A stretch of 64,000 bases of DNA, taken from the NCBI RefSeq assembly GCF_000739635.1, contig NZ_BATQ01000030.1, positions 1-64,000 on the forward strand, written 5' to 3'. Each line of letters opens with the position of its first letter. Position 1 is the first letter of the stretch. The notes under the pieces are model-generated. The model had not been told where the DNA came from. It did not search any database and saw nothing but the letters and a program-made list of their open reading frames with translations. The stretch comes from Verrucomicrobium sp. BvORR034. Its GTDB lineage: Bacteria > Verrucomicrobiota > Verrucomicrobiia > Verrucomicrobiales > Verrucomicrobiaceae. Position numbers and translations under genes: made by a program. Below, piece by piece: positions 1-64,000 of this stretch.

Positions 1-755
1 GGGGATTGCTTGGGCACCGTGGCCTCCACCATGCCTTCCAGCACGTGCACTTCCATCTTCCGGGTGGTGCGGTTCAGATCCACGCAGAACTCGGTGCCGC
101 GGTCCACGACCTTGCCATACGGTGTTAACACCGTGAACCCGTGGGCGGAGGAGGGGCAGCGCACGGTGACGCGGCCGGAGTGCAGGTAGGCGGTGAGCCC
201 GTCGCGGAGCTCCACGTCGAACGGGGCCTCCAGCACCATGCGGGCGCCGCTGCTGAAGCCGAGCTCCAGAAGCCCGGCGCTGGCCTGCAGGCGGGTGCCG
301 CGGGCCAGTCCGGTCGAGTGCGTGGACGGCGGGGCACCAGCCCAGGTGAGGGCCTCGGAGCGGGTATAGGAAACGGCAGGCTTGCTGTTCTCCAAGGCCA
401 GCCACCCCGCGCTGCCCAGCAGGGCCAGGGCGGCGGCGACCGCGCCCAGCTTGCGGAGGCGTTTCCCCCACAGCCAGCTGCGTGCTTTCTCGGCGGCCCG
501 CCAGGCGACTTCGATCGATTGATCTGTGGTGCCCGTGCCATCTTCAAGTCGCAGCACCACTTCCTTCGCGGCCAGCATCCCGCGGGGATCACCCAGCGCC
601 AGCGGCAGGAGGCGCTCCACGGCCATCACCTTGGTGAGGGCTTCCCGGGCTTCATGACTCTCCCGGCACAGCACAAGCAGCTGGGCGCCCTCCTCTTGCG
701 AGAGCGTTCCATCCGCGGCCCGGGAGGCCAGCTGTTGCCATTGCATCGTGTTCAT
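1..755 (-). CDS. FecR-type anti-sigma/membrane regulator (N-terminal part, cut by window edge)
   Basis: The reading frame opens at an ATG at 755 and runs off the left edge, giving 251 visible residues. The N-terminal ~95 residues are a cytoplasmic helical segment starting MNTMQWQQLASRAADGTLS, as in FecR proteins that bind a sigma factor. A basic stretch (WGKRLRKLG) is followed by one hydrophobic membrane segment at about residues 101-122. The part after about residue 140 looks like the FecR periplasmic domain: ARGTRLQAS, then LELGFSSGARMVLEAP, FDVELRDG, and TPYGKVVDRGTEFCVDL. The gene starts 9 bp after the stop of the ECF sigma factor at 765-1349, so the two form a classic sigma/regulator pair. 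In this phylum such proteins often end in a LamG-like domain; that part is outside the window. The family assignment is firm; the signal it senses is unknown. Confidence 0.8.
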   Translation of the reverse strand, partial: MNTMQWQQLASRAADGTLSQEEGAQLLVLCRESHEAREALTKVMAVERLLPLALGDPRGMLAAKEVVLRLEDGTGTTDQSIEVAWRAAEKARSWLWGKRLRKLGAVAAALALLGSAGWLALENSKPAVSYTRSEALTWAGAPPSTHSTGLARGTRLQASAGLLELGFSSGARMVLEAPFDVELRDGLTAYLHSGRVTVRCPSSAHGFTVLTPYGKVVDRGTEFCVDLNRTTRKMEVHVLEGMVEATVPKQS

Positions 756-764
756 CAATTCAAA

Positions 765-1349
765 CTAAATTTCGCCTGTCCTAGGAATTTCCCTTAGTTT
801 CGCCTCAATGCAATCCCCCAGTACCACGCGCAGCCGATGGAGCTGCATGGAGACGGCGGAGACTTTTCGTTGCAGTTGATGTGCCAGATCTTCCAGCGAC
901 ATGCAATCTGTGTAGCGGGCCTGCAAAAGCCGCTGTGACGGCCCCTCGAGATTCTCCAGACAATCGCGGAGGGCTTCCAGGGTGGTGCCTTCGCCACCGC
1001 TCTCGAACCGCTGGGCCAGTTCGGCATCCAGCAGTTCTTGCAGCTCTTCATTGAGGCCGATGGGCAGCGCCCGGAATTTCCGCCGATGATTGGCCAGCAG
1101 ATTCATGGCAATGCCGCGGAGCCAGGGGCCGAGCGGCCGGCCGGGATCGCATTCGTCCAGCTTGCGGAATGCGGTCACAAAGACTTCCTGCGCCAGATCT
1201 TCCGCATCATGAGAACTGCTGGAGCGCACGGCCAGAAAGGCCCGCACGCCGGCGTGATGCTTTTGCACGAGCGTCGCAAACGCCGCCAGATCACGGCCTT
1301 GCGCGGCCCGGATCAAGCGGGATTCGATGTCGGCTTCGTTGCTGGACAT
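765..1349 (-). CDS. ECF-type RNA polymerase sigma factor
   Basis: This 194-residue protein has the two-domain layout of an extracytoplasmic-function sigma factor. Region 2 includes DAEDLAQEVFVTAFRKL (about residues 48-64), the core-binding and -10 recognition helix, followed by PWLRGIAMNLLANHRRK. Region 4 lies at about residues 130-185, with LLQARYTDCMSLEDLAHQL and a helix-turn-helix ending VSAVSMQLHRLRVVL. Its length fits the ECF family. The FecR-like gene follows 9 bp downstream on the same strand, so it is probably released or activated by that membrane partner. It resembles the ECF/FecR pairs abundant in Planctomycetes and Verrucomicrobia. The target promoters cannot be read from the sequence. 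Confidence 0.9.
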   Translation of the reverse strand: MSSNEADIESRLIRAAQGRDLAAFATLVQKHHAGVRAFLAVRSSSSHDAEDLAQEVFVTAFRKLDECDPGRPLGPWLRGIAMNLLANHRRKFRALPIGLNEELQELLDAELAQRFESGGEGTTLEALRDCLENLEGPSQRLLQARYTDCMSLEDLAHQLQRKVSAVSMQLHRLRVVLGDCIEAKLREIPRTGEI

Positions 1350-1693
1350 GGGTGTTTAAAGAAGGACTGCCAATGGAGGATTGTTCTCACCTCGTCAGAA
1401 CATCACAAGGAGCTCAGAAAAAATTTCTTCAACCTTTTGTGCTGTCACTGCTTCGTCAAGACAACTCCTCATTTGAAGGACCCTGAGTTGAATGCCCGCC
1501 AGTGACCCCGGAGGCCGGTCGATCGCTCTGAAGTCTTCCCACAATTTCTAGTTGCCAGATGGCACAAATGAAAATGGGATGGACACTTCACTGTAAATTC
1601 ATTATACATACAATGTAATTACGAATAAATGCTGGCTAGAAGGAAGAGGCTCACTGAAGCCACCTCCAGCGCTCTTTTGCTCCTCACTCCGAT
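1350..1693. other. Divergent intergenic region between the sigma factor and the Verru_Chthon cassette
   Basis: This 344-bp gap separates two divergently transcribed units and should hold both promoters. The stretch at about 1550-1630 is strikingly AT-rich against the GC-rich background and contains TTATACATACAATGTAAT, which could supply -10-like boxes for the cassette. No convincing -35/-10 pair, terminator or small gene could be fixed. Confidence 0.4.
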
Positions 1694-4600
1694 ATGAAAT
1701 CATTTCCGAATCTGTTGAAAGCCACCCGGGCGAAAATGCAGACCTCTGGCGTCGCGCTGGTCCTGGTGCTCAGCAGCCTCGTAATGGTCTCGCTCCTTGT
1801 GCTGGTGTTCCTTTCCACTGCCAGGACGGAGCAGCAGTCCTCGGCGGCCTTTGCGGACAGCACGCAGGTGCGCAATCTGGCGGAAGTACCGATCAATCTT
1901 GCGGTGGGGCAGCTCCGGAAGGCGACGGAGCAGTTGGGAGGCCAGAGGACCTGGGCCTCGCAGCCGGGGATGATTCGAGTGTTCGGCGTGGAGGATGACG
2001 GCTCGGGCTTCCGGTCGAAGGCGACTGCCCTCTACAAGTTGTACTCTGATGACACGATGGTGGTGGCCAAAGCCGGGGCGACTCCTACGACGGGTGGCCT
2101 GACGCCAGCCGAAGTGAAGGGGGCTCTGGAATCTGATGTGAGCGATCTGGTGGACTGGAACACAAAGGCCGGGCTGTACGTGGATCTGAACGAACCGGTG
2201 CCGGTGACGAGTGCGACAAGCACCACACCGGAGTGGGAGTTCCCGATTGTGGACCCGCGGGCGATGCAACCTGAGGCCGGTGGTCAAACCCTGGCTGTAG
2301 ATGGATTTTCCTATGCTGCCAACGGAGTGCCGGGGGCGATTCTCCCTACGAGCCGGACAGATGCCAATGCCCGCCTGCCCCTGCCGGTGAAATGGCTGTA
2401 CATTCTGCAAGATGGCTCGATCGCCCCTCCCACGGGAGTGGCCTCGGGCAAGGTGACGTTTGGCGCCGCGGCACCTACTGCGCTGAACCCCATTGTGGGC
2501 CGGGTGGCCTTCTGGACGGATGATGAAACCAGCAAGGTCAACATCAACACTGCTCTGGAAGGGGTGCCGTGGGAAACGCCTCATACCACCTCGCCCCGCG
2601 ATGTGAGCTACGCCAAGTACATGCCGGCGCGCAACGAGTTCAGCCGGTACCCGGGTCACCCTGCGCAGACCTCTTTGAGCACGGTGTTTCAGGCCTTTGG
2701 TCCGAGTTTCATCATCTCACCGAGCCTTGCGCCAGCAACGCTGGCGGAGCGGATGGCGAATTTGCACAGGATCAGCCCCCGCTACGCCTGGGGTGGCACG
2801 CTCGCGGGCACGACGAAAGCGACGACGGCCATCCTGGAGAACAAGACGGACCGCCTCTATGCGACGCTGGATGAGCTGGTGTATGACCGCAACCGGGCGC
2901 TCAACGCGGCAGGTGAACTTGATGGTCGTGATCTGGCCATCGGAAAGTTCTTCCTCACGACGAACAGCCGTTCACCTGAGCTGACGCCCTTCAACAAGCC
3001 CAAGGTGGGCCTCTGGCCTGTGTCGCAAAACACCAAGGAGCGCAATGAGATGGACCGCCTCATGGTCATGCTCATGAGCGGTGGGGTGGAGGGGGGCGGC
3101 TCCCGGACGGAAGGATGGATGATCCAGCGGCGGGAGAATGCCAAGGTGATTGACGGCATTGTGGGCTCCGGCCACACCACCTGGCAGGACTTCTACAAAG
3201 GGGGGAGAAACGAGTCGGTATTTGGAAACTACCTCGTGATGGCGCTCGGTAAAAAAGCCGTGGGCAAGAAGCAGTTGTTTCCGGGATTTGGCGGGGGGCC
3301 GTCGGGGCTCAGCTTTGACGACAATGCGAAGTACGGAGAAGCCAGGCGTGACCAGATCCTGACAGAGATGCTCGACCTGACCCGCTGGGGCGTGAACACG
3401 GAAAACACGACGGGCAAGGATGCCAAGGAGCACTACAAGTACCTGCCGCCCCACCAGGATCCCACAAACAACCCGAGCCGGCGTGCGGAATCGTCCGCAG
3501 CACCTCTGATCGTGCGCAGCACCGGGGAGTTTGCTGGTTTCAACTCAAGCGTCTCCACCTCCTATATGCAGAACACGAAGGGCTTCGGTCGATTCCCCAC
3601 GATCTCGGAGGCCACCTTTGTGTTTCAGAAAACGCAAACCAACAAATTCCGGGCCTTCTTCCTCATTGAACCCTTTGTGCCGAGCTGCGGCCCGCCGGCC
3701 TTTACTGCCAACTACCGTTACCGGGTGCTTTTCAACCCGGTTGGCGACTCTTTTACGGTCAAAAGCCCCAGCGGGGTCGTGACTTCGCTGGGTCTGCCAG
3801 TGCCGGCAAATGCTGCAAAGCCGGATGCGACGTTCGATGAGATCCGGAACAACTGGCCCGTGAGCATGGTCAACTTCCCCACAGACATCCTTTTTGTCAA
3901 AAGCAAGGTCAATGCTGACGGAGGCAATACGACCCCGTTCGCCGGCATGATGTCGCAGTTCAAACAAGCCATGTGGCAGCAGAACAATCTCGCTCCTGAT
4001 GCGGTGCCGCTGGGTAAAACCGGCAACAACAACACCCCTGGCAACTGGAGCCTGAACAACCATGCTGCGCACGCCAATTTTTACCCCTTTTACGGTGCAG
4101 AAATAACCCATACGTCAGCGCAGACAGAGTTTGAGTTCTCCGGCGGCGAGGTGGTGATCGCCATGTACCTTGGCTGGACAGGCGAGGACAAGCATCTCCC
4201 CACGCAGCGCATCCACATACGGTTTCCCAAGTGCACGCTGCCGATCCCGACCAACACGGTCATGACTCTCGCCACGAGGTTCTCCACCCAGGCACCTGAA
4301 GACATGCGGGATGTCATCATTCTTCCCAATGAAGTTTCCCGTTCCGTGGAGATCAATCCTGCCGGTCCGGCCAAGGGGGATCTGCGTGTGAACACAGCCC
4401 TGGCGGTTGTGCCTGAAGATTACTTTGCCCCCTCGCCCGGATACTTTGACAAAACGATTAAACAGAATCACGGACTGCGGGACGGGGCCTGGATGACGGA
4501 GCCTCAGATTGGCGGCAAGACCACCCGTGAGACCGCTGGCAATCTGCTCAAAGGAGTGAACTACCCGGACCATGCCATCCCGGCGGTGACCCGCGGTGTG

Positions 4601-5731
4601 GACGGTGCCTTCAACAAGGATGGACGTCCCGGGGACTGGGATACAGGCATCGGTGGTGTGGAAGACGGGCCGTACGTCAACAAGCCTGACGAGGGGACGG
4701 GGGCTCTGCCTCTAGGGGGCTACTTCAGCCGTGGGGGCAAGTTCGCCTCGGAAGATGGCACCACCTTCTCCCCCAACCGGATGATTTCCTCTGCCGTGGC
4801 CTTTGGCTCCCTGCCGACGGGGATTGCCATACAAAGCCCGGCTGCGACCAACCCCTGGCAGACGCTTCTCTTCTGCCCGAACCCGGCGGCTCGCACGACC
4901 CCGGCCGGGACGGAGCCTAGTGCTGCAGATCACCTGGGCTTTGCCACGCCGCGGGATCACCTGTTGCTGGACCTCTTCTACATGCCGGTGATCGAGCCTT
5001 ACGCGATCAGCGACAGCTTCTCCACCGCGGGCAAGATCAACATGAACTACCAGATGATGCCCTTCACCTATGTGGAGCGCAGCACGGGCATGCATGCGGC
5101 GCTCAAGAGCACGCGGATCACGGCGATCCCGGTGTCTGAGGTCAACCGGTACAAAGCTCCCGTGAATGTGGTCAACGAGACTCCAGGAAACAACCTGGAG
5201 TTCCGCTACACCGTGAACACGACGGCCACGCTTTCCGGCATCAAGCAGCGCTTCACCAACTGGGACGTCTACCGCTCCCCATCGGAAATCTGCGAGATCT
5301 TCCTCGTGCCGCAGCGGATCCCGGGGGGCGACTACGGGAGCGCCACGGTGCCGCCAACCACGTATGAGGCCATGAATGAATGGTGGAATGGCAGCGCCAA
5401 TACGGCTGATGCGATGGATCTCACCGGAGACAATCTGCGCGAGGCCCCCTACGGCCAGCTCTACCCCCGCCTGGCCACCCAGTCCAACACCTACACCGTG
5501 CACTACAGAGTGCAGACGCTCAAGAAGGCCCGCAGCTCAGATGCCGCCGGCTGGGAGGAGGGCAAGGATGCCGTCACTGCCGAGTATCGCGGGTCCGCGA
5601 TGCTGGAGCGTTACCTCGATCCCAATGAGAAGGAACTGGGGGCTGTCGGACTCGGCGGCGACCTGTTCGTCAACTCCTGGGACGCCTTCTTCCGCTTCCG
5701 CGTGATTCAAAACAAACAGTTCGCCCGATGA
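1694..5731 (+). CDS. vccA: Verru_Chthon cassette protein A (giant secreted pseudopilin-like protein)
   Basis: A 1345-residue protein opens a four-gene set that matches the Verru_Chthon cassette in order, sizes and N-termini. Residues ~16-40 form one long hydrophobic segment (SGVALVLVLSSLVMVSLLVL) followed by STARTEQQSSAAFADS. This is like the membrane helix of PilX/GspK-type minor pilins, but without the G-F-T-L-x-E processing motif seen in B, C and D. The rest is a large, Pro/Gly/Asn-rich extracellular-type region without recognisable catalytic motifs; TDDETSKVNINTA recalls the calcium/turn region of GspK-like proteins. Its stop codon overlaps the start of gene B (ATGA). The likely role is a surface or pilus-like complex built by a type II/IV machinery encoded elsewhere. 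The function of the cassette is unknown. Confidence 0.88.
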   Translation: MKSFPNLLKATRAKMQTSGVALVLVLSSLVMVSLLVLVFLSTARTEQQSSAAFADSTQVRNLAEVPINLAVGQLRKATEQLGGQRTWASQPGMIRVFGVEDDGSGFRSKATALYKLYSDDTMVVAKAGATPTTGGLTPAEVKGALESDVSDLVDWNTKAGLYVDLNEPVPVTSATSTTPEWEFPIVDPRAMQPEAGGQTLAVDGFSYAANGVPGAILPTSRTDANARLPLPVKWLYILQDGSIAPPTGVASGKVTFGAAAPTALNPIVGRVAFWTDDETSKVNINTALEGVPWETPHTTSPRDVSYAKYMPARNEFSRYPGHPAQTSLSTVFQAFGPSFIISPSLAPATLAERMANLHRISPRYAWGGTLAGTTKATTAILENKTDRLYATLDELVYDRNRALNAAGELDGRDLAIGKFFLTTNSRSPELTPFNKPKVGLWPVSQNTKERNEMDRLMVMLMSGGVEGGGSRTEGWMIQRRENAKVIDGIVGSGHTTWQDFYKGGRNESVFGNYLVMALGKKAVGKKQLFPGFGGGPSGLSFDDNAKYGEARRDQILTEMLDLTRWGVNTENTTGKDAKEHYKYLPPHQDPTNNPSRRAESSAAPLIVRSTGEFAGFNSSVSTSYMQNTKGFGRFPTISEATFVFQKTQTNKFRAFFLIEPFVPSCGPPAFTANYRYRVLFNPVGDSFTVKSPSGVVTSLGLPVPANAAKPDATFDEIRNNWPVSMVNFPTDILFVKSKVNADGGNTTPFAGMMSQFKQAMWQQNNLAPDAVPLGKTGNNNTPGNWSLNNHAAHANFYPFYGAEITHTSAQTEFEFSGGEVVIAMYLGWTGEDKHLPTQRIHIRFPKCTLPIPTNTVMTLATRFSTQAPEDMRDVIILPNEVSRSVEINPAGPAKGDLRVNTALAVVPEDYFAPSPGYFDKTIKQNHGLRDGAWMTEPQIGGKTTRETAGNLLKGVNYPDHAIPAVTRGVDGAFNKDGRPGDWDTGIGGVEDGPYVNKPDEGTGALPLGGYFSRGGKFASEDGTTFSPNRMISSAVAFGSLPTGIAIQSPAATNPWQTLLFCPNPAARTTPAGTEPSAADHLGFATPRDHLLLDLFYMPVIEPYAISDSFSTAGKINMNYQMMPFTYVERSTGMHAALKSTRITAIPVSEVNRYKAPVNVVNETPGNNLEFRYTVNTTATLSGIKQRFTNWDVYRSPSEICEIFLVPQRIPGGDYGSATVPPTTYEAMNEWWNGSANTADAMDLTGDNLREAPYGQLYPRLATQSNTYTVHYRVQTLKKARSSDAAGWEEGKDAVTAEYRGSAMLERYLDPNEKELGAVGLGGDLFVNSWDAFFRFRVIQNKQFAR

Positions 5732-6249
5732 TGAGAACCACCCATCCCCTCCTCAACCAACTGGCCCGGTGCAAAGGTTTTTCCCTTGCTGAAGTGACGC
5801 TTGCCGTGGGCATCACCTCCGTGGGCATGCTGGCTCTCATCGGTCTCATTCCTGGCGGTCTTGACTCCATGCGCCAGTCCTCCAGCAAGGTGGCGGAGGC
5901 GAAGATCCTCCAGGCGGTGTCTGCGGACTACCAGATGGGCGACTGGGGCAGCCGCACCAGCGGGCAGAAGCTGGCCGACAAGGACTACTACTTTGACGAG
6001 CGGGGTGTGGAGGTGCCGGCAAGTGATCCCTGGCGGCACTACACGGCCCGCGCCACCGTGGACACGAACTTTGTCACCCTGCAGGGAGAGGCGAGCGCGG
6101 GGAACAAGTACCTGCGCCGCTTGCAGATCAAGGTGACCGACCGTCAGAACATTGAGCAGGCGTTCACGAACGCGACGCAGCACCGGGCTTACGGCAGCAC
6201 CGTGGCCCTGATGGAGCAGACCAACAGCGACACCGCGATCCGCAAATAG
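5728..6249 (+). CDS. vccB: Verru_Chthon cassette protein B (prepilin-like)
   Basis: This 173-residue protein overlaps the end of gene A by 4 bp (ATGA), implying translational coupling. It begins with a prepilin-type leader: the processing site lies at G17|F18 in GFSLAEVTLAVGI, with the conserved Glu at +5 (E22), followed by a hydrophobic helix to about residue 42. The remainder is a small soluble domain with EAKILQAVSADYQMGDW and a C-terminal beta-rich part. By family it is a minor pseudopilin, processed by a prepilin peptidase and inserted in the inner membrane before assembly. No such peptidase or secretion ATPase is encoded in this window. Confidence 0.85.
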   Translation: MMRTTHPLLNQLARCKGFSLAEVTLAVGITSVGMLALIGLIPGGLDSMRQSSSKVAEAKILQAVSADYQMGDWGSRTSGQKLADKDYYFDERGVEVPASDPWRHYTARATVDTNFVTLQGEASAGNKYLRRLQIKVTDRQNIEQAFTNATQHRAYGSTVALMEQTNSDTAIRK

Positions 6250-6258
6250 ACCAAGATC

Positions 6259-7401
6259 ATGTCCCGACTCATCCGCAGCCGTTCCCGCGCCGGGTTCACC
6301 CTGGTGGAGATGCTCGTCAGCATGGCCGTTCTGGCCCTGCTGATGGTGATCATCATGGAGATGATCAACCGCACGCAGCAGACCGTCACCCGCCAGCAGG
6401 CGCGGGCGGAGGAGTTCAAGGAAGCACGCGCCGCCATGGATGCCATCTCACGGTCGCTCTCCGGCACGGTGATCAACTCCTACTGGGCCTACGGGGACTC
6501 CAGCGTGGGCGGGAAGGTGAACTACACCCGCCAGTCTGACGGGCACTTCGTGGCCGGACCCGCCACCATCTTGCGTGGCAAGGATCAGAACTCGCCCGGG
6601 CATGCGATGTTCTTCCAGTCCTCCGACGGGCAGACGAGGCTGGGCAATTCCACGACGGGCCTGGGGGATCCCTACAATCTGATCACCTGCATGGGCTACT
6701 ATGTGGACTATCAAAGCGACGAGAACCTCAGGCCCGATTTCCTCGCGAAGGACAAGATCCTCAACCCCGAGCGCTCCCGGTTCCGCCTGATGGAGCTGCG
6801 ACTGCCGCCGGAGAAGAACATCCTCTACTCCACGAGCCTGAACATCAACGGTACCGGCGTCACACGCGAAAATGCCTTCAAGTGGTTCCGTGGCCCGTTT
6901 ACAGACAACACCACCACCTTGCAGAACTCCACGGTGCTGGCTGAGAACATCCTGGCACTCATCCTGGTGCCGCGCTATGTGGCGGTCACGACCACCGGCT
7001 CCACCGGCGAGAGCTCGACGGGCGGCAACCAGGAGAACACGCTGAGCAACACCAAGCCGGCTGCGGACTACTACTACGACAGCAGGGAGTCTCAATGGGG
7101 CGCGACGGCCACGGAGAAGTCGCGGAACACCGCGCACCAGCTGCCTCCGGTGGTGCAGGTGACCCTGGTGGCGGCGGAGGAGCGCTCCTACGCAGAGCTG
7201 GAAATCCGCATGGGGGAGAAGGCGCTGGCTGAGGCGGTCAATGCGGCCTTTGCCAACAAGTTCACCACGCAAAGCCAGTTCACGGCTGACATGAATGCCG
7301 TGGAGGAGGCGCTCAGTGTGCTGAAACTTAAACACCGGGTTTTCACCACCAATGTCGCCATCCGTGGCTCCAAGTGGATCGTTGAAGAACGCAGTCTATG
7401 A
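6259..7401 (+). CDS. vccC: Verru_Chthon cassette protein C (prepilin-like)
   Basis: A 380-residue protein begins 9 bp after gene B. Its N-terminus carries a type IV prepilin motif, AGFTLVEMLVSMAVLALL, with cleavage expected at G12|F13 and Glu at +5 (E17). A GspJ/PilW-like amphipathic helix follows (RTQQTVTRQQARAEEFKEAR, about residues 35-55). The soluble part has long loops and a C-terminal helix-rich stretch (residues ~310-355) with AELEIRMGEKALAEAVNAA. It is longer than ordinary minor pilins. It overlaps gene D by 4 bp and belongs to the same operon. A role as a structural or priming pseudopilin is inferred. Confidence 0.85.
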   Translation: MSRLIRSRSRAGFTLVEMLVSMAVLALLMVIIMEMINRTQQTVTRQQARAEEFKEARAAMDAISRSLSGTVINSYWAYGDSSVGGKVNYTRQSDGHFVAGPATILRGKDQNSPGHAMFFQSSDGQTRLGNSTTGLGDPYNLITCMGYYVDYQSDENLRPDFLAKDKILNPERSRFRLMELRLPPEKNILYSTSLNINGTGVTRENAFKWFRGPFTDNTTTLQNSTVLAENILALILVPRYVAVTTTGSTGESSTGGNQENTLSNTKPAADYYYDSRESQWGATATEKSRNTAHQLPPVVQVTLVAAEERSYAELEIRMGEKALAEAVNAAFANKFTTQSQFTADMNAVEEALSVLKLKHRVFTTNVAIRGSKWIVEERSL

Positions 7402-8033
7402 AATCACTTTTTCCTATTGCTTCTGCCTCCAGGACGACGCGTGGATTCACGCTGATCGAACTGCTGGTTGTCATGACCGTGATGGGGCTGCTGCTGGCCA
7501 TGAGCGGTGCCGCCTTCCAGGGATCGCTGCAGACACAGACGCTGGGGGCCGCCGCGAGACAGCTCGCGGCAGACCTGGATTATGCGGCGCTGCTCGCGCG
7601 CAAGGAGAACCGCCCGGTGGAGATCCTTTTCTTCAAGTTCGTGCCCGCCGATGATCCTTCTGCGGCCAACGCGATCCGGGCCTATCAGTTCGGCGTGCTG
7701 GACGGCTTCACGGACACCGGCGCGCCCAAGTACCGTTTTCTCATCGAACCCAAGCGAATGCCCTCCGGGGTGGCGTTCTCCACGGAGACGGCCTACACCT
7801 CCCTGATGAGCCAGACGGCGAAGACGCCGCAGGCCGGGCAGCTGGGGGGCGTGACGGAGACCTACACGTACTACTCCTACCAGATCCGCCCGAACGGCAG
7901 CACCACGCTGGATGTGACGTTGAAGCATCCCATCACGCTGATGTTTGACAAGGATCTCTCTGGGAATGCCCTGCCGCCTGACTTCCGGACGGTGCTGGTG
8001 AATCCAGTGAACGCGCGGACGAAGGTGTATTGA
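7398..8033 (+). CDS. vccD: Verru_Chthon cassette protein D (prepilin-like)
   Basis: This 211-residue last member of the cassette overlaps gene C by 4 bp. The N-terminal motif RGFTLIELLVVMTVMGLLL gives a processing site at G16|F17 with Glu at +5 (E21). The next stretch (QTLGAAARQLAADLDYAALLARKENRPVEI, split here by a turn near residue 65) resembles GspH/FimT-type minor pseudopilins, whose globular domain packs on the helix. The C-terminus is a short beta-rich domain ending FRTVLVNPVN. With B and C it would make a set of minor pseudopilins associated with the giant protein A. No clear terminator is visible after the stop. Confidence 0.86.
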   Translation: MKSLFPIASASRTTRGFTLIELLVVMTVMGLLLAMSGAAFQGSLQTQTLGAAARQLAADLDYAALLARKENRPVEILFFKFVPADDPSAANAIRAYQFGVLDGFTDTGAPKYRFLIEPKRMPSGVAFSTETAYTSLMSQTAKTPQAGQLGGVTETYTYYSYQIRPNGSTTLDVTLKHPITLMFDKDLSGNALPPDFRTVLVNPVNARTKVY

Positions 8034-8222
8034 GGTAGGGGGGCGGAATGGAGTGATGGAAGGGAGAACCACTTATGTTCACTGATGGAACACCAATGAT
8101 GATGGTGATGGATTGAGGTTGAGATTGAGTTTAGACGGAATTTACAGAATTGGGAAAGGGAACGGGTGATCGGGGGTGAGGAAATAAATGGGTGTGGGGT
8201 TTGGTGGTCTTGAGCGTGCCGG

Positions 8223-8377
8223 ACCGCCTAAAGGCGGAACTCCAACCCTGCCTCGAACGCTGTGGTGTATTTTGGGGACGCCTCGCCCCTGATGATGTGA
8301 AATCTCGAGCAGCGAGATGGACGTCAATACGCTCTTCAATATCCGAGCCGTGGTTGGAGTTCCGCCTTTAGGCGGGT
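8223..8377. repeat. REP-like palindromic units in inverted pair
   Basis: The unit ACCGCCTAAAGGCGGAACTC (8223-8242, continuing CAACC) returns in inverted orientation at 8352-8377 (GGTTGGAGTTCCGCCTTTAG). Each unit is itself a small hairpin (CCGCC/GGCGG), followed by the tail ACTCCAAC. Related units with different hairpin arms but the same tail lie at 8886-8909 (CCGACTGAAGTCGGTACTCC) and 18090-18113 (CCGCGTAAACGCGGAACTCC). The pattern of a changing stem with a constant tail is typical of REP-type elements spread in bacterial genomes. No RAYT transposase is seen here. Confidence 0.65.
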
Positions 8378-8885
8378 CAATCGGCATCGTGCCCACGACG
8401 CGCTTCCCCGCCCCTGAATGACGCCGGGCCTGCAGAGGCGTGGAGGGGAGCAAGGATGAGGAAGGGAATTGCGAGCCTGAACCTTCTCCACCTGGCCCCG
8501 CGTGCGGGGCTATGGAGTGCGGCGTGAAGCGCCGCTTTGTCCTGCCGGACGGATGGGGCAGGATGATGAGGGGGGTCGGGTCTACGGCTGGCTGGACATG
8601 TAGTGCCCTGCTCGCCTCGCGAGGTTCGAGGAAGCGGATGGGGGCCGCGAAAGCGGCGGTTCCCGCGCGCACTCCAAAGACGCTTCGCGTCCAGGTGGCG
8701 TGAGATGATTCTTTAAAGTCCGACCAGCGGGCTTGCGGAGTCGGAGGGACGTTCGACTGAATGCCTTCCGCAGGAACACGTCTATGTACAAAGGGGTGGC
8801 GCCCCCCCCCTCCGGCGACTGGGCCGATTGGGACCACCGGGCTGCTCCGGCTTGGGGTGAAGAGACTGCGATCTAAGAAATACAG

Positions 8886-8909
8886 CCGACTGAAGTCGGT
8901 ACTCCAACC
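8886..8909 (+). repeat. REP-like unit
   Basis: A single copy of the palindromic family: hairpin arms CCGAC/GTCGG around TGAA, followed by the constant tail TACTCCAACC. It is the same family as 8223-8247 and 18090-18113. Confidence 0.55.
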
Positions 8910-8949
8910 CGGCCTGCGGATGTGGCTCTGTAGGTTGTCACCTAAACCC

Positions 8950-9030
8950 TAATTCCGTAAATTCCGTAAATTCTGTTAATTCTGTCCAAAAATGTATTCC
9001 TCTGTGCTCTCTGCGCCTCTGTGGTTAAAC
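8950..9030. repeat. Intergenic dispersed-repeat pair (AATTCCGT-type and CTCTGTG-type)
   Basis: Positions 8950-8987 hold a degenerate direct repeat built on AATTCCGTAA/AATTCTGTTA. Positions 8999-9030 read CCTCTGTGCTCTCTGCGCCT followed by CTGTGGTTAA. Both recall short intergenic repeats that recur in many genomes; I recognise them by pattern only, and copy number in this genome is unknown. Confidence 0.45.
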
Positions 9031-9059
9031 CTGCCTCTCTCTTCGTCCCTCAACTCCGC

Positions 9060-10394
9060 CTACTCATGCCGCAGGGCTTCCACGGGGTTCATCTTGGCGG
9101 CGCGCATGGCGGGGTAGATGCCGAAGGCGATGCCGGTGATGACGGAGATGGAGAAGGCGAGGGTGGGGGCCCAGGCTTTGATGACGGTGGTGACGCCGGC
9201 GAAGTGGCTGATGGCGATGGGGATGCCGAGGCCAAGGATGACGCCGATGACGCCGCCGGCACCGGCGAGGAGGACGGTCTCGATGAGGAACTGGAGGACG
9301 ATGTCAGTCTGCCTCGCGCCGAGGGCGCGGCGGATGCCGATCTCACGGGTGCGCTCGGTGACGCTGGCGAGCATGATGTTCATGATGCCGATGCCGCCGA
9401 CGAGGAGGGAGATGGCGGCGATGCTGCCGAGCACGATGCTGAAGATGCGCTTGGTGCGCTCGGCCTGGCGGAGGAGCTCGATGGGGACGGTGACGCGGTA
9501 GTCCTCGTTCGGGTGGTTCCTGGCGAGGAGGTGGCGGATAGCGTCGGCCCGGGTGACGACGGCGTTCACGTCATTCACGCGGACGATGGCGTCGTGGAAC
9601 TCGACCTTCTCGGCCTCGAAGCTGCCGCTGCGGAAGCGGAAGAAGGTGTCGCCGTACTGGTCCATCAGCGTGTAGAACGGGATGATGAGCTGGGCGAGGC
9701 TGTTGCTGTTGGAGGATTTGTTGTTGCCGCCGGAGCTCTCCCCGGTGGAGCGCTGGCTTTCATCCTCGATGATGCCGAGCACACGGTAGTAGAAGCCGCG
9801 GACGCGGATGGACTTGCCGACCGGGGAGGCGAGAGGAAACAACCGGGCGGCGGTGGTCTGGTTGATGACGCAGACGGGGAGGCGCTCGTTCTGCTCGAGC
9901 TCTGAGAAGAAGCGGCCGGCGAGCATGCGGCGGTTGCGCATCTGCGGGTAGATGGGGAGGGCGCCGACGATGCTGGCATCGACATTGAGCGACTCGTTCC
10001 AGAGGTACTCGCTGATGATGCGGCTGGGGACGACGACGGAGACGCCGGGGATGGTCTGGCGGATCTGGTCGATGTCCCGGGTGGTGAGGCCGTACTCGAT
10101 GACCATGCTGCGGGTCTGCTGCGCGGGGCCCTGGTTGTCGGAAGGTTTGACGCTCTCCAGGATGATGTTCTGCGAGCCGAGCTTGCGGATCTGCTCCTGG
10201 GCCTCATGGCTGGCCCCCTCGCCAATGGCGAGCATGGCGACCACGGAGGCAACGCCGAAGACGACGCCCAGGGCGGTGAGCATGGAGCGGAGCTTGTGGA
10301 GCCAGATGCTCTTGGACCCCAGCACGATGGACCGCCACATGTGCTGGGGGGACACGGCGAGCCTGAGGATGGGATGGGCGGCGAGGGAGAACAT
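9060..10394 (-). CDS. MacB-type ABC transporter permease (FtsX superfamily)
   Basis: A 444-residue inner-membrane protein with the fold of MacB/LolCE permeases. Transmembrane helix 1 lies near residues 38-58 (LRSMLTALGVVFGVASVVAM), followed by a periplasmic MacB_PCD domain of ~230 residues that includes VVVPSRIISEYLWN. The C-terminal FtsX domain has three helices near residues 320-435, with GIGIMNIMLASVTERTREIG, the conserved coupling-helix motif of this family. It is the last gene of a four-gene minus-strand operon (TolC-like, HlyD-like, ATPase, permease). MacB itself is an ATPase-permease fusion; here the ATPase is a separate gene, as in many non-proteobacterial homologues. The substrate is probably a lipophilic compound, peptide or lipoprotein. 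Confidence 0.92.
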   Translation of the reverse strand: MFSLAAHPILRLAVSPQHMWRSIVLGSKSIWLHKLRSMLTALGVVFGVASVVAMLAIGEGASHEAQEQIRKLGSQNIILESVKPSDNQGPAQQTRSMVIEYGLTTRDIDQIRQTIPGVSVVVPSRIISEYLWNESLNVDASIVGALPIYPQMRNRRMLAGRFFSELEQNERLPVCVINQTTAARLFPLASPVGKSIRVRGFYYRVLGIIEDESQRSTGESSGGNNKSSNSNSLAQLIIPFYTLMDQYGDTFFRFRSGSFEAEKVEFHDAIVRVNDVNAVVTRADAIRHLLARNHPNEDYRVTVPIELLRQAERTKRIFSIVLGSIAAISLLVGGIGIMNIMLASVTERTREIGIRRALGARQTDIVLQFLIETVLLAGAGGVIGVILGLGIPIAISHFAGVTTVIKAWAPTLAFSISVITGIAFGIYPAMRAAKMNPVEALRHE

Positions 10395-10445
10395 CGGGGC
10401 CGGGGAGAGGGCGTCTGGAGCCTGGAGTTGGGCTTGAGCTTGGTG

Positions 10446-11258
<813 letters not shown>

Positions 11259-11347
11259 GATGCGGAAGGGGAGGCCGCCTCCCGGAGCCGGGGATGGGGA
11301 GGCGGGGTGGATTGCGACCGGGGCCGGGCCGGGTCGCGGCGGGGAAG

Positions 11348-13225
11348 TTATTTCAAAGCCAGCCCTTTTTTCTCGGGGGCGGGGGTCTTTTCCTTGGGCT
11401 TCTTGGTGGCCGGGGAGGTGGGGAGTGCGGTGGGGTTGCTCTCCAGGACCTGGCGCTTGGGGATGGCGAGGGCGACCTGCTCGCCGAGGTTCAGCCCGCC
11501 CTTGATCTCGATGAACTGGTCGTTGAAGGAGCCGGTCTCCACCTCGCGGCGCTCCAAGGTGCCGCCGGTGTTCACGTAGGTGAAGTAGTGGTCGTTCTCC
11601 ACCTCGATGCTCTGCACGGGCACGTAGAGGATGTCATCAAGCTGGTTCACGATGATCTCCACCTTGGCGTTCATGCCGGGCTTGAGCCAGTCATGCGTGC
11701 CATCGATGTGGACGACGGCGGGATAGACCTTGAGGTTCGGGGTGTAACGGGAGCTGCCGGAGTCCGGCAGGACGGCGAGCTCGGCAACCACGCCCTCCAG
11801 GGTGCGGCCCTGCTCGGCATCCACGGTGACGCGGCAGTGCTGGCCGATGCGGACCTTCTTGAGCTGGGATTCGTGAATGTTCACGGACACGCCCATGCGG
11901 GACATGTTGGGGATGGTGAGCAGGGTCTGGCGGAAGCGGACGCCGGCGCCCTCCTCAATGACGTCGTTGCTGCGGATGCCGTTGTTTCCTGTATGCGAGC
12001 CGTAGGCGACGAGGCCGGGGACGGGGGCCTTGATGACGCAGGCCTTGAGCTGGCGGTCGAGCTCCTCCTTGCGGGAGAGCTCCACCTCATAGCGGCGCTT
12101 GGCGGTGCGGAACTTCGTCTCCACCTGGGCCATGCGGGAGCGGTTGGCGCGCAGGGTGCGCTGGAGCTTCTTGAGCGCCTCCTGGTAGGCGGAGAGGGCG
12201 ACCTCGGCCTGCTTGGGGAACTCGTACTTCTTGAAGAGGTCGAGCTGGGTCTCGGCGGTCTGCACGGCGAGCTTGGTCTTCTCGAAGTTCACCTGGTCGT
12301 TCTCCAGGGTGGTCTTGGTGATGAACTCTTTGGCGGCGAGGCGCTCACTGGCCTCGACGTTCTGCTTGGCCAGGGCGAGCTCGCTCTTGTGCAGGAGGAG
12401 CTCGTTGCTGAGCTGGCGGAGCTTCTGCTCGGCCTCGCCATCGCCCATCTCGGTCTGGTTGAGGAAGGTGAGGAAGTCGAGGGGCTTGACGGCCTCTTCA
12501 TCCGGGGCGGCGGCTCCCAGGGCGGAGGGCGCGGCAGCATCGGCGACCTCCTGGGAGGCCTTGAGGGGGTCCACCTTGCCTTCTTTTTCTGCGAGGGGGT
12601 CTTCGTCGGCCTTGTCGGCCTTTTCTGCGTCCAGCTCGAGGTTCAGGGTGCGGCGTTTCTCGGCATTGAGCTTGCCGATGTAGAACTCCAGCGCCTCCAG
12701 ATCGTGAGGGAGCTTCCGGGTCTTCAGCACGGTCTGGGCGTTGCCCTTGCCCATGTAGCGCTCGAAGTCCATGAGGGCGAAACGCATGGCCTGCTCCGCA
12801 TCGCGGGCGAGGCTCTGGTTGTCGCTCGTCTGGATGGCGCGCTGCTCGTCCGCTTCGATGAAGGTGGAGACGGTGGTCTGGAACTCGATCTCGTGGTTGG
12901 TGATCTTGTCTTTGAGGTCGGCGCTGTCGAGCTCGATGAGCACCTTGCCGTCCTTCACGTCCTTGTCATTGATGCGGTAGCCTTCCGGGATGAGGCTGAG
13001 GATCTTGGTGGGGAGCTCGATCTCGGACTTCACTTCGAAGTTCTGCAAGGCACGAATCTCCCCGCCCTGGAGGACGTTGATCTGGATGGTGCCTTTTTGC
13101 ACCGGGATGAGCGGGATGTCTGCGCCTGTGGTATCGCCACGGCCGACGATGAACCACACACAGAGGGCGACGGCCAGGGTGGCCATGCCTATGATACCGG
13201 TTTTGCTGCGAATCAGTTTAATCAT
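11348..13225 (-). CDS. HlyD-family periplasmic adaptor of the efflux system
   Basis: About 625 residues starting MIKLIRSKTGIIGM. A GTG three bases upstream is an alternative start; a GGAGG box at 13235-13239 serves either. One membrane anchor is at residues ~10-29. A split biotinyl-lipoyl/barrel domain flanks an unusually long coiled coil (about residues 130-430). That coil contains a low-complexity acidic insert (DAEKADKADEDPLAEKEGK) not expected in ordinary adaptors of 350-450 residues. After the hairpin come VIKAPVPGLVAYGSHTGNNG, the lipoyl motif, and a barrel domain with GMNAKVEIIVNQLDDILYVP. The start overlaps the 3' end of the TolC-like gene, so the two are translationally coupled. It should bridge the MacB-type permease and the outer membrane channel. 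Confidence 0.9.
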   Translation of the reverse strand: MIKLIRSKTGIIGMATLAVALCVWFIVGRGDTTGADIPLIPVQKGTIQINVLQGGEIRALQNFEVKSEIELPTKILSLIPEGYRINDKDVKDGKVLIELDSADLKDKITNHEIEFQTTVSTFIEADEQRAIQTSDNQSLARDAEQAMRFALMDFERYMGKGNAQTVLKTRKLPHDLEALEFYIGKLNAEKRRTLNLELDAEKADKADEDPLAEKEGKVDPLKASQEVADAAAPSALGAAAPDEEAVKPLDFLTFLNQTEMGDGEAEQKLRQLSNELLLHKSELALAKQNVEASERLAAKEFITKTTLENDQVNFEKTKLAVQTAETQLDLFKKYEFPKQAEVALSAYQEALKKLQRTLRANRSRMAQVETKFRTAKRRYEVELSRKEELDRQLKACVIKAPVPGLVAYGSHTGNNGIRSNDVIEEGAGVRFRQTLLTIPNMSRMGVSVNIHESQLKKVRIGQHCRVTVDAEQGRTLEGVVAELAVLPDSGSSRYTPNLKVYPAVVHIDGTHDWLKPGMNAKVEIIVNQLDDILYVPVQSIEVENDHYFTYVNTGGTLERREVETGSFNDQFIEIKGGLNLGEQVALAIPKRQVLESNPTALPTSPATKKPKEKTPAPEKKGLALK

Positions 13226-15071
13226 CACCAGCCACCTCCGCTTCGTTTTTTAGTACGCGAATCCATGAACCGTCTTTCTTGATATAGAGGACTCCCATGT
13301 CTTTCCACAGGCGAAGCCGGGAGAGAGTGTGGGCGATGAGGGCGGAGGTGAGGTCATCTTTGGCCTCAATAAGGTCTTGCTGGGCGTCGATGAGGTCACG
13401 CGCGGTACCGCGGCCGAGAGTGCGGAGGAGTTCTTCCTCCTCGAGCCGGCGCTGGCTGAGGGCGACGCCGGTGGCGGCGATCTCATATTGCTTCCGGGCG
13501 GTATCGAGGTCGCGCCAGTCGGCGCGCAGGGCGAGGCGGACGTTTTCCTCGGCAATGTCGAGCTGCCGGGCGGCGCGCTGCTGGGCCACGAGGGCGGAGC
13601 GGTAGGCGTTGCGGTCGGCTTTCTTGTCCAGACGCAGGTCGAGATCGAGCCCGCCGCTGAGCTGGTGGCGGTCGAAGTTGAGGTTGATCTTGCGGCTGCC
13701 GGGGTCGCTGTCCACCTGGTAGCGGCCGTTGAAGTCAAGCTGGGGCAGGAGGTCCTGGCCGGCGACCTTGATCTTGCGGTCGCTGTCCTCAAGGGAGTTG
13801 CGGGAGTTGTAGAGGTCCAGCCGGGTGACGAGGGCGGTCTCGAGGCTGTCGTCCACGGAGAGCTCGGGCTCTTCCAGGGCGAGCTTGGTGAGCTCCTGGT
13901 CCTCCAGGATGACGGGGGTGCTCACGGGGATGGCGAGGGCGATCTTGAGGTCATCCAGCAGGCTCTCATACGTGCGGACGGAGGAGATCCAGATGCGCTT
14001 GTAGCGGAGGGAGGCCTGCTCAATGAGGCCGAGCTGGGAGGAGGTGCGGCGGTCTTCCTTGGCCAGGGCGCGCTCGCTGGTGAGGATGGTCTCGAATGCC
14101 TTGTAGGCGAGGTAGGCGTTCCGTGCGGCGTCGCGGGCCTCAAGCGTGCGGTAGTAGCGGGAGGAGATATCGACGGCGAAGGTCTTCCGGTACTGGGTGA
14201 AGTCGCGGATGGCGTAGAGGAGGTCGCGCTCGGCCTGGGTGAGGGTCTCCATGGTGGCCCGGTAGCCAGCGCCGCGCAGGAGGGGCTGGCTGAGGGTGAC
14301 GGCGAGGGAGGAATCGCCAGCGCTGGTCATGTTCCCCGAGAGGAACTTGAGAAAATCCGTGGTGAAATCGGCAGCGATGCGGGCCCCGGTGCGGGTGAGG
14401 ATGCTGACGCCGACATTCCCCTGGGCGGTGAGAGTGTTGTCGGTGACGAGCGTGGTGATCTGCTTCTCGATGAACTGGGGGACGACCGGGGTGGTGGGAG
14501 TCGTCGTGGCAGTGGGGGTGCCAGTGCCAGTGCCAGTAGTGCCTGAGGAGGCGGCTGCGGCTGCGGCTTTGGCCGCGGCGGCCTGGGCCTTGGCATATGC
14601 GGGATTGGGCACCTTGACCGTCTGGGTGACGGGCTTTTGGGTGTGGGTGACGTCGGCGCTCCCCACGGCGGTGAAGAGGGGGGTGAACTCGTTCCTGACC
14701 AGCGTGAGGTCCAGCGCTTGTAGATACAAGAGCTCCTTCCGGGCCTGGTAGTCGCGGTTGTGTTTCACGGCCAGGCTCAGGGCCTCATGCAGGGGGATGA
14801 TGCGGCCGTTCTTCTCCACATGGGCGCGATCTCCCAGGAACTCGGCGGTGTCGGTGTTCTTCCGCAACTCCTCCAGGGAGACGGGCGGGGGCGGGGTGAT
14901 ATCCAGCAGGCCAGTGCCGGCATTGGGCACGCCGGCGGACTTGTTCTTGAGGATGCCAAACACCTCCCGGTCCGCGGATTTCCGCATTTGGCCCGGGGTG
15001 CAGCACGTCAGGGCCAGGGCGGCCAGGCAGACGCTGGAAGTAGAGATGGAAAGTCGCGAAAAGGGAGCCAT
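13218..15071 (-). CDS. TolC-like outer membrane efflux protein
   Basis: I take the ATG at 15071 as the start, giving 617 residues beginning MAPFSRLSIS; the open frame extends further upstream, but that part looks non-coding. The N-terminus is a signal peptide with a lipoprotein-like end (CLAALALTCC), so it may be lipid-anchored. Two outer-membrane-efflux repeats are visible. The first contains LSLAVKHNRDYQARKELLYL and LSQPLLRGAGYRATMETL; the second, after about residue 330, contains ETALVTRLDLYNSRNSLEDS and a long coiled coil ending LSRLRLWKDMGVLYI. It is longer than typical TolC (about 450-500 residues), partly because of an Ala/Thr/Pro-rich low-complexity insert near residues 150-190. It is the first gene of the efflux operon. 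Confidence 0.9.
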   Translation of the reverse strand: MAPFSRLSISTSSVCLAALALTCCTPGQMRKSADREVFGILKNKSAGVPNAGTGLLDITPPPPVSLEELRKNTDTAEFLGDRAHVEKNGRIIPLHEALSLAVKHNRDYQARKELLYLQALDLTLVRNEFTPLFTAVGSADVTHTQKPVTQTVKVPNPAYAKAQAAAAKAAAAAASSGTTGTGTGTPTATTTPTTPVVPQFIEKQITTLVTDNTLTAQGNVGVSILTRTGARIAADFTTDFLKFLSGNMTSAGDSSLAVTLSQPLLRGAGYRATMETLTQAERDLLYAIRDFTQYRKTFAVDISSRYYRTLEARDAARNAYLAYKAFETILTSERALAKEDRRTSSQLGLIEQASLRYKRIWISSVRTYESLLDDLKIALAIPVSTPVILEDQELTKLALEEPELSVDDSLETALVTRLDLYNSRNSLEDSDRKIKVAGQDLLPQLDFNGRYQVDSDPGSRKINLNFDRHQLSGGLDLDLRLDKKADRNAYRSALVAQQRAARQLDIAEENVRLALRADWRDLDTARKQYEIAATGVALSQRRLEEEELLRTLGRGTARDLIDAQQDLIEAKDDLTSALIAHTLSRLRLWKDMGVLYIKKDGSWIRVLKNEAEVAGDD

Positions 15072-15224
15072 GTCACAGAAGCAAACAAGCCGCGCTGCGG
15101 GCGGCTTGCCGGGATTTTTGGGGATGAAAACTAACGCCGCCCCGTCCCGACCTCTTTCAGTGGCGAGGGTTTTCGGCAAAGATGCTTTGCCAGTTTCCGG
15201 CGGAATGCCTAAGCTGGAGGCCCC

Positions 15225-15884
15225 ATGGCCGAGCCTGTAGACAAAGAGGAGAAGATCAGCAATTCTCCTCAGACGCGAAAGACCTTGATCGAGAAGCTCG
15301 ACAACTGGTCTGACTGGTCGAGTTGGGATGAATTCTACCGCACGTACTCGGGCTTTGTCTTCCATGTGGCGCGCAAGTCTGGCCTGAGCGATGACGAGGC
15401 GAGTGACGTGGTGCAGGAGACCTTTATCGGGGTGGCGAAGAACCTGCAGAAGAAGAAGTTCGACACGAGTCAGGGCTCCTTTAAGAGCTTCCTGCTGAAT
15501 CAGGCACGCTGGCGTATCCTGGACCAGTTCCGCCGGCGCAAGAAGCAGCAGGACCGGGAGGCGAACATCCACTTTGACGAGGATGAGGAGCGTCGCACGT
15601 CCCCGATCGAACGCTGCGCCGACCCCCAGGGGGTGACGCTGGAGAAGCTGTGGGACCGGGAGTGGAAGGACCAGGTGATGGAGATCGCCCTGCGCCGCGT
15701 GCGCACCATGGTGTCCCCCCGGCAGTTTCAGATTTTCTCCTGCTACGTGATCAACGGCTGGACGCCGGAGCGGGTGAAAGAGGAGCTGGGGGTGAATGCC
15801 GCCCAGGTCTATCTGGCAAAGCACCGCGTGGGCCGCCTGCTGAAGAAGGAAGCGGCGCGGTTGTCGGCCGAGGGACAGAGGTAG
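15225..15884 (+). CDS. Sigma-70 family (ECF-like) RNA polymerase sigma factor
   Basis: A 219-residue sigma factor divergent from the efflux operon; 153 bp separate the two starts. Region 2 spans about residues 35-100, with YSGFVFHVARKSGLSDDEAS, DVVQETFIGVAKNLQ and SFKSFLLNQARWRILDQFRR. Region 4, at about residues 150-210, ends in QIFSCYVINGWTPERVKEEL and AAQVYLAKHRVGRLLKKE. It resembles a Verrucomicrobia/Planctomycetes ECF group rather than a classic ECF with an anti-sigma neighbour; no FecR or zinc anti-sigma gene is adjacent. It could control the divergent efflux genes, but that is inference from position only. Confidence 0.88.
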   Translation: MAEPVDKEEKISNSPQTRKTLIEKLDNWSDWSSWDEFYRTYSGFVFHVARKSGLSDDEASDVVQETFIGVAKNLQKKKFDTSQGSFKSFLLNQARWRILDQFRRRKKQQDREANIHFDEDEERRTSPIERCADPQGVTLEKLWDREWKDQVMEIALRRVRTMVSPRQFQIFSCYVINGWTPERVKEELGVNAAQVYLAKHRVGRLLKKEAARLSAEGQR

Positions 15885-15959
15885 TGCCGCAAGCGGCACG
15901 TTGAGACGCTGCGCTGGTTGAGGCGCTGCCGCTGGTTGAGGCGCTGCGGCTGGTTGAGG
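15881..15959 (+). repeat. GTGCCGCAAGCGGCAC hairpin plus GGTTGAGGCGCTG tandem units
   Basis: A perfect palindrome GTGCCGCAAGCGGCAC (15884-15899) is followed by three imperfect ~18-bp units of the form GGTTGAGGCGCTGCCGCT. The same palindrome and TTGAG/CTCAA units reappear inverted at 18440-18511, just before nnr. This suggests a dispersed repeat family whose units end in TTGAG. Confidence 0.6.
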
Positions 15960-16364
15960 CCGGGCGGAACTGTAGCGCAGATTGGTAATCTGCTGTGCCG
16001 CCGAGTGGCACTCGGCAAGGGGGGCGTATTTCCCGCTGGTGAGCCTCTTGGGATCTCCCACCGAAAGCGTCAGCTCCCGCCCCGCAGGCTGAAGCCTGTA
16101 CTCCGTACAACCTTGCCCCCAACACCTTGACGCACTGCCCACTGCCCACTGACGCACTGGACTGCCGCTCCCATCCACCCCCGACCCTACCTAAGCATTT
16201 GGTTTAGAGCGGATTAGGCCCGGGGCATCAGTGTCAAATGGCCATAAACAAATATCTAGGCAGCCCACATCATTTTTGGTCTAATTGCTTTGGAAATTCT
16301 CTCTAATAAATAACCAAGGGAGTTTCCTGCAGAGCATAACTGATAACATACCTATATAACAAAA
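15885..16364. other. Intergenic region with repeats, upstream of the prepilin gene
   Basis: Positions 15881-15959 hold imperfect tandem units of about 18 bp. One arm of a 74-bp inverted repeat follows at 16085-16158. From about 16190 the DNA turns AT-rich up to the prepilin start and probably holds its promoter (TATATA at 16353-16358); no -35 box could be fixed. No gene is supported. Confidence 0.5.
16085..16158 (+). repeat. Left arm of a 74-bp inverted repeat flanking the prepilin/amidase genes
   Basis: This segment (CAGGCTGAAGCCTGTACTCC ... GACGCACT) is nearly the exact reverse complement of 17963-18036, with only a few mismatches over 74 bp. It includes a small hairpin (CAGGCT/AGCCTG) and an internal direct repeat (ACTGCCC twice). 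The two arms enclose about 1.8 kb with two genes. Confidence 0.8.
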
Positions 16365-17093
16365 ATGAAAATACAGATGCAAAAAGGCCTCAAAAAAGGC
16401 TTCACCCTGATCGAGTTGTTGGTCGTGATCACCATCATCGCCATTCTGGCGAGCCTGGCGGTTCCGACCTTCGGCAGAATCCAGGAGCGCGGTAACATCA
16501 CGAAGGGGATCAGCAACGCCCGTCAGATCATTACGGCGCTGCGTATTTACTCCTCCGACCACAGCGGGAACTATCCTGATGTGTCAACGGGTGCCGCTCC
16601 CGCTCCAGGGGATCCGCCAGCAGACAATTCCACCGCCAACGGTGTGTTCCGGGCTCTGTTCACTGAGCAGATCCTTGATTCGGAGCAGATCTTTGGCTGC
16701 CCAGTGAGCAGTGTCGGCAACCCCGACGGCAACATCGGTACCTCCCCCAGCTTCACTGAGGCGTTGGGACCGAGGGAAAATCACTGGATGATGACCGGCG
16801 GCGCGTCGGACTCCGCATCCGGCAGTGTGCCGTTGGTGTATGAGAATTCGGCTGGCACTTCCGAATGGGATCCCCAGTGGAATGCGAAGGCCGCTGGTAC
16901 GAATGCTCAGGGTCGCTCCTGGTCCGGTGGTAAGATCATCATCGGCCAGAACGACTCAAGCGTTGCCCTCCAGCAGCTGGAGGATAAGACGAGCCAGTCG
17001 ACTGCATTGAAGAAGTCGGGCTCAGACAATATGTTCACGCGCTTTGCAGATTCCGGCTTCAAGGTTCTGCCGGTGGAAGGCGCAGGTAATTAA
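16365..17093 (+). CDS. Prepilin-type N-terminal cleavage/methylation domain protein (pseudopilin-like)
   Basis: A 242-residue protein. Its leader is KKGFTLIELLVVITIIAIL, with cleavage expected at G12|F13 and Glu at +5, followed by the canonical hydrophobic helix and LASLAVPTFGRIQERGNITK. The C-terminal domain has the layout of the pseudopilin-like proteins abundant in Planctomycetes and Verrucomicrobia: YSSDHSGNYPD, EQIFGCPVSS, and a late DNMFTRFADSGFKVLP. It is a probable secreted surface or pilus-like protein. No Shine-Dalgarno is obvious before the ATG at 16365, and an ATG at 16377 is an alternative. A strong terminator follows 28 bp after the stop, so the gene is probably transcribed alone. 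Confidence 0.88.
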   Translation: MKIQMQKGLKKGFTLIELLVVITIIAILASLAVPTFGRIQERGNITKGISNARQIITALRIYSSDHSGNYPDVSTGAAPAPGDPPADNSTANGVFRALFTEQILDSEQIFGCPVSSVGNPDGNIGTSPSFTEALGPRENHWMMTGGASDSASGSVPLVYENSAGTSEWDPQWNAKAAGTNAQGRSWSGGKIIIGQNDSSVALQQLEDKTSQSTALKKSGSDNMFTRFADSGFKVLPVEGAGN

Positions 17094-17121
17094 TCCGTCT
17101 TCGATTATCGCAACTCATAAG

Positions 17122-17155
17122 AAGCCGCAGACCTCCGGGTCTGCGGCTTTTTTTT
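17122..17155 (+). terminator. Rho-independent terminator after the prepilin gene
   Basis: A perfect 12-bp stem AAGCCGCAGACC (17122-17133) pairs with GGTCTGCGGCTT (17138-17149) around a TCCG loop, followed by a run of eight T ending at 17155. This is a textbook intrinsic terminator. Confidence 0.95.
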
Positions 17156-17240
17156 CGGGTTGCTACGTCGGAGGATAGGCTCTAAGGAGGGGGCCGCCCA
17201 CCCCCTGTGTGAAATCCCTCACCAGTTGAGTTCAAGCCGC

Positions 17241-17900
17241 ATGTTTCGCTTCCCTTCGTTCAGCACTTTGAAGACCCTCCCACGGACCAAAGTGTCGGGG
17301 AACAAGGGATTGATTGCGGGCCTCTGCGCCGTGTTTTTCCTGGCGACGGGCAGCCTGGCCCAGGCGTTCGACACGGTGATCCTAGATCCCGGCCACGGCG
17401 GTCATGATCGAGGAGCCTCCATTGGCTATGTCTTCGAAAAGCATCTGGCGCTGGATACGGCCCGCCGGGTGGAGCAGTTGCTGCGCAAGCAGGGCCTGAA
17501 GGTGGTGATGACTCGTAGCACGGATGTCTTCATCCCTCTGGGAGGGCGCTCGGCCATCGGGAACCGGGATGGCAACGCCATCTTCGTGAGCCTGCACTAC
17601 AACTACAACAAGTCCGGCTCCGGCCACGGCCTGGAGACCTTCTATTGCCACGACCGCAGCTACATGTTGGCCGGGTACATTCAGGCTTATCTCATCCAGG
17701 AGACCCGCCTGCAGAACCGCGGGGTGAAGCACGCGAACTTCCACGTCATTCGGGCCACCACGAAGAATCCCGCCGTGCTGGTGGAGTGCGGCTTCGTCAG
17801 CAACTCGGCCGAACGCACGGGCATGATGACCGGTCTGTACCGCGAGCGTATCGCCGTGGGCGTGGTGAAGGGGATCCTGGCTTTTAAACAAGCGCGTTGA
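17241..17900 (+). CDS. N-acetylmuramoyl-L-alanine amidase (Amidase_3 family)
   Basis: I use the ATG at 17241, giving 219 residues; an upstream TTG at 17160 would add a stretch with no protein character. Residues ~22-42 form a signal peptide ending SLAQA|F. The rest is a single Amidase_3 zinc peptidase domain. Zinc ligands are visible as H52 in LDPGHGGHD, E67 in VFEKHLALD, and H119 in VSLHYN; the catalytic Glu is E182 in VLVECGFVSN. It should cut the amide between N-acetylmuramic acid and the peptide stem in the periplasm, as AmiA/B/C do in cell separation. No peptidoglycan-binding or AMIN domain is present. It lies after a terminator, so it has its own promoter. Confidence 0.93.
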   Translation: MFRFPSFSTLKTLPRTKVSGNKGLIAGLCAVFFLATGSLAQAFDTVILDPGHGGHDRGASIGYVFEKHLALDTARRVEQLLRKQGLKVVMTRSTDVFIPLGGRSAIGNRDGNAIFVSLHYNYNKSGSGHGLETFYCHDRSYMLAGYIQAYLIQETRLQNRGVKHANFHVIRATTKNPAVLVECGFVSNSAERTGMMTGLYRERIAVGVVKGILAFKQAR

Positions 17901-17962
17901 GCCAAGTGCGTCGGGGTCAGGGGTGTATGGAGATTGGATTGCGGTCGGGCGCTTCGTATCGT

Positions 17963-18036
17963 AGTGCGTCAGTGGGCAGTGGGCAGTGCGTCAAGGAGTT
18001 GGGGGTGAAGTTGTACGGAGTACAGGCTTTAGCCTG
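17963..18036 (-). repeat. Right arm of the 74-bp inverted repeat
   Basis: AGTGCGTCAGTGGGCAGTGG ... TTTAGCCTG is the inverted copy of 16085-16158. Most of the few mismatches cluster in the middle (GGAGTTGGGGGTGAAG against GGTGTTGGGGGCAAGG). Confidence 0.8.
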
Positions 18037-18089
18037 GGGGGCTCTGGTGCTCGGCTGGCAACGGACTTGCAATGGGGTGTGACATCCTG

Positions 18090-18113
18090 ACCGCGTAAAC
18101 GCGGAACTCCAAC
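18090..18113 (+). repeat. REP-like unit
   Basis: Hairpin CCGCG/CGCGG around TAAA, followed by the constant tail AACTCCAACG; it belongs to the family at 8223-8247. Confidence 0.55.
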
Positions 18114-18439
18114 GCCCTTCGATGTTGCCTGCGGGACGCTGAAGCTCCTCGTTCGCATCGTCGTCGAGACACAAAGGCCTATGCACTCCAAGGAGCGGCG
18201 GTTTGTGCTTGCACAACCGCCGTTGGTGGTCGGACGGGAGCCGTTGCCTCATCCATCAGCTCAGGTCTTGCGTCTTGAGTCTTCTCGTCTTGTGTCTCCC
18301 GCGTAGCGGGTAAGGTAGCCGGAGGTCGAAGGAGCGTAGCGACTGGCACCTCCGGTGGACAGGAAAGTCGGACCGACCCCGAAGGGGTCGCAGCAAAGGT
18401 CATTTTGGTCTATATCTTGATCGGCGCTCCGTCCTATCC

Positions 18440-18511
18440 TCAACCAGCGTAGCGTCTCAACCAGTCCCGCATGCGGGACGTCTCAATGTGCCGCTTGCGG
18501 CACATCTCAAC
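18440..18511 (-). repeat. Inverted copies of the TTGAG-type hairpin repeat
   Basis: Three hairpin-plus-CTCAA units in a row: AGCGTAGCGTCTCAACC, TCCCGCATGCGGGACGTCTC and GTGCCGCTTGCGGCACATCT. The last is the inverse of the palindrome at 15884-15899. The block ends 13 bp before the nnr ATG, so it is part of the nnr leader. Confidence 0.55.
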
Positions 18512-18523
18512 TCCCCCCTTCTC

Positions 18524-20032
18524 ATGATTCTCACTTGTCACCAGATACAGGAGGCCGAGGCCGCCGCCTTCGCCCGGGGCGTGCAGGCTTCGGACCTCAT
18601 GGATGAAGCGGGCCTGGGCATCGCGGAGGTGATCCTGCAATTTCACCCCAACGGCGGCACGGCGATGCTGTTCCTGGGGAAGGGGAACAACGCGGGTGAT
18701 GCCCTGGTGACGGCCAAGCACCTCTTGCAGGCGGGGTGGCAGGTGATGGCGTGGTGCGCGTACCCTGTGGAGGACTTTAAGCCGCTCCCGGCCCAACATT
18801 GGGCGGATCTGGAGGAGGTGGTGCCCGTGTGCCAGTCCGTGGCGGAGATCGCGCGACGGCAAGGGCGCATCGTGCTGGTCGATGGCCTGGTAGGCATCGG
18901 GGCCGCACATGGGCCTCTGCGTGAGCCGCTGGCCGGTGCGGTGCGCGCCATGAACGAGCTGCGCCAGCGCCGGCACGCCTTCACGGTGGCGCTGGATCTG
19001 CCCTCGGGGCTCAATCCGGAGACGGGCGTGCCGGAGGAGCCAACGGTGCAGGCGGATCTGACAGTGACCATTGCCTACGTGAAAGCCCCGCTGCTGGCCG
19101 ATGCCGCCGTGGGTCATGTGGGACGACTGGCGGTGGTGCCTCTGAGGGAGCTGGAGGATGCCAAAGGCGATGCCAGTGAGGAAGTCCTCACCGCCTCCAC
19201 GCTGCTGCCACGCCTGCCGCGGCGTTCGTTCGATTTCCACAAAGGGCAGGCCGGGCGCGTGGGATTGATCGCGGGTTCGCGAGGCTATCTCGGCGCCGCC
19301 ATCCTGGCGGCGAAAGGGGTCCTGCGCGGTGGGGCGGGGCTGGTGACGCTCTATGTGAAGGAGGACGTGTATCCCCTGATCGCGGTCAAAGCCCCGGTGG
19401 AGGTCATGGTGAAATGCGTGGCCGACTATCACGAGGTGCTGGAGCAGAAGCACGACTGTCTCGGCATCGGCCCAGGCTTGGGGCATGCCAATGAGGTCGA
19501 GGTTCTAGAGGTCATCTGCCGGGCTCCATGCCCGGTGGTGCTGGACGCGGATGCGCTCAACATGCTTGCCCGCACCGGATTGGCAGCACTGAATGAACGT
19601 CGCGAACCCAGCCTGTTGACTCCTCATCCCGGCGAGATGGCCCGCCTTGTGGAAGCCATGCCCGGCTGGTCTCCCCAAGGTCGCGTCCAGACCGCCCGGG
19701 AGTTCGTGGAAAAGTTTCCTGCAACCACCCTCCTGCTCAAAGGCTCCCGCACCGTCATCGCCGCCCAGGATCACCCCACCGCCTACAACACCACCGGGAC
19801 TCCCGGCATGGCCAGCGGCGGCATGGGCGATGTCCTCACCGGCCTCAGCGCTGCTTTGATCGGGCAGGGGACGGGCGTGTATGACGCCGCTTGCTTGGGC
19901 GCGTGGTTGTCAGGCCGCGCGGCGGAGGTAGCGATTGCGTCGGGTGCAGCGTCAGAGGAGACGCTGGTGGCCAGTGATGTTTTGCTGCATCTGGCGGCAG
20001 CGTTTGGGGAGGTGAGGGTTAATCCATGCTAG
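18524..20032 (+). CDS. nnr: Bifunctional NAD(P)H-hydrate epimerase / ADP-dependent NAD(P)H-hydrate dehydratase
   Basis: A 502-residue metabolite-repair enzyme. The N-terminal YjeF_N epimerase domain (about residues 1-215) shows the phosphate-binding loop GKGNNAGDAL at 52-61 and LVDGLVGIGAA. The C-terminal ribokinase-like dehydratase domain (about 225-500) shows LGIGPGLGHANE, VVLDADALN, LLTPHPGEM, LLKGSRTVI and the ATP/ADP-site signature TPGMASGGMGDVLTG near residues 425-440. It epimerises and dehydrates damaged NADHX/NADPHX back to NAD(P)H in the cytoplasm. I start at the ATG at 18524; a GTG at 18488 lies in repeat DNA. It is probably monocistronic; its 3' end overlaps the convergent immunity-like remnant by 14 bp. 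Confidence 0.95.
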   Translation: MILTCHQIQEAEAAAFARGVQASDLMDEAGLGIAEVILQFHPNGGTAMLFLGKGNNAGDALVTAKHLLQAGWQVMAWCAYPVEDFKPLPAQHWADLEEVVPVCQSVAEIARRQGRIVLVDGLVGIGAAHGPLREPLAGAVRAMNELRQRRHAFTVALDLPSGLNPETGVPEEPTVQADLTVTIAYVKAPLLADAAVGHVGRLAVVPLRELEDAKGDASEEVLTASTLLPRLPRRSFDFHKGQAGRVGLIAGSRGYLGAAILAAKGVLRGGAGLVTLYVKEDVYPLIAVKAPVEVMVKCVADYHEVLEQKHDCLGIGPGLGHANEVEVLEVICRAPCPVVLDADALNMLARTGLAALNERREPSLLTPHPGEMARLVEAMPGWSPQGRVQTAREFVEKFPATTLLLKGSRTVIAAQDHPTAYNTTGTPGMASGGMGDVLTGLSAALIGQGTGVYDAACLGAWLSGRAAEVAIASGAASEETLVASDVLLHLAAAFGEVRVNPC

Positions 20033-20256
20033 GTGGGTAAGATTGGTCGTCATCAAGCATGCTGGTATGTTTCGCACCCTGCGCAAAGTACCATGGATTT
20101 GATGTGGTCTTCGCGACGGCTTCCAGCCCCTCTTCCCAACAAGCGGGATCCATCGTTTGAAAGGATTAGGGAGCCAGGAAGACCTGCAATTTCGTCAGAA
20201 TGAGTATTTTCGTGGTAGCCTTCAAGGAACTTCAGCATGGATCGATACGCCTGCAT
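20019..20256 (-). pseudogene. Frameshifted small immunity-like protein next to the Rhs toxin
   Basis: Two reading frames together make one protein. The first half, from ATG 20256 (TTG 20304 also possible), reads MQAYRSMLKFLEGYHENTHS then DEIAGLPGSLILSNDG. The second half, one frame over from about 20152, reads MDPACWEEGLEAVAK and ends PPSMD at a TAA at 20019-20021. The joined pattern (FLE-Y, SDEI-GL-GS, DG, then DPA-WE--LEAV) is that of a family of ~100-residue proteins commonly beside Rhs and other polymorphic toxins, which I know by pattern, not by name. Loss of one copy of a GATGGATCC direct repeat (11 bp) would explain the shift. It may be a decayed immunity gene or a sequence error. Without the shift the frame reads 83 residues ending in unrelated sequence. 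Confidence 0.55.
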
Positions 20257-20502
20257 GACGTCGAGTTTTTGTTGTTGTTGGTCGACTATTAAAACGTGCG
20301 TCAAGGTTTGGGGGCGGCGTCTGGAGCAACATGGCGTGGTCCAATATCCAAGTGGCTGCGGTTGGGGCTATCTCTCGTGAGGATTCCGAAGTCCAGTCAA
20401 GCTAGTCCTGGATTCACGATGCGAACCGTCGTCAAGACATGTCGAATTCAGATGGAATCTGAGTCCTCTATTGGGTTTAAGGTCCCGTGCGTAGTTGCAA
20501 GC

Positions 20503-20811
20503 TTACTTGGAGGTTTCGCCTGCTTCCAATGATTTCAAGGTCTCGATGGCCTCTGGATGCCCTTGGTTTGAGGCTTTGGTCAGCCACTTTCGACCAGTGG
20601 ACGGGTCATTTTCGTAAAAATAGTAGTAGTCAGACAAGCGGTATGCGGCTTGGCCGTTCGTTTCTGTTTTTGCACTTTCTTTCAACACTTCCAGTTCCTG
20701 ACTCGATAGATAATAGGATTTAACTCCTAGTAGAGACTTGTCCTTCTTGCATGAGTTGCAAGAGAATATCATGAAGGTGAAAAAGCTGATGAAAAAAACA
20801 ATGCGTTTCAT
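20503..20811 (-). CDS. Small Sel1-like lipoprotein, possible immunity partner of the Rhs protein
   Basis: A 102-residue protein. Residues 1-18 are a lipoprotein signal (KRIVFFISFFTFMIFSC), with Cys18 as the likely lipidated residue, followed by NSCKKDKS. The second half reads AAYRLSDYYYFYENDPSTGR then KWLTKASNQGHPEAIETL, which is one and a half Sel1-like (TPR-type) repeats. It begins 24 bp downstream of the Rhs stop on the same strand. Small genes directly after a variable Rhs tail are usually immunity proteins, so this is a candidate inhibitor of the Rhs C-terminal domain, placed in the periplasm. That role is inferred from position. The gene is AT-richer than its neighbours, as expected for exchanged toxin/immunity cassettes. 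Confidence 0.7.
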   Translation of the reverse strand: MKRIVFFISFFTFMIFSCNSCKKDKSLLGVKSYYLSSQELEVLKESAKTETNGQAAYRLSDYYYFYENDPSTGRKWLTKASNQGHPEAIETLKSLEAGETSK

Positions 20812-20835
20812 GCGATCTACCAGGTCTGATGATTG

Positions 20836-23800
20836 CTACGGTAGCGGGGTGGGACGGAATGGATGGTAATTCCCCTTTGGTTCTCCTGGGCCAATCTTTC
20901 CATCTTTTTCCACTTTATCTGCAAGGTAGGTGTATCCATTTGGTTTCCACCAAACATAGTTATCAGGTGCATACACTGTTACACCCAAAGCGTCGGCCAA
21001 CTTTTGACCGAAGTTTTTGCCGAGGTTGTCGCCGCCCGTGTTGCAGGAGGCCAATAGCACGGGACGTTTGCCATCAAATTTTGGATTCTGTTTGATGATT
21101 TTGGCGAGGTCCTCTGCGCTGATTTGCTTTTTGTTGTTATCTCTAACGAAATCTTGGTTCCCGTGGATTGCCACCGTAATGAGATCCGGTATGCCATTGC
21201 CAGCCTTGTTTGCGCTATCGTAAAGATCCTTCTCTGATGGTGGAATCATGTTTACGTCAACCAGACCGAGCGGATCGATCTTGGCTGTGACATTATTGGT
21301 GACGTAGGCGAACAGATTGATGCCTCCTGCTTCTTGGATGGGGTCCTCCGACATCCAGCGACCGAGTTCCGGGTTGTATGCCCGAAATGGCGCGAGTAAC
21401 AGATCGCTCGCGGTGTGCCGCAAGTGTCCCGTGAAACCCCTCTCAACGTCGGCGGGTCCAGCTGTAACAAGTGTGCGTTCGCCGAATGCTCCGTAGGAAG
21501 CTTCGCCCAGTACACCGTCGCTCGTCCTGAACCAGCTATTGGCGCTGCCGAGATGGTCTCTCAGATACACCAGAGACGTGGTTAGCTGCTGTTCGCCCTT
21601 GGAGAAATAGTTAGTGGCAAGCGTTCCACTGGTGGTTTCACGTTTTTGAGCCAGGCCGGTTCCGTTCCACAAGTAGCGCCATTGGCTGAGTGTCACCCAA
21701 GTGGTGCCGTTGTGTTCTCTCTCAACCTGCTGTACCCGCCGGCCGAACCCATCGTAGGAAAACTCACTCCTCTTAACGCCCGGCGCAGGGGTTGCGGCAG
21801 ACTGTGTTGCGATCAATTTATTCTCAGGATCCCACTCGAGTGTCCGCGTCACCGTGCCCGCCCCGTCGCGCTGCTCCACCACATTGCCATTGGCATCGTA
21901 GTCGAGTTCCTGGTCTGCTCCTGCAGAAACGGTCACGGTATAGTTGTTGGTCTTGACGTTACTGTTGGCATCTGTGGCTTCCACTGAGATTGCGTTGCTT
22001 CCCGCCGCCATGCTCACTTCCTTCTGGAACTGCCAGGGGCCGGACGGCCCCAGCTTGGTGACGGTTGCTGCGCTCCCGTTGACCTTCACTTGGGAGGCCT
22101 CGTCGGTCGTACCTTCTACCGTCGTCTTGCCTGGCCCGCCCAAAGTGGCCAGTTGGTTGCGGCCTTCTATCGTGCGGATCTGCAGAGTCCCCGAACCAAC
22201 TGCCGGAAGGTTCACCGTGGAGTCGATGTTGCCCGCGGGATCATAATGCCAGGCCTGCTTCTTTTGAGGCGTGCCATCAAGGCTCTCCTCCAACTCGCTG
22301 AGCTGGTTGGCCTGATCATGTCGCAGAGCCCAGGAGGTTACGTTGGCGCTCGCATTCGTGCGATCCCAACTCTTGATGTTGCCAGCCAGCTCATAAGTGT
22401 AGTCATGCTTCTGCACGGTGCTGGTTCCTTGCCGGTGGTGGATCGTTTGCAACCTGAGGGCGTTGGCTCCGGCATTGGCGGCATAGCGACTGTAGAGGGT
22501 GTTGAACCCGCCGGGCAGGTCCACCTGGTCGGGCAGGTCGGTCAGGTTTCCGGCGTTGAAGGTGCTGGTGAAAGTGCCCAGGTTGTTAACCAGTTGGGAG
22601 ATGCGGCCCAGGCTGTCATGAGTTGTTTCCTCGGATCTGGTAACCGTGACGCCGTCATCGGCGACAATCTCGTTTTTTGTGAGACGTCCCTTCCAGTCAT
22701 AGGTGTAACGCAGCGTGTCGTTGGCCCAGGGGCCATTGGCTGTTGCCAGTTTTCCACCACCGTTCACGGTGCCGCTGAAGGGCACGTAGGCGTAGTTTGT
22801 GGTGCCGAATTGATCGGTCATGGAAGTGGACCGATTCACAAAGTCCGCTGCACCCAGGGTGATATCGACCAAGGTGGCATTCGTATAGTCTTTTTTCTGG
22901 AGCCTGCCATCCAGATGATGACGGAGAGTAAAAGTGCTGGTGGCTTCGAGCACGTCCTTTGGATAGGCCACCGTAGCTGGACGGCCGCTCAATGGCTGGT
23001 AGGTGTAGAGATACTTGTTGCCATCCGACAGGAGCTTTTCGACCAGCCGCCCTTGGGCGTCGGTTTTCCAGGTGGTGACTTTACCCATGGGGTCGATGAG
23101 CTTGCTCAGACTGCCGCACTTGCACCAGTCATACTGGGTAAGGCGCAGCAGTGGGTCGAGCTCCATGAGGAGTTGACGATGCTGGTTGTAGCGCATGCGT
23201 GTCCACCGACCTGCCCGGTCCTTGCTGGCCCAGAGGCTCAGGGTTTGTTTGGCCCCATCCGTAAAGACCACCTGCTCCGTGGTGGAGTCGGGGTGAGTGA
23301 CCAGGGTGACCCGGTCCAGGCTGTCATAGTCGTAGGTGAGGGTGTAGCCCTCCGAGTTGGTGAGGGTCCGAACGCGTTTGGTGCTGTCGTAGGTGAGGCT
23401 CTGAAGGGTGACGAACGCCAGTGGATTAGACGGTGATGTTTGCTCGGTCCTGATCAGATAACCATAGGCATCGGCGGTGCCGTCCAGGTTGGCATCATAG
23501 ATGTACTTGGTGGTCTCAGTGTTTCCACCTTTCGACACTGTCTTCTCGGTGACTTGTCCCTTGTCATTGTAGCTGTACTGCACCTGAAGGCCTGACGCAT
23601 CCGTCATGATCTCGGGCAGATGGGCAGGTTGTCCTGCGATGGTCTTGTACTGGGAGATGGTGAGCAGCGTCTCCCAACTGGCCCCGTTCTTGACCTTCAT
23701 GTATTGAACGTCCTGGTTGTTGGGGTAGTACTCATACTTCACTTCCCGGCCCATGGCGTCCACATTGTTGGTAGGCAGACCCAGGTCGTTGAAACTGGCT

Positions 23801-26283
23801 TGCTCCATGCTCCAAACGGTGGTGCCGGTCGTGCTTTCCACGGCTCTGACGACCTTGGAAGGCTCGCTTACGTCCCCCACGGCATGGGAGGAGGTCTGGT
23901 TGGGATAGTTGAACCAGACTCTTCCTTCCAGTGGTTGCTTGATGCTGCCGATCACGCCGGTGATGGTGTCACTGGTGCTGGTGAGCCAGTTGTAGATGAG
24001 ACACTTGCTGTAATCCCCCGGCCAGTTCTTCATCTGCTGGCGGTTCCAGTGGAAGGTGTTGCGGTAAAACAGGTTGTCGTTCTTGGGCAGGAAGGGGACG
24101 CTCGTCCCGTTGACATTGACGCTGCTGGGGGCCTGTGGGCTGGCTACGTAGTTGTCGGGCAGGGCGAGGTCATTGCGCTCCACGCGTTCGCGGTCTCCCG
24201 CGGCGTCTTTGGACTCGATCCAGCGTCCGGTCTCGCTGTTGATGCCGGGCATCTCCCCGTGGCTGAACTCGGTGGGGCCATAAGGGGTGGTGACACGGTT
24301 GATGAAGTCCCCGGTGCCATAGCTGAACTGGGAGATGATGCCGATGGGATCGATGATCCTCTCAAGCTGGCCGGTGGCGGTGTACTTGAACTTGGCGAAG
24401 CGGGAGAACGGATCGGTGACCTTGCGGATCTTCGTGGTGTCACCGCTGACGTTGTCTCCCACGTCTGGGGTGTAGCTGATCGTGGTGGCCTGGCCCAGGG
24501 CGTCAAGGAGGGTGGTCAGGCGCAGGGAGCCGTCATACTGGAGGGTGAGGGTGTTGCCGACCCTGTCGATGATCTGGGTGAGCAGGTACTTGGTGGGGGT
24601 GACGGCATCGGCCTGTTTGAAGAGCCGCTTGGAGCCGTCGGAGAAGGTGAGCTGGTAGCCCGGGCCGCCGAGGCCTGCGGTGAGGTAGGTGAGCTGGGGG
24701 CGCTCCTTGTACTTCTGGGCGTAGGAGGAGGTGGAGGTGTTGTAGGTGTATTGGAAATAACTGCCGTCGCCCTGGACCCACTTGACCTGGGTGTTGGGGG
24801 TGCCGGTGCCGCTGAGGGTCACGCCCTCCTGGTAGGAGTGGGTCCAGCGGGGGCCGAGGTTGCCGGTCACCTGGAGGTCGCCGATGACGGTGCTGCGCTG
24901 GTCATAGGTGACCTTGAAGCTGACGGCCGGGCCATAGGGCGGGGTGTGCACGACGGGAGTGTCGGTGACGAACAGGCCCGGGTTCATGGCGTTGAAGCTG
25001 TAGGTGGCCATGGGGCCGGGATCCTGCGGGGGGCAGGTCTCGCACTTGGGCATGGGACCCTCCGGATCGGTGGCGTGGACGCAGTGGCGGCCAAAGACGG
25101 TCTTGGCCTCTTCATCGCCCACATCGACATACCCGGCGGGCAGGGCGGTGGTGGCGGGCACGAGGAAATAGCCGCTCATCTGCTGCTCCAGAGCCTGGGG
25201 TGGCACCCAGCTGTCATAGAAGAGGTGCTCGTCGGTGAGGCGGTACTTGCCCTCGAGCGTCTCGGTGAGGGCGGAGTAGTGGTTGAACTTGAAGTGGATG
25301 ACGGAGGGGGCGATGATGGTGCGGCCGCTGGTGCGCTTGATGACCTTGAGGGTGCCGCCCCCTTCATGGCTGTGAGCCTTGAGCTCGAAGGCGGAGAGGC
25401 CGTCTTTGATGAAAATGGCCTTCTCGTTGTCATCATGCACATCGGGGAAGATGGGACGTTCACCCAGGGGGACGCAGATGGCATTGGCGGCGGTGAAGCC
25501 GCAGAAGACGTTGCGCTCAGCCTTGTGATCGAGGAACCAGAGGACTTCACGGGCGCGGATGAGGGCATCGGCAGCATAACCACCTAGGGGCAGGGTTTTG
25601 GCCTCTTCAATCAAGGGGCGCAGTTCGTCCTTTTGCCCCATGAGGGAGCGGCGTTGGAGGAGGCGGCCGAGGGCCATCTCGGCGAGGCGGCGGTCGTCGA
25701 TGTCAGTGAACTGTTTGCCCTGGTCCCAGGCCTGCTGGAGGGTGGCGAGGCCGTCTATGAAGAAGCCGTGACGCCATTCGATCTCGGCGGCTTCGAGGAG
25801 GAGGGAGGTGGCGTAGCCGCTGTCAGGATGGGCGGCGAGGAAGGCCTTGATGCGGCCAGCGGCCTGGAAGTCCTGGAAGCTTCTGGCGGCGACGTGGCTC
25901 TGGAGGAGGCTAGAGAAGAGCTTGCGTTCAGTTTCGCCGGCCTGCTTGCGCTGGGTGGCGCGCAACGGGGTGGAGAAGACCTTGGCCTGGGCGATGTCTG
26001 TTTGGGATAGAACCTTGCCCTGGGGGAGGTCGAGGACGGGGGCGGAGGCGGGAGCGGCTTTGTTAAGGATGATGTCCCTGGCGCTGAGGACGGGGGCGGG
26101 TGGCACCCAGTCTTCTTTGAAGGTGTCGGGCAAGTCGCTGTAACGTTTGATCTCGAGAGGCGGCGGAGCGTCTGATCCACCGCAACAGTTCTGCACAACG
26201 TCTTGCGGGAGCAGCACCATGGGCTGAAGTGTCAAGAGGATGGCTGACGTGGTGCGAAAGAAAATGGACTGGGGGGCAAGCAT
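20836..26283 (-). CDS. Rhs/YD-repeat polymorphic toxin-like protein
   Basis: I use the ATG at 26283 (1815 residues), where a signal-like segment LAPQSIFFRTTSAILLTL begins; upstream in-frame sequence overlaps a terminator. Residues ~40-400 are helical and beta-sandwich. From about residue 400 the Rhs shell begins (FKVTYDQRSTVIGDLQVTGN, GPRWTHSYQEG), with many YD repeats such as YDSLDRVTLVTH and YDANGNVVEQRDG. The core closes with the Rhs-associated hallmark RAYNPELGRWMSEDPIQEAG and DPLGL at about residue 1670. The last ~144 residues are a distinct tail with IHGNQ (His1707) and LLASCNTGG (Cys1747), a dyad recalling caspase/CHAT-clan folds. Two small immunity-like genes follow. It is probably a secreted contact-dependent toxin or wall-associated protein. 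Confidence 0.88.
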   Translation of the reverse strand: MLAPQSIFFRTTSAILLTLQPMVLLPQDVVQNCCGGSDAPPPLEIKRYSDLPDTFKEDWVPPAPVLSARDIILNKAAPASAPVLDLPQGKVLSQTDIAQAKVFSTPLRATQRKQAGETERKLFSSLLQSHVAARSFQDFQAAGRIKAFLAAHPDSGYATSLLLEAAEIEWRHGFFIDGLATLQQAWDQGKQFTDIDDRRLAEMALGRLLQRRSLMGQKDELRPLIEEAKTLPLGGYAADALIRAREVLWFLDHKAERNVFCGFTAANAICVPLGERPIFPDVHDDNEKAIFIKDGLSAFELKAHSHEGGGTLKVIKRTSGRTIIAPSVIHFKFNHYSALTETLEGKYRLTDEHLFYDSWVPPQALEQQMSGYFLVPATTALPAGYVDVGDEEAKTVFGRHCVHATDPEGPMPKCETCPPQDPGPMATYSFNAMNPGLFVTDTPVVHTPPYGPAVSFKVTYDQRSTVIGDLQVTGNLGPRWTHSYQEGVTLSGTGTPNTQVKWVQGDGSYFQYTYNTSTSSYAQKYKERPQLTYLTAGLGGPGYQLTFSDGSKRLFKQADAVTPTKYLLTQIIDRVGNTLTLQYDGSLRLTTLLDALGQATTISYTPDVGDNVSGDTTKIRKVTDPFSRFAKFKYTATGQLERIIDPIGIISQFSYGTGDFINRVTTPYGPTEFSHGEMPGINSETGRWIESKDAAGDRERVERNDLALPDNYVASPQAPSSVNVNGTSVPFLPKNDNLFYRNTFHWNRQQMKNWPGDYSKCLIYNWLTSTSDTITGVIGSIKQPLEGRVWFNYPNQTSSHAVGDVSEPSKVVRAVESTTGTTVWSMEQASFNDLGLPTNNVDAMGREVKYEYYPNNQDVQYMKVKNGASWETLLTISQYKTIAGQPAHLPEIMTDASGLQVQYSYNDKGQVTEKTVSKGGNTETTKYIYDANLDGTADAYGYLIRTEQTSPSNPLAFVTLQSLTYDSTKRVRTLTNSEGYTLTYDYDSLDRVTLVTHPDSTTEQVVFTDGAKQTLSLWASKDRAGRWTRMRYNQHRQLLMELDPLLRLTQYDWCKCGSLSKLIDPMGKVTTWKTDAQGRLVEKLLSDGNKYLYTYQPLSGRPATVAYPKDVLEATSTFTLRHHLDGRLQKKDYTNATLVDITLGAADFVNRSTSMTDQFGTTNYAYVPFSGTVNGGGKLATANGPWANDTLRYTYDWKGRLTKNEIVADDGVTVTRSEETTHDSLGRISQLVNNLGTFTSTFNAGNLTDLPDQVDLPGGFNTLYSRYAANAGANALRLQTIHHRQGTSTVQKHDYTYELAGNIKSWDRTNASANVTSWALRHDQANQLSELEESLDGTPQKKQAWHYDPAGNIDSTVNLPAVGSGTLQIRTIEGRNQLATLGGPGKTTVEGTTDEASQVKVNGSAATVTKLGPSGPWQFQKEVSMAAGSNAISVEATDANSNVKTNNYTVTVSAGADQELDYDANGNVVEQRDGAGTVTRTLEWDPENKLIATQSAATPAPGVKRSEFSYDGFGRRVQQVEREHNGTTWVTLSQWRYLWNGTGLAQKRETTSGTLATNYFSKGEQQLTTSLVYLRDHLGSANSWFRTSDGVLGEASYGAFGERTLVTAGPADVERGFTGHLRHTASDLLLAPFRAYNPELGRWMSEDPIQEAGGINLFAYVTNNVTAKIDPLGLVDVNMIPPSEKDLYDSANKAGNGIPDLITVAIHGNQDFVRDNNKKQISAEDLAKIIKQNPKFDGKRPVLLASCNTGGDNLGKNFGQKLADALGVTVYAPDNYVWWKPNGYTYLADKVEKDGKIGPGEPKGNYHPFRPTPLP

Positions 26284-26310
26284 GGGGATTGCGAGATAGA
26301 GGGGGGTATC

Positions 26311-26342
26311 GCAAAACAAACGGGGCTTCCGGAGAAGCCCCG
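26311..26342 (-). terminator. Rho-independent terminator after the beta-helix protein gene
   Basis: Read on the minus strand, CGGGGCTTC (26342-26334) pairs with GAAGCCCCG (26329-26321) around a four-base loop and is followed by TTTGTTTTGC. It lies 15 bp after the stop of the 26357-32137 gene and before the Rhs start, separating the two transcripts at least partly. Confidence 0.85.
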
Positions 26343-26356
26343 CCGCGAGTGGTAAC

Positions 26357-29300
26357 TCAGGGAACAAGCACTGCGCCTGGCGGCTTGATCAGGGTGATGA
26401 CCGGTGAGGTCACGTCCCCTGGCACTGTGGGCAGTGTGCTGGCGGATGGATCGAGCGGGAAGGCATCCAGATTATCCGCCACACCGTCACCATCGCTGTC
26501 GGCGGAGAGGGGGCTGGTGCCTTTGGCCAGTTCATCAAGGTTGGAGACGCCGTCGCCATCGGAGTCGAGGCTGGCAGGATTGATGCCTGAGCTCCACGAT
26601 AAGCCGTCGAGCAACCCATCCCCGTTGCTGTCGGTCACGTTGTTTTGCGTGCCCAGCAGAGCTTCCTGCGCATTGGTGAGACCATCTCCGTCATCGTCAG
26701 CTGTCTCACTGGGGGAGTCATAGAGTACCCCGGCCAGGGCGATGGCCTCAGCGAGATCTGACATGCCGTCGCCATCGGTGTCAGCCACCTTCGGGTTCAG
26801 GCCGCAGAGGTACTCGTCGAGGTTCTTCAGGCCGTCTGGGGCGGGCAGATCCACGTCACCGGTGGCGGTTTGGGCCAGGTTGGTGAAGTAGAAGATTTCC
26901 CACCAGTCGGCCATGCCATCGGTGTCGGTATCCACGAATTCGTCGGCACCCAGGTCTGGGATGGACGTTCGAGTTTCCCCCTGGATGTCAGTGGATGAGG
27001 TGGACAGTGCGGTGACGCCGGGTTGGTTGATCGCGGGGCTGTTGGAGCGAAGCCAGCCTTCAGGAGTCAACTTCGGATCCAGGTTGATGCCGCCTTGTTC
27101 ACCACCCCTGACGATGGTATTGGTGAGGGTGAGGGTCGCTGTGGAGCCCTTGTAGATCTGCTTGCTGGTGACGTCATAGGGAGGATTCCAGATGATCGAG
27201 TTTCTGATTCTGGAAATGGATCCGGAATTCAGATAGAGTCCCAGGCCTGACGCGGTGAGGGAGTCGGCCATCGTCTCAGTGTTGTCCACAATGGTGCAGT
27301 GATCGACCACCATCTCTGCGTTGTTGAGGTAGATGCCGGCCCCATACTGGGTCTTGTTGCCTCTGATGAAGCAGTTGGCGATACGGACGAGCGTCCGGTA
27401 GTTCGGGGTGGGAATGGACACCCGGATGCCGCTGCCCGTCATGGGGTAGAGGTGGCTGATGACCAGGCCGTCGATGGCGGAACCATGCAGGTTCATGGCA
27501 ATCACATCATTGGCCGCAGTTGACTGTATGACCGGGAGATTGAGACCCTGGTCACCAAGAAGAAGGATCTTCTTGGTCGTCAACGCAAGGGCGCCTTCTG
27601 CGTATGTGCCGGGCTTGATGGCGATGATCTTCCAGTCACCGGCGGCGGCCTTGGCGGCCGTGAGGGCGGCACCGATGGTGGTGTAGATGCCCGCGCCTCC
27701 AGCAGGATTCACGGTGTAGTCCACCGTTGGCTTGCTGGCTGCGCTGTTGGCATCCGTACCGCGTGAGTACTCATACAGGTTGGGGATGCGGTCGCCGTCG
27801 CGATCTTCCATGGTGTCGCGGTAGTCGAGCGGATTGAGCACCTTGGAGATTTCATATCCATCCAGCATCGTGTCGTCGTCGGTGTCCGTGTCCCAGGGAT
27901 CTGAGCCAGCAGTGAACTCGGCGCCGTCATTGGCACCGTCAGCATCGGAGTCTGCGACGGCGGGATTGCTGCCGAAGGCATACTCCTGAGCTGCGGTAAG
28001 TCCGTCTGCGTCCGTGTTGGTGGTGCCGTTGGAGGCGAGGTTGCCGAAGAAGCGGGTTTCCCAGGCATCTGGCAGGCCGTCCGCATCGGAATCGCGGTAC
28101 TCGTCTGCACCGAGGTCGGGCGGATTGGTTCTCGTTTCACCGTGAATGTCTGTCAGCGAAACTGGCAGGGTCACACCGCCCACGGGGTTGATGGCCGGGC
28201 TGGTGGGCCTGAGGTTGCCAAAGCGATCCACCTGGGGATCGAGGTTGGTCCCGCCCTGCTCACCGCCGAGGACGATGCTGTTGCTCACCGAGCACTGGCC
28301 ACCGGAGATGATGTTGATCTGGGGAACGGAGGGGCCGGACGTGGGATTCCAGACAATGGAATTGCGCAGGCGCAGGTAGCTGTCATCTGAGACGTAGAAG
28401 CCGCGGCCGGTACCGCCTTCGCCGGTGGTTTCGTCACCCCGGTTGTTCACCACGGTGCAATGATCTACCAGCACCTCCCCACCTGCGAGAATGACGCCTC
28501 CGCTGGCGCAAGGGTTGTCTCGTACGACGCAGTTGACCAGCCGTACCTGGGAGCGATAGCCTGGGGTATCGACGTGGATGCCGCTCCAACCACTGAAGTA
28601 GAGGACATTGTGGGTGAAGACGAGGCCGTCAATGACCACGCCGCTGATCTTGGCCGTGATGCAGGAGGACGTCAAGTTGGAGGAAATCACGGGGGGGGAT
28701 GCGCCCTGCTCACCCATGAGCATGATGCGTTTGCCGCTCAGATCCAGCATGGCCTCAGTGTAGGTGCCAGGTTTCACCAGGATGATGCGGCAGTCATTCA
28801 CGCCTGCCTTGGCGGCGGTGATGGCGGCGGTGATGGTGGTATGGGTGCCTCCTCCGGCCGGATTCACGGTGTAGTCTGCGGCAGGCTTGCTGGCGGCGCT
28901 GTTGGCGTCGGTGGCGCGGATGAACTCATAGAGGTTGGGGATGCGGTCTCCGTCCTTGTCTTCCAGGGCGTCCTGGTAGTTGAGAGGATTGAGGGCCTTG
29001 GAGACCTCGTAACCGTCGGCGATGCCATCGTCATCGGAATCCGTGTCCCAGGGATCAGTGCCCGCGGTGAGCTCGCCGCCGTCGTTGAGGCCATCTGCAT
29101 CGGTGTCGGCCACGGCAGGATTGCTCCCAAAGGTGTACTCCTGGGCGGCGGTGAGGCCGTCCGCGTCCGCATTGGAGGTGCCATTGGAGGCGAGGTTGCC
29201 GTAGAAGCGCAGTTCCCAGGAATCTGGAAGGCCGTCACCGTCGGAGTCGATGTACTCATCAGCACCCCAATCGGAGGGGTTGCTGCGGGTTTCGCCATGG

Positions 29301-32137
29301 ATGTCCTTGGCGGGATTGAGGGCACCGCCGCCGGCGGGATTGATTGCGGGGCTGCCTGGGCGGAGATTGCCGTAGCGATCCAGAAGCGGATCTGAACTCA
29401 TGCTGGAGAATTCCCCACCCAGGATAATGCTGTTGCTGACGGTGACGGAATTGGAACTGCTTTGTTTCCAGACCTGGATGGTGCCGGGATTGGAGTGCGG
29501 ATTCCAAACCACGGAGTTCCGCAATCTGAGGTCGCCATCATTGGCCACGCCGATGCCGATACCGGTGGGGGTGGAGGTGCTGGTAAAGCCACTTCCGTTG
29601 CCAAAGATGGTGCAGTGATCGACTGTCAGCAGCCCTTTGGTGACATAGATCCCTCCACCAAAGTTGGAGTAATTGCCCGTGATGATGCTGTTGGTGATCC
29701 GGGCATGTCCGTTGATGGAGGTGGTGCTGACGCTGACGCCTTTGGCATCGTTCACGAAGGATTGGTTTCTCAAGAGGAATCCATCCACCACAGCGCCATC
29801 GTAGTTGAGTCTCACGCAGGCACCTGTATCTGGGCTTACAATTTCGGGAGGGGTTACTCCCTGTTCACCGAGTAGGAGGATGCGTTTTCCGTCCAGTGTG
29901 GCGCCGGAGACGGCGTAGGTGGCCCGCTTCACGAATACGATTTTGCAATCCCCGGCAGCGCCCTTGGCGGCGGTGATGGCGGCAGCGATCGTGGTATGGG
30001 TGCCCCCTCCCGCAGGGTTTACTGTGTAATCGTTGGCGGGGAAGCTGGCTGCGCTCGATGCACTGGTGCCTCTGACGTACTCGTAGTAGTTGGGGATCCG
30101 GTCTCCGTCCTTGTCATCGAGATCGTCGCGCAAGTCGAGAGGATTGAGCCCGTGGGTGATCTCATAACCGTCAGGCATGAGGTCATTGTCGGTATCGCTG
30201 TCCAGGGGATCACTGCCCGCCGTGACTTCCGCGCCATCATTGGCACCGTCTGCATCAGAGTCTGCCACATTGGGAATGGTACCGATGCCGAACTCCTGGA
30301 GATTCGTCAACCCATCGCTGTCTGGGTTGGCTGCGGCGGTAGGGGTGAGATTTCCGAAGTACTTGACCTCCCACCAGTCGGCGAGGTCATCTACATCGGT
30401 ATCAATGAACTGATCCGCACCGATGTCGGGTGTCCCTGGTCGGGATTCACGGTGAATGTCCTTCGGGGCTTGCACGCCAGTGGCCCCCTGCAGACGAGCT
30501 GGAGAGGTCGAGGAGAGGCCTCCCATCCACCCCAGCAGAGGATTCTCAAGCATCGAACCAGGGATGGAGCCATCATAAACCAGGTTGCCGTAGCCAAACA
30601 CCACATTGTTGAGCTGCTCGACCTCTTCATCGGCGGCTCCGTTGGGATTCCAGAGGATGCTGTTTGTCACGGACAATTCGCCACCTCCACCAAGGCCAAT
30701 GGAATTACCCGATCCTGAACCTGTCATGGAGTTCCCAAAGAAGGTGCAATGGGATACCGCCACTCGCCCGTCTGTAACGTAGAGCCCAGCGCCTTCGCTG
30801 TCGGTGATATGACCGTGAATGACGCAGTTCACGATCCTGGCCAGCCACCGGTCGGCGGCGGACATGTCAACATAGATACCCCGTGCATCACTGGTGGCGG
30901 AGCGGGTGATGCGGAAGCCGTCGATGACGCTTTCGCCATTGAAAGTGACCACGGCGCTGGTCGTGGAGGTTCGGATCTCCGGGATGTTTCCTGACGTCGC
31001 CGCAGCCAGCAGGAGGATACGCTTGTTGGACGGAAAGGTGATGGTCTCTGCATAGACGCCAGCCCGCACCTCAATGATGCTGAAGGGGGGCGTAGTGTTG
31101 CCAGGAGCCGCAGAGATGGCGGCACTGATGGTCTTTTTCTGAGTGGCGTTCTCGGAGGCAAACGTCGGATCTACCACGATGTTGGCAGCTGGACGCGCAG
31201 CTCCATTTGTCATGGAGGTGCCGAGGGCTTGCTCCCAGAGGTTGGGCACGCCGTCGCCGTCCAAGTCCGCCGTTGCGTCCGTCCAGTCATACGGATTGAG
31301 TCCAGCAGTGGTCTCGGCGCTGTCGCTGATGCCATCGCCGTCGCTGTCTCCCGGATTGATCAGGAGGACCTTGCGCGAGTAGGGAGAGTAGTTGGAAGAG
31401 GCGTTTCTGGCGCGCAGACGGTAGTAAACATTGGAGGCCGTCGGGACGGAGGGGTCCGTCCAGGTAGTCACATTGGCGGCGGTGGTGATTTGCGGCAACC
31501 AGCTGCCGGAGTCACCGGTGCGTCTTTCAATGACGTACCCGGTCTCTGCGGGGGACATCTCCTCCCAGTCCAGCTGCGCCGTGGTGGAGGTGAGCAGCTT
31601 GAGCCGGACGTTCTCCGGCGTGTACAGCGACTGTGTGATGCCGGCGGTGGGCAGCACGGCGATGCGCAGGTGGTGCGTGCCCACCACGGACATCAGAATG
31701 TTGGGGTCACTCCACGTGAGGGTCTCGTAGGTGCCGTTGTCCACGGTGGCCTCCACCTGGGGCGGGATCGTGGTCCAGCTGACGGCGTCTGGCGACGTCT
31801 GAAGGACCACTGCGTAGTCCGTCATCCCTTTGAGCCGCCGGAAGGTAATGGCAGGATGGTCAGAGACGGTGGAGTAAGTGATGGTGCTGCTGCCCGCGTC
31901 CGAGACATTGGGGTCTGTGGCAAAGACATATTCGTACAAGTTGCCCACAGCATCCGCATCGGGATCTGCTTCCTGGTGGATCACGGCGTAGTTGCCCGCC
32001 TGCCCAGGAAAGCTGGAGGACTGCCACGACGCGTAGTCAGCAAAGGCGACCGATCCGCCAAGGGCGAAAGAGGAGGCACATGCGACGCTAAGGAGATTTT
32101 TTGGGAGGTTTACCTTAACCCGCTTTTTAGAAAGCAT
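26357..32137 (-). CDS. Giant secreted protein with four beta-helix/calcium-repeat modules
   Basis: A 1926-residue protein with a signal peptide ending VAFA|D at about residue 34. Residues ~180-270 look like a fibronectin type III domain (TPENVRLKLLTSTTAQLDWE, YVIERRTGDSGSW). Four large modules of ~385 residues follow. Each has a thrombospondin-type-3-like Asp-rich segment (DADGLTAAQEY, DTDSDDDGIADGYE) and a right-handed parallel beta-helix with pectate-lyase-like pattern (VNPAGGGTHTTI, then VDHCTIFGN and LRNSIVWNP). The C-terminus is more Asp-rich repeat (DSDGDGVSNLDELAKGTSPL) and a short tail. No catalytic motif is clear. It is probably a calcium-stabilised surface or secreted adhesin or polysaccharide-binding protein. 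The internal modules are similar enough to suggest tandem duplication with a period of about 1.15 kb. Confidence 0.85.
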   Translation of the reverse strand: MLSKKRVKVNLPKNLLSVACASSFALGGSVAFADYASWQSSSFPGQAGNYAVIHQEADPDADAVGNLYEYVFATDPNVSDAGSSTITYSTVSDHPAITFRRLKGMTDYAVVLQTSPDAVSWTTIPPQVEATVDNGTYETLTWSDPNILMSVVGTHHLRIAVLPTAGITQSLYTPENVRLKLLTSTTAQLDWEEMSPAETGYVIERRTGDSGSWLPQITTAANVTTWTDPSVPTASNVYYRLRARNASSNYSPYSRKVLLINPGDSDGDGISDSAETTAGLNPYDWTDATADLDGDGVPNLWEQALGTSMTNGAARPAANIVVDPTFASENATQKKTISAAISAAPGNTTPPFSIIEVRAGVYAETITFPSNKRILLLAAATSGNIPEIRTSTTSAVVTFNGESVIDGFRITRSATSDARGIYVDMSAADRWLARIVNCVIHGHITDSEGAGLYVTDGRVAVSHCTFFGNSMTGSGSGNSIGLGGGGELSVTNSILWNPNGAADEEVEQLNNVVFGYGNLVYDGSIPGSMLENPLLGWMGGLSSTSPARLQGATGVQAPKDIHRESRPGTPDIGADQFIDTDVDDLADWWEVKYFGNLTPTAAANPDSDGLTNLQEFGIGTIPNVADSDADGANDGAEVTAGSDPLDSDTDNDLMPDGYEITHGLNPLDLRDDLDDKDGDRIPNYYEYVRGTSASSAASFPANDYTVNPAGGGTHTTIAAAITAAKGAAGDCKIVFVKRATYAVSGATLDGKRILLLGEQGVTPPEIVSPDTGACVRLNYDGAVVDGFLLRNQSFVNDAKGVSVSTTSINGHARITNSIITGNYSNFGGGIYVTKGLLTVDHCTIFGNGSGFTSTSTPTGIGIGVANDGDLRLRNSVVWNPHSNPGTIQVWKQSSSNSVTVSNSIILGGEFSSMSSDPLLDRYGNLRPGSPAINPAGGGALNPAKDIHGETRSNPSDWGADEYIDSDGDGLPDSWELRFYGNLASNGTSNADADGLTAAQEYTFGSNPAVADTDADGLNDGGELTAGTDPWDTDSDDDGIADGYEVSKALNPLNYQDALEDKDGDRIPNLYEFIRATDANSAASKPAADYTVNPAGGGTHTTITAAITAAKAGVNDCRIILVKPGTYTEAMLDLSGKRIMLMGEQGASPPVISSNLTSSCITAKISGVVIDGLVFTHNVLYFSGWSGIHVDTPGYRSQVRLVNCVVRDNPCASGGVILAGGEVLVDHCTVVNNRGDETTGEGGTGRGFYVSDDSYLRLRNSIVWNPTSGPSVPQINIISGGQCSVSNSIVLGGEQGGTNLDPQVDRFGNLRPTSPAINPVGGVTLPVSLTDIHGETRTNPPDLGADEYRDSDADGLPDAWETRFFGNLASNGTTNTDADGLTAAQEYAFGSNPAVADSDADGANDGAEFTAGSDPWDTDTDDDTMLDGYEISKVLNPLDYRDTMEDRDGDRIPNLYEYSRGTDANSAASKPTVDYTVNPAGGAGIYTTIGAALTAAKAAAGDWKIIAIKPGTYAEGALALTTKKILLLGDQGLNLPVIQSTAANDVIAMNLHGSAIDGLVISHLYPMTGSGIRVSIPTPNYRTLVRIANCFIRGNKTQYGAGIYLNNAEMVVDHCTIVDNTETMADSLTASGLGLYLNSGSISRIRNSIIWNPPYDVTSKQIYKGSTATLTLTNTIVRGGEQGGINLDPKLTPEGWLRSNSPAINQPGVTALSTSSTDIQGETRTSIPDLGADEFVDTDTDGMADWWEIFYFTNLAQTATGDVDLPAPDGLKNLDEYLCGLNPKVADTDGDGMSDLAEAIALAGVLYDSPSETADDDGDGLTNAQEALLGTQNNVTDSNGDGLLDGLSWSSGINPASLDSDGDGVSNLDELAKGTSPLSADSDGDGVADNLDAFPLDPSASTLPTVPGDVTSPVITLIKPPGAVLVP

Positions 32138-32998
32138 GGCGAAATACTTTCCGAAGCAAGTGACGGCGTCAATGTATTTTTATGTTGCGGTAATGCTACA
32201 AAGGGTTGCATAAGTTAGGAGTTATTTGCTGGATGAACTTATGAAAAGATACTCAATCTTGAGGTGAGGGACAGGGTGTGAGGAAGGGAGGTGCTAACCT
32301 TTTGGGTAGTCGGGTGTTAATTCGAGGCAGGAAGGGATGGTGCGGACAAGGGAAATTAATAATGTTCCCATTTATGGGATGCGTTGGGTGCAATCCGTCC
32401 GGTCGGTGTTATTATAGCTGTCTTGATACAACTATGAAGGCGAATCATGTCGTCCCTCATGGGAAAGACATCAATGCGACCAAGGGGTTTGGAGTTTGCC
32501 ATTTCGTCAGAACCTGTTTGGATAAAAATGCTGGGTGTGTTGCGAGGCATTTTGAGTCTGGACAAGGCGCGAAGAGGGCGTGAATCGAGATTCACAACCG
32601 ATGAGCAACGCCGTCCAGGCTCAAAAGGACCGCAACCCGGAGGGGGTCGTTCTCAGGCTCGGCGAAGCCGCTTTTAACTCATTCCCTTAATAGAACCTGC
32701 CACACCCGGATGTTTTTATCCAAACAGGTTCTCAGCGACTTCTGGCCGGCTGGCGTACTGTCTCCGCCATAGTTGGAGGTTGGACTCTTCCGAGCGGTAG
32801 TCGAACAGGGGCCAGTCAAGATTGCCAACCATGTCCTGCCGGATCATGGCTCAGTGAGCGGCCAGGGTGCAGTGCCCCCAGCCGCGGGTGTGGCCTGCCT
32901 CTTTATGAAAGGAAAATTCACTGTATCGAAAAAACAACTGGTCGCCGGGCCGGAAAGTTACTCTATTTCGATGCAAAATTAATAAACATTTTACATCT
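32138..32998. other. Intergenic region with a MITE-like palindromic element
   Basis: About 860 bp between the divergent beta-helix gene and the protease island. Short open frames here lack codon bias and homology-like features. The region holds the palindromic element at 32509-32732 and an AT-rich leader (32940-32998) just before the first island gene, which probably carries its promoter; I could not fix boxes. Confidence 0.5.
32509..32732. repeat. MITE-like element with ~31-bp terminal inverted repeats
   Basis: The left end AGAACCTGTTTGGATAAAAA (continuing TGCTGGGTGTG, to 32539) is inverted at the right end (CACACCCGGATGTTTTTATC to CAAACAGGTTCT, 32701-32732) with a few mismatches. Inside, GAGTCTGGACAAGGCG and GCAACGCCGTCCAGGCTC form a second nested inverted repeat. 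The 224-bp element has no coding potential and fits a non-autonomous mobile element. It sits at the left border of the protease island. Confidence 0.65.
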
Positions 32999-35536
32999 AT
33001 GGCAAAACAAACTCGAACTCCTTCGAATACAAGCCGGCAATCCAGTCGCAAGCGTGTCGGTAGGGGCATGGGCAAGAAGTCGGCACCGGTGGTTGTTGAG
33101 GTGTCAGCTGCGCTCCCCGCGCTGGAGACGGCAGCAGTGGATGGGGGAATCGAGGTTGAGGCGAGGTTGGGGCTCGACGTGCAGCCTGAGTCTCGCGGTG
33201 GAGAGCGGCGCCACTGGACCGCGGCAGAACGGGCGACGCTGGCGCGCCATGTGATCAACCTGCGCAACGGCCAGTTCATCGAGAGTGGTGACTACACCAC
33301 GACGGAAGAGGATGTGAAGCGGATCTTCTCAGTGCATCTGACGGCGGCCCTGGCGGATGCCAAAGCCGCGGGCCGTCCCCTGCGGTTGCTCTTTTGGGCG
33401 CATGGCGGGCTTAACGATGAAGCAGGGGCTCTGCAGCATGTTCTCACCTACCACCAGGGCTGGCTGAAAGCCGGGATCTATCCCATCTACTTCGTGTGGG
33501 AGACGGACCACGGCACCGCGTTGCGGGACATCTTTCTAAAAGATCCTCAGGCCCGGGTTTTGGGAGATCGCTCACTGGTCTCTGAGATCACAGACGCAAC
33601 CCTTGAGTTCACGCTACAGGCTGTGGGCAGACCGTTGTGGAACAAGATGAAGGCTTACGCGGAGAACTCTGTGAAGACCAAGGGCGGGGCACTCTTCGCC
33701 GCGAGGGAACTCGTCGTGTTCCTGAAGTCGGCGAAGGCGGCTGTGGAGGTCTATGCGGCGGGGCACAGCGCCGGGGCCATCTTCCATTCGTGGTTCGTAC
33801 CCGCAGCGCTGAAGGAAGGGGTGCCGGGGTTCAAGGAGCTTTTCCTCCTGGCGCCGGCCGTCAACGTGGAAGACTTCAAATCGCGGCTCATCAAGCGCAT
33901 CGGACCGGGAAGTGGGGTGGACCACTGCACGCTGTTTACCATGACGGAGAAGGCGGAGCGGGAGGACACCGTCATCACGATCTACAGGAAGAGTCTCCTG
34001 TACTTTGTGAGCCGCGCCTGCGAGGAAAAGAACAATACGCCGATCCTCGGGCTGCAGGAGGACATCTACCGCGACGTGGATTTGCGGAATCTCTTTGGCG
34101 TGGGGAACGAGAGCCGCATTGGCCAGGTCTTCTGGTCTCCGGATGGCAGGAATACCAACAGCACTACTCACGGTGGCTTCGACAACGATGTGGCGACGCT
34201 GCATAGCATGGTGAGGCTCATGACTGGCAGCAAAGAGACGCCGTTTGCCGGTGTCGTCCCCAGGCTGATGGAGGAGGCCAGAGGAAGCCGACGGGTGGCG
34301 ATATGCGTGGGCATCGACAAGTACAAGTCCAAGCCTCTCTCCGGTTGTGTGAACGACGCTCGCCAGTGGCAAGACGCGTTGAAGGTCCTGGGCTTCGAGG
34401 CAAGGTTGCTCACCGATGAGAAGGCGACTTATGCGGGCATCGTGACGGCATTGCGGGGTTTGATAAGGGGCAGCCGGCCGGGGGATCAGCTGGTCTTCCA
34501 ATACGCCGGTCATGGCACGCATGTGGATGACGTGAATGGTGATGAGCGGGACGAAATAAACCCGCATGACAACCAGGATGAGGCGTTGGTGCCGTTTGAC
34601 TATGAGAGTGGCAGTTTCTTGATCGATGATGATATAGGCGACATTTTGGACACGGTTCCTGCGGGGGTGTCCATCACCTGCTTCATGGACTGTTGTCACT
34701 CGGGTGGGAACACGCGGTTTATGGGGTTTGGCGGGGGTTCCAGTGCCCGGGAGGGGGAGATCACCCGTTATTTGCAGGTGCCGGCGGATATTATGGTGAA
34801 GCACGTGAGGGCGCGTGAGGCAAACCCGACCAAACCGGTAAGGCATACCTATCAGGGCAAGCCGGAGGTGCTCTTCGCGGCCTGCTCGCCAAAGCAGCAG
34901 GCGAAAGAGTACAACGGCCACGGCTACTTCACCATCACCGCAGTGCCACTGCTGCTGCAATCCGCCGGACAGCTGACGCATGAGCAATTCATTGGGGCAG
35001 TGCTCCAGGATTTCCCAGACTCTGTGGAGGATCAGGATCCGGAGTTGAATTGCTCAGATGACCGGCTGGGCCATCTGCTGCTGGGATCAGCGGGGGATCG
35101 TGTGGTGGAGGGGGGCGACCTCGATGCGGAGGTGACAGTGGTGCCGTTGGCAGAGGCGTTGAGCTCTCCTGCACCGGCTCCAGGTACGCTGGACATCGAG
35201 AAGCTGAACGACACGATGAACACCTTCGTGAAGCTGCTGGACCGCTATTCCAGCAGCGACGGAGGATTGCGCACAGGCTCCCGGGGCTCGGATCCGGTCA
35301 TGGACAAGGTGTTGGTCGCCATCAATGCGACGACGGGAAATGCGATCATCACGCCAGAGACGACGCTGTCGAGCATCGGCATTTCTGCCGGCAAGTACAA
35401 TGCGCTGATCAAGCACCTCAAAGAGCAGTTCCCCAAGCTGGATCTGGGGGGCAAGCAGCTCAAGAAGCTGCTTGCTGCAGAAGGTGGGGACACGGTGAAG
35501 AATCTGCGAAACGTGATCGTCAAGCTCAAAGTGTGA
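32999..35536 (+). CDS. Alpha/beta-hydrolase fused to C14-family caspase-like peptidase
   Basis: An 845-residue protein. After a basic N-terminus (SRKRVGRGMGKK) comes an alpha/beta-hydrolase-like domain (about residues 80-400). It has LLFWAHGGLNDE as oxyanion strand/turn and the nucleophile elbow GHSAG at 255-259 (S257). Residues ~435-690 are a caspase/metacaspase domain: RRVAICVGIDKYKSKPLSGC, the catalytic His in YAGHGTH (H505) and the catalytic Cys in FMDCCHSGG (C566), followed by FAACSPKQQAKE. The C-terminal ~130 residues include a helical segment with LDRYSSSDGG and end in KNLRNVIVKLKV. C14 family members cleave after Arg/Lys or Asp. Joining it to a hydrolase in one chain is unusual. It is the first gene of a plus-strand set with other caspase-clan proteins. 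Confidence 0.88.
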   Translation: MAKQTRTPSNTSRQSSRKRVGRGMGKKSAPVVVEVSAALPALETAAVDGGIEVEARLGLDVQPESRGGERRHWTAAERATLARHVINLRNGQFIESGDYTTTEEDVKRIFSVHLTAALADAKAAGRPLRLLFWAHGGLNDEAGALQHVLTYHQGWLKAGIYPIYFVWETDHGTALRDIFLKDPQARVLGDRSLVSEITDATLEFTLQAVGRPLWNKMKAYAENSVKTKGGALFAARELVVFLKSAKAAVEVYAAGHSAGAIFHSWFVPAALKEGVPGFKELFLLAPAVNVEDFKSRLIKRIGPGSGVDHCTLFTMTEKAEREDTVITIYRKSLLYFVSRACEEKNNTPILGLQEDIYRDVDLRNLFGVGNESRIGQVFWSPDGRNTNSTTHGGFDNDVATLHSMVRLMTGSKETPFAGVVPRLMEEARGSRRVAICVGIDKYKSKPLSGCVNDARQWQDALKVLGFEARLLTDEKATYAGIVTALRGLIRGSRPGDQLVFQYAGHGTHVDDVNGDERDEINPHDNQDEALVPFDYESGSFLIDDDIGDILDTVPAGVSITCFMDCCHSGGNTRFMGFGGGSSAREGEITRYLQVPADIMVKHVRAREANPTKPVRHTYQGKPEVLFAACSPKQQAKEYNGHGYFTITAVPLLLQSAGQLTHEQFIGAVLQDFPDSVEDQDPELNCSDDRLGHLLLGSAGDRVVEGGDLDAEVTVVPLAEALSSPAPAPGTLDIEKLNDTMNTFVKLLDRYSSSDGGLRTGSRGSDPVMDKVLVAINATTGNAIITPETTLSSIGISAGKYNALIKHLKEQFPKLDLGGKQLKKLLAAEGGDTVKNLRNVIVKLKV

Positions 35537-35574
35537 GCCGTGCAAGAATTCGCAACGCATCTATCTGTTGTACC

Positions 35575-36756
35575 ATGAAACCTAACGTTGTCTCATTGTG
35601 CCTGCCAGTCTTGATTCTGGCCGCTTCCACCGCGCTGGCTGAGCTCAAGATTGAGGTGCTTTCTCCGGATGCATTTGACCGAGATCGAAACGGCCTGAGC
35701 GACAGGGAGCGGAGGATCTATCTGCTTCATCAGCGCAATCCAATCTTTCGGAAATACGACACGAACAAGAACGGCAAGATCGATGGCGAGGAAAGGGATA
35801 AATTGGTGGCCGGCATCGATGCGGAAGCCGAGGAGGAAATGAACATCGTCATGTCCGGTTTCAATGACGCGGCCAAGAAGAAGAACATCAACATCAACAA
35901 GCCGATCCCGGCGGAGACGGTGAACCAGCTCGCCAAGGTAAGGACGCCACCCAAAGATGAGGCGCCAGATTGGCTCCGCGTGCGGGGGAAGGTGACTGAC
36001 TTTTCAAAAGTGACGGAGAAGCTGGAACAGCTGGATCCGGCAGTGGCGGCATTCACGCATGATTTCGCTTCGGACAGCGATACTTGGACGGTGAAAGGTG
36101 CAGTCGGTGCGTATTGGGAAACTGACCACACGGGGATCAGCCTGGGGGCGGAGTTCAACCGGCTGTCCAGCAATTCTCCCACAGCGAAGGAGGTCGATGA
36201 ACTGGCCATCAAGCTGTTGGCGGACGGGGGATTCGATGTGAAAGGGAATGTCCTGGATGCGATTGAGTGGAGAGGAGGTGTTTCCTATGCGTCGAATTTT
36301 GACTTTAATGGGGCGCTGTTGGGAGTGGAGCTGGAAGTGGAGCCCCAGTGGTCGCATGAGCTCTTTACGGGACTGCATGCGGTGGGAGGTGGCTTTATTG
36401 CGGACTCCTTCACCGTCGGGTTACGCAACTATATACGGGTGGAAGGGGGCGGCACGGTGGACGACTTTCCAGGCAAGCCGCAAGCTGATGATGACTATCT
36501 GCGTGTAGGGCCGATGGCGGAAGCTGCCATCTGGCCGTTCGGGACAGAGAGTCGCGTTTCACTGACCACTTCGTATGGCTACCTCGCGGAGGTGTTGGGG
36601 GATGGGGACGACTTCCATCTCTTCAAGGTGGGGGTGGAATGGAAGGTGGACAAGTTCGGCCACTATGCGGTTCGCATTGAGTATGTGAACGGAGTGACGC
36701 CGATCCTGCTGCAGGAGCAGGAGTCGTTGCTGCTAAGCCTGAGTGTCCGCTTCTAG
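35575..36756 (+). CDS. Outer-membrane beta-barrel-like protein with an EF-hand motif
   Basis: I use the ATG at 35575 (393 residues), which opens a clean signal peptide (LPVLILAASTALA|ELK); the open frame from 35533 overlaps the previous stop. Residues ~45-75 contain an EF-hand loop, DTNKNGKIDGEE. After a Lys-rich linker (KKKNININKP), the second half alternates hydrophobic and polar residues with aromatic girdles (GGVSYASNFDFNGALLGVEL, VSLTTSYGYLAEVL) and ends LSLSVRF with a terminal Phe, the hallmark of BamA-inserted barrels. I do not recognise a family. It is placed between the C14 and C11 peptidase genes, which suggests an envelope component of the same system, perhaps a sensor or a pore. 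Confidence 0.72.
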   Translation: MKPNVVSLCLPVLILAASTALAELKIEVLSPDAFDRDRNGLSDRERRIYLLHQRNPIFRKYDTNKNGKIDGEERDKLVAGIDAEAEEEMNIVMSGFNDAAKKKNININKPIPAETVNQLAKVRTPPKDEAPDWLRVRGKVTDFSKVTEKLEQLDPAVAAFTHDFASDSDTWTVKGAVGAYWETDHTGISLGAEFNRLSSNSPTAKEVDELAIKLLADGGFDVKGNVLDAIEWRGGVSYASNFDFNGALLGVELEVEPQWSHELFTGLHAVGGGFIADSFTVGLRNYIRVEGGGTVDDFPGKPQADDDYLRVGPMAEAAIWPFGTESRVSLTTSYGYLAEVLGDGDDFHLFKVGVEWKVDKFGHYAVRIEYVNGVTPILLQEQESLLLSLSVRF

Positions 36757-36860
36757 AAAAGAGTGCGTGGCGGATTCCCGCAGCAGTTTTGCTTCTAGGG
36801 GATTTCCCCTGATGAGCGAACACAGTGCCTGTTTTTCAAATCTATTACCCTCTGCATGAT

Positions 36861-38225
36861 ATGGCGATCAAGTCCCCAGCTGCTGCTCCACGCAAAGCAG
36901 CAAAGAAGTCAGTGAAGAAGGCCGCGAAAAAAGCTGCGCGCCCGGCGGCGGCGGCCAAGTCGGCGGATTGGACGATCCTGGTTTACATGGCAGGAGACAA
37001 TGATCTGGATGACTTTGGCGGGGATGACATTCAGGAGATGAAGCGGGTGGGATCGAGTGACAAGCTGCACATCATCGTGCAGCGGGACACGGCTGCGGCA
37101 GGAGTGATGACGCAGCGGCTTCGCCTGTGCCAGGGGACAGCGGTGGAAGCAGACGTGGTGGAGGAGATCGGGGAGACAAACACGGGAGATCCTGCAGTGT
37201 TGGAGGAGTTCCTGGACTGGGGATTGAAGGAGTATCCCGCAAAACGTACCATGGCTGTGCTCTGGAACCACGGCTCTGGCTGGGATGATACGGACATCTA
37301 CGCAGAAGCGCGGCGGCGTGGTCTGCGCCCGCCGGAGGCGCGGCCTGCTCATGGAATGGGAGTGCGTCGTAGTGGCACGCGGGGAAGGCTCAATCTGCCG
37401 GGCGGGTTCATCCACCGTAGCGTTGCGAGGCGGCGTTTTCGCGGACCATTTTTTCTAACCGCCTTCCAAGTGGAGACCGTGGCGGGAAAGCGGCGGGCGA
37501 TCGCCTTTGACGACAACGCGCAGGACTTTCTGGACAGCGTGGAGATGAAGAACGTCTTCCATGCTGTCACGAAAGGGGGCAAGCGGAAGTTCGACGTCAT
37601 CGGCATGGACGCGTGCCTGATGAGCATGGTGGAGACGGCGATACAGGTGCAGGGGGCAGGACGTTACTTCTGCGGCTCCCAGGAAGTAGAGCCAGGAGAG
37701 GGATGGCCGTATGACCGAGTCCTGGAGAAACTGGCGGCGACGACCATGATGGATGGGCTGGAGTTGACCAAGATCATCGTTGAGGAATTTGTGGATTCAT
37801 ATCCGGCCCACAAGTCAGTCACTCAGTCTGCATTCGAACTGAGCAAGCTTGCAACTGTGCAGAAGGCCGCCAACGCGCTGGGCAGTGCGCTGGCGAAAGC
37901 TTACACGACACCTGATTTTGCCCGCCAGGGGGTCATCTCAGATGCGCGGCGGCGCGCGCAGGGTTATGAGCATCCGGACTATGTGGATCTCGTGGATTTT
38001 TGCGACTGCCTGGATGTGAATCTGCCAGAGTCGAAGAAACTGACCAGCAATGTGCGCGATGCGGTGGGCGCGTGTGTGTACGCATCAAGCGCTATCCACC
38101 CCGATGTGGCCCGATCTCACGGGCTCTCCATCTATCTTCCCAATGGCTCCCTGTCACCACTTTATGCCAAGCTCGACTTTGCGGGCGGCGGGTGGGGCGA
38201 GTTTCTGAAGGCGAGGAATGAGTGA
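36861..38225 (+). CDS. C11 clostripain-family cysteine peptidase
   Basis: 454 residues from the ATG at 36861; a GTG at 36825 would add 12 residues. The first ~35 residues are a Lys/Ala-rich tail (AKKSVKKAAKKAARP) without a signal peptide. The peptidase core begins DWTILVYMAGDNDLDDFGG, the usual C11 start, and has the catalytic His in LWNHGSGW (H137) and Cys in GMDACLMSM (C252). Between them lies an Arg-rich insert (about residues 146-195: EARRRGLRPPEARPAHG, VARRRFRGP) that could be an autocleavage loop, since C11 enzymes cut after Arg/Lys. The C-terminus keeps SHGLSIYLP, typical of the family. Most C11 enzymes are secreted; this one looks cytoplasmic. It is probably an effector in the protease island. 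Confidence 0.88.
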   Translation: MAIKSPAAAPRKAAKKSVKKAAKKAARPAAAAKSADWTILVYMAGDNDLDDFGGDDIQEMKRVGSSDKLHIIVQRDTAAAGVMTQRLRLCQGTAVEADVVEEIGETNTGDPAVLEEFLDWGLKEYPAKRTMAVLWNHGSGWDDTDIYAEARRRGLRPPEARPAHGMGVRRSGTRGRLNLPGGFIHRSVARRRFRGPFFLTAFQVETVAGKRRAIAFDDNAQDFLDSVEMKNVFHAVTKGGKRKFDVIGMDACLMSMVETAIQVQGAGRYFCGSQEVEPGEGWPYDRVLEKLAATTMMDGLELTKIIVEEFVDSYPAHKSVTQSAFELSKLATVQKAANALGSALAKAYTTPDFARQGVISDARRRAQGYEHPDYVDLVDFCDCLDVNLPESKKLTSNVRDAVGACVYASSAIHPDVARSHGLSIYLPNGSLSPLYAKLDFAGGGWGEFLKARNE

Positions 38226-38645
38226 GCGATGGGCCTGGGGCTGAGCAGATTGCCCAAGTGGGCACACAAGCTGGGGCAGCGGGAGGTTTTTTTGCTGTCA
38301 GAGTTGCGAAGAGAGGCTGGCTGAATGCGAGAATACTCTCATTTGGACGCCGCATGCTATCTGTAGGCGCGCATATTTTAATGAACCCATGCGGATTGAT
38401 CAGGTGTAATTCGACATGAGGTTGACAAACATTAATTCGATGTGATATTTTGTTTCCATGGCACCATTAACGCTGGCGTCGGTGGGGAAGGGGATTGACC
38501 AAGCCCGGCTGTTGCGATGGTGCTTGGATGTCCTGAGGCGTTGCCTCAACCAATACGGCATCTGTTCCGAGGGTCCTGGCAGGATTGGAGGCGATTGGGG
38601 GGCGCAGTGTTGGTTGCTCGAAGGGGATTCATCATTGTCGAAGTC
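38226..38645. other. Intergenic region upstream of the CHAT-SIR2 gene
   Basis: A 420-bp gap, the longest inside the island, probably dividing two transcripts. It carries a good sigma-70-type promoter (38422-38451). An ATG at 38458 opens a 65-residue frame (MAPLTLASVGKGIDQ ..., ending at 38655) whose stop overlaps the start of the CHAT gene; it may be a leader peptide, but it has no supporting features. Confidence 0.45.
38422..38451 (+). promoter_or_regulatory. Sigma-70-type promoter before the CHAT-SIR2/STAND operon
   Basis: TTGACA (38422-38427) and TATTTT (38446-38451) are separated by 18 bp in an AT-rich stretch. A transcript from here would carry a leader of about 190 nt before the CHAT-SIR2 ATG at 38646 and would serve the three genes through 46950. 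Confidence 0.6.
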
Positions 38646-40868
38646 ATGCAGCTGAGATTTGCCATTGAAGGTGTAAACCCTGTAGGGGACTCGTTCAACC
38701 TGCGCGTCACGAATGAAGCCAACGGCGAAGTCGCCATGATGGCTGGCTGGAAGGGGGAGGTCAGGTTTTCTCACGAGGAGGAATGGAGGACAGCTTCGGG
38801 CACCGTTGAATATGGGCGGAAGCTGTGGGACGCCTTGTGGCGCGCGCAAGGCCATCTGGATGAGAATGCCTGGACGGTGACGCTTGGTGAGCACTTTCTT
38901 AGATCCGCCGGGGCGGTTGAAACACTGCGTATCAATGTCGTCTCTGAGCAGGCGCAGAGCATCCAGCATCCCGTCTGGGAGTCGCTGGGGCTTACCCCCA
39001 TGGACAGGGATCTCGATCTCACGGCGGTTCTCGACCCCCGCGCATTGACGCCCTTTGTGACGGTCGTGCGGAGGGTGGGGCTGACTGGTGGCTTGTCCAC
39101 GCCCTCCGTGCCTTCGTCCTTTGCCCGTCGGCTGCTTTTCGCCACCGGAAATCTTACCGAGGAGCAAAGAGAGATTGCGGACAAGGCCTTTGCGGCCTTT
39201 CCCAATGGGGAATTGCCCAAGCGCCGTCTGCAGGGCATCAGTGACTTCAAGGAGATTTTCAATGTCATGGCAGACCCGTCCGGTCTGGCCTTTGACACCC
39301 TCGTCTTGCTCGCGCATGGCGTGAATGTTGACATTGATGACGACGCTGGCACGCGTTCACAATTGAATGTGATGCTGGGGACGGGAGCTTCCTGCAAGCT
39401 GGTGTCGTTGAACAAGCTCCTTGGGGCTTTGGGCGAGGTGACCCCGAACAACCGGCCGAGTCTCGTGTTTCTGCTGGTTTGTGATGCAGCAAACGGTGCG
39501 ATGTTTGATGCCAACGATCTGGTGCCCCGCCAGGTGGTGGCGCAACTGGGCATTCCCTATGTCTTTGCGGCGCACTCCAGCATCAATATTGAGGAGGGGT
39601 TGAAGGTGGTGTCTGCCACGTTGAATTTCTTGCGCGACCGCCATGCAGGGGCACGGGAGCAACAGCGCGCGGCGGACCCGATCGCCTCCCACTTTCACGC
39701 CGGGGCGGAGTACTCGCGATCCTGCGGCATGATCTCGTGCCTGACGTACAGGCCACCTGCACCCATCGTGCCGACGGTGGATATTGGTGCAGAGCTGTCG
39801 GAGAGGAGGGTGGCCTTTGTTTTGAAGGCGCTTCCTGTGTTGGGGCCGGGGATGAACAGCCAGTTGCTGGGCGACATCCGGAGCACGGCAAACCGACTTG
39901 CGGACAGGTATAAGTTTCCCCTGTCGGGTGCCATCAGAGGGGACCTGAATCTGGTGAGTTCGTTCGTGTTTGAAGCTGCGCGCCAGTCACACAGTGAAGC
40001 TGGGACGCCCATTGATGCCCTCACCACCAGTCTGGCGCTGAATTCCGCAGTCTCCAAGGTTCAAGAGGTTGACTTCAATCAGCTTGAGAACGGTCAACAT
40101 TGCGGAGTGTACTTCAATCTGTCGCGCCTGCCGTTTCCTCTGTTTCTGACGGCAAATCGTGATCACTTCCTCTCCTGTGCGCTGATCAAGCGGGGCAGGC
40201 ATCCGGTGATCGCGAGCCTTCCCGATCATTCCCAACGTGCGGCGGAAACGGTGCTGGAATACATCAACCGATCGGACCCTCTCACCCCAGTGGTGCTGCA
40301 CATTTTTGGCCATGCCGAGGTGGAGGCTGGAATGAGCCCGGGGACAGTGGCGGAGGCCCGGGGGCCGGGCTCAACCAGCAAGTGCACGGTGGTGAGCCCG
40401 CGCGTGAATAATTTCACGATGTCGAGTTTGCTTGCGGACCTGATGAAGTTTGACAACGGAAGTGTGGACCTGCAGGGGAAGTTGTTTGAGACACTGGCAA
40501 ACAGGCACTGCTTGCTGATGGGTTTCAGCCCCGCCTCGATCGAGACGTGGTTGACGCTGGCCAAACTGGCCGAGATCGTCCGGCATATGCCATCTCATGT
40601 CTCCGAAGGTGAGCGGGATGCGGGTCTGCATTTTTTCCTCGATCCGGATGACAGCGGCATTGAGACGGATCATCGAAAGTCAAGCGGGCGCGAGGGGTTG
40701 ATCGCATGGCTGTCTTCGGCCGAGAGTCTGCCCCGGAGTCTTGTGAAGCCGACGCCCCAGGTCAATTTCACGAGCAACTGCGGGAGCCTTTTTGTCGAGA
40801 CGGCAAGGGCGATGGAAGGGCTGCCCGGAAAGAGGCGGCTGCTCTTTGACAACGTCCTCCAGATTTAA
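38646..40868 (+). CDS. CHAT cysteine protease fused to a SIR2-like domain
   Basis: 740 residues from the ATG at 38646. Residues ~1-120 match the CHAT N-terminal beta-sandwich (FRVTNE-like start, then VEYGRKLWDALW). The CHAT peptidase follows, with His in VLLAHGVN (H224) and Cys in LLVCDAANG (C279), and then ENIEEGL-type helices. From about residue 385 the chain switches to a pattern of SIR2-like NAD-binding domains: VLGPGMNSQLLGD (G400-x-G402), LTANRDHFL (N504, at the place of TTNYD), VVLHIFGHAE (H552/H556, at the place of KLHG), and HCLLMGFSPASIETW (in place of LGYSLxDW). So the catalytic Asn and His positions appear kept. CHAT and SIR2 are both established effectors in bacterial conflict systems. 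The next gene, a STAND ATPase, starts 14 bp downstream. Confidence 0.8.
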   Translation: MQLRFAIEGVNPVGDSFNLRVTNEANGEVAMMAGWKGEVRFSHEEEWRTASGTVEYGRKLWDALWRAQGHLDENAWTVTLGEHFLRSAGAVETLRINVVSEQAQSIQHPVWESLGLTPMDRDLDLTAVLDPRALTPFVTVVRRVGLTGGLSTPSVPSSFARRLLFATGNLTEEQREIADKAFAAFPNGELPKRRLQGISDFKEIFNVMADPSGLAFDTLVLLAHGVNVDIDDDAGTRSQLNVMLGTGASCKLVSLNKLLGALGEVTPNNRPSLVFLLVCDAANGAMFDANDLVPRQVVAQLGIPYVFAAHSSINIEEGLKVVSATLNFLRDRHAGAREQQRAADPIASHFHAGAEYSRSCGMISCLTYRPPAPIVPTVDIGAELSERRVAFVLKALPVLGPGMNSQLLGDIRSTANRLADRYKFPLSGAIRGDLNLVSSFVFEAARQSHSEAGTPIDALTTSLALNSAVSKVQEVDFNQLENGQHCGVYFNLSRLPFPLFLTANRDHFLSCALIKRGRHPVIASLPDHSQRAAETVLEYINRSDPLTPVVLHIFGHAEVEAGMSPGTVAEARGPGSTSKCTVVSPRVNNFTMSSLLADLMKFDNGSVDLQGKLFETLANRHCLLMGFSPASIETWLTLAKLAEIVRHMPSHVSEGERDAGLHFFLDPDDSGIETDHRKSSGREGLIAWLSSAESLPRSLVKPTPQVNFTSNCGSLFVETARAMEGLPGKRRLLFDNVLQI

Positions 40869-40882
40869 ACTCCGCTCTGCTC

Positions 40883-43800
40883 ATGCAACCTGAAACCGAT
40901 CTGGCATCCTGCGGGCTGCGCAATCCCTTCCCCGGGCCGCGGCCCCTCCCCTGTGACGGGCTTCCCATTGGGGGACGCAGGGAGGCGACCCAGCGGCTTG
41001 CAGGATTCATTCATGCGTTCCGTCACGCGCTGTTGCATGGCCCGTCAGGTGCGGGGAAGACCTCGCTGGTGAATGCGGGGCTCATTCCGCAACTGGATTC
41101 GGTGTATCATCCCATCTTTCGTCTGGAGGCCATGCTGCCCACCCAGGCAGGTCTTGAAGCATCTGGTAAGGGGACTGGAGCAAACTCAGGACACATGGAC
41201 AAGGTTCAATTGGTGAAACCCAATTGCCTGCCGAGCGATGAACGCTGGGAGGCTGTGAGCCCGGTCTGTGTGGCGCTGGCATTGGGCCCTTGGTTTGACG
41301 GGATGGAAGGGGGGGAGGTCGCCAGGTTCCTGGGATGGTTTGCCTGCCATCGTCTGCGGGAGTGTGGGAATGCAGCTGGTGAACCTGGGGGCAAGACAAC
41401 TCAAGCAACACTCCCTGTCACTCCAGACAAGAAGCGCCATCCGCTCTTGATTTTCGACGGGTTCGAGCTGGTGTACAAGCGCAACGTGGATGAATTGAGC
41501 GCACTGTTCCGGATGTTCGACAGGATCTTCAGGGCATCGATCTCCGAGGCGGATTTTGTGGGTGAGGACGGGTGGAACAACTTGCGTGCGGAAGGGGGGC
41601 AGCTGCGTTCCCTGTTCGTGGTGAGAAGCAGTTACATGGGGCATCTGGAGCCGTGGAGAAGGTGGATTCCAGGAGAGTTCTCCGCCAGTGTGGAGCTGCA
41701 GCGCATGGACCGCAAGCAGGCTGAGGATGCGATCCGGACAAGAAACAACGACGCCCCGGCTGGTGGTCAAGCGGAGGTGGGCGCAAAGGCAGAGGGTAGT
41801 GCTGACACGGACCGTGGAGGAGAGGCGCATGAAATTGAGCTGGGCCAAGCAGGCGGGGAGGGAGTGAAGAACGTGGGGTTTTTGTCTGACCAGGACATCG
41901 ACAACGTGATCACGCATCTTACCCTTGCCAATGAGGCGGCGAAGTCAGGGCCACTCGCTTCGTCGGTCCTGGAGGATTCACAAATTCCTGATTCGTCCGA
42001 CTCGGATCAAATGATTGAGCCGCAGCATCTGTCGATTCTGTGCTCGAACCTGTGGGAGATGAGGCGCCGCGGAAACAAGAGCGACGTGACCCGCGAACAG
42101 TTTCGCATGTGGTTGAATGGTTTCATGGATGACTGTCTACAGGAAGCCGTTGCAAAGATTGCCCAATCTGACCAGCGACTGGAGCGTGGGATCCGGTTGT
42201 GGATGGAGTCCTCGCTGATCCTTCCTGCTTCACGGTCTGGCCTGCGTCACGATGTGAATGAGGGATCTGGCAGCCTGGTGGACCTGGGGCATGTGGGGGA
42301 TGCCGAATGGCTGGGGTGTCTTGGGAAACTGGCTGAACCTCTCTCGCTCCAGGGTGTGCTGGTGTTGCATGAACTGGAGCGGAAGAATGTGCTCGCACGG
42401 CTGATGGTGGGCAACAGAGTTCGCTGGCGGCTCTCCCACGGCAGGTTGATTGTGGCGCTTCAAGAAGCCAATGACCGCTACTTCCGGGCCCACTCTGGCT
42501 GGAGGAAGGGCCATGTCTGGCCGGGGCTCCGGGAGTATGCCATCGGTGGCGGCAACCGGAGGGGCATCGGACTGATGCTCTGCATGCGGTTTCTGCTGAA
42601 CTGGGTGTGGCAAACAGGGGCGGCCTTGCTGCCGGTGGAGAAGAAGTACAAGAGGGTGGCCACCATCCGCGCTCTGCTGGAGGTGGTGCTGCCCTTGGGG
42701 GTGGCCTTTGGGCTGGCGTTGATTTCGCTGCTGATATGGAACCAGGCGAAAGAGCTGAACAAGACAAACAATGAGTTGAACAAGACAAACCAGGACCTTG
42801 GAGAAGCGAAGAGAAGAGTAGGTGCGGTTGTTTCGAAGGCGAATCAGACGATAGCTTTGGCCAATCTTATTTCTGCCCGGAGCTGGCATAATCTCAACAG
42901 GTCTTCTAACGCAGTAATTACTGCCACGGCGCGGGTTCGGCAGTCTGCGGCATCTCCGTTGTTTGAACGATTCGAAGCTTCAATGCTTTATAATGAGGTG
43001 TTTCAAAGTCCGAAGGAGTTTCAACAAATTTCGGAATCAGAAGCTGCAGTGGGCGAAAATGACGGAAACGACTGGCTAAAGCAAGTGATGCTGGAAGTGC
43101 CCCGCTCTCCCAACAAAGGAATCGATCCCAACTGGAAGCTGGCCAGGGAGGACATCGACTTCAATACCAGGCTTCAGACTGCGGGGCTGAGAAATCTAAA
43201 GGCGAAGGTCGAGCCGCTGCGCAATGCCGTTGGTGTTTGCTGGTCGCTCAACTCTCGCGGTGATCTGGTCACCTATAATCCCCGAACCCAGATCGTGGAT
43301 CTGTATCCAGCCAGTGGGAACAAGCGGTCATTGAAGTTGGAAGCACATGGCCTGCCGCTTTCTGCCCCGGACAGCACCGCGCTCTCTCCAGATGGCGGCA
43401 AACTCCTGTTGGTCTGGCTTTACCAGGACCGTTGCACGCGATTGCTCTGGAAGGATCTCACCGCAGATCCGGCTGATCGCCCTGCGGTGGCGGAGTTGAA
43501 TCCTGGGCAGATGTCCTTTCTGAATCAAAGATTTCGCGGAGTTGCGTTTATTGATCCCCAAAGAGCTTTGCTTGTAGGGGAGGAGATGATTGTCGAAACT
43601 GACTTTTCACAACCCAAAAACTCAAAGCTCGTGGTCAAATTTCACAGCTATGGGAATGACGAATCTGATCCTCACGGCATAATCAAGAGCTGTGACGATG
43701 ACCCCACCGTAAAAGCACGCGGCATCAGGTTGTTCTCGCCAGTTCAGAGCGAACCCACCCATAGTACTCCGTCCCGGTTCACATTCAGTTTGCTTCTTCA

Positions 43801-45538
43801 TCGACAGTTCGATCCCAATCCAGTCAAGCCGCAAGAGTTCTTCCTGGTGGAGGTGACTCAAAACGGAGACCGATGGAGTGTGAGGGATTGCCCATTTCCC
43901 AGTGCTGCGTTCGAGCCTCTTGATCTGCTTTCGTACCAGAAAGATGGCAAGATCCTTCATGCCGTTCTGGGACTGGAGACAGCGCAGGGTACAGAATCTT
44001 ACCCCTGCCTGCACACTTGCGAGATGTTGATAGGATCAAATGCGCAATACACCGTCACCCCTTCTTTCCCGCCTGTGGCATTCGCCGGATCCAAGTATTG
44101 GATGCCCACTCTATTGCACGCTTCCGGCCGCTATGTGGGAGTGCGCTGGCCGGTCGGGAAAATCGATTTTGGAGATGTGAGTTTGATGCCGGTCTGGAAG
44201 GCGGAGAGTCTGCAAGCAACTTGCCGCCAATGGTGTCCAAGCAGCGTCTTCACCCTCGCTGCTGATGCGAGTATTGCGGAGTCTGAGGCTGGTACCTTCT
44301 ATCTGGGTTCCCCCACGAGTGGCCTCTACAAGTACGAGCTGAAACAGGCGATGTCTGACTACGCGGTGGTACGTGTGCAATGGAAGCCTGTGGAGACTGC
44401 ATTCACTGCGCCGGGCAAACAGGTGCTCAAACCGATTTTCGCGCTTTCTTCGGATGCCGCGTGGGCGGCTGTAGCGGTGCCGAAACTAGCGAACGAAGAG
44501 CCATATGGAATGAGACACGCAGTTTACGTGGGAGACTCCCTGACCACGCATGGCCCTCCAGAGAAATTTGAAACAGACGTTTGCCTTCACTCCCTTTCAT
44601 TTGACCCGACCGGGAAGTGGTTGGTGGCTGGCGGAGATAACGGCAAAATCCGGATCTACAAGCGAATAGGAAAGGCGTGGAGTTCCGCGGCAAAAGATGA
44701 GGTGAGATTCAGGGTCTCCAACACCATGACGACAAAAATCGTCTCCCTCTCGGTGGAGGCCATCAACGAAGAAGTGCTTCGTGTGATGTGTCAAACGTCG
44801 GTGGGTGCCATCTACGCGTGTGAGTTGAATACGAAGACTGCTGCGTTCAGTGCAACGAAGGTCCCAGTTGCAGAGTCGGCAGCAGAAGAAACAATATCCG
44901 CCAATCCGCAAAGATCCGAGAGGTTTTCGAGTATTTCACGGTTGTCTGCGGAGAGATGGCTGGTGCTACGTGCTGACGGTATCTATGACGTGGCATCCGA
45001 ATCCGGTGAAAAAGGATGGCGGGTGCGCAGGTTGTCCTCACTGTCATCCCAGACGATCACGACTCTGGCAGTGTCTAAAGACGGCAAGATGCTGGCGACG
45101 GGGAGCGAACGAGGGGATGTCAACGTCTTCAGAATGGGGGATGTTCAAGCGGGTGAACTGACACTGGATCATGTGGGGGGCATGAGCCAGCGGCAGCCGA
45201 TCCGGAATCTCTTGTTCATATCAACGGATCCCTGCCGCCTGGCATCATTCGATGGGAGGGATGCAAGGGTGTGGAGTGAGGCCCTGCAGAAGGTCACCAT
45301 GGAGAGTGACTATCCGTTGCTCTACCACCCACCCAGGATGCTCAGTCAACTGCGCGACATTGAGGCTCCCGAAGTCAAGGCCGTGGCCTACTCAGAGGCG
45401 GGGGAGGTGATCGCCGTGGTGGTCCGGACTCTGGACAGGGAGCTGAAGCGGGAGGCCGTGCTGGTGCGTGCGCCTGCGAAGTGGCCGGTGGTGCCGCTCG
45501 AGGAAATTACGACCAGGGAAGGTGCGAACGCCCAATGA
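40883..45538 (+). CDS. STAND-type NTPase with membrane segment and C-terminal WD40-like propeller
   Basis: A 1551-residue protein. The start NPFPGPRPL followed by GGRREATQRL and the Walker A loop HGPSGAGKTSLV (K59) is the signature of nSTAND1-type P-loop ATPases. Walker B is LLIFDGFELV near residue 190, where most homologues have D-Q-F-E. A winged-helix-like region (about 430-580) follows. One membrane helix lies at about 601-620 (VVLPLGVAFGLALISLLIW), followed by a coiled coil (LNKTNNELNKTNQDLGEAK). The remaining ~850 residues are beta-rich with propeller-like blades (LSFDPTGKWLVAGGDNGKIR, KDGKMLATGSERGDVNVFRM). Such proteins sense a ligand and oligomerise on NTP binding. It overlaps the next gene by 4 bp and is probably the switch controlling the neighbouring proteases. 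Confidence 0.88.
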   Translation: MQPETDLASCGLRNPFPGPRPLPCDGLPIGGRREATQRLAGFIHAFRHALLHGPSGAGKTSLVNAGLIPQLDSVYHPIFRLEAMLPTQAGLEASGKGTGANSGHMDKVQLVKPNCLPSDERWEAVSPVCVALALGPWFDGMEGGEVARFLGWFACHRLRECGNAAGEPGGKTTQATLPVTPDKKRHPLLIFDGFELVYKRNVDELSALFRMFDRIFRASISEADFVGEDGWNNLRAEGGQLRSLFVVRSSYMGHLEPWRRWIPGEFSASVELQRMDRKQAEDAIRTRNNDAPAGGQAEVGAKAEGSADTDRGGEAHEIELGQAGGEGVKNVGFLSDQDIDNVITHLTLANEAAKSGPLASSVLEDSQIPDSSDSDQMIEPQHLSILCSNLWEMRRRGNKSDVTREQFRMWLNGFMDDCLQEAVAKIAQSDQRLERGIRLWMESSLILPASRSGLRHDVNEGSGSLVDLGHVGDAEWLGCLGKLAEPLSLQGVLVLHELERKNVLARLMVGNRVRWRLSHGRLIVALQEANDRYFRAHSGWRKGHVWPGLREYAIGGGNRRGIGLMLCMRFLLNWVWQTGAALLPVEKKYKRVATIRALLEVVLPLGVAFGLALISLLIWNQAKELNKTNNELNKTNQDLGEAKRRVGAVVSKANQTIALANLISARSWHNLNRSSNAVITATARVRQSAASPLFERFEASMLYNEVFQSPKEFQQISESEAAVGENDGNDWLKQVMLEVPRSPNKGIDPNWKLAREDIDFNTRLQTAGLRNLKAKVEPLRNAVGVCWSLNSRGDLVTYNPRTQIVDLYPASGNKRSLKLEAHGLPLSAPDSTALSPDGGKLLLVWLYQDRCTRLLWKDLTADPADRPAVAELNPGQMSFLNQRFRGVAFIDPQRALLVGEEMIVETDFSQPKNSKLVVKFHSYGNDESDPHGIIKSCDDDPTVKARGIRLFSPVQSEPTHSTPSRFTFSLLLHRQFDPNPVKPQEFFLVEVTQNGDRWSVRDCPFPSAAFEPLDLLSYQKDGKILHAVLGLETAQGTESYPCLHTCEMLIGSNAQYTVTPSFPPVAFAGSKYWMPTLLHASGRYVGVRWPVGKIDFGDVSLMPVWKAESLQATCRQWCPSSVFTLAADASIAESEAGTFYLGSPTSGLYKYELKQAMSDYAVVRVQWKPVETAFTAPGKQVLKPIFALSSDAAWAAVAVPKLANEEPYGMRHAVYVGDSLTTHGPPEKFETDVCLHSLSFDPTGKWLVAGGDNGKIRIYKRIGKAWSSAAKDEVRFRVSNTMTTKIVSLSVEAINEEVLRVMCQTSVGAIYACELNTKTAAFSATKVPVAESAAEETISANPQRSERFSSISRLSAERWLVLRADGIYDVASESGEKGWRVRRLSSLSSQTITTLAVSKDGKMLATGSERGDVNVFRMGDVQAGELTLDHVGGMSQRQPIRNLLFISTDPCRLASFDGRDARVWSEALQKVTMESDYPLLYHPPRMLSQLRDIEAPEVKAVAYSEAGEVIAVVVRTLDRELKREAVLVRAPAKWPVVPLEEITTREGANAQ

Positions 45539-46950
45539 CTCCCATGATCCTCCGGCCGGACCTGATCGAAGCGCTGCGGAAGTGCGCAAAGCCCGCGCCA
45601 TTTCGGGCGCTCAAGGCCATGGAAATACAGGAGATGGCGGCTCCGGACGCGAACGCGGGGGCGGCGGATGGGAACTGGCTGGAGCCGCGTGATGTGGGCT
45701 GGGGTGTGATCTATGGCGCTGCGGTGGGGCAGGCATTGAAGGAGAAGCTCCGCCCGCTGGTGGAGCATCGTGGCGGAAGGGGGTTGCAAGGGCGGGAGGG
45801 CCGAACGGTGGTGGAGTATCTGGGGCACTACAGGACTGGCTGGGGCGCAGCAGTGGATCCGGATCACTTTACGTATTACCTTCTGCTGGTTGGCGCGCCC
45901 TCGGATGATCTTGACTGGGACTTCCAGCGTGGGCTGGCCATCCAGAATGCGGTGGGGCGGCTGGATTTTTCCACCGATCCCGCCAGGCCTGAGAGCATCA
46001 ACGATGCTGATGCGTTGGAGGCGTATGACCGGTATGTGCGGAGCATCCTGCGTGCGGAATCGATTGCACCAGACCGGGCACCAAGGGTGGGGCTCTTTCC
46101 CGTGGTGGAACCGCGGGATGCCGCCACGGCGCTGGCGCGGGAGCACTTCATGCTGCCGCTGAAGCTCTCTCTGGAGCGCGCGAGGCCGGTCGGGAAGAGA
46201 CGGATCGAGGTGGTGGATGTGGATCCCGAGGAGACGTGCCAACGGGACTGGCATGCGTTTTTACAGCGCGAAGATCTGAGCCTGTATTTCTCATCCAGCC
46301 ACGGAATGGAGTGGTCTGGTAACAACCCGAACCTCAGGTATCAGGGAGCACTGGTCATGCGGGACGGTTCTGCCATCCGGCATGCTCCGCCATTGAAGGA
46401 TGTGAAAAAGGCACCGGCAGGCCTGTTCACGGGTTTGGAAAAAGACGTCTCGCTGGAGGGGCGTGGGTTGATCTGCTTCGCGTGTCATTCTGGAGGCTCG
46501 CAGAAGTCTGGCTCTGACACGGGTGGGTTGTTTGCTGAGTTCTGCTCCAGTGCGCATCACAATCAAACCTCGCTGCTGGTGAAGAGGCTGCTTTCGCACG
46601 GTGGGGGAGCGGCCACTTTTGTGGTGGCTCATGTGAACAGTGCCTTCTCCTTCTCCTTCCAGACCCTGGAGGGCCGGGACTTTGCCAGTCACTTCAAGGC
46701 GCTCATCAGCCGGTTGATGCGAGGGTGGCCGGTTGGGCCATCGTTTGAGGCATCGATGATCCCCTGGCGCCATGCGACGCTGCAGCAGTATCAGGAGGCG
46801 TTTCCCTACAAGGACCTCGCGGGACACCCCTTTCAGGAGGAGTTTCCGTGGCGCGCGTTTGCGCGGTTCGATGCGGAGAATTACATGATCTTTGGCGATC
46901 CCGCGGCGCGGTTGTCTGCATTGCAGACCGTCGAGTCACTCGCTGCTTGA
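45535..46950 (+). CDS. Putative caspase-clan cysteine peptidase (gingipain-like motif)
   Basis: I start at the ATG at 45535, which overlaps the STAND stop (ATGA); this gives 471 residues. No family match is obvious from the N-terminal half. The middle holds the pair expected of clan CD peptidases: a His after a hydrophobic strand, LSLYFSSSHGMEW (H256), and a Cys after another strand, GLICFACHSGGS (C317), followed by a Gly-rich loop and TFVVAHVNSAFS. The CHSGG motif equals that of caspases. The region between the two is short, as in C25/C14 folds. The end, FDAENYMIFGDPAARL, resembles the 'GDP' tails seen after C25 and CHAT domains. It is probably the protease partner of the STAND ATPase, made from the same mRNA. 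Confidence 0.7.
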   Translation: MTPMILRPDLIEALRKCAKPAPFRALKAMEIQEMAAPDANAGAADGNWLEPRDVGWGVIYGAAVGQALKEKLRPLVEHRGGRGLQGREGRTVVEYLGHYRTGWGAAVDPDHFTYYLLLVGAPSDDLDWDFQRGLAIQNAVGRLDFSTDPARPESINDADALEAYDRYVRSILRAESIAPDRAPRVGLFPVVEPRDAATALAREHFMLPLKLSLERARPVGKRRIEVVDVDPEETCQRDWHAFLQREDLSLYFSSSHGMEWSGNNPNLRYQGALVMRDGSAIRHAPPLKDVKKAPAGLFTGLEKDVSLEGRGLICFACHSGGSQKSGSDTGGLFAEFCSSAHHNQTSLLVKRLLSHGGGAATFVVAHVNSAFSFSFQTLEGRDFASHFKALISRLMRGWPVGPSFEASMIPWRHATLQQYQEAFPYKDLAGHPFQEEFPWRAFARFDAENYMIFGDPAARLSALQTVESLAA

Positions 46951-47061
46951 TCCGGCGGCGCGTTAAACGGCTGTCGCAAGCACGACATCGCGCTGTCCAC
47001 ACAGGTGTCGTCTGTCCTTCTCCAGATTTTGTGCCGAGGGCGCACCTGGGCAGCGGGTTTC

Positions 47062-47712
47062 TCAGCCAATGGGTGTGCCACCGGAGCCTGCCGAGAGGCT
47101 TGCCTGCACCATGTCCGCCAGGTTGTTGAACGTGGCATTCTGGATCTGCTTTGACAAGACTTGCATGCGCCCTTTGAGGGCGAATTCCTGATTGATGTGT
47201 TTGGCGAGTGAACGGGTGTCGGCAATCGCTTTGCCGATGGTTTGCTTGCTTGTGACCGAAAATTCCGGGTATGCCAATCGGAAGACGCCTGTCAACCGGT
47301 CCCTGACGACGACCAAGCTTTGACCGTGAGGTGAATCGACACGAGACGTGCCACCGGAGCCGCTCCGGCGCGTGCGCCGGGAGGTGGTGGGGACGGGCTG
47401 GGTATTTGCGACTTCAATGGGAGTGCCTCCGGTGCCACCAAACCTGACAAAGTCTCGAGGAAGGCGGGCTTCTGCTGACGTGACGGTGGCGGGGGATGTG
47501 AGAGCTGCACGCCGGAGGTCTTGTAGCGTGATTTTCTTCTTCTTTTCCGAAGTTTTTTTGGCGGCCCCGGTTTTCCCTTTCTTGTCTGTCTTCCCAGCGG
47601 CTTTGCTGGTGGACTTTTTGGCAGCCTTTTTAGAGGCCTTCTTGGCAATCTTGCCGGGGGTTGGTCTTGGCGTTCCGCCGCTGCCAGCCTTTTTTGAGGG
47701 ATTGGGTTTCAT
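47062..47712 (-). CDS. Lys-rich protein with repeated GSGGT motifs (unknown function)
   Basis: A 216-residue protein I do not recognise. Residues 1-60 are a histone-H1-like basic stretch (AKKASKKAAKKSTSKAAGK). A short motif recurs four times along the chain: GSGGTP near residue 11, GTGGTPI near 93, GSGGTS near 118, and GSGGTPIG at the very C-terminus. Between them is a small folded-looking domain (LVVVRDRLTGVFRLAYPEFS, then AIADTRSLAKHINQEF). It lies alone on the minus strand between two protease operons. The even spacing and terminal copy of the motif suggest recognition or cleavage sites. My guess is that it is a substrate or adaptor of the neighbouring proteases; nothing in the sequence proves this. 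It has no signal peptide. Confidence 0.7.
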   Translation of the reverse strand: MKPNPSKKAGSGGTPRPTPGKIAKKASKKAAKKSTSKAAGKTDKKGKTGAAKKTSEKKKKITLQDLRRAALTSPATVTSAEARLPRDFVRFGGTGGTPIEVANTQPVPTTSRRTRRSGSGGTSRVDSPHGQSLVVVRDRLTGVFRLAYPEFSVTSKQTIGKAIADTRSLAKHINQEFALKGRMQVLSKQIQNATFNNLADMVQASLSAGSGGTPIG

Positions 47713-47905
47713 GAGCTTGGGGTCACGCTTCAGGATGACCCCTTGGCTACAGGGTCCGTTTCAGCATCAGTTCTAAGGAAAAAGTTGTGTGTATGCAATA
47801 AAATATGGACAAACAGGATTAAGATGATTGAGGTTTATGCAGTGAATGGGTGAGCATGGGGTGTGCCGCGGAGTCATCCAATATCGAGCTTGAGGTAAGG
47901 AGCCT

Positions 47906-50900
47906 ATGAAGATCGTCTTGAAAGACCGTTCTCCCTGGAAAGGGATCACGACTGCGACAGCTGCCAGACGAGGGCGCCGGGCGGGAGGTTCGTCGGCAGG
48001 TTTGAAGGGGGTGCCTCCCGATTTTCTTTCGGACGATGTGGAGGTGGCTGATGCGCAGACTTTTGACGTAACTGGCGGGGTCCGTCGCGGAGAGCCGCCT
48101 CCGGCCTTGGAGTTTGAGGTGGCGAGCGGTCCCGGTGAAACCTCTCTGGTGGCCATCCGGCATGAGTCAGGCGCATTGGTCTTCCACCGTCCTTCCCGTG
48201 AAGAAGGCCGGACCCGGCGGGGTGGCAAGCCGGGCGGCACCCGGCAGATCTATCACATCCGCCTGACCCCCTCCATGGAGCCGCTGTCCGAGAGGCGCGG
48301 AGGAGAGCGCCGCTCCCTGGTGACGAAGCTGGTGAAGGTGATAGTGCTGAAGGTGGTGAACAAGATTGTGTCTGCTGCCTTGCCGATACTGGCGAACAAG
48401 TGGGAGACCTCCTCCTGGAACAAGGCGGGGCGTGTGCAGGGATGGCATCGCATGACCCTGGGTGCCGGCGGTGTACTGCAGGTGCAGCCGGTGAGTGCGG
48501 CTTCCATCAAGCCGGTGGAGAAGCCGTCTCTGCTCTTCATTCACGGCACATTTTCCCATGCGCATTCCGCCTTCAAAGAACTGGAGTCGTCAGACTTTTT
48601 CAAATGGGCGGATGCGCGCTACGAGGGACGCATCTTTGCATACAACCACTTCACCATCAGCGAGACGCCGGAAGAGAACGCGCGTGCACTTCTGAAGGCG
48701 TTGCCAGCTGGCACGCACCGGTTCGATGTGATCACGCACTCCCGGGGCGGGCTGGTCCTGAGGCAGCTGGTGGAGCGGCAGAAAGCTCTGGGTTCAGGTG
48801 GGGCGTGGGCGCGGTTCGTTTTGGGGCGGGCCGTGCTGGTGGCCTCGCCCAATGAAGGCACGCCTCTGGCAACCCCGGGGCGATTCGAGGAAACTATCGG
48901 CATGGTCGCGAACATCGCAGAACTGTTCCCTGGACCCTGGTCGGAGGCGGCCAGTTGGGTGTCGGAAAGTCTGGTCTGGCTGGCCACCCGTGTGGGTGAG
49001 GATCTGCCCGGGATCGCCTCCATGAACAAGAACTCCCCCCAGATGGCGGATCTGCGGGATGCGGACCGGGTGGATCGTGATTACTCTGCGCTGGTGTCTG
49101 ACTATCAGATCGGCGATGCCCTCTGGCAGCGGTTTCTCGATCTGGGGATCGACAGGTTCTTCCAGGGGCCGAACGATCTGGTTGTGCCTACGGAAGGCGG
49201 CTGGGCCGTTGGTTCTGAAGACGCGCCCGTGATCCCGGCGGGAAAGATCGGGTGCTTTGGGGCCTCGGGAAATCTCCTGCAGGACAGGCCCAATGTGGTG
49301 AACCATGTGACTTTCTTCAAGGAGGAGGAGACGGTGAAATTCCTCAAGCGGGCGCTTGCTGGGGAACCGCATCCTTTGGAGGAAATTGCGCTCTCCAGGA
49401 TTGGGGTCCGGCGTGGTGGCGGTGGCGTTGCGTCTCCCGACGGGCCTTTGCCCGGTGCGCCTCATGGTGCGGGAGGCAATCCCATCCAACCTCCGGCTCC
49501 TCCGCAGTTCCAGATCCGGCCGTTCCGTGAGGAGCCGGATACACTGGATCTCATGATCTTCGGTGGATCGTATGAGAATGAGGCAGATCGGGGCCGACAC
49601 GGTGGCTTGTCACTGCCGCCCAAGTTGCTGGCCAGCTACGGAAGCGCTCGCGTGATGGTGAACTTCCCTCTGAGCAACGATCAGGAACCCGGGTCGGGGG
49701 CTGGATACAGATTCCAGGAAATCATTGCTGTGCATGAGCGGATACGGAATGCGGTGGATGGCATGGCCGACGCGACGATGCCTGACGAAGAAGAACTCAA
49801 GAAATACGGCGATCTTCTGTTCCGCACGCTTCTGCCTGAAAAGGTGCTGCGCCTCTATGATTTGGCGCGTTCACGACGTGCGGGGGAGCCGTTGTATGTG
49901 AACTTCACTTCCACCATCCCCTGGGTGGCGGACAAGCCGTGGGAGTTTGTCTTTGATCCCCAGGGGCAGGGCCATCTGGCGACGGGAGAGGTATTGTTCA
50001 TACGCAATGTGGTGACCCCCATGCCCTCTGTGGTGCCAGCCCGGCAGGGGGCGTTGCGCATCTTGGTGGTGGCCGCGCAACCGTTGCATGAGGCGAAGCT
50101 GTCCATTGAGGAGGAGATCTCCTTCATCAGGCGTGGGTTTGAACCTCTCATTGAAGCAGGCCTGGCGGTGGTGCGGGTGCTGCCGCGGGCCACCCCGGAG
50201 ACGCTTCAGCAGTATGTGGCCGTGGACCGCTATGATGTGGTGCACTTCATCGGTCACGGGGAGTTTGATTCAGGTGATGAGCAGGGTGGGCTCATCTTTC
50301 AGGATGTGGATGGCAACAGCTGGCCGATGGATGAGGAGCACGTGAAACTGATGCTGGCGAACCGGGGCATCCGTCTCATCTTTCTGAATGCCTGTGAGAC
50401 AGGCCGCGCGGGGAGGCGCAGATTCAACAGCGGCCTGGCATCTCGTCTTGTGGAGGCAGGGATTCCCGCCGTGGTGGCGAACCAGTTCAAGGTGCTTGAT
50501 TTCTCTGCCACGACGTTTGCCCAGCACTTCTACTGGTTTCTAACGAATGGTCTTACGGTGGGTGAGGCGGCGCGGGAGGCGCGCCTGGCCGTGAAGTGCT
50601 TCATTCAGGGAGATACGATCGACTGGGCCGTGCCGGTGGTCTATGCAGGAGATCCGCACTCCCGCCTGGCGGAACGCCCTGTCATCACCTCAACCACCCC
50701 GGTCCGTATGACATCCCCCCTCATCACGCCTGCTGTGAAACGTGCCGCCCAGCAGGACCGCATCCGCATCGCTGTGTGGGACGTGACCTACCAGCTTCCG
50801 GAACTGCGTGACACGTTGCAGCGGCTCAACGAAGCCCAGTGTGTTTACTTCTTTGCCCTGGTCGATCTGTCCCTGCCCTTCGACTCCCTGCTCAAGCAAG

Positions 50901-51670
50901 GGAAGGAGCTGGACTGTGACAAACTGGGGCTGCGGTTCGAGAACGTACCGCGCAAGCTGGCTGTGCAGTATCTGGCCTGCATTACGTCGCTCCGGCTGAT
51001 TGGACGCCGGGACGTCCATGACGATCGGCAGTGGCAGGACCTCTACATCTGGACGCCGCTGAAAAATGCGAACCTTGCGATCGCTTCGATCCATGAGCTG
51101 AAGCTCCCCGCTGGTGATCTGACCCGGAGTGCCATTGCGAATGTGCTGGTGACTACACTTTGTTTCCTGGATGCGGATGTCAATTCCCGCGAAGATGCGC
51201 CTCACAATTCGCCCCTCTACTTGAACTCAGATAGGGAGGTCCGTCTGATCACAGGTCGACAGGAGATCGATCCGAAGAGCCGGAGACTGATCCTGGAAGG
51301 GCTCATGCGCACCAGCAAGACGCGTCCCCAGGATCGGGGCTATGCCGAAGAAAAACTGAACGCATTGGACAAGCTCCTGGCGGTGTTCGGAGATGACGAG
51401 GTTGCGATTAATCGAGAGCATCGCCCAGAAGTTCCCATCGAAGCTGTGGCGGCCAAGAAGGCTGTGGCGGCCAAGAAGGCTGTGGCGGCCAAGAAGGCTG
51501 TGGCGGCCAAGAAGGCTGTGGAGGCCAAGAAAGTGGCGGCCAAGAAGGCTGTGGAGGCCAAGAAAGTGGCGGCCAAGAAGGCTGTGGAGGCCAAGAAAGT
51601 GGCGGCCAAGAAAGTGGCGGCCAAGAAAGTGGCGGCCAAGAAAGTGGCAGCCAAGAAGAGGGGGCGGTGA
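47906..51670 (+). CDS. Alpha/beta-hydrolase-CHAT protein with (VAAKKA)n tail
   Basis: A 1254-residue protein. Residues ~205-480 form an alpha/beta-hydrolase of the lipase/esterase type: [15 protein letters not shown] gives the oxyanion region, and THSRGG at 277-282 the nucleophile elbow (S279). A proline/glycine linker ([16 protein letters not shown]) leads to a CHAT domain (about 540-930), with FIGHGEFD (H784) and [11 protein letters not shown] (C830), the canonical dyad, then [14 protein letters not shown] third domain of ~230 residues ([32 protein letters not shown]) is unknown to me. The last ~75 residues are VAAKKA-type repeats. It shares its two-domain idea with the hydrolase-C14 protein at 32999. 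It stands alone after the Lys-rich gene; 193 bp separate the divergent starts. Confidence 0.87.
51443..51658 (+). repeat. In-frame tandem repeat encoding (VAAKKA)n
   Basis: Units of GCTGTGGCGGCCAAGAAG (18 bp) and GTGGCGGCCAAGAAA (15 bp) alternate for about 215 bp at the 3' end of the CHAT gene. The repeats are nearly identical at DNA level, so the tail length can change by slippage without shifting the frame. Confidence 0.9.
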
Positions 51671-51944
51671 TGATGTGCCAGCTTGATCCGTCGGTGACAG
51701 CCCATCTTTTTGGCAGCCTGAACTACTGGTTTCCTGAGTTCCCCAGTTTTATTTGATGGCAAATGCTTTGGCGCGATTGCGCCAAAGAAAGCATGCTCTG
51801 ATAGAGAGGTGGCGGCCCGGCTATCGGTGGACGGTGACAGCCTGTAGTGGGCAAATGACGAGGCTGACGCCGGAGCCGTAAGGACCGCTGAGTCTTGAGA
51901 TCAGTTTGTCGAGAGCCACACTCTGTTGACGGTCGGCTTCTTCG

Positions 51945-54131
51945 CTACAAGTGCGAGGGTCCAACATTGCGGGGGTGCGCTCGACAGCGAGATGGCAGTT
52001 CTGACCGGTTCACTGAAATGATGACGTCGCCCTGATGTATGCCGCTGAGTGCGGCGGGGCCGCCGGGAATCACCTTGTGTACCATGGGATAGGAGCATTT
52101 GTCCACCATGTGGGTCACCACCATGCCGACGCCCCAGGGCTGCCCGGTGGCCTGCTCTCTGTTGAAGGTGCGACGTACTTGGCGGGTGACGTAGTGGTGG
52201 TCACCCCAGCGGTAGAACCCCACGAGAAAGCTGGGCTTGGTCAGGGCATTGGAGACGACCTGCTGCAGTTCCAGAGCGTTGAGTTTTCTGGTCAGGTGGC
52301 CGTCGATTTCCTCGATCTGATCGTCGCTCATGAGCCCGGCGCGATTGGCCCTGCCCCAGTTGGTGACGCCGGTGATGTCGGCCGGGAAGAAGGTGGCGGG
52401 CCAGATGATGCCGGCAACGGTGCTGCCAAATTTTTCATCGAACCTGGAGGGCCGGCCCATCTTGGAGAAGGTGCCGCCCAGAAGCTCCTCCTGGGTGGGA
52501 ACGGGAACCGGAACCGGAGCGGGTACGGGGAGGGCGGGGAGGGCGGGCGAGGGCGTCACGATCACAGGTGCCGGCGCCGGCGCGGGAGTGGGTGCTGGCT
52601 TGTACGCGGGTGCTGGAGAAGGCTTCACCGGGCGTGGTTTTCCGGACGGGGCGGGTGAGGGGGGCGTGGGTGGGGTGTAGACCACTTCGTGCTTTGTCTT
52701 GATGACCCCGAGGATCTTGGGGAGGATGAGGGTGCCGACACCGAACATGAGGCCCAGGACAAGCAACAGGGCCAGAATGGCGCTGTAGGAGCGTTGCTTG
52801 ACGTGACTGCCGAGGCGGGTCTCGCTGATGAGCCAGCGCATGACTTCGTCAATGCCCCTGGACTTGAGGCTGCGGCCTTCCTGGGTGAGGGTGCTTGCGG
52901 CAAAGAAGCGCACATTCTGAAAGGAGCCGCGGGCAAGTTCGATGAAATTATGACCTCCGTGCTTCTCCAGGAACTTTTCGCACTGGTCGCTGGTGATGGT
53001 GGCGGGGTTGCCAATGCCGGCGCCGAATTCTGAGTGGAGGGTGGGGGAGTCGATCTTGTTCAGGATAACGGCCATGGGCCGGTTGACCTTGGCGCCGGAC
53101 CGGATGTCGTGGTTCTTCTGGAACTTGTTCAGCATCCGTGAGAAGGCGTCTTCTGTGTCATGGGTGGGGCTGAACCTTCCGGTGTGGGAGTTGAGCACGG
53201 CCAGGGCATCCACGACGACGACGAAGCCGTGGCTGTAGCCGTAGAAGTGGTGGGTATCGAGCGAGTTGCCGCCGGTGAAAACCTCGCCGGCGGAGTCATA
53301 GAGATGGAGGAGCTGGGGGATGCGGGAGCCGGTGTTGACCTTGAGGGTGTAGGCCTGGGCGTGGTGGGAGGAGGTCTTGAAGGGGTACCTGCCGGCGGCG
53401 GTCTCTGAGCGCAGGAGGTCGAGACTGGTGCTGGTGCGGTCATCGGCCGGGATGGCCTGCCAGCGCAGGGAGGGGGCGACGCGGGCGGCGACGGAGTCTG
53501 TGGCGGCGAAGATGAAGCAGGTCTTGCCGGAGTTGGGCGTGCCGATGACGGGAATGCAGAAGGGGGTGGTCTCTGCGTTTTCAATGGGGCGCCCGCAGTC
53601 CTCATGGGGGCAGCAGGCCTGATAGCGGGAGCGGCCGGTGAAGAAGCTGGTGACGAGTTTATGACCGCACTGGCAGGTTCTGAGGAAGATGCCGTGGGAG
53701 CCGGGGACGAGGCGGCTGTGGTGGGCGCCGCAGTTGGGGCAGATGTAGACGGGGATGTCGAACTTGCGGTGGCAATGAGGGCACGCGACGAAGACCCGGT
53801 AGATGAGCATGACCAGACGCTCTGCCAGGTAGAAGGCGGTGAAGATCACGTAAACGGTGAGGAAGAACACCGCCAGGGTGATGAGGTGGACGATGCTGGC
53901 GAGTGTGAAACCGACGGTGCCGAAGATGAGCACGCAAATGCCGGCCCACCCGCAGAGGATGCCCACGATCCACATCCACCACCCCTCGGAGAAGTACTTG
54001 CCGGCCAGGGCGGTCCAGGTGCCGAGGGATTCCAGGTTCAGGTTCCAGCTTTCCGTGATGGTGGCCCAGAGGTCGCGGTACCCTTTCCCAAAGAAATAGC
54101 TCTTTTTTGCCGGTTGTTCGATGGCAGGCAT
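51945..54131 (-). CDS. Membrane GTPase-like protein (DO-GTPase2-like) with PDZ C-terminus, apparently frameshifted end
   Basis: I start at the ATG at 54131 (728 residues). Two or three membrane helices (about residues 45-100) precede zinc ribbons (CPHCHRKFDIPVYICPNCGA, CCPHEDCG). A P-loop NTPase follows: VIGTPNSGKTCF (197-204), HLYDSAGEVF as the switch-II strand, and VILNKIDS as the base-specificity motif. Another helix (LALLLVLGLMFGVGTLILP) and a long Pro/Ala linker lead to a PDZ-like domain. The PDZ strand ISVN should continue as 'GEPVRT', but the frame shifts and stops early at 51945. The lost frame (EPVRTAISLSSAPPQ ...) runs on to 51901. Seven bases lost between two GTGAAC copies would explain it. 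It is the last gene of the GTPase operon. Confidence 0.82.
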   Translation of the reverse strand: MPAIEQPAKKSYFFGKGYRDLWATITESWNLNLESLGTWTALAGKYFSEGWWMWIVGILCGWAGICVLIFGTVGFTLASIVHLITLAVFFLTVYVIFTAFYLAERLVMLIYRVFVACPHCHRKFDIPVYICPNCGAHHSRLVPGSHGIFLRTCQCGHKLVTSFFTGRSRYQACCPHEDCGRPIENAETTPFCIPVIGTPNSGKTCFIFAATDSVAARVAPSLRWQAIPADDRTSTSLDLLRSETAAGRYPFKTSSHHAQAYTLKVNTGSRIPQLLHLYDSAGEVFTGGNSLDTHHFYGYSHGFVVVVDALAVLNSHTGRFSPTHDTEDAFSRMLNKFQKNHDIRSGAKVNRPMAVILNKIDSPTLHSEFGAGIGNPATITSDQCEKFLEKHGGHNFIELARGSFQNVRFFAASTLTQEGRSLKSRGIDEVMRWLISETRLGSHVKQRSYSAILALLLVLGLMFGVGTLILPKILGVIKTKHEVVYTPPTPPSPAPSGKPRPVKPSPAPAYKPAPTPAPAPAPVIVTPSPALPALPVPAPVPVPVPTQEELLGGTFSKMGRPSRFDEKFGSTVAGIIWPATFFPADITGVTNWGRANRAGLMSDDQIEEIDGHLTRKLNALELQQVVSNALTKPSFLVGFYRWGDHHYVTRQVRRTFNREQATGQPWGVGMVVTHMVDKCSYPMVHKVIPGGPAALSGIHQGDVIISVNRSELPSRCRAHPRNVGPSHL

Positions 54132-54138
54132 GAGGTGT

Positions 54139-54426
54139 TCAGGAGCGGAAGTAAGCGATGACGATGAGGGACAGGGCCGCGAAGGTGAGGACGCCAAGGA
54201 TGATCTTGGCGGTCATGCCGTCGTGATCCCCCTCGGGGCGGACGTTGTTGATAAAGGCCCGGGCGTAGTTGGTCCCGGCGATGCCCAGGCCCAGCACGCC
54301 ACCCAGGGCGAGGGTGGCGGGCAGGACGAAGACAAAAAGGACGTACAGCACGGCAAGGGCCGCGGCGATGGCGAGGACCACGCCGATGCAGACGAAGACA
54401 GCTTCAGAATCTTTGTCGTTGGCCAT
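54139..54426 (-). CDS. Small membrane protein of the GTPase operon
   Basis: A 95-residue protein with a hydrophobic pair of helices (about 10-50: VFVCIGVVLAIAAALAVLYV, then LALGGVLGLGIAGTNYARAF) and a C-terminal helix (AKIILGVLTFAALSLIVIAY). It lies between the GAP1-like and DO-GTPase2-like genes with gaps of 6 and 7 bp, so it is certainly part of the operon. No catalytic motif is visible. It probably forms a membrane anchor or channel partner for the GTPase next to it. Confidence 0.8.
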   Translation of the reverse strand: MANDKDSEAVFVCIGVVLAIAAALAVLYVLFVFVLPATLALGGVLGLGIAGTNYARAFINNVRPEGDHDGMTAKIILGVLTFAALSLIVIAYFRS

Positions 54427-54432
54427 GGTCTG

Positions 54433-56790
54433 CTATTGGTTGTTGCCTAGAAGCCTGTCCCAGAGCCCCCGTTTGGCAGAGGGTGGGGCGGCGGGGCTGT
54501 GGGCGATGGCGGTGTCTGCTTCCTGCAGGATCTCCCGCCAGGGGGTGGTGCTGTAGTTGGGCTTGTGGCGCAGGGGCTGGGTGCCGCGTTCATAGGATGA
54601 CCTGCCCAGGTCCTCGAAGGCGCAGACAAATGACTGGCTCAGCCGGGGCCAGATGGGTGGGGAGGAGCGGGCGGTGGTGGTGGAGGGCAGGGCATCCAGG
54701 GGGAAGACGCTGTGTGCGATGCGCACGGCGCGGGGGATGCTCTTTTCCGGCTCGGGATCCTGCAGGAGGCCGTCATCGAGCAGCTCTGAGAAGACCTGGG
54801 CGTAGTCGGTGTGACGGCGCTGGCAGAGGTTGCTGCACACGATGTGGAGGTGGTCCTCAGACTGGATGCGTCTCCAGAGGGAGCGGGTCCAGTATTTGGC
54901 GTAGGCGGAGTAGGATGTGGTGAGTTTCTCCAACTCCAGCAACGAGGTGGTGAGGCCGGGGAGGCGGTCCAGCGGCTGGAGGAACTGTTGGGGGTCTGAG
55001 AGGAAGGAGGCGAGGGCGAGGGTGCCGTTGGACAGCCTGGACCGCCGGGCATAGTCGTGGAGTTGCAGGATGGCGTTGCGATTTCTGGGGGACCAGGGGG
55101 GGAGGCCGAGCAGGGCTTCGGGAGAGTCGAAGCGGGCGGGGCTGGCGGAGAGGCGGATGATGATCTCCCCCAGGCCGAGGGTCTCCAGCTTGGAGAAAAC
55201 CCGGCTTTTCGTCTCCTGATCCAGGGGATCAAAGATGGCGGCAAGGGTCTCTTCCAACACGGCGCCCTGGGGTTTGTCTCCCGCCTGGTGCAGGGTGAGG
55301 GCGAGGAAGATGTACAGGGCATCTGGCTGCTGACCGGCGGGCAGGGTGAGGCGGTGCCTGGTGAGGTGGGTGCAGGCGTTGGCGAGCTCCCTGGTGCCGG
55401 GGAGGCCCCAGGGCTCCTGGACAGAGGCGAGGAGCACGGAGAGGGCCTGGAGCAGGGGCGGCGCCAGCTGGGGGTCCTTGAACGCACGGAGGATGGCGTC
55501 CTGTTGTTTGATCAGGCCGACATCACCCAGGATTGCGGCACCCAGGCCGTGGCCGGAGTTGATGAGGGGGGTGATGGCCTGGACGATGTCTGCCGGCCTG
55601 CCCTGGCGCAGGAAGGCGGCCAGGCTCTCCCAGAAGAAGCGCTTGCGGAGGGTGGCGTCTCCGTCGCGTGTGGTTATTTCCTTGTGCACAAGCAGTGAGG
55701 TGAGGGCCTGAGTCTTCTCCAGGTCAGGGGTGGAGAAGAAGGTTTGCAGTGACGCTGGGGCAGAGAGCGTGTCGTATGCGGGTTGGAAGAATCCGGGAGC
55801 GCCTGACTTGATCCCCAGGTTCAGGGCGGAGGTGAATGCCTGGGGGGTGCAAGGTTGGTCGAGGCTGCCCAACAGACGCCAGAGGAGGGTGCCGTCCTGG
55901 AGTTGCTGATCGAGGGCCGGACTGCCGAGTGTGTCCAGGAAGGCGAAGAAGTCGGTGGTGTTTTGAGCCGGGAGTTCGGCCAGTGTTTCGACACAGTCCA
56001 CATAGAGGTCGGCCGGTGGAGGGGGGGCCGATTCGAGGAAACTGAACTGCTGGCCGCGATCCATCTCGCTGCGGATGTAGGGGGGGAGCGGCTCTGCGAG
56101 GGCCTGCAGGGCGAATCTGGCATGGGGCCGGGGATCGTTGCAGTAGGAGATGCCCGTGAGCTGGTGGGCAATGCTCAGGGGGTACAGGCTTTGCCAGTAC
56201 TGCATGTAGAAGAGCCAGCCCTTGGTGAAGGAGTCTGGCAGCACGAGGCTTTTACCCAAAGGCAGGCGGCGCAGGATGTCGCCGATCTCCTCCCGGCAAT
56301 TTCTGACGGCTTCGGCGCGGTCCTCGTCGGAGACGGGCAGGGAGGGCGAGACCTCCTCCTCGGCGAGGTTGGCGGCGGGCAGGGGCCAGCCACCGGCGGT
56401 TTCCCTGGCTATCTCATCGCGGAAGGTGAGCGGGTCCCGGAAGGCGGGGCTGTCCAGATAGAGGGCGGGGAGGCCGGGGAGGAGGCCCTGGTGCCAGATG
56501 AAGGCCTGGGCGATGAAATTACCGTAGCGGCCGGTGTAGTCCTTCCCGATGTACTGGGACTTCATCACGCCATAGCGGCCGGAGGCGAGCTTGAAGAAGA
56601 CGTGCTTGGTGGGGAAGGTGCGGAGCTGCTCATCCGTGGGGGCGGGTGGGGCGGACTTGGCCGGCTTGTACTCCACCAGCTGGGTTAGTTCCTGCAACTC
56701 GGGAGCGGTGAGATCCGGGGAGGCGCTGTGGATCTCAAACCCGCGCTGGGGGCAGGAGGTGTAGACAAAAGGGAGCCAGGGCTTGGACAT
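54433..56790 (-). CDS. GAP1-like GTPase-associated protein
   Basis: 785 residues from the ATG at 56790; the frame upstream is Pro/His-rich and not real. The N-terminus reads FVYTSCPQRGFEIHSASPDL, then FKLASGRYGVMKSQYIGKDY and TGRYGNFIAQAFIWHQ. This is the pattern of the GAP1 N-terminal domain (TSCP, GRYxxx-x-YxGxDYTGRxGN-FxH) of GTPase-associated proteins in bacterial conflict systems. The remaining ~550 residues are mostly alpha-helical, HEAT-like, with no catalytic motif I recognise. It is sandwiched between the DO-GTPase1-like gene (14-bp gap) and the small membrane gene. In these systems GAP1 is thought to couple the GTPases to the other components; its biochemical role is unknown. Confidence 0.8.
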   Translation of the reverse strand: MSKPWLPFVYTSCPQRGFEIHSASPDLTAPELQELTQLVEYKPAKSAPPAPTDEQLRTFPTKHVFFKLASGRYGVMKSQYIGKDYTGRYGNFIAQAFIWHQGLLPGLPALYLDSPAFRDPLTFRDEIARETAGGWPLPAANLAEEEVSPSLPVSDEDRAEAVRNCREEIGDILRRLPLGKSLVLPDSFTKGWLFYMQYWQSLYPLSIAHQLTGISYCNDPRPHARFALQALAEPLPPYIRSEMDRGQQFSFLESAPPPPADLYVDCVETLAELPAQNTTDFFAFLDTLGSPALDQQLQDGTLLWRLLGSLDQPCTPQAFTSALNLGIKSGAPGFFQPAYDTLSAPASLQTFFSTPDLEKTQALTSLLVHKEITTRDGDATLRKRFFWESLAAFLRQGRPADIVQAITPLINSGHGLGAAILGDVGLIKQQDAILRAFKDPQLAPPLLQALSVLLASVQEPWGLPGTRELANACTHLTRHRLTLPAGQQPDALYIFLALTLHQAGDKPQGAVLEETLAAIFDPLDQETKSRVFSKLETLGLGEIIIRLSASPARFDSPEALLGLPPWSPRNRNAILQLHDYARRSRLSNGTLALASFLSDPQQFLQPLDRLPGLTTSLLELEKLTTSYSAYAKYWTRSLWRRIQSEDHLHIVCSNLCQRRHTDYAQVFSELLDDGLLQDPEPEKSIPRAVRIAHSVFPLDALPSTTTARSSPPIWPRLSQSFVCAFEDLGRSSYERGTQPLRHKPNYSTTPWREILQEADTAIAHSPAAPPSAKRGLWDRLLGNNQ

Positions 56791-56804
56791 GGGGGGTCGG
56801 GGCT

Positions 56805-57887
56805 TTACTTTTGGGTGGGGACGATGCCGCGGCGGCCGAGGTGCCAGACGAGGGGGTCGAGGATGCGGATGGGGTTGACCTCCGGGATCTGGTTTGAGGA
56901 GCCGGGGTTGCAACCGAGTGCGGAGATGCCGAAGTACCCGTGCTCAGGGAAGTTCCCCTCCACCTGGCTGCGGACGCCGTGGGCCTTCCAGTCGTGGAGG
57001 CAGGCCTGCATTTCCCCGTGGAGGTCGTCGAACTCGGCCTGGCTGAAGCTGCCGACGTGCTTGCTGGGATGGCGCAGGGCGGAATCCGGGGGCAGGGTGG
57101 GGAGGAGGGTGTCGATCTTGGTGAAGGCGACGGCAAGGGGGATGGGGATGTCCTTGCGTTCCGGCAGGTCCCAGGCCTTGTGAATGAGGTTGGCGGTTCT
57201 GGAAATAATGTCCTCCACGTTGCCGTTCTGCTGGGGGAGGTGGAGGGAGGAGGGGAGGGTCTCGCGGACGCCGGTGAGCTGCAGCGGATCCATGAGCAGG
57301 ATGATGCCGTCGGACTTGTAGATGTACTTGTTGACCCTGCTCATGACGTCCTCGGCATTCAGGTCCTCCCCGGCGGTGTCGTAGAAGGAGAGGATCACTA
57401 CCTCCGGGCGGCGGTTGCCCCGCTTGACGGAGAGCTTGAAGAGAAGGGGGCGGGTGGTGGGGCCGTGGGTGCGGCCGGACTGGGTGCCGTCGATGACGAG
57501 CTTGTCATTGAAGACCCGGCCGTAGAATTCACTGCGGTACCGGTCGATGGTTTCATCATTGAGGGGGCGGATGTGCCAGTTGAACTGGGGGCTGCGCTTG
57601 ATCCACTCCACCAGCACGGCGATGAAGTGGCTCTTGCCGGCCTCCTTGGCGCCGATGATGGCGAGGCTGAGGGGGCGGAGGCCGTCGAAGTAGTCGCTGG
57701 CGGTGGCGGGGAGCTCATCGTGGCAGTGCGGGCAGACGACGCGGTTGCCCTGGGTGCCATCCTTGAGCTTGAAGGTCTCGAAACAGAAGGGGCAGTCGAT
57801 CTGGCGCTTGCCGGTAAGAGGAGACAACAGCTTGCGCCTCCACTTGTCGAGGGCGGATGACAGCGATGAGGTGAGGTCGTCATTCAT
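56805..57887 (-). CDS. DO-GTPase1-like P-loop GTPase with zinc ribbon
   Basis: A 360-residue soluble protein. A zinc ribbon (CPFC at 32-35 and CPHC at 52-55) precedes a P-loop domain with IIGAKEAGKSHF (G79-S86), ILSFYDTAGEDLN as the DxxG switch II, and LAVAFTKIDTLL as the TKxD base motif. These place it in the TRAFAC class, in the 'double GTPase' group that occurs in pairs with a membrane partner, here the 51945 protein. Its start lies 2 bp after the stop of the FN3 protein gene, so it is translationally coupled. The domain layout (ribbon, then GTPase, no membrane helix) is typical. It is probably the soluble half of a two-GTPase switch. Confidence 0.83.
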   Translation of the reverse strand: MNDDLTSSLSSALDKWRRKLLSPLTGKRQIDCPFCFETFKLKDGTQGNRVVCPHCHDELPATASDYFDGLRPLSLAIIGAKEAGKSHFIAVLVEWIKRSPQFNWHIRPLNDETIDRYRSEFYGRVFNDKLVIDGTQSGRTHGPTTRPLLFKLSVKRGNRRPEVVILSFYDTAGEDLNAEDVMSRVNKYIYKSDGIILLMDPLQLTGVRETLPSSLHLPQQNGNVEDIISRTANLIHKAWDLPERKDIPIPLAVAFTKIDTLLPTLPPDSALRHPSKHVGSFSQAEFDDLHGEMQACLHDWKAHGVRSQVEGNFPEHGYFGISALGCNPGSSNQIPEVNPIRILDPLVWHLGRRGIVPTQK

Positions 57888-57889
57888 GG

Positions 57890-60889
57890 TCAGCGGGCCG
57901 GGAGGCGGAGGGATTGTGGGTCCGGTTTCAGGATGCGGAAGCGGGGGGCGTCCTTGGGGTCGGCCAGGACGAGGCTGACATAGGCGCCGGGGGTGAAGGC
58001 CAGGCCTTCGAGGGGGATGATGTGTTCCTCGCCGGCGGCGATGAGCACCGGGGGGACTGGTTTGAGCACCTCTCCGTCGCCCGACCGACGGGGGACGTGC
58101 TCTGCGTTCTGCACGAGCTGGAGGGGAGGGGTCTGGATGCCGGCCTGGTTGGTGCGGATGGCGAGGTGGGGCTTTTTGAAGAAGCCGCCCTTCACCACCC
58201 GGAAGCTGATCTCGGCCGGGGGTTCGAGGTAAGCGACGAGGGCGGTCCCGGTGGTGGCCTGGTCCCCGGACGGGGTGGGCATGAGGGCGGCCACCCGGAG
58301 GTGGTGGTTGCGGGCCTCGGTGGGGCGCAGGCGGTAGGAGCCCTGGGGCTGGTTTCCCTCCCGGAGCACTTCCACCCGGGTGCCTGCCTGGTCATACCGG
58401 GCGATGGGGGTGAAGCTGTAGCCGATGGCGGCACGGGTGACGTTGTCCGGCCAGGTCCAGGTGATGTGGACCTCACCGGCGATGACGTTCATGGCGCAGT
58501 CGTGCAGCTCCTCCATGACGAGCACGGAGCTGGTGGGGCCGACGAGGGCGGTGTTCCCCTGGCGGGTGTAGGCCAGGTAGTGGTGGGTGCCGGCGGTGCC
58601 GGGCAGGTGCTCGGCCCTGGTGGGGGTGAGGATGGGCACCTGTTGCCCGATGGCGTCCAGATCCGCGAGAGACAGCATTTGCCCTGGCCGGGGTCCGGAG
58701 GGCTGGTTGAGCAGGAGCACACCTGGAGAGCCGCTGGTAAGGGGGGCCCAGGTGAGCTGGACCTTGCCGGCGCTGAAGAGGGCCTTGAAGTGGCTGACGG
58801 CCTCCGGCGGGGTGATGGGGGTGGTGAGCTGGGTGAGGCCTGTGGAATACACCTGGGCCCCGGTGATGGTGGTGTAGCAGACCTTGACCAGATAGCCGTA
58901 AGGGGTGCCGTTCTTAAGTCCGGAGTCCGTGACGCCCTGGGAACCGGCACCGGCCAGCTGCCTGCCGTCCTGGGGTGAGGCGGGCACGCTGTGCTCCTTG
59001 CGGGTGATCTGGACGGAACAGTTGCCCGGAGGCAGAGTCCACTGGAGATTGACCAGGCCGTCTCCGGGGAGCACGCGGAAGCCGGTGACGTCTGGAACGG
59101 CGGTGACGCCCTTCGTGGCGGCGGCGGTGGAGGACACGACGCCGAGACGGCTGGTGGTGATGGTGTACTCGTAGGTGTGGCCGGGCTCGACCGAGGTGTC
59201 GAAGTGCCCGCTCGCGGAGGCCTTGGGTTCGAGGACTTTCGCCTGGGTCTCCCTCAGGTTCAGGTTCCGTCTGCTCACAACATAGGTGACGGGCAGGGGG
59301 GAGGCCACGGCGGGCCAGGTGATCTGGATGCCGCTGCCTGAGTACTGGGCGAGGGCGCTGGAAGGGGCCGGTGGGGCCATGCCTTTGGCCAGGGCGGCAA
59401 CTTCCGTGAGGTCCCCGCCGAGGGCGGTGGCCTGCTGGAGCTTGCGCAGGGCGGACTCGAGCTTGCCTGCGCTCAGTTCAGCCGCGGCGTCCCGGGCGGT
59501 CTGCTGCGCCTCCTGCCGCTGCCGGGTGGCTTTTTCCGCGAGGGGGCGGACGCTCTCCGGGTGGGCGCTGGCGCGGATGCGCTGCTCCGCGGCGGCAATC
59601 CTGCCGGCATCCAGGAGTTTCTGTATTTCCTCGACCTCCGCCTTTTGGGCGGTGAGGAGGGCGTGGAGTTCCGCGCGGGTCCTGGCGGATTCTGGCATGC
59701 CGGGCCAGTAGCGGTCTGCCCGGCCGAGCTGGAGCGCGGCCTCGGCGAACTTTTTCTCTGCGATGAGGGTCTGGGCGTTCCTGATGCAGGGGTGGGCGAG
59801 CACCATGTCCCCCAAGTGGAAGCCGCATTTCGTGCAGGCCACGTCGCGGACGCGGGAGGGGCTTTTGCACTTGGGGCAGTCAATGGCGAGCGGCTGGCCG
59901 CAGTGCTTGCAGTAGGTGGCCTTGTCAGCGTTCAGCGTATGGCAGGAGGGGCAGGCATCCTGGTGCTCGACGGAGAGGTGCTGGGGCTTGTAGAGGATGT
60001 AGTTTTTCTGCCTCGCCAGCTCACGGATGCAGGCCTCCACCCGGGCGAGTTCCGCGCCGGTCTCCAGTCCGTTTCTGACGAGGGCATCGTAGCTCTCCGC
60101 GCTGATCTCCTTGTTGACGACGGCCAGGCGGATGGCTTCCTCGAGGGGTTTGAGGACCTCATTCTCCAGGGCCAGTTCATAGGACCGCCTGGGGTCCTCC
60201 TGGGTGGGGTCGAAGATGATCTTGGCTTTTCCTGAGAGCCGGCTGCCTGCCTCCACCTTGGGCTCCTTTTTGGTGAAGCTCTGGTAGTGTTTCCACTTGA
60301 TGTCCGCCTGGGCGTGAAGGGTGGTTGTGGAAGTGCGGCGGGAGCAGGGGGTGACCTCGTCTGAGAGGAAGGCAAAGAGGTCGGCCTTCTCCAGAATCTG
60401 GAGGTCTTCCAGGATGACCTTGTAGTCCGTGGACTTCATGGGCTTGACGCCCGCGTCCTCGCCGCCGGAGGTTTTGGTTTCTTCCTTGAACCCGACCTTG
60501 ATGCGGGACCGGACCTCCGCCTCGGTGAAGATGCCGGACATGACCTTGACGAGCTGGGCGAGGTCCGCCGGGGTGACGTAGCCTTTGGCGGAGGCGACGA
60601 GCACCAGGTTGTCCAGCCGGGGGCCGCCGTCCCGTTTGCGGCGCACGATCTCCTCCTTCGCCTCCTGCACGAGCTTCTGGAAGGCGGTTGCATCCGGACG
60701 GGCGAGGAGGTCCCCCTCTATGTCCTTGATCCGGGCGAGGGCGAGGTCGGCCCTTTTGGCAACGGGTCCCTGGGCCAGGCTCTGGCTGTTCCATTCTGCC
60801 TTCTTCTTGTCGATCTGGGCTTTGATGCGGCCCACGTCCAGATCGGAGGGGTCCCATTCGATAAGCAGGAAAGGATTGTCGGGGATCAT
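57890..60889 (-). CDS. Large zinc-ribbon/FN3-domain scaffold protein of the GTPase operon
   Basis: A 999-residue cytoplasmic-looking protein without a signal peptide. Residues 1-290 are helical with coiled-coil patterns (IKAQIDKKKAEWNSQ). At about 300-365 lie two or three zinc ribbons (CPSCHTLNADKATYCKHCGQ, CPKCKSPSRVRDVACTKCGF). A TPR-like helical array follows (KKFAEAALQLGRADRYWPG, LSAGKLESALRKLQQA). The rest carries three or four fibronectin type III domains (ITWPAVASPLPVTYVVSRRN, VNLQWTLPPGNCSVQI) and ends in a beta-rich domain (GGFFKKPHLAIRTNQAGIQ). Intracellular FN3 repeats joined to zinc ribbons are found in bacterial Hsp70/GTPase systems of this type. It is probably a scaffold that binds clients or chaperones. 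Confidence 0.75.
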   Translation of the reverse strand: MIPDNPFLLIEWDPSDLDVGRIKAQIDKKKAEWNSQSLAQGPVAKRADLALARIKDIEGDLLARPDATAFQKLVQEAKEEIVRRKRDGGPRLDNLVLVASAKGYVTPADLAQLVKVMSGIFTEAEVRSRIKVGFKEETKTSGGEDAGVKPMKSTDYKVILEDLQILEKADLFAFLSDEVTPCSRRTSTTTLHAQADIKWKHYQSFTKKEPKVEAGSRLSGKAKIIFDPTQEDPRRSYELALENEVLKPLEEAIRLAVVNKEISAESYDALVRNGLETGAELARVEACIRELARQKNYILYKPQHLSVEHQDACPSCHTLNADKATYCKHCGQPLAIDCPKCKSPSRVRDVACTKCGFHLGDMVLAHPCIRNAQTLIAEKKFAEAALQLGRADRYWPGMPESARTRAELHALLTAQKAEVEEIQKLLDAGRIAAAEQRIRASAHPESVRPLAEKATRQRQEAQQTARDAAAELSAGKLESALRKLQQATALGGDLTEVAALAKGMAPPAPSSALAQYSGSGIQITWPAVASPLPVTYVVSRRNLNLRETQAKVLEPKASASGHFDTSVEPGHTYEYTITTSRLGVVSSTAAATKGVTAVPDVTGFRVLPGDGLVNLQWTLPPGNCSVQITRKEHSVPASPQDGRQLAGAGSQGVTDSGLKNGTPYGYLVKVCYTTITGAQVYSTGLTQLTTPITPPEAVSHFKALFSAGKVQLTWAPLTSGSPGVLLLNQPSGPRPGQMLSLADLDAIGQQVPILTPTRAEHLPGTAGTHHYLAYTRQGNTALVGPTSSVLVMEELHDCAMNVIAGEVHITWTWPDNVTRAAIGYSFTPIARYDQAGTRVEVLREGNQPQGSYRLRPTEARNHHLRVAALMPTPSGDQATTGTALVAYLEPPAEISFRVVKGGFFKKPHLAIRTNQAGIQTPPLQLVQNAEHVPRRSGDGEVLKPVPPVLIAAGEEHIIPLEGLAFTPGAYVSLVLADPKDAPRFRILKPDPQSLRLPAR

Positions 60890-60908
60890 GGCAGGCGGTG
60901 GGGGGAGG

Positions 60909-62992
60909 CTAGCCGAAGAATCTGATCTGCCGCTGGTCGGTGGTGCCGCCGGGGAGGTGGCAGGCCTGGGACTCTGTCATGACCTGGGCGATGCGGCCGA
61001 ATTGCTCTGTGATCTGCCCCATGTCCGTGAGGAGGGCGGACTCCTCACTGTTGGCGATGCTGGTGAGAAACTCCTGATCCGCACCGCCGAAGCCCATGGA
61101 GACGATTTGCACTCCTGCGGCCTTGAGGCGGTCTGCGGCGGAGATGGCGGCACTCGCGTGACTCCACACGCCATCGGTGAGGAGGAGCACGTAGCGGTTC
61201 CCATCGATGTCTGCGAGTTGAGCTCCCAGCGCGTCGAAAGGATGGGCCGCATTGCCGTAGCCCACGTCGGGGATTTTCCAGCTCTGGATGCCGCGCTCCA
61301 GGTCCTTGGCAGACTGGGTGAGGGGGGCCACGGTGCGGTTTTCATCGGCGAAGATGTGGAGGCCCACGGAGCTGGTGGAGAGGTCCAGGTGATGGATGAA
61401 GTTCCGGGCGGCTTCCTTGGCCTTTTCCAGCGGTTCACCGGACATGCTGCCGGAGAGGTCGACGGCGATGAAGATGGAGAGATGGGTGGGGGCGGTGGTG
61501 GTGAGCTCTGTAGGAGACTTGTGCAGCCAGTCCATGTCTGCCGGAGAGCGGTCCACGGAGACCGGCAGCTTCTTGCCGCTGCTGCGCTGGGTGGCCTCCA
61601 CCTGCACGACGCCGTTTTGATCATAGCGGTAGCCGATGTCGAGCACGGCGGTGCCTCCTGGTTCGGGATCGATGCCGGAGATGACGTACTTGCCCAGCAG
61701 GGAGCAGTGCAGGGGGTTCTCTGACTCTCCCTGGAGGACGTACACGTCTGTGGCGTTGGTGCCGGATCTGCGGGTGCGTTGCTGGAAGGGGCGGACCTGG
61801 TGGGAGGGGATCTTCTGGTTCTTGGGCAGGATGATGGAGTTGATGAAGGCGGAACGGTCCTGCTTTTCCGCGACCATGCCGAGACTGTGGGCCATGACAT
61901 CGGTGACGGCCATGGGCCCGCCGAGGCAGTGGATCTTGCCGGACGGGATGGTGCGGCGGCTGGCCTCCAGGGCGGCGCCCAGGGCGACGGCCTCATCAGG
62001 ATTGACGCCGGTGGCGAAGTGGCCGCGGAACTCTGTCTGGAGGGCGCTGCGCACCATGGGCATGCGGGTGGAGCCGCCCACGCAGACGATCTCCTGGACG
62101 TTCTGCCAGTTCTTTCCTACATCCGCGAGGGCCTGATTGGTGAGCAGCAGGGTGCGGGCGGTGAGGTCCTGGGAGGCGGATTCAAAATCGCTGCGACTCA
62201 CCTCGTAGCTGCCGCGCAGTCCGGCGTAGGTCACGGCCACGCGGGCCTTGTCGCGGGTGGAGAGCTGGAGCTTGGCGGTCTCGCAGCGGACGGTGAGGTC
62301 CAGGCAGCCGAGCGGGTCCTCCAGGGGGTTCTCACCATGTTCTTCATGGAACTTGTCTGCGATGATGCGGACGAGGCGGTCATCCCAGTTCTTGCCGCCC
62401 AGCTGGTGATCCCCGTCACTGCCGAGGACGGTGATGCCGTCCGGGCTGATCTGGACGATGGTGACGTCGAAGGTGCCGCCGCCCAGGTCATAGACGAGCA
62501 CGGTCTTTTCCGCGTGGGTGCGGTCGGTGCCGAAGGCGATGGCGGCGGCGGTGGGCTCGTTGATGATGCCGAGGACGTTGATGCCGGCCTGGCGCCCGGC
62601 GAGGAGGGTGTCCTCCCGCATGTTGTTGTCGAAGTAGGCCGGGGTGGTGATGACGGCGGAGGGGCTGGAGGCGCCGGCCACCTCCGCGGTCAGGTGTTGG
62701 AGGACGATGGCGGAGAGCGCCACGGCGGAGTAGCTTTTCCCGTGATGTTCTACCGCGAACCCGGGGTTGCCCATGTGCCGTTTGAAATAACAGGCGATCC
62801 CCGGCTCGCCGGCCTCCTGGGCGGCCTTGGCCGCGGTGCCGACGACGGGGGGCTGGCCCGGACCGGCGAAGTGGATGACGGAGGGGGTGGTGGGGACCCT
62901 TCCTGGTTGGGGAGGATGACCGGCCGCCCCTCTGTCATGCGGGCCACGACGGAGAAGGTGGTGCCAAGGTCGATGCCGAGGGGGGAGGTCAT
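60909..62992 (-). CDS. Hsp70-vWA fusion protein, with an apparent frameshift near residue 32
   Basis: The protein starts at the ATG at 62992 as MTSPLGIDLGTTFSVVARMT, then VILPNQEG, but the frame then shifts. The rest, RVPTTPSVIHFAGPGQPP onward, continues in the frame that ends at 60909. The join at about 62900 needs four bases (a second AGGG) to be correct. After repair the chain (~695 residues) has a full Hsp70 ATPase: phosphate loops IDLGTTFS and VYDLGGGTFDVTIV, connect motif NEPTAAAIAFG, adenosine motif VCVGGSTRMPMV. A short linker domain leads to a vWA domain with MIDAS residues in AVDLSGSMSGEP and LLLTDGVWSHA. It follows another Hsp70 gene by 23 bp. Either a real mutation or a sequencing error could cause the shift. 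Confidence 0.82.
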
Positions 62993-63015
62993 GCCTGGGG
63001 AGGGGAGGTGGGGTT

Positions 63016-64000
63016 TCAGGAGTGAACGGCCATGAGGGCGCTGCGCTTGATGGCGTCCTCCAGCTCCTGGCCCTGGATGACGTTGGTGGTCTGGATGGTG
63101 ACGTCCACCTTGTTGCCGGTGGTGCGCTCCGTGGCCTGGATGTCGAGGGTGCCGTCCCGCTTGAGGGTGAACTTGACCTCGATGGGGGTGTTCTTGGGCA
63201 TGGGCCGGCCGAAGGAGAGCACGCCGAAGCCGATCTCGTTGCTCTGCTCCACCTCCACGACCTCGACGGAGAGCTCGTTTTCCACGACCTTGATGTCCAC
63301 ACCGATCTGGCCTTCATGGAAGGTGACGAAGGGTTTTTCCACCTCGGTGGGCAGCGGGGAGTTGCGGTAGATGAGGTTGGTGACCTGGGGGTTGCCGGCC
63401 GCGTCCACGGAGACCATGCCGAAGCTCTTGGCGCAGACGGACTTGTCTGTGATGGAGATGCTGCTGACGAGGGTGGTCAGGTCCGTGCCCTGTGAGATGG
63501 CAATCTCTTCGAGCGTCTTGCGGTCGTCCTCCGAGAGGTTCTGGACCTCCTCTGCGCTGGTGGGGGCGGTGCCGATGGCCTCCTGGATGCGCTTGAGGAG
63601 GGCGCGGTTGTGGGCGACGATGGCGGCGCCGCGGGCCACGGCTTCATCGGGATCAAAGAGCCGCGGCTTGGTGCCGAACGCCTTCTCCACGGCGAGGCCG
63701 ATCTGGGGCATGCGGCAGGAGCCGCCGACGAGGATGATCTCATCGAACCTGGTGTGGCCCTTGGTGGCGGCCGCCTCGAGGGCGCGACGGGTGATGTCGA
63801 TGGTCTGCTGGAGCAGATCTGAGGTGAGGTCGTCGAACTCCTGGCGGCTGACCTCGATCTTCTCGCGGTTCTTGCCGAACTGGGCGGAGTAGCTGGCCTT
63901 GTCGCTGACGGAGAGGCGCTTCTTGATGCTGCGTTCTGCGCCGTCCTGGAAGTCGGCCATGGTCTGGGCGTCGTTGAAGAGGTCGTCCTCATCCGTGTCG
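63016..64000 (-). CDS. Hsp70 (DnaK-like) chaperone, C-terminal part cut by window edge
   Basis: The frame is open to the right edge and covers ~327 residues. It holds the end of the Hsp70 ATPase: IEVSRQEFDDLTSDLLQQTI, EIILVGGSCRMPQIGLAVEK (adenosine motif), LFDPDEAVARGAAIVAHN. A helical insert (AEEVQNLSEDDRKTLEEI) and a substrate-binding beta-sandwich follow: SFGMVSVDAAGNP, GVLSFGRPMPKNTPIEV, then LDIQATERTTGNKVDV. There is no long alpha-helical lid, so it ends earlier than canonical DnaK. Its N-terminal ATPase half lies beyond the window. It is the most upstream visible gene of the GTPase operon and pairs with the Hsp70-vWA fusion, forming a specialised chaperone set rather than the housekeeping DnaK. 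Confidence 0.88.
   Translation of the reverse strand, partial: DTDEDDLFNDAQTMADFQDGAERSIKKRLSVSDKASYSAQFGKNREKIEVSRQEFDDLTSDLLQQTIDITRRALEAAATKGHTRFDEIILVGGSCRMPQIGLAVEKAFGTKPRLFDPDEAVARGAAIVAHNRALLKRIQEAIGTAPTSAEEVQNLSEDDRKTLEEIAISQGTDLTTLVSSISITDKSVCAKSFGMVSVDAAGNPQVTNLIYRNSPLPTEVEKPFVTFHEGQIGVDIKVVENELSVEVVEVEQSNEIGFGVLSFGRPMPKNTPIEVKFTLKRDGTLDIQATERTTGNKVDVTIQTTNVIQGQELEDAIKRSALMAVHS

What the first reader, a model, noticed from the sequence alone, without database searches (positions are those of the whole stretch)
51945..64000. GTPase/GAP1/Hsp70-vWA conflict operon adjacent to the protease island
Seven tightly spaced minus-strand genes match the parts known from NTP-dependent conflict systems: DO-GTPase1, DO-GTPase2, GAP1, Hsp70, Hsp70-vWA and a zinc-ribbon/FN3 scaffold. 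The biochemical job of these systems is largely unknown. Lying ~270 bp from the protease island, it may supply the regulated sensor for it, or both may belong to a defence hotspot.
Basis: partly seen in the sequence, partly recalled or inferred. Interest (0 to 1): 0.74.

Follow-up and report, generated by a model that had tools for sequence, protein, structure and literature searches.

The report
GTPase-gated Hsp70 operon, convergent to proteases
A tight bacterial operon combines membrane GTPases with a specialised Hsp70 chaperone set; it belongs to an already described but untested class of suspected defence systems, and its closeness to a protease gene cluster is not repeated in relatives, so it is probably accidental.

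Summary
The operon matches GAP1-N2 (E 7.6e-21), two DO-GTPase2 domains, Hsp70, Hsp70-vWA and a zinc-ribbon/FN3 protein, and runs past the window to the contig end, adding GrpE, a NACHT NTPase and a Sel1 protein. It belongs to the GAP1-N2 GTPase-centric class, HSP70/GrpE theme, of Kaur et al. 2020 (PMC7159879). My searches showed no experimental study of the class.

The proposed partnership with the protease island is not supported. The clusters are convergent. C14 or CHAT was found near GAP1 in none of 47 other GAP1-bearing genomes of the phylum. Among 27 Hsp70-vWA loci elsewhere, C14 was found close in two Poribacteria without detected GAP1 and CHAT in one locus, not far from chance.

Beyond the text I read: the second Hsp70 carries a MIDAS vWA at the lid's place; the scaffold has two J-domain-like folds lacking HPD in 21 of 21 members aligned; core order and strand agree in 16 of 17 named loci that show all six genes, from six phyla. 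The window's Hsp70-vWA gene has a frameshift. Proposed: a membrane GTPase switch gating Hsp70-driven assembly; function inferred.

The parts
51945..54131 (-). Membrane DO-GTPase2: hydrophobic N-terminal stretch, zinc-ribbon-like cysteines (by eye), GTPase domain (GTPNSGKT, DSAGE), C-terminal hydrophobic stretch, PDZ (two stretches)
   Evidence: PF19993 E 1.1e-11, PDZ E 4.1e-10; hydropathy 50-111 and 447-477; motifs
54139..54426 (-). 95-aa hydrophobic protein; corresponds to the N-terminal membrane part of the GTPase, which is in one frame with it in the Lentisphaerae homologue (L087 = L102)
54433..56790 (-). GAP1 with GAP1-N2 domain, 785 aa
   Evidence: PF20013 E 7.6e-21; structure model mean pLDDT 63, not used for a fold search
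56805..57887 (-). DO-GTPase2 without hydrophobic stretch, N-terminal zinc-ribbon-like cysteines, DTAGE, 360 aa
   Evidence: PF19993 E 1.9e-7
57890..60889 (-). 999-aa scaffold: two J-domain-like folds without HPD (about residues 3-87 and 153-245), double zinc ribbon 313-356, FN3 repeats
60909..62992 (-). Hsp70-vWA: Hsp70 ATPase domain and SBD-beta followed by a MIDAS vWA where the lid would be; frameshift near 62900
   Evidence: HSP70 5.5e-89, VWA 4.2e-14; homologue L095 aligned to DnaK; frames
63016..64000 (-). Hsp70, 550 aa, ends near where the lid would start; continues to 64668 on the contig
   Evidence: HSP70 6.1e-109; DnaK alignment

Best explanation
It is a GAP1-N2-type GTPase-centric system (HSP70/GrpE theme) in which a dedicated Hsp70 set is used as a signalling or assembly machine rather than a general folding machine. 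Proposed working: (1) the PDZ-bearing membrane DO-GTPase and the soluble DO-GTPase pair near the membrane and switch on GTP; GAP1 reads the pair [inferred]. (2) The FN3 protein is scaffold and a probable sensor; its two HPD-less J-like domains dock the two Hsp70s without the normal trigger of ATP hydrolysis [fold and HPD absence computed; docking inferred]. (3) Hsp70 (ending before a lid) and Hsp70-vWA (vWA at the lid position) hold a client peptide or metal-bound ligand, and GrpE resets them [domain layout computed; action inferred]. (4) On switching, the Hsp70s release or assemble the effector, here most likely the co-operonic NACHT NTPase [inferred; this gene is not conserved]. The outcome is probably containment or death of an infected or damaged cell [inferred]. 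Class and anatomy: about 0.95. Mechanism as a whole: as scored.
For: Family matches over cut-off. Core order GrpE-Hsp70-Hsp70vWA-ZnFN3-DO-GTPase-GAP1 on one strand in 16 of the 17 named loci that show all six (L104 is the exception), and in the window; 27 named vWA-bearing loci in all, of which 20 show GAP1. D-x-S-G-S of MIDAS in 25 of 27 Hsp70-vWA proteins tabled, window included. D-x-[AP]-G-E, the Walker B glutamate of DO-GTPases, in 39 of 41 GTPase frames, window included. The J-like model has J-domains or J-chimaeras as its five best rows (best Z 7.5, 69 aligned), and HPD is absent in both J-like stretches in 21 of 21 rows. Neighbours in single loci: LRR-Roc-COR-TIR, NERD, PNP phosphorylase, PIN/GreAB-C, MTES_1575 helicase-nuclease. 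Sporadic: Hsp70-vWA in 3 of 387 genomes of the phylum; no GAP1-N2 in the three same-genus genomes. Class and predicted conflict role in print.
Against: No functional data. PADLOC has no clear model for it. Some loci sit beside housekeeping genes (flagellar genes in L095; two symporter genes). The NACHT and Sel1 genes had no homologue in the 87 other loci by single-seed iterated HMM, a test of limited reach, so an effector role rests on position alone. The J-like matches are weak: best J-domain row E 4.6 in Foldseek, Z under 8 in VIA, a level the tool calls common for helical models; Pfam DnaJ hits only 2 of 21 (best E 0.027). The frameshift may mean that this copy is inactive.
Confidence: 0.5

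Rival explanations
1. A non-defensive envelope or proteostasis-stress machine: the membrane GTPase senses wall or membrane damage through PDZ, and the Hsp70 set remodels membrane-associated complexes.
For: PDZ and hydrophobic parts; complete Hsp70/GrpE set with ATPase motifs kept in most members; some loci beside housekeeping genes; a DO-GTPase family protein noted in PSP operons and with membrane stress (PMC11237479, passages only).
Against: Sporadic presence within the phylum (3 of 387) and no GAP1-N2 in the same-genus genomes; neighbours of conflict type in some loci.
Confidence: 0.3
2. One reading: the operon is the regulated sensor that activates the neighbouring C14/C11/CHAT protease island.
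For: 274 bp apart; two Poribacteria have C14 proteins upstream of an Hsp70-vWA/GrpE/Hsp70 cluster; an acidobacterial locus has CHAT about 6.5 kb away.
Against: Convergent; no close pairing found in 47 other GAP1 genomes of the phylum; the Poribacterial loci lack detected GAP1, DO-GTPase and FN3 protein; observed numbers not far from expectation; CHAT relatives without the operon.
Confidence: 0.06
3. A secretion- or transfer-coupled system: the chaperone set handles clients for a T4SS-coupling-protein-like ATPase at the membrane.
For: 4 of 82 scanned neighbour genes match T4SS coupling-protein families: L102 and L109 shown by name, L099 and L111 inferred from like starts and place.
Against: Four of 27 loci at most; none seen in the window; no other T4SS gene recognised among the families listed.
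Confidence: 0.1

Closest known systems
GAP1-N2-type GTPase-centric conflict systems, HSP70/GrpE theme (Kaur et al. 2020, PMC7159879; sections 27 and 29 read in full, other passages)
   Same: GAP1-N2, two DO-GTPases, a membrane form that can carry PDZ, zinc ribbons, FNIII protein, HSP70 plus GrpE and a second HSP70
   Different: The text says theme 2 is mostly in actinobacteria and firmicutes, that the second HSP70 lacks its peptide-binding domain, and that the FNIII protein is typically fused to DnaJ or TPR; here the second Hsp70 keeps SBD-beta and gains a vWA, both J-like domains lack HPD, and relatives lie in several other phyla. Figure 6B and the source data could not be seen and may show such forms.
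Type III CoCoNuT systems (PMC11090510, passages only)
   Same: Combine a GTPase, Hsp70-like domains and vWA proteins in predicted defence operons
   Different: McrB-type GTPase, McrC relatives and TerY-P triads; 'DO-GTPase' and 'DnaJ' have no occurrence in its main text
DnaK-DnaJ-GrpE machine (general knowledge, recalled)
   Same: Hsp70 and GrpE homologues, J-like domains
   Different: Hsp70s end before a lid or carry vWA at its place; J-like domains lack HPD; DO-GTPase and GAP1 partners

Membership tests
GAP1-N2-type GTPase-centric system | GAP1 with GAP1-N2 domain | tested here: met
   PF20013 75 bits vs cut-off 24
GAP1-N2-type GTPase-centric system | DO-GTPase with conserved Walker B glutamate, in part of the systems two copies | tested here: met
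   PF19993 over cut-off twice; DSAGE and DTAGE
GAP1-N2-type GTPase-centric system | If two GTPases, one with four N-terminal and one C-terminal TM | tested here: inconclusive
   Hydropathy shows hydrophobic stretches in the 95-aa gene and at 50-111 and 447-477 of the GTPase; exact number not resolved; split over two genes here
GAP1-N2-type GTPase-centric system | FNIII-repeat protein | tested here: met
   Profile of 15 homologous C-terminal parts (of 24 proteins at hand) finds fibronectin chains, E 2.3e-9; fn3 in 7 of 15 members, not in the window's own
HSP70/GrpE theme | HSP70 plus GrpE in the operon | tested here: met
   HSP70 6.1e-109, GrpE 3.3e-14
HSP70/GrpE theme | FNIII protein fused to DnaJ domain or TPR | tested here: inconclusive
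   J-like folds by model (Z 7.5 and 5.5), no HPD; Pfam DnaJ 2 of 21
Defence system | Protects against phage or other invaders | not testable with these tools
   No experiment; PADLOC has no clear model
Protease-island partnership | Conserved linkage of GAP1 operon and C14/CHAT genes | tested here: not met

The most novel reading that the evidence does not exclude
A widespread form of Hsp70 machine turned into a switch: two Hsp70s without the normal lid, one with a metal-binding vWA domain in its place, docked on a sensor scaffold by two HPD-less pseudo-J domains and gated by a membrane GTPase pair. It would use Hsp70's client grip as a signalling latch, not for folding.
Probability: 0.3. Interest if true: 0.75.

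Novelty: new variant of a known kind. Interest (0 to 1): 0.45.

Why it matters
Systems of this class are in print only as predictions in what I could search. The set described here is compact, has a fixed gene order in several phyla, and occurs in strains with names (complete in Alkalihalobacterium chitinilyticum, L095; in Clostridium hydrogenum, L096, without detected GTPase and GAP1), which makes the question what DO-GTPases and GAP1 do directly testable. If the pseudo-J and vWA reading holds, it shows Hsp70 used as a regulated latch.

Tried and rejected
Protease-island coupling: rejected as above. My first test used one-sequence HMMs of the window's C14, C11 and CHAT and found none in the 87 other loci. 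This was too insensitive: Pfam later found three C14 genes in the loci L090-L117, which are those of L113 (one) and L117 (two). I therefore rely. Limits of these: the list shows only 25 of 99 families, so a family with a single member may be hidden; genes under 230 aa were not given to it; the list was cut at its end; and contig numbers of the genome tool could be tied to a named contig with certainty only for L101 and by position for L113 and L117. A second home-made check found CHAT only at the left edge of L101 and C14 only in L113 and L117, but its seeds are narrow too (it did not find the window's own CHAT).

GAP1 fold: model with mean pLDDT 63 from 19 sequences, not searched. Virus link: the Hsp70-vWA scan of viral contigs found no relative. 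Plasmids gave 41 records with partial matches, none covering 80% of the query; those named among the 15 listed were DnaK or HscA. No PDB chain matched the soluble GTPase by phmmer up to E 1. Foldseek rows for the J-like model had no E under 0.25. I suspected from memory a polymorphic-toxin-like C-terminus in the Sel1 protein; plasmids gave no match and ncbifam only weak ones; dropped. No promoter or terminator consensus at 51600-52050. Tree of Hsp70-vWA: clustered by phylum (8 changes, the least possible), so wide transfer is not shown; the window joins two Bacteroidota at 90/69 only.

Rows dropped: G280 (GAP1-N2 under cut-off) was left out. L115 and L118-L122 (no vWA match) were left out. Of 24 FN3 proteins at hand, A2 holds 21: L096, L101 and L107 were left out because my choice of start cut their N-terminus; A5 holds 15: L096, L098, L101, L107, L108, L109, L111, L112 and L114 were left out. 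A3 holds GAP1 proteins of 700 aa or more only. L092 (gene cut by the contig end) is not. L087 and L102 are the same locus. In one search the window's Hsp70-vWA row still had its out-of-frame N-terminus.
Full report
What is there. The window is positions 1-64000 of contig C171 (69702 bases) of an 8.58-Mb genome in 200 contigs. From 51945 to the end of the contig the main genes are on the minus strand with gaps of 2-59 bp. In order of transcription from the contig end: a Sel1-repeat protein (cut by the contig end; Sel1 at 27.4 bits, under its cut-off of 30.7), a NACHT NTPase with a hydrophobic N-terminal stretch, GrpE, Hsp70 (550 aa), Hsp70-vWA, a 999-aa zinc-ribbon/FN3 protein, a soluble DO-GTPase2, GAP1 (GAP1-N2), a 95-aa hydrophobic protein, and a membrane DO-GTPase2 with PDZ. 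In the Lentisphaerae homologue the 95-aa part and the membrane GTPase are one frame. The genome shows one GAP1-N2 and two DO-GTPase2 matches, all here.

Damage. The start of Hsp70-vWA, with the ATP-site motif GIDLGTT, lies in another frame than the rest of the gene. Of 27 Hsp70-vWA proteins in the table, 24 show GIDLGTT; the window and the two Poribacteria do not. In a draft assembly, sequencing error and true inactivation cannot be told apart.

Relatives in the phylum. GAP1-N2 over cut-off occurs in 48 of 288 genomes drawn and in 39 of 189 of the order. Three same-genus genomes have no match; one is a single contig of 8.2 Mb, one is 76% complete. I examined 54 GAP1 neighbourhoods by HMM; only L087 has the Hsp70-vWA set, and one more (L065) has an Hsp70 match. 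Many of these stretches are cut by contig ends. Hsp70-vWA occurs in 3 of 387 genomes of the phylum: this one and two of another family.

Relatives elsewhere. A scan of named genomes with the Hsp70-vWA C-terminal half gave 33 loci; 27 have the vWA part. By the groups of the tree they lie in Bacteroidota, Bacillota, Acidobacteriota, Pseudomonadota, Lentisphaerota, Cloacimonadota, Chloroflexota, Myxococcota and Poribacteria; L116 has no group, and L092 (titled Thiotrichaceae) is not in the tree. GAP1 is found in 20 of the 27. Of the seven without it, L099 and L103 end at a contig end, L092, L093 and L096 show none, and the two Poribacteria have another layout. Where GrpE, Hsp70, Hsp70-vWA, ZnFN3, DO-GTPase and GAP1 are all seen (17 loci), order and strand are the same in 16, from six phyla (Bacteroidota, Bacillota, Acidobacteriota, Pseudomonadota, Lentisphaerota, Cloacimonadota), some with inserted genes; in L104 (Chloroflexota) the GTPase and a second GAP1 match lie on the other strand.

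Domain detail. An Hsp70-vWA homologue (L095) aligns with two DnaK chains over the ATPase domain and SBD-beta to its residues 477 and 480, after which vWA follows; the window's Hsp70 aligns to DnaK residue 488 and ends seven residues later. That the DnaK lid begins about there is recalled. D-x-S-G-S is in 25 of 27. Mean pairwise identity over 17 sets: Hsp70 and Hsp70-vWA ATPase domains 0.48, vWA 0.39, soluble GTPase 0.35, GAP1-N 0.30, FN3 part 0.23, rest of GAP1 0.15. So GAP1's C-terminal part varies even more than the FN3 part; both are candidates for a sensing surface.

J-like domains. The model of residues 1-370 has mean pLDDT 86. In the VIA list, J-domains or J-chimaeras fill ranks 1-5 (Z 6.5-7.5, model residues 3-87), and J-domains recur for residues 153-245 (Hsp40 and DnaJ, Z 5.5); 14-3-3 helices reach Z 5.4, and the tool warns that Z under 8, or under about 13 for helical models, may be a common arrangement. 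Sequence agrees in part: N-Y-Y-x-L-L-like at the start, and K-x-x-Y-D-like at the end of the second. HPD occurs in neither stretch in 21 of 21 rows. HPD as the trigger of Hsp70 hydrolysis is established knowledge, recalled.

Extra genes. T4SS coupling-protein families match 4 of 82 neighbour genes; the terms TraG and VirD4 do not occur in the main text of PMC7159879. Single loci carry LRR-Roc-COR-TIR and NERD (L100), PNP phosphorylase (L110), PIN/GreAB-C proteins (L107), and an MTES_1575 helicase-nuclease (L096). L090, L110 and L100 carry a protein of about 880 aa without a Pfam family over its cut-off, alike in layout by eye. The window's NACHT and Sel1 proteins had no homologue in the other 87 loci by single-seed HMM.

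Link to the protease island. The island (C14 at 32999, C11 at 36825, nSTAND1-WD40 at 40883, DUF7379-CHAT at 47906) is on the plus strand, so the clusters are convergent. Among 48 GAP1-N2 genomes searched (the window's and 47 others), C14 is in 10 and CHAT in 4, window's included; apart from the window the only shared contig is in G187, about 1 Mb (C14) and 1.3 Mb (CHAT) from GAP1. Among the 27 named genomes, 14 have C14 and 10 CHAT. C14 found close: three genes in the two Poribacteria. CHAT found close: one, in the contig of L101. Expected within 10 kb on either side: 0.35 and 0.43 (from match counts and genome sizes). Two Poribacteria with C14 is thus more than expected, but they are near kin (64-65% identical C14 proteins) and lack the GTPase part. 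The CHAT protein has two long relatives among 67 other family genomes (46% over residues 66-1036; 43% over 573-1129); their neighbourhoods of 14 and 20 kb show none of the operon's genes and no other island gene in my searches. The conclusion is limited by short contigs.

Comparison with the literature. Kaur et al. 2020 describe the class, PDZ-bearing membrane GTPases and the HSP70/GrpE theme and infer a conflict role (passages). Searches for later work: one search found two papers with the class's terms, the other one on alignment methods; searches gave no experimental study of the class that I could recognise from the listings. PMC8195603 has no occurrence of GAP1.

Verdict. A real, well-conserved member of a known predicted class, in a form with vWA-fused Hsp70 and HPD-less J-like domains that the text I read does not describe. 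The special claim of the finding, coupling to the protease island, is not supported.

Noticed in passing
window 20836-32137, minus strand: Two very long ORFs of 1843 and 1926 aa; the first has RHS repeats and a glucodextranase-B-like domain.
   Followed up: no
L113:3235-6147; L117:269-6080: In two Poribacteria, C14 proteins of about 970-1000 aa lie upstream of an Hsp70-vWA/GrpE/Hsp70 cluster without detected GAP1; their Hsp70-vWA lacks D-x-S-G-S.
   Followed up: partly
L099, L102, L109, L111: T4SS coupling-protein-like ATPases next to or inside the GTPase-Hsp70 operon, with small charged-looking proteins nearby in L099, L102 and L111.
   Followed up: no
L090:1469-4096, L110:3822-6479, L100:17987-20680: Proteins of about 880 aa, alike in layout by eye, with no P-loop by the pattern used.
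   Followed up: partly
L115 (Pseudanabaena cinerea): Four Hsp70 genes around a GrpE gene, beside two genes whose starts look vWA-like by eye; an Hsp70 cluster without the vWA fusion.
   Followed up: no
window 13218-16178 and 9060-10394, minus strand: An outer-membrane efflux protein (OEP) frame and a MacB/FtsX permease.
   Followed up: no
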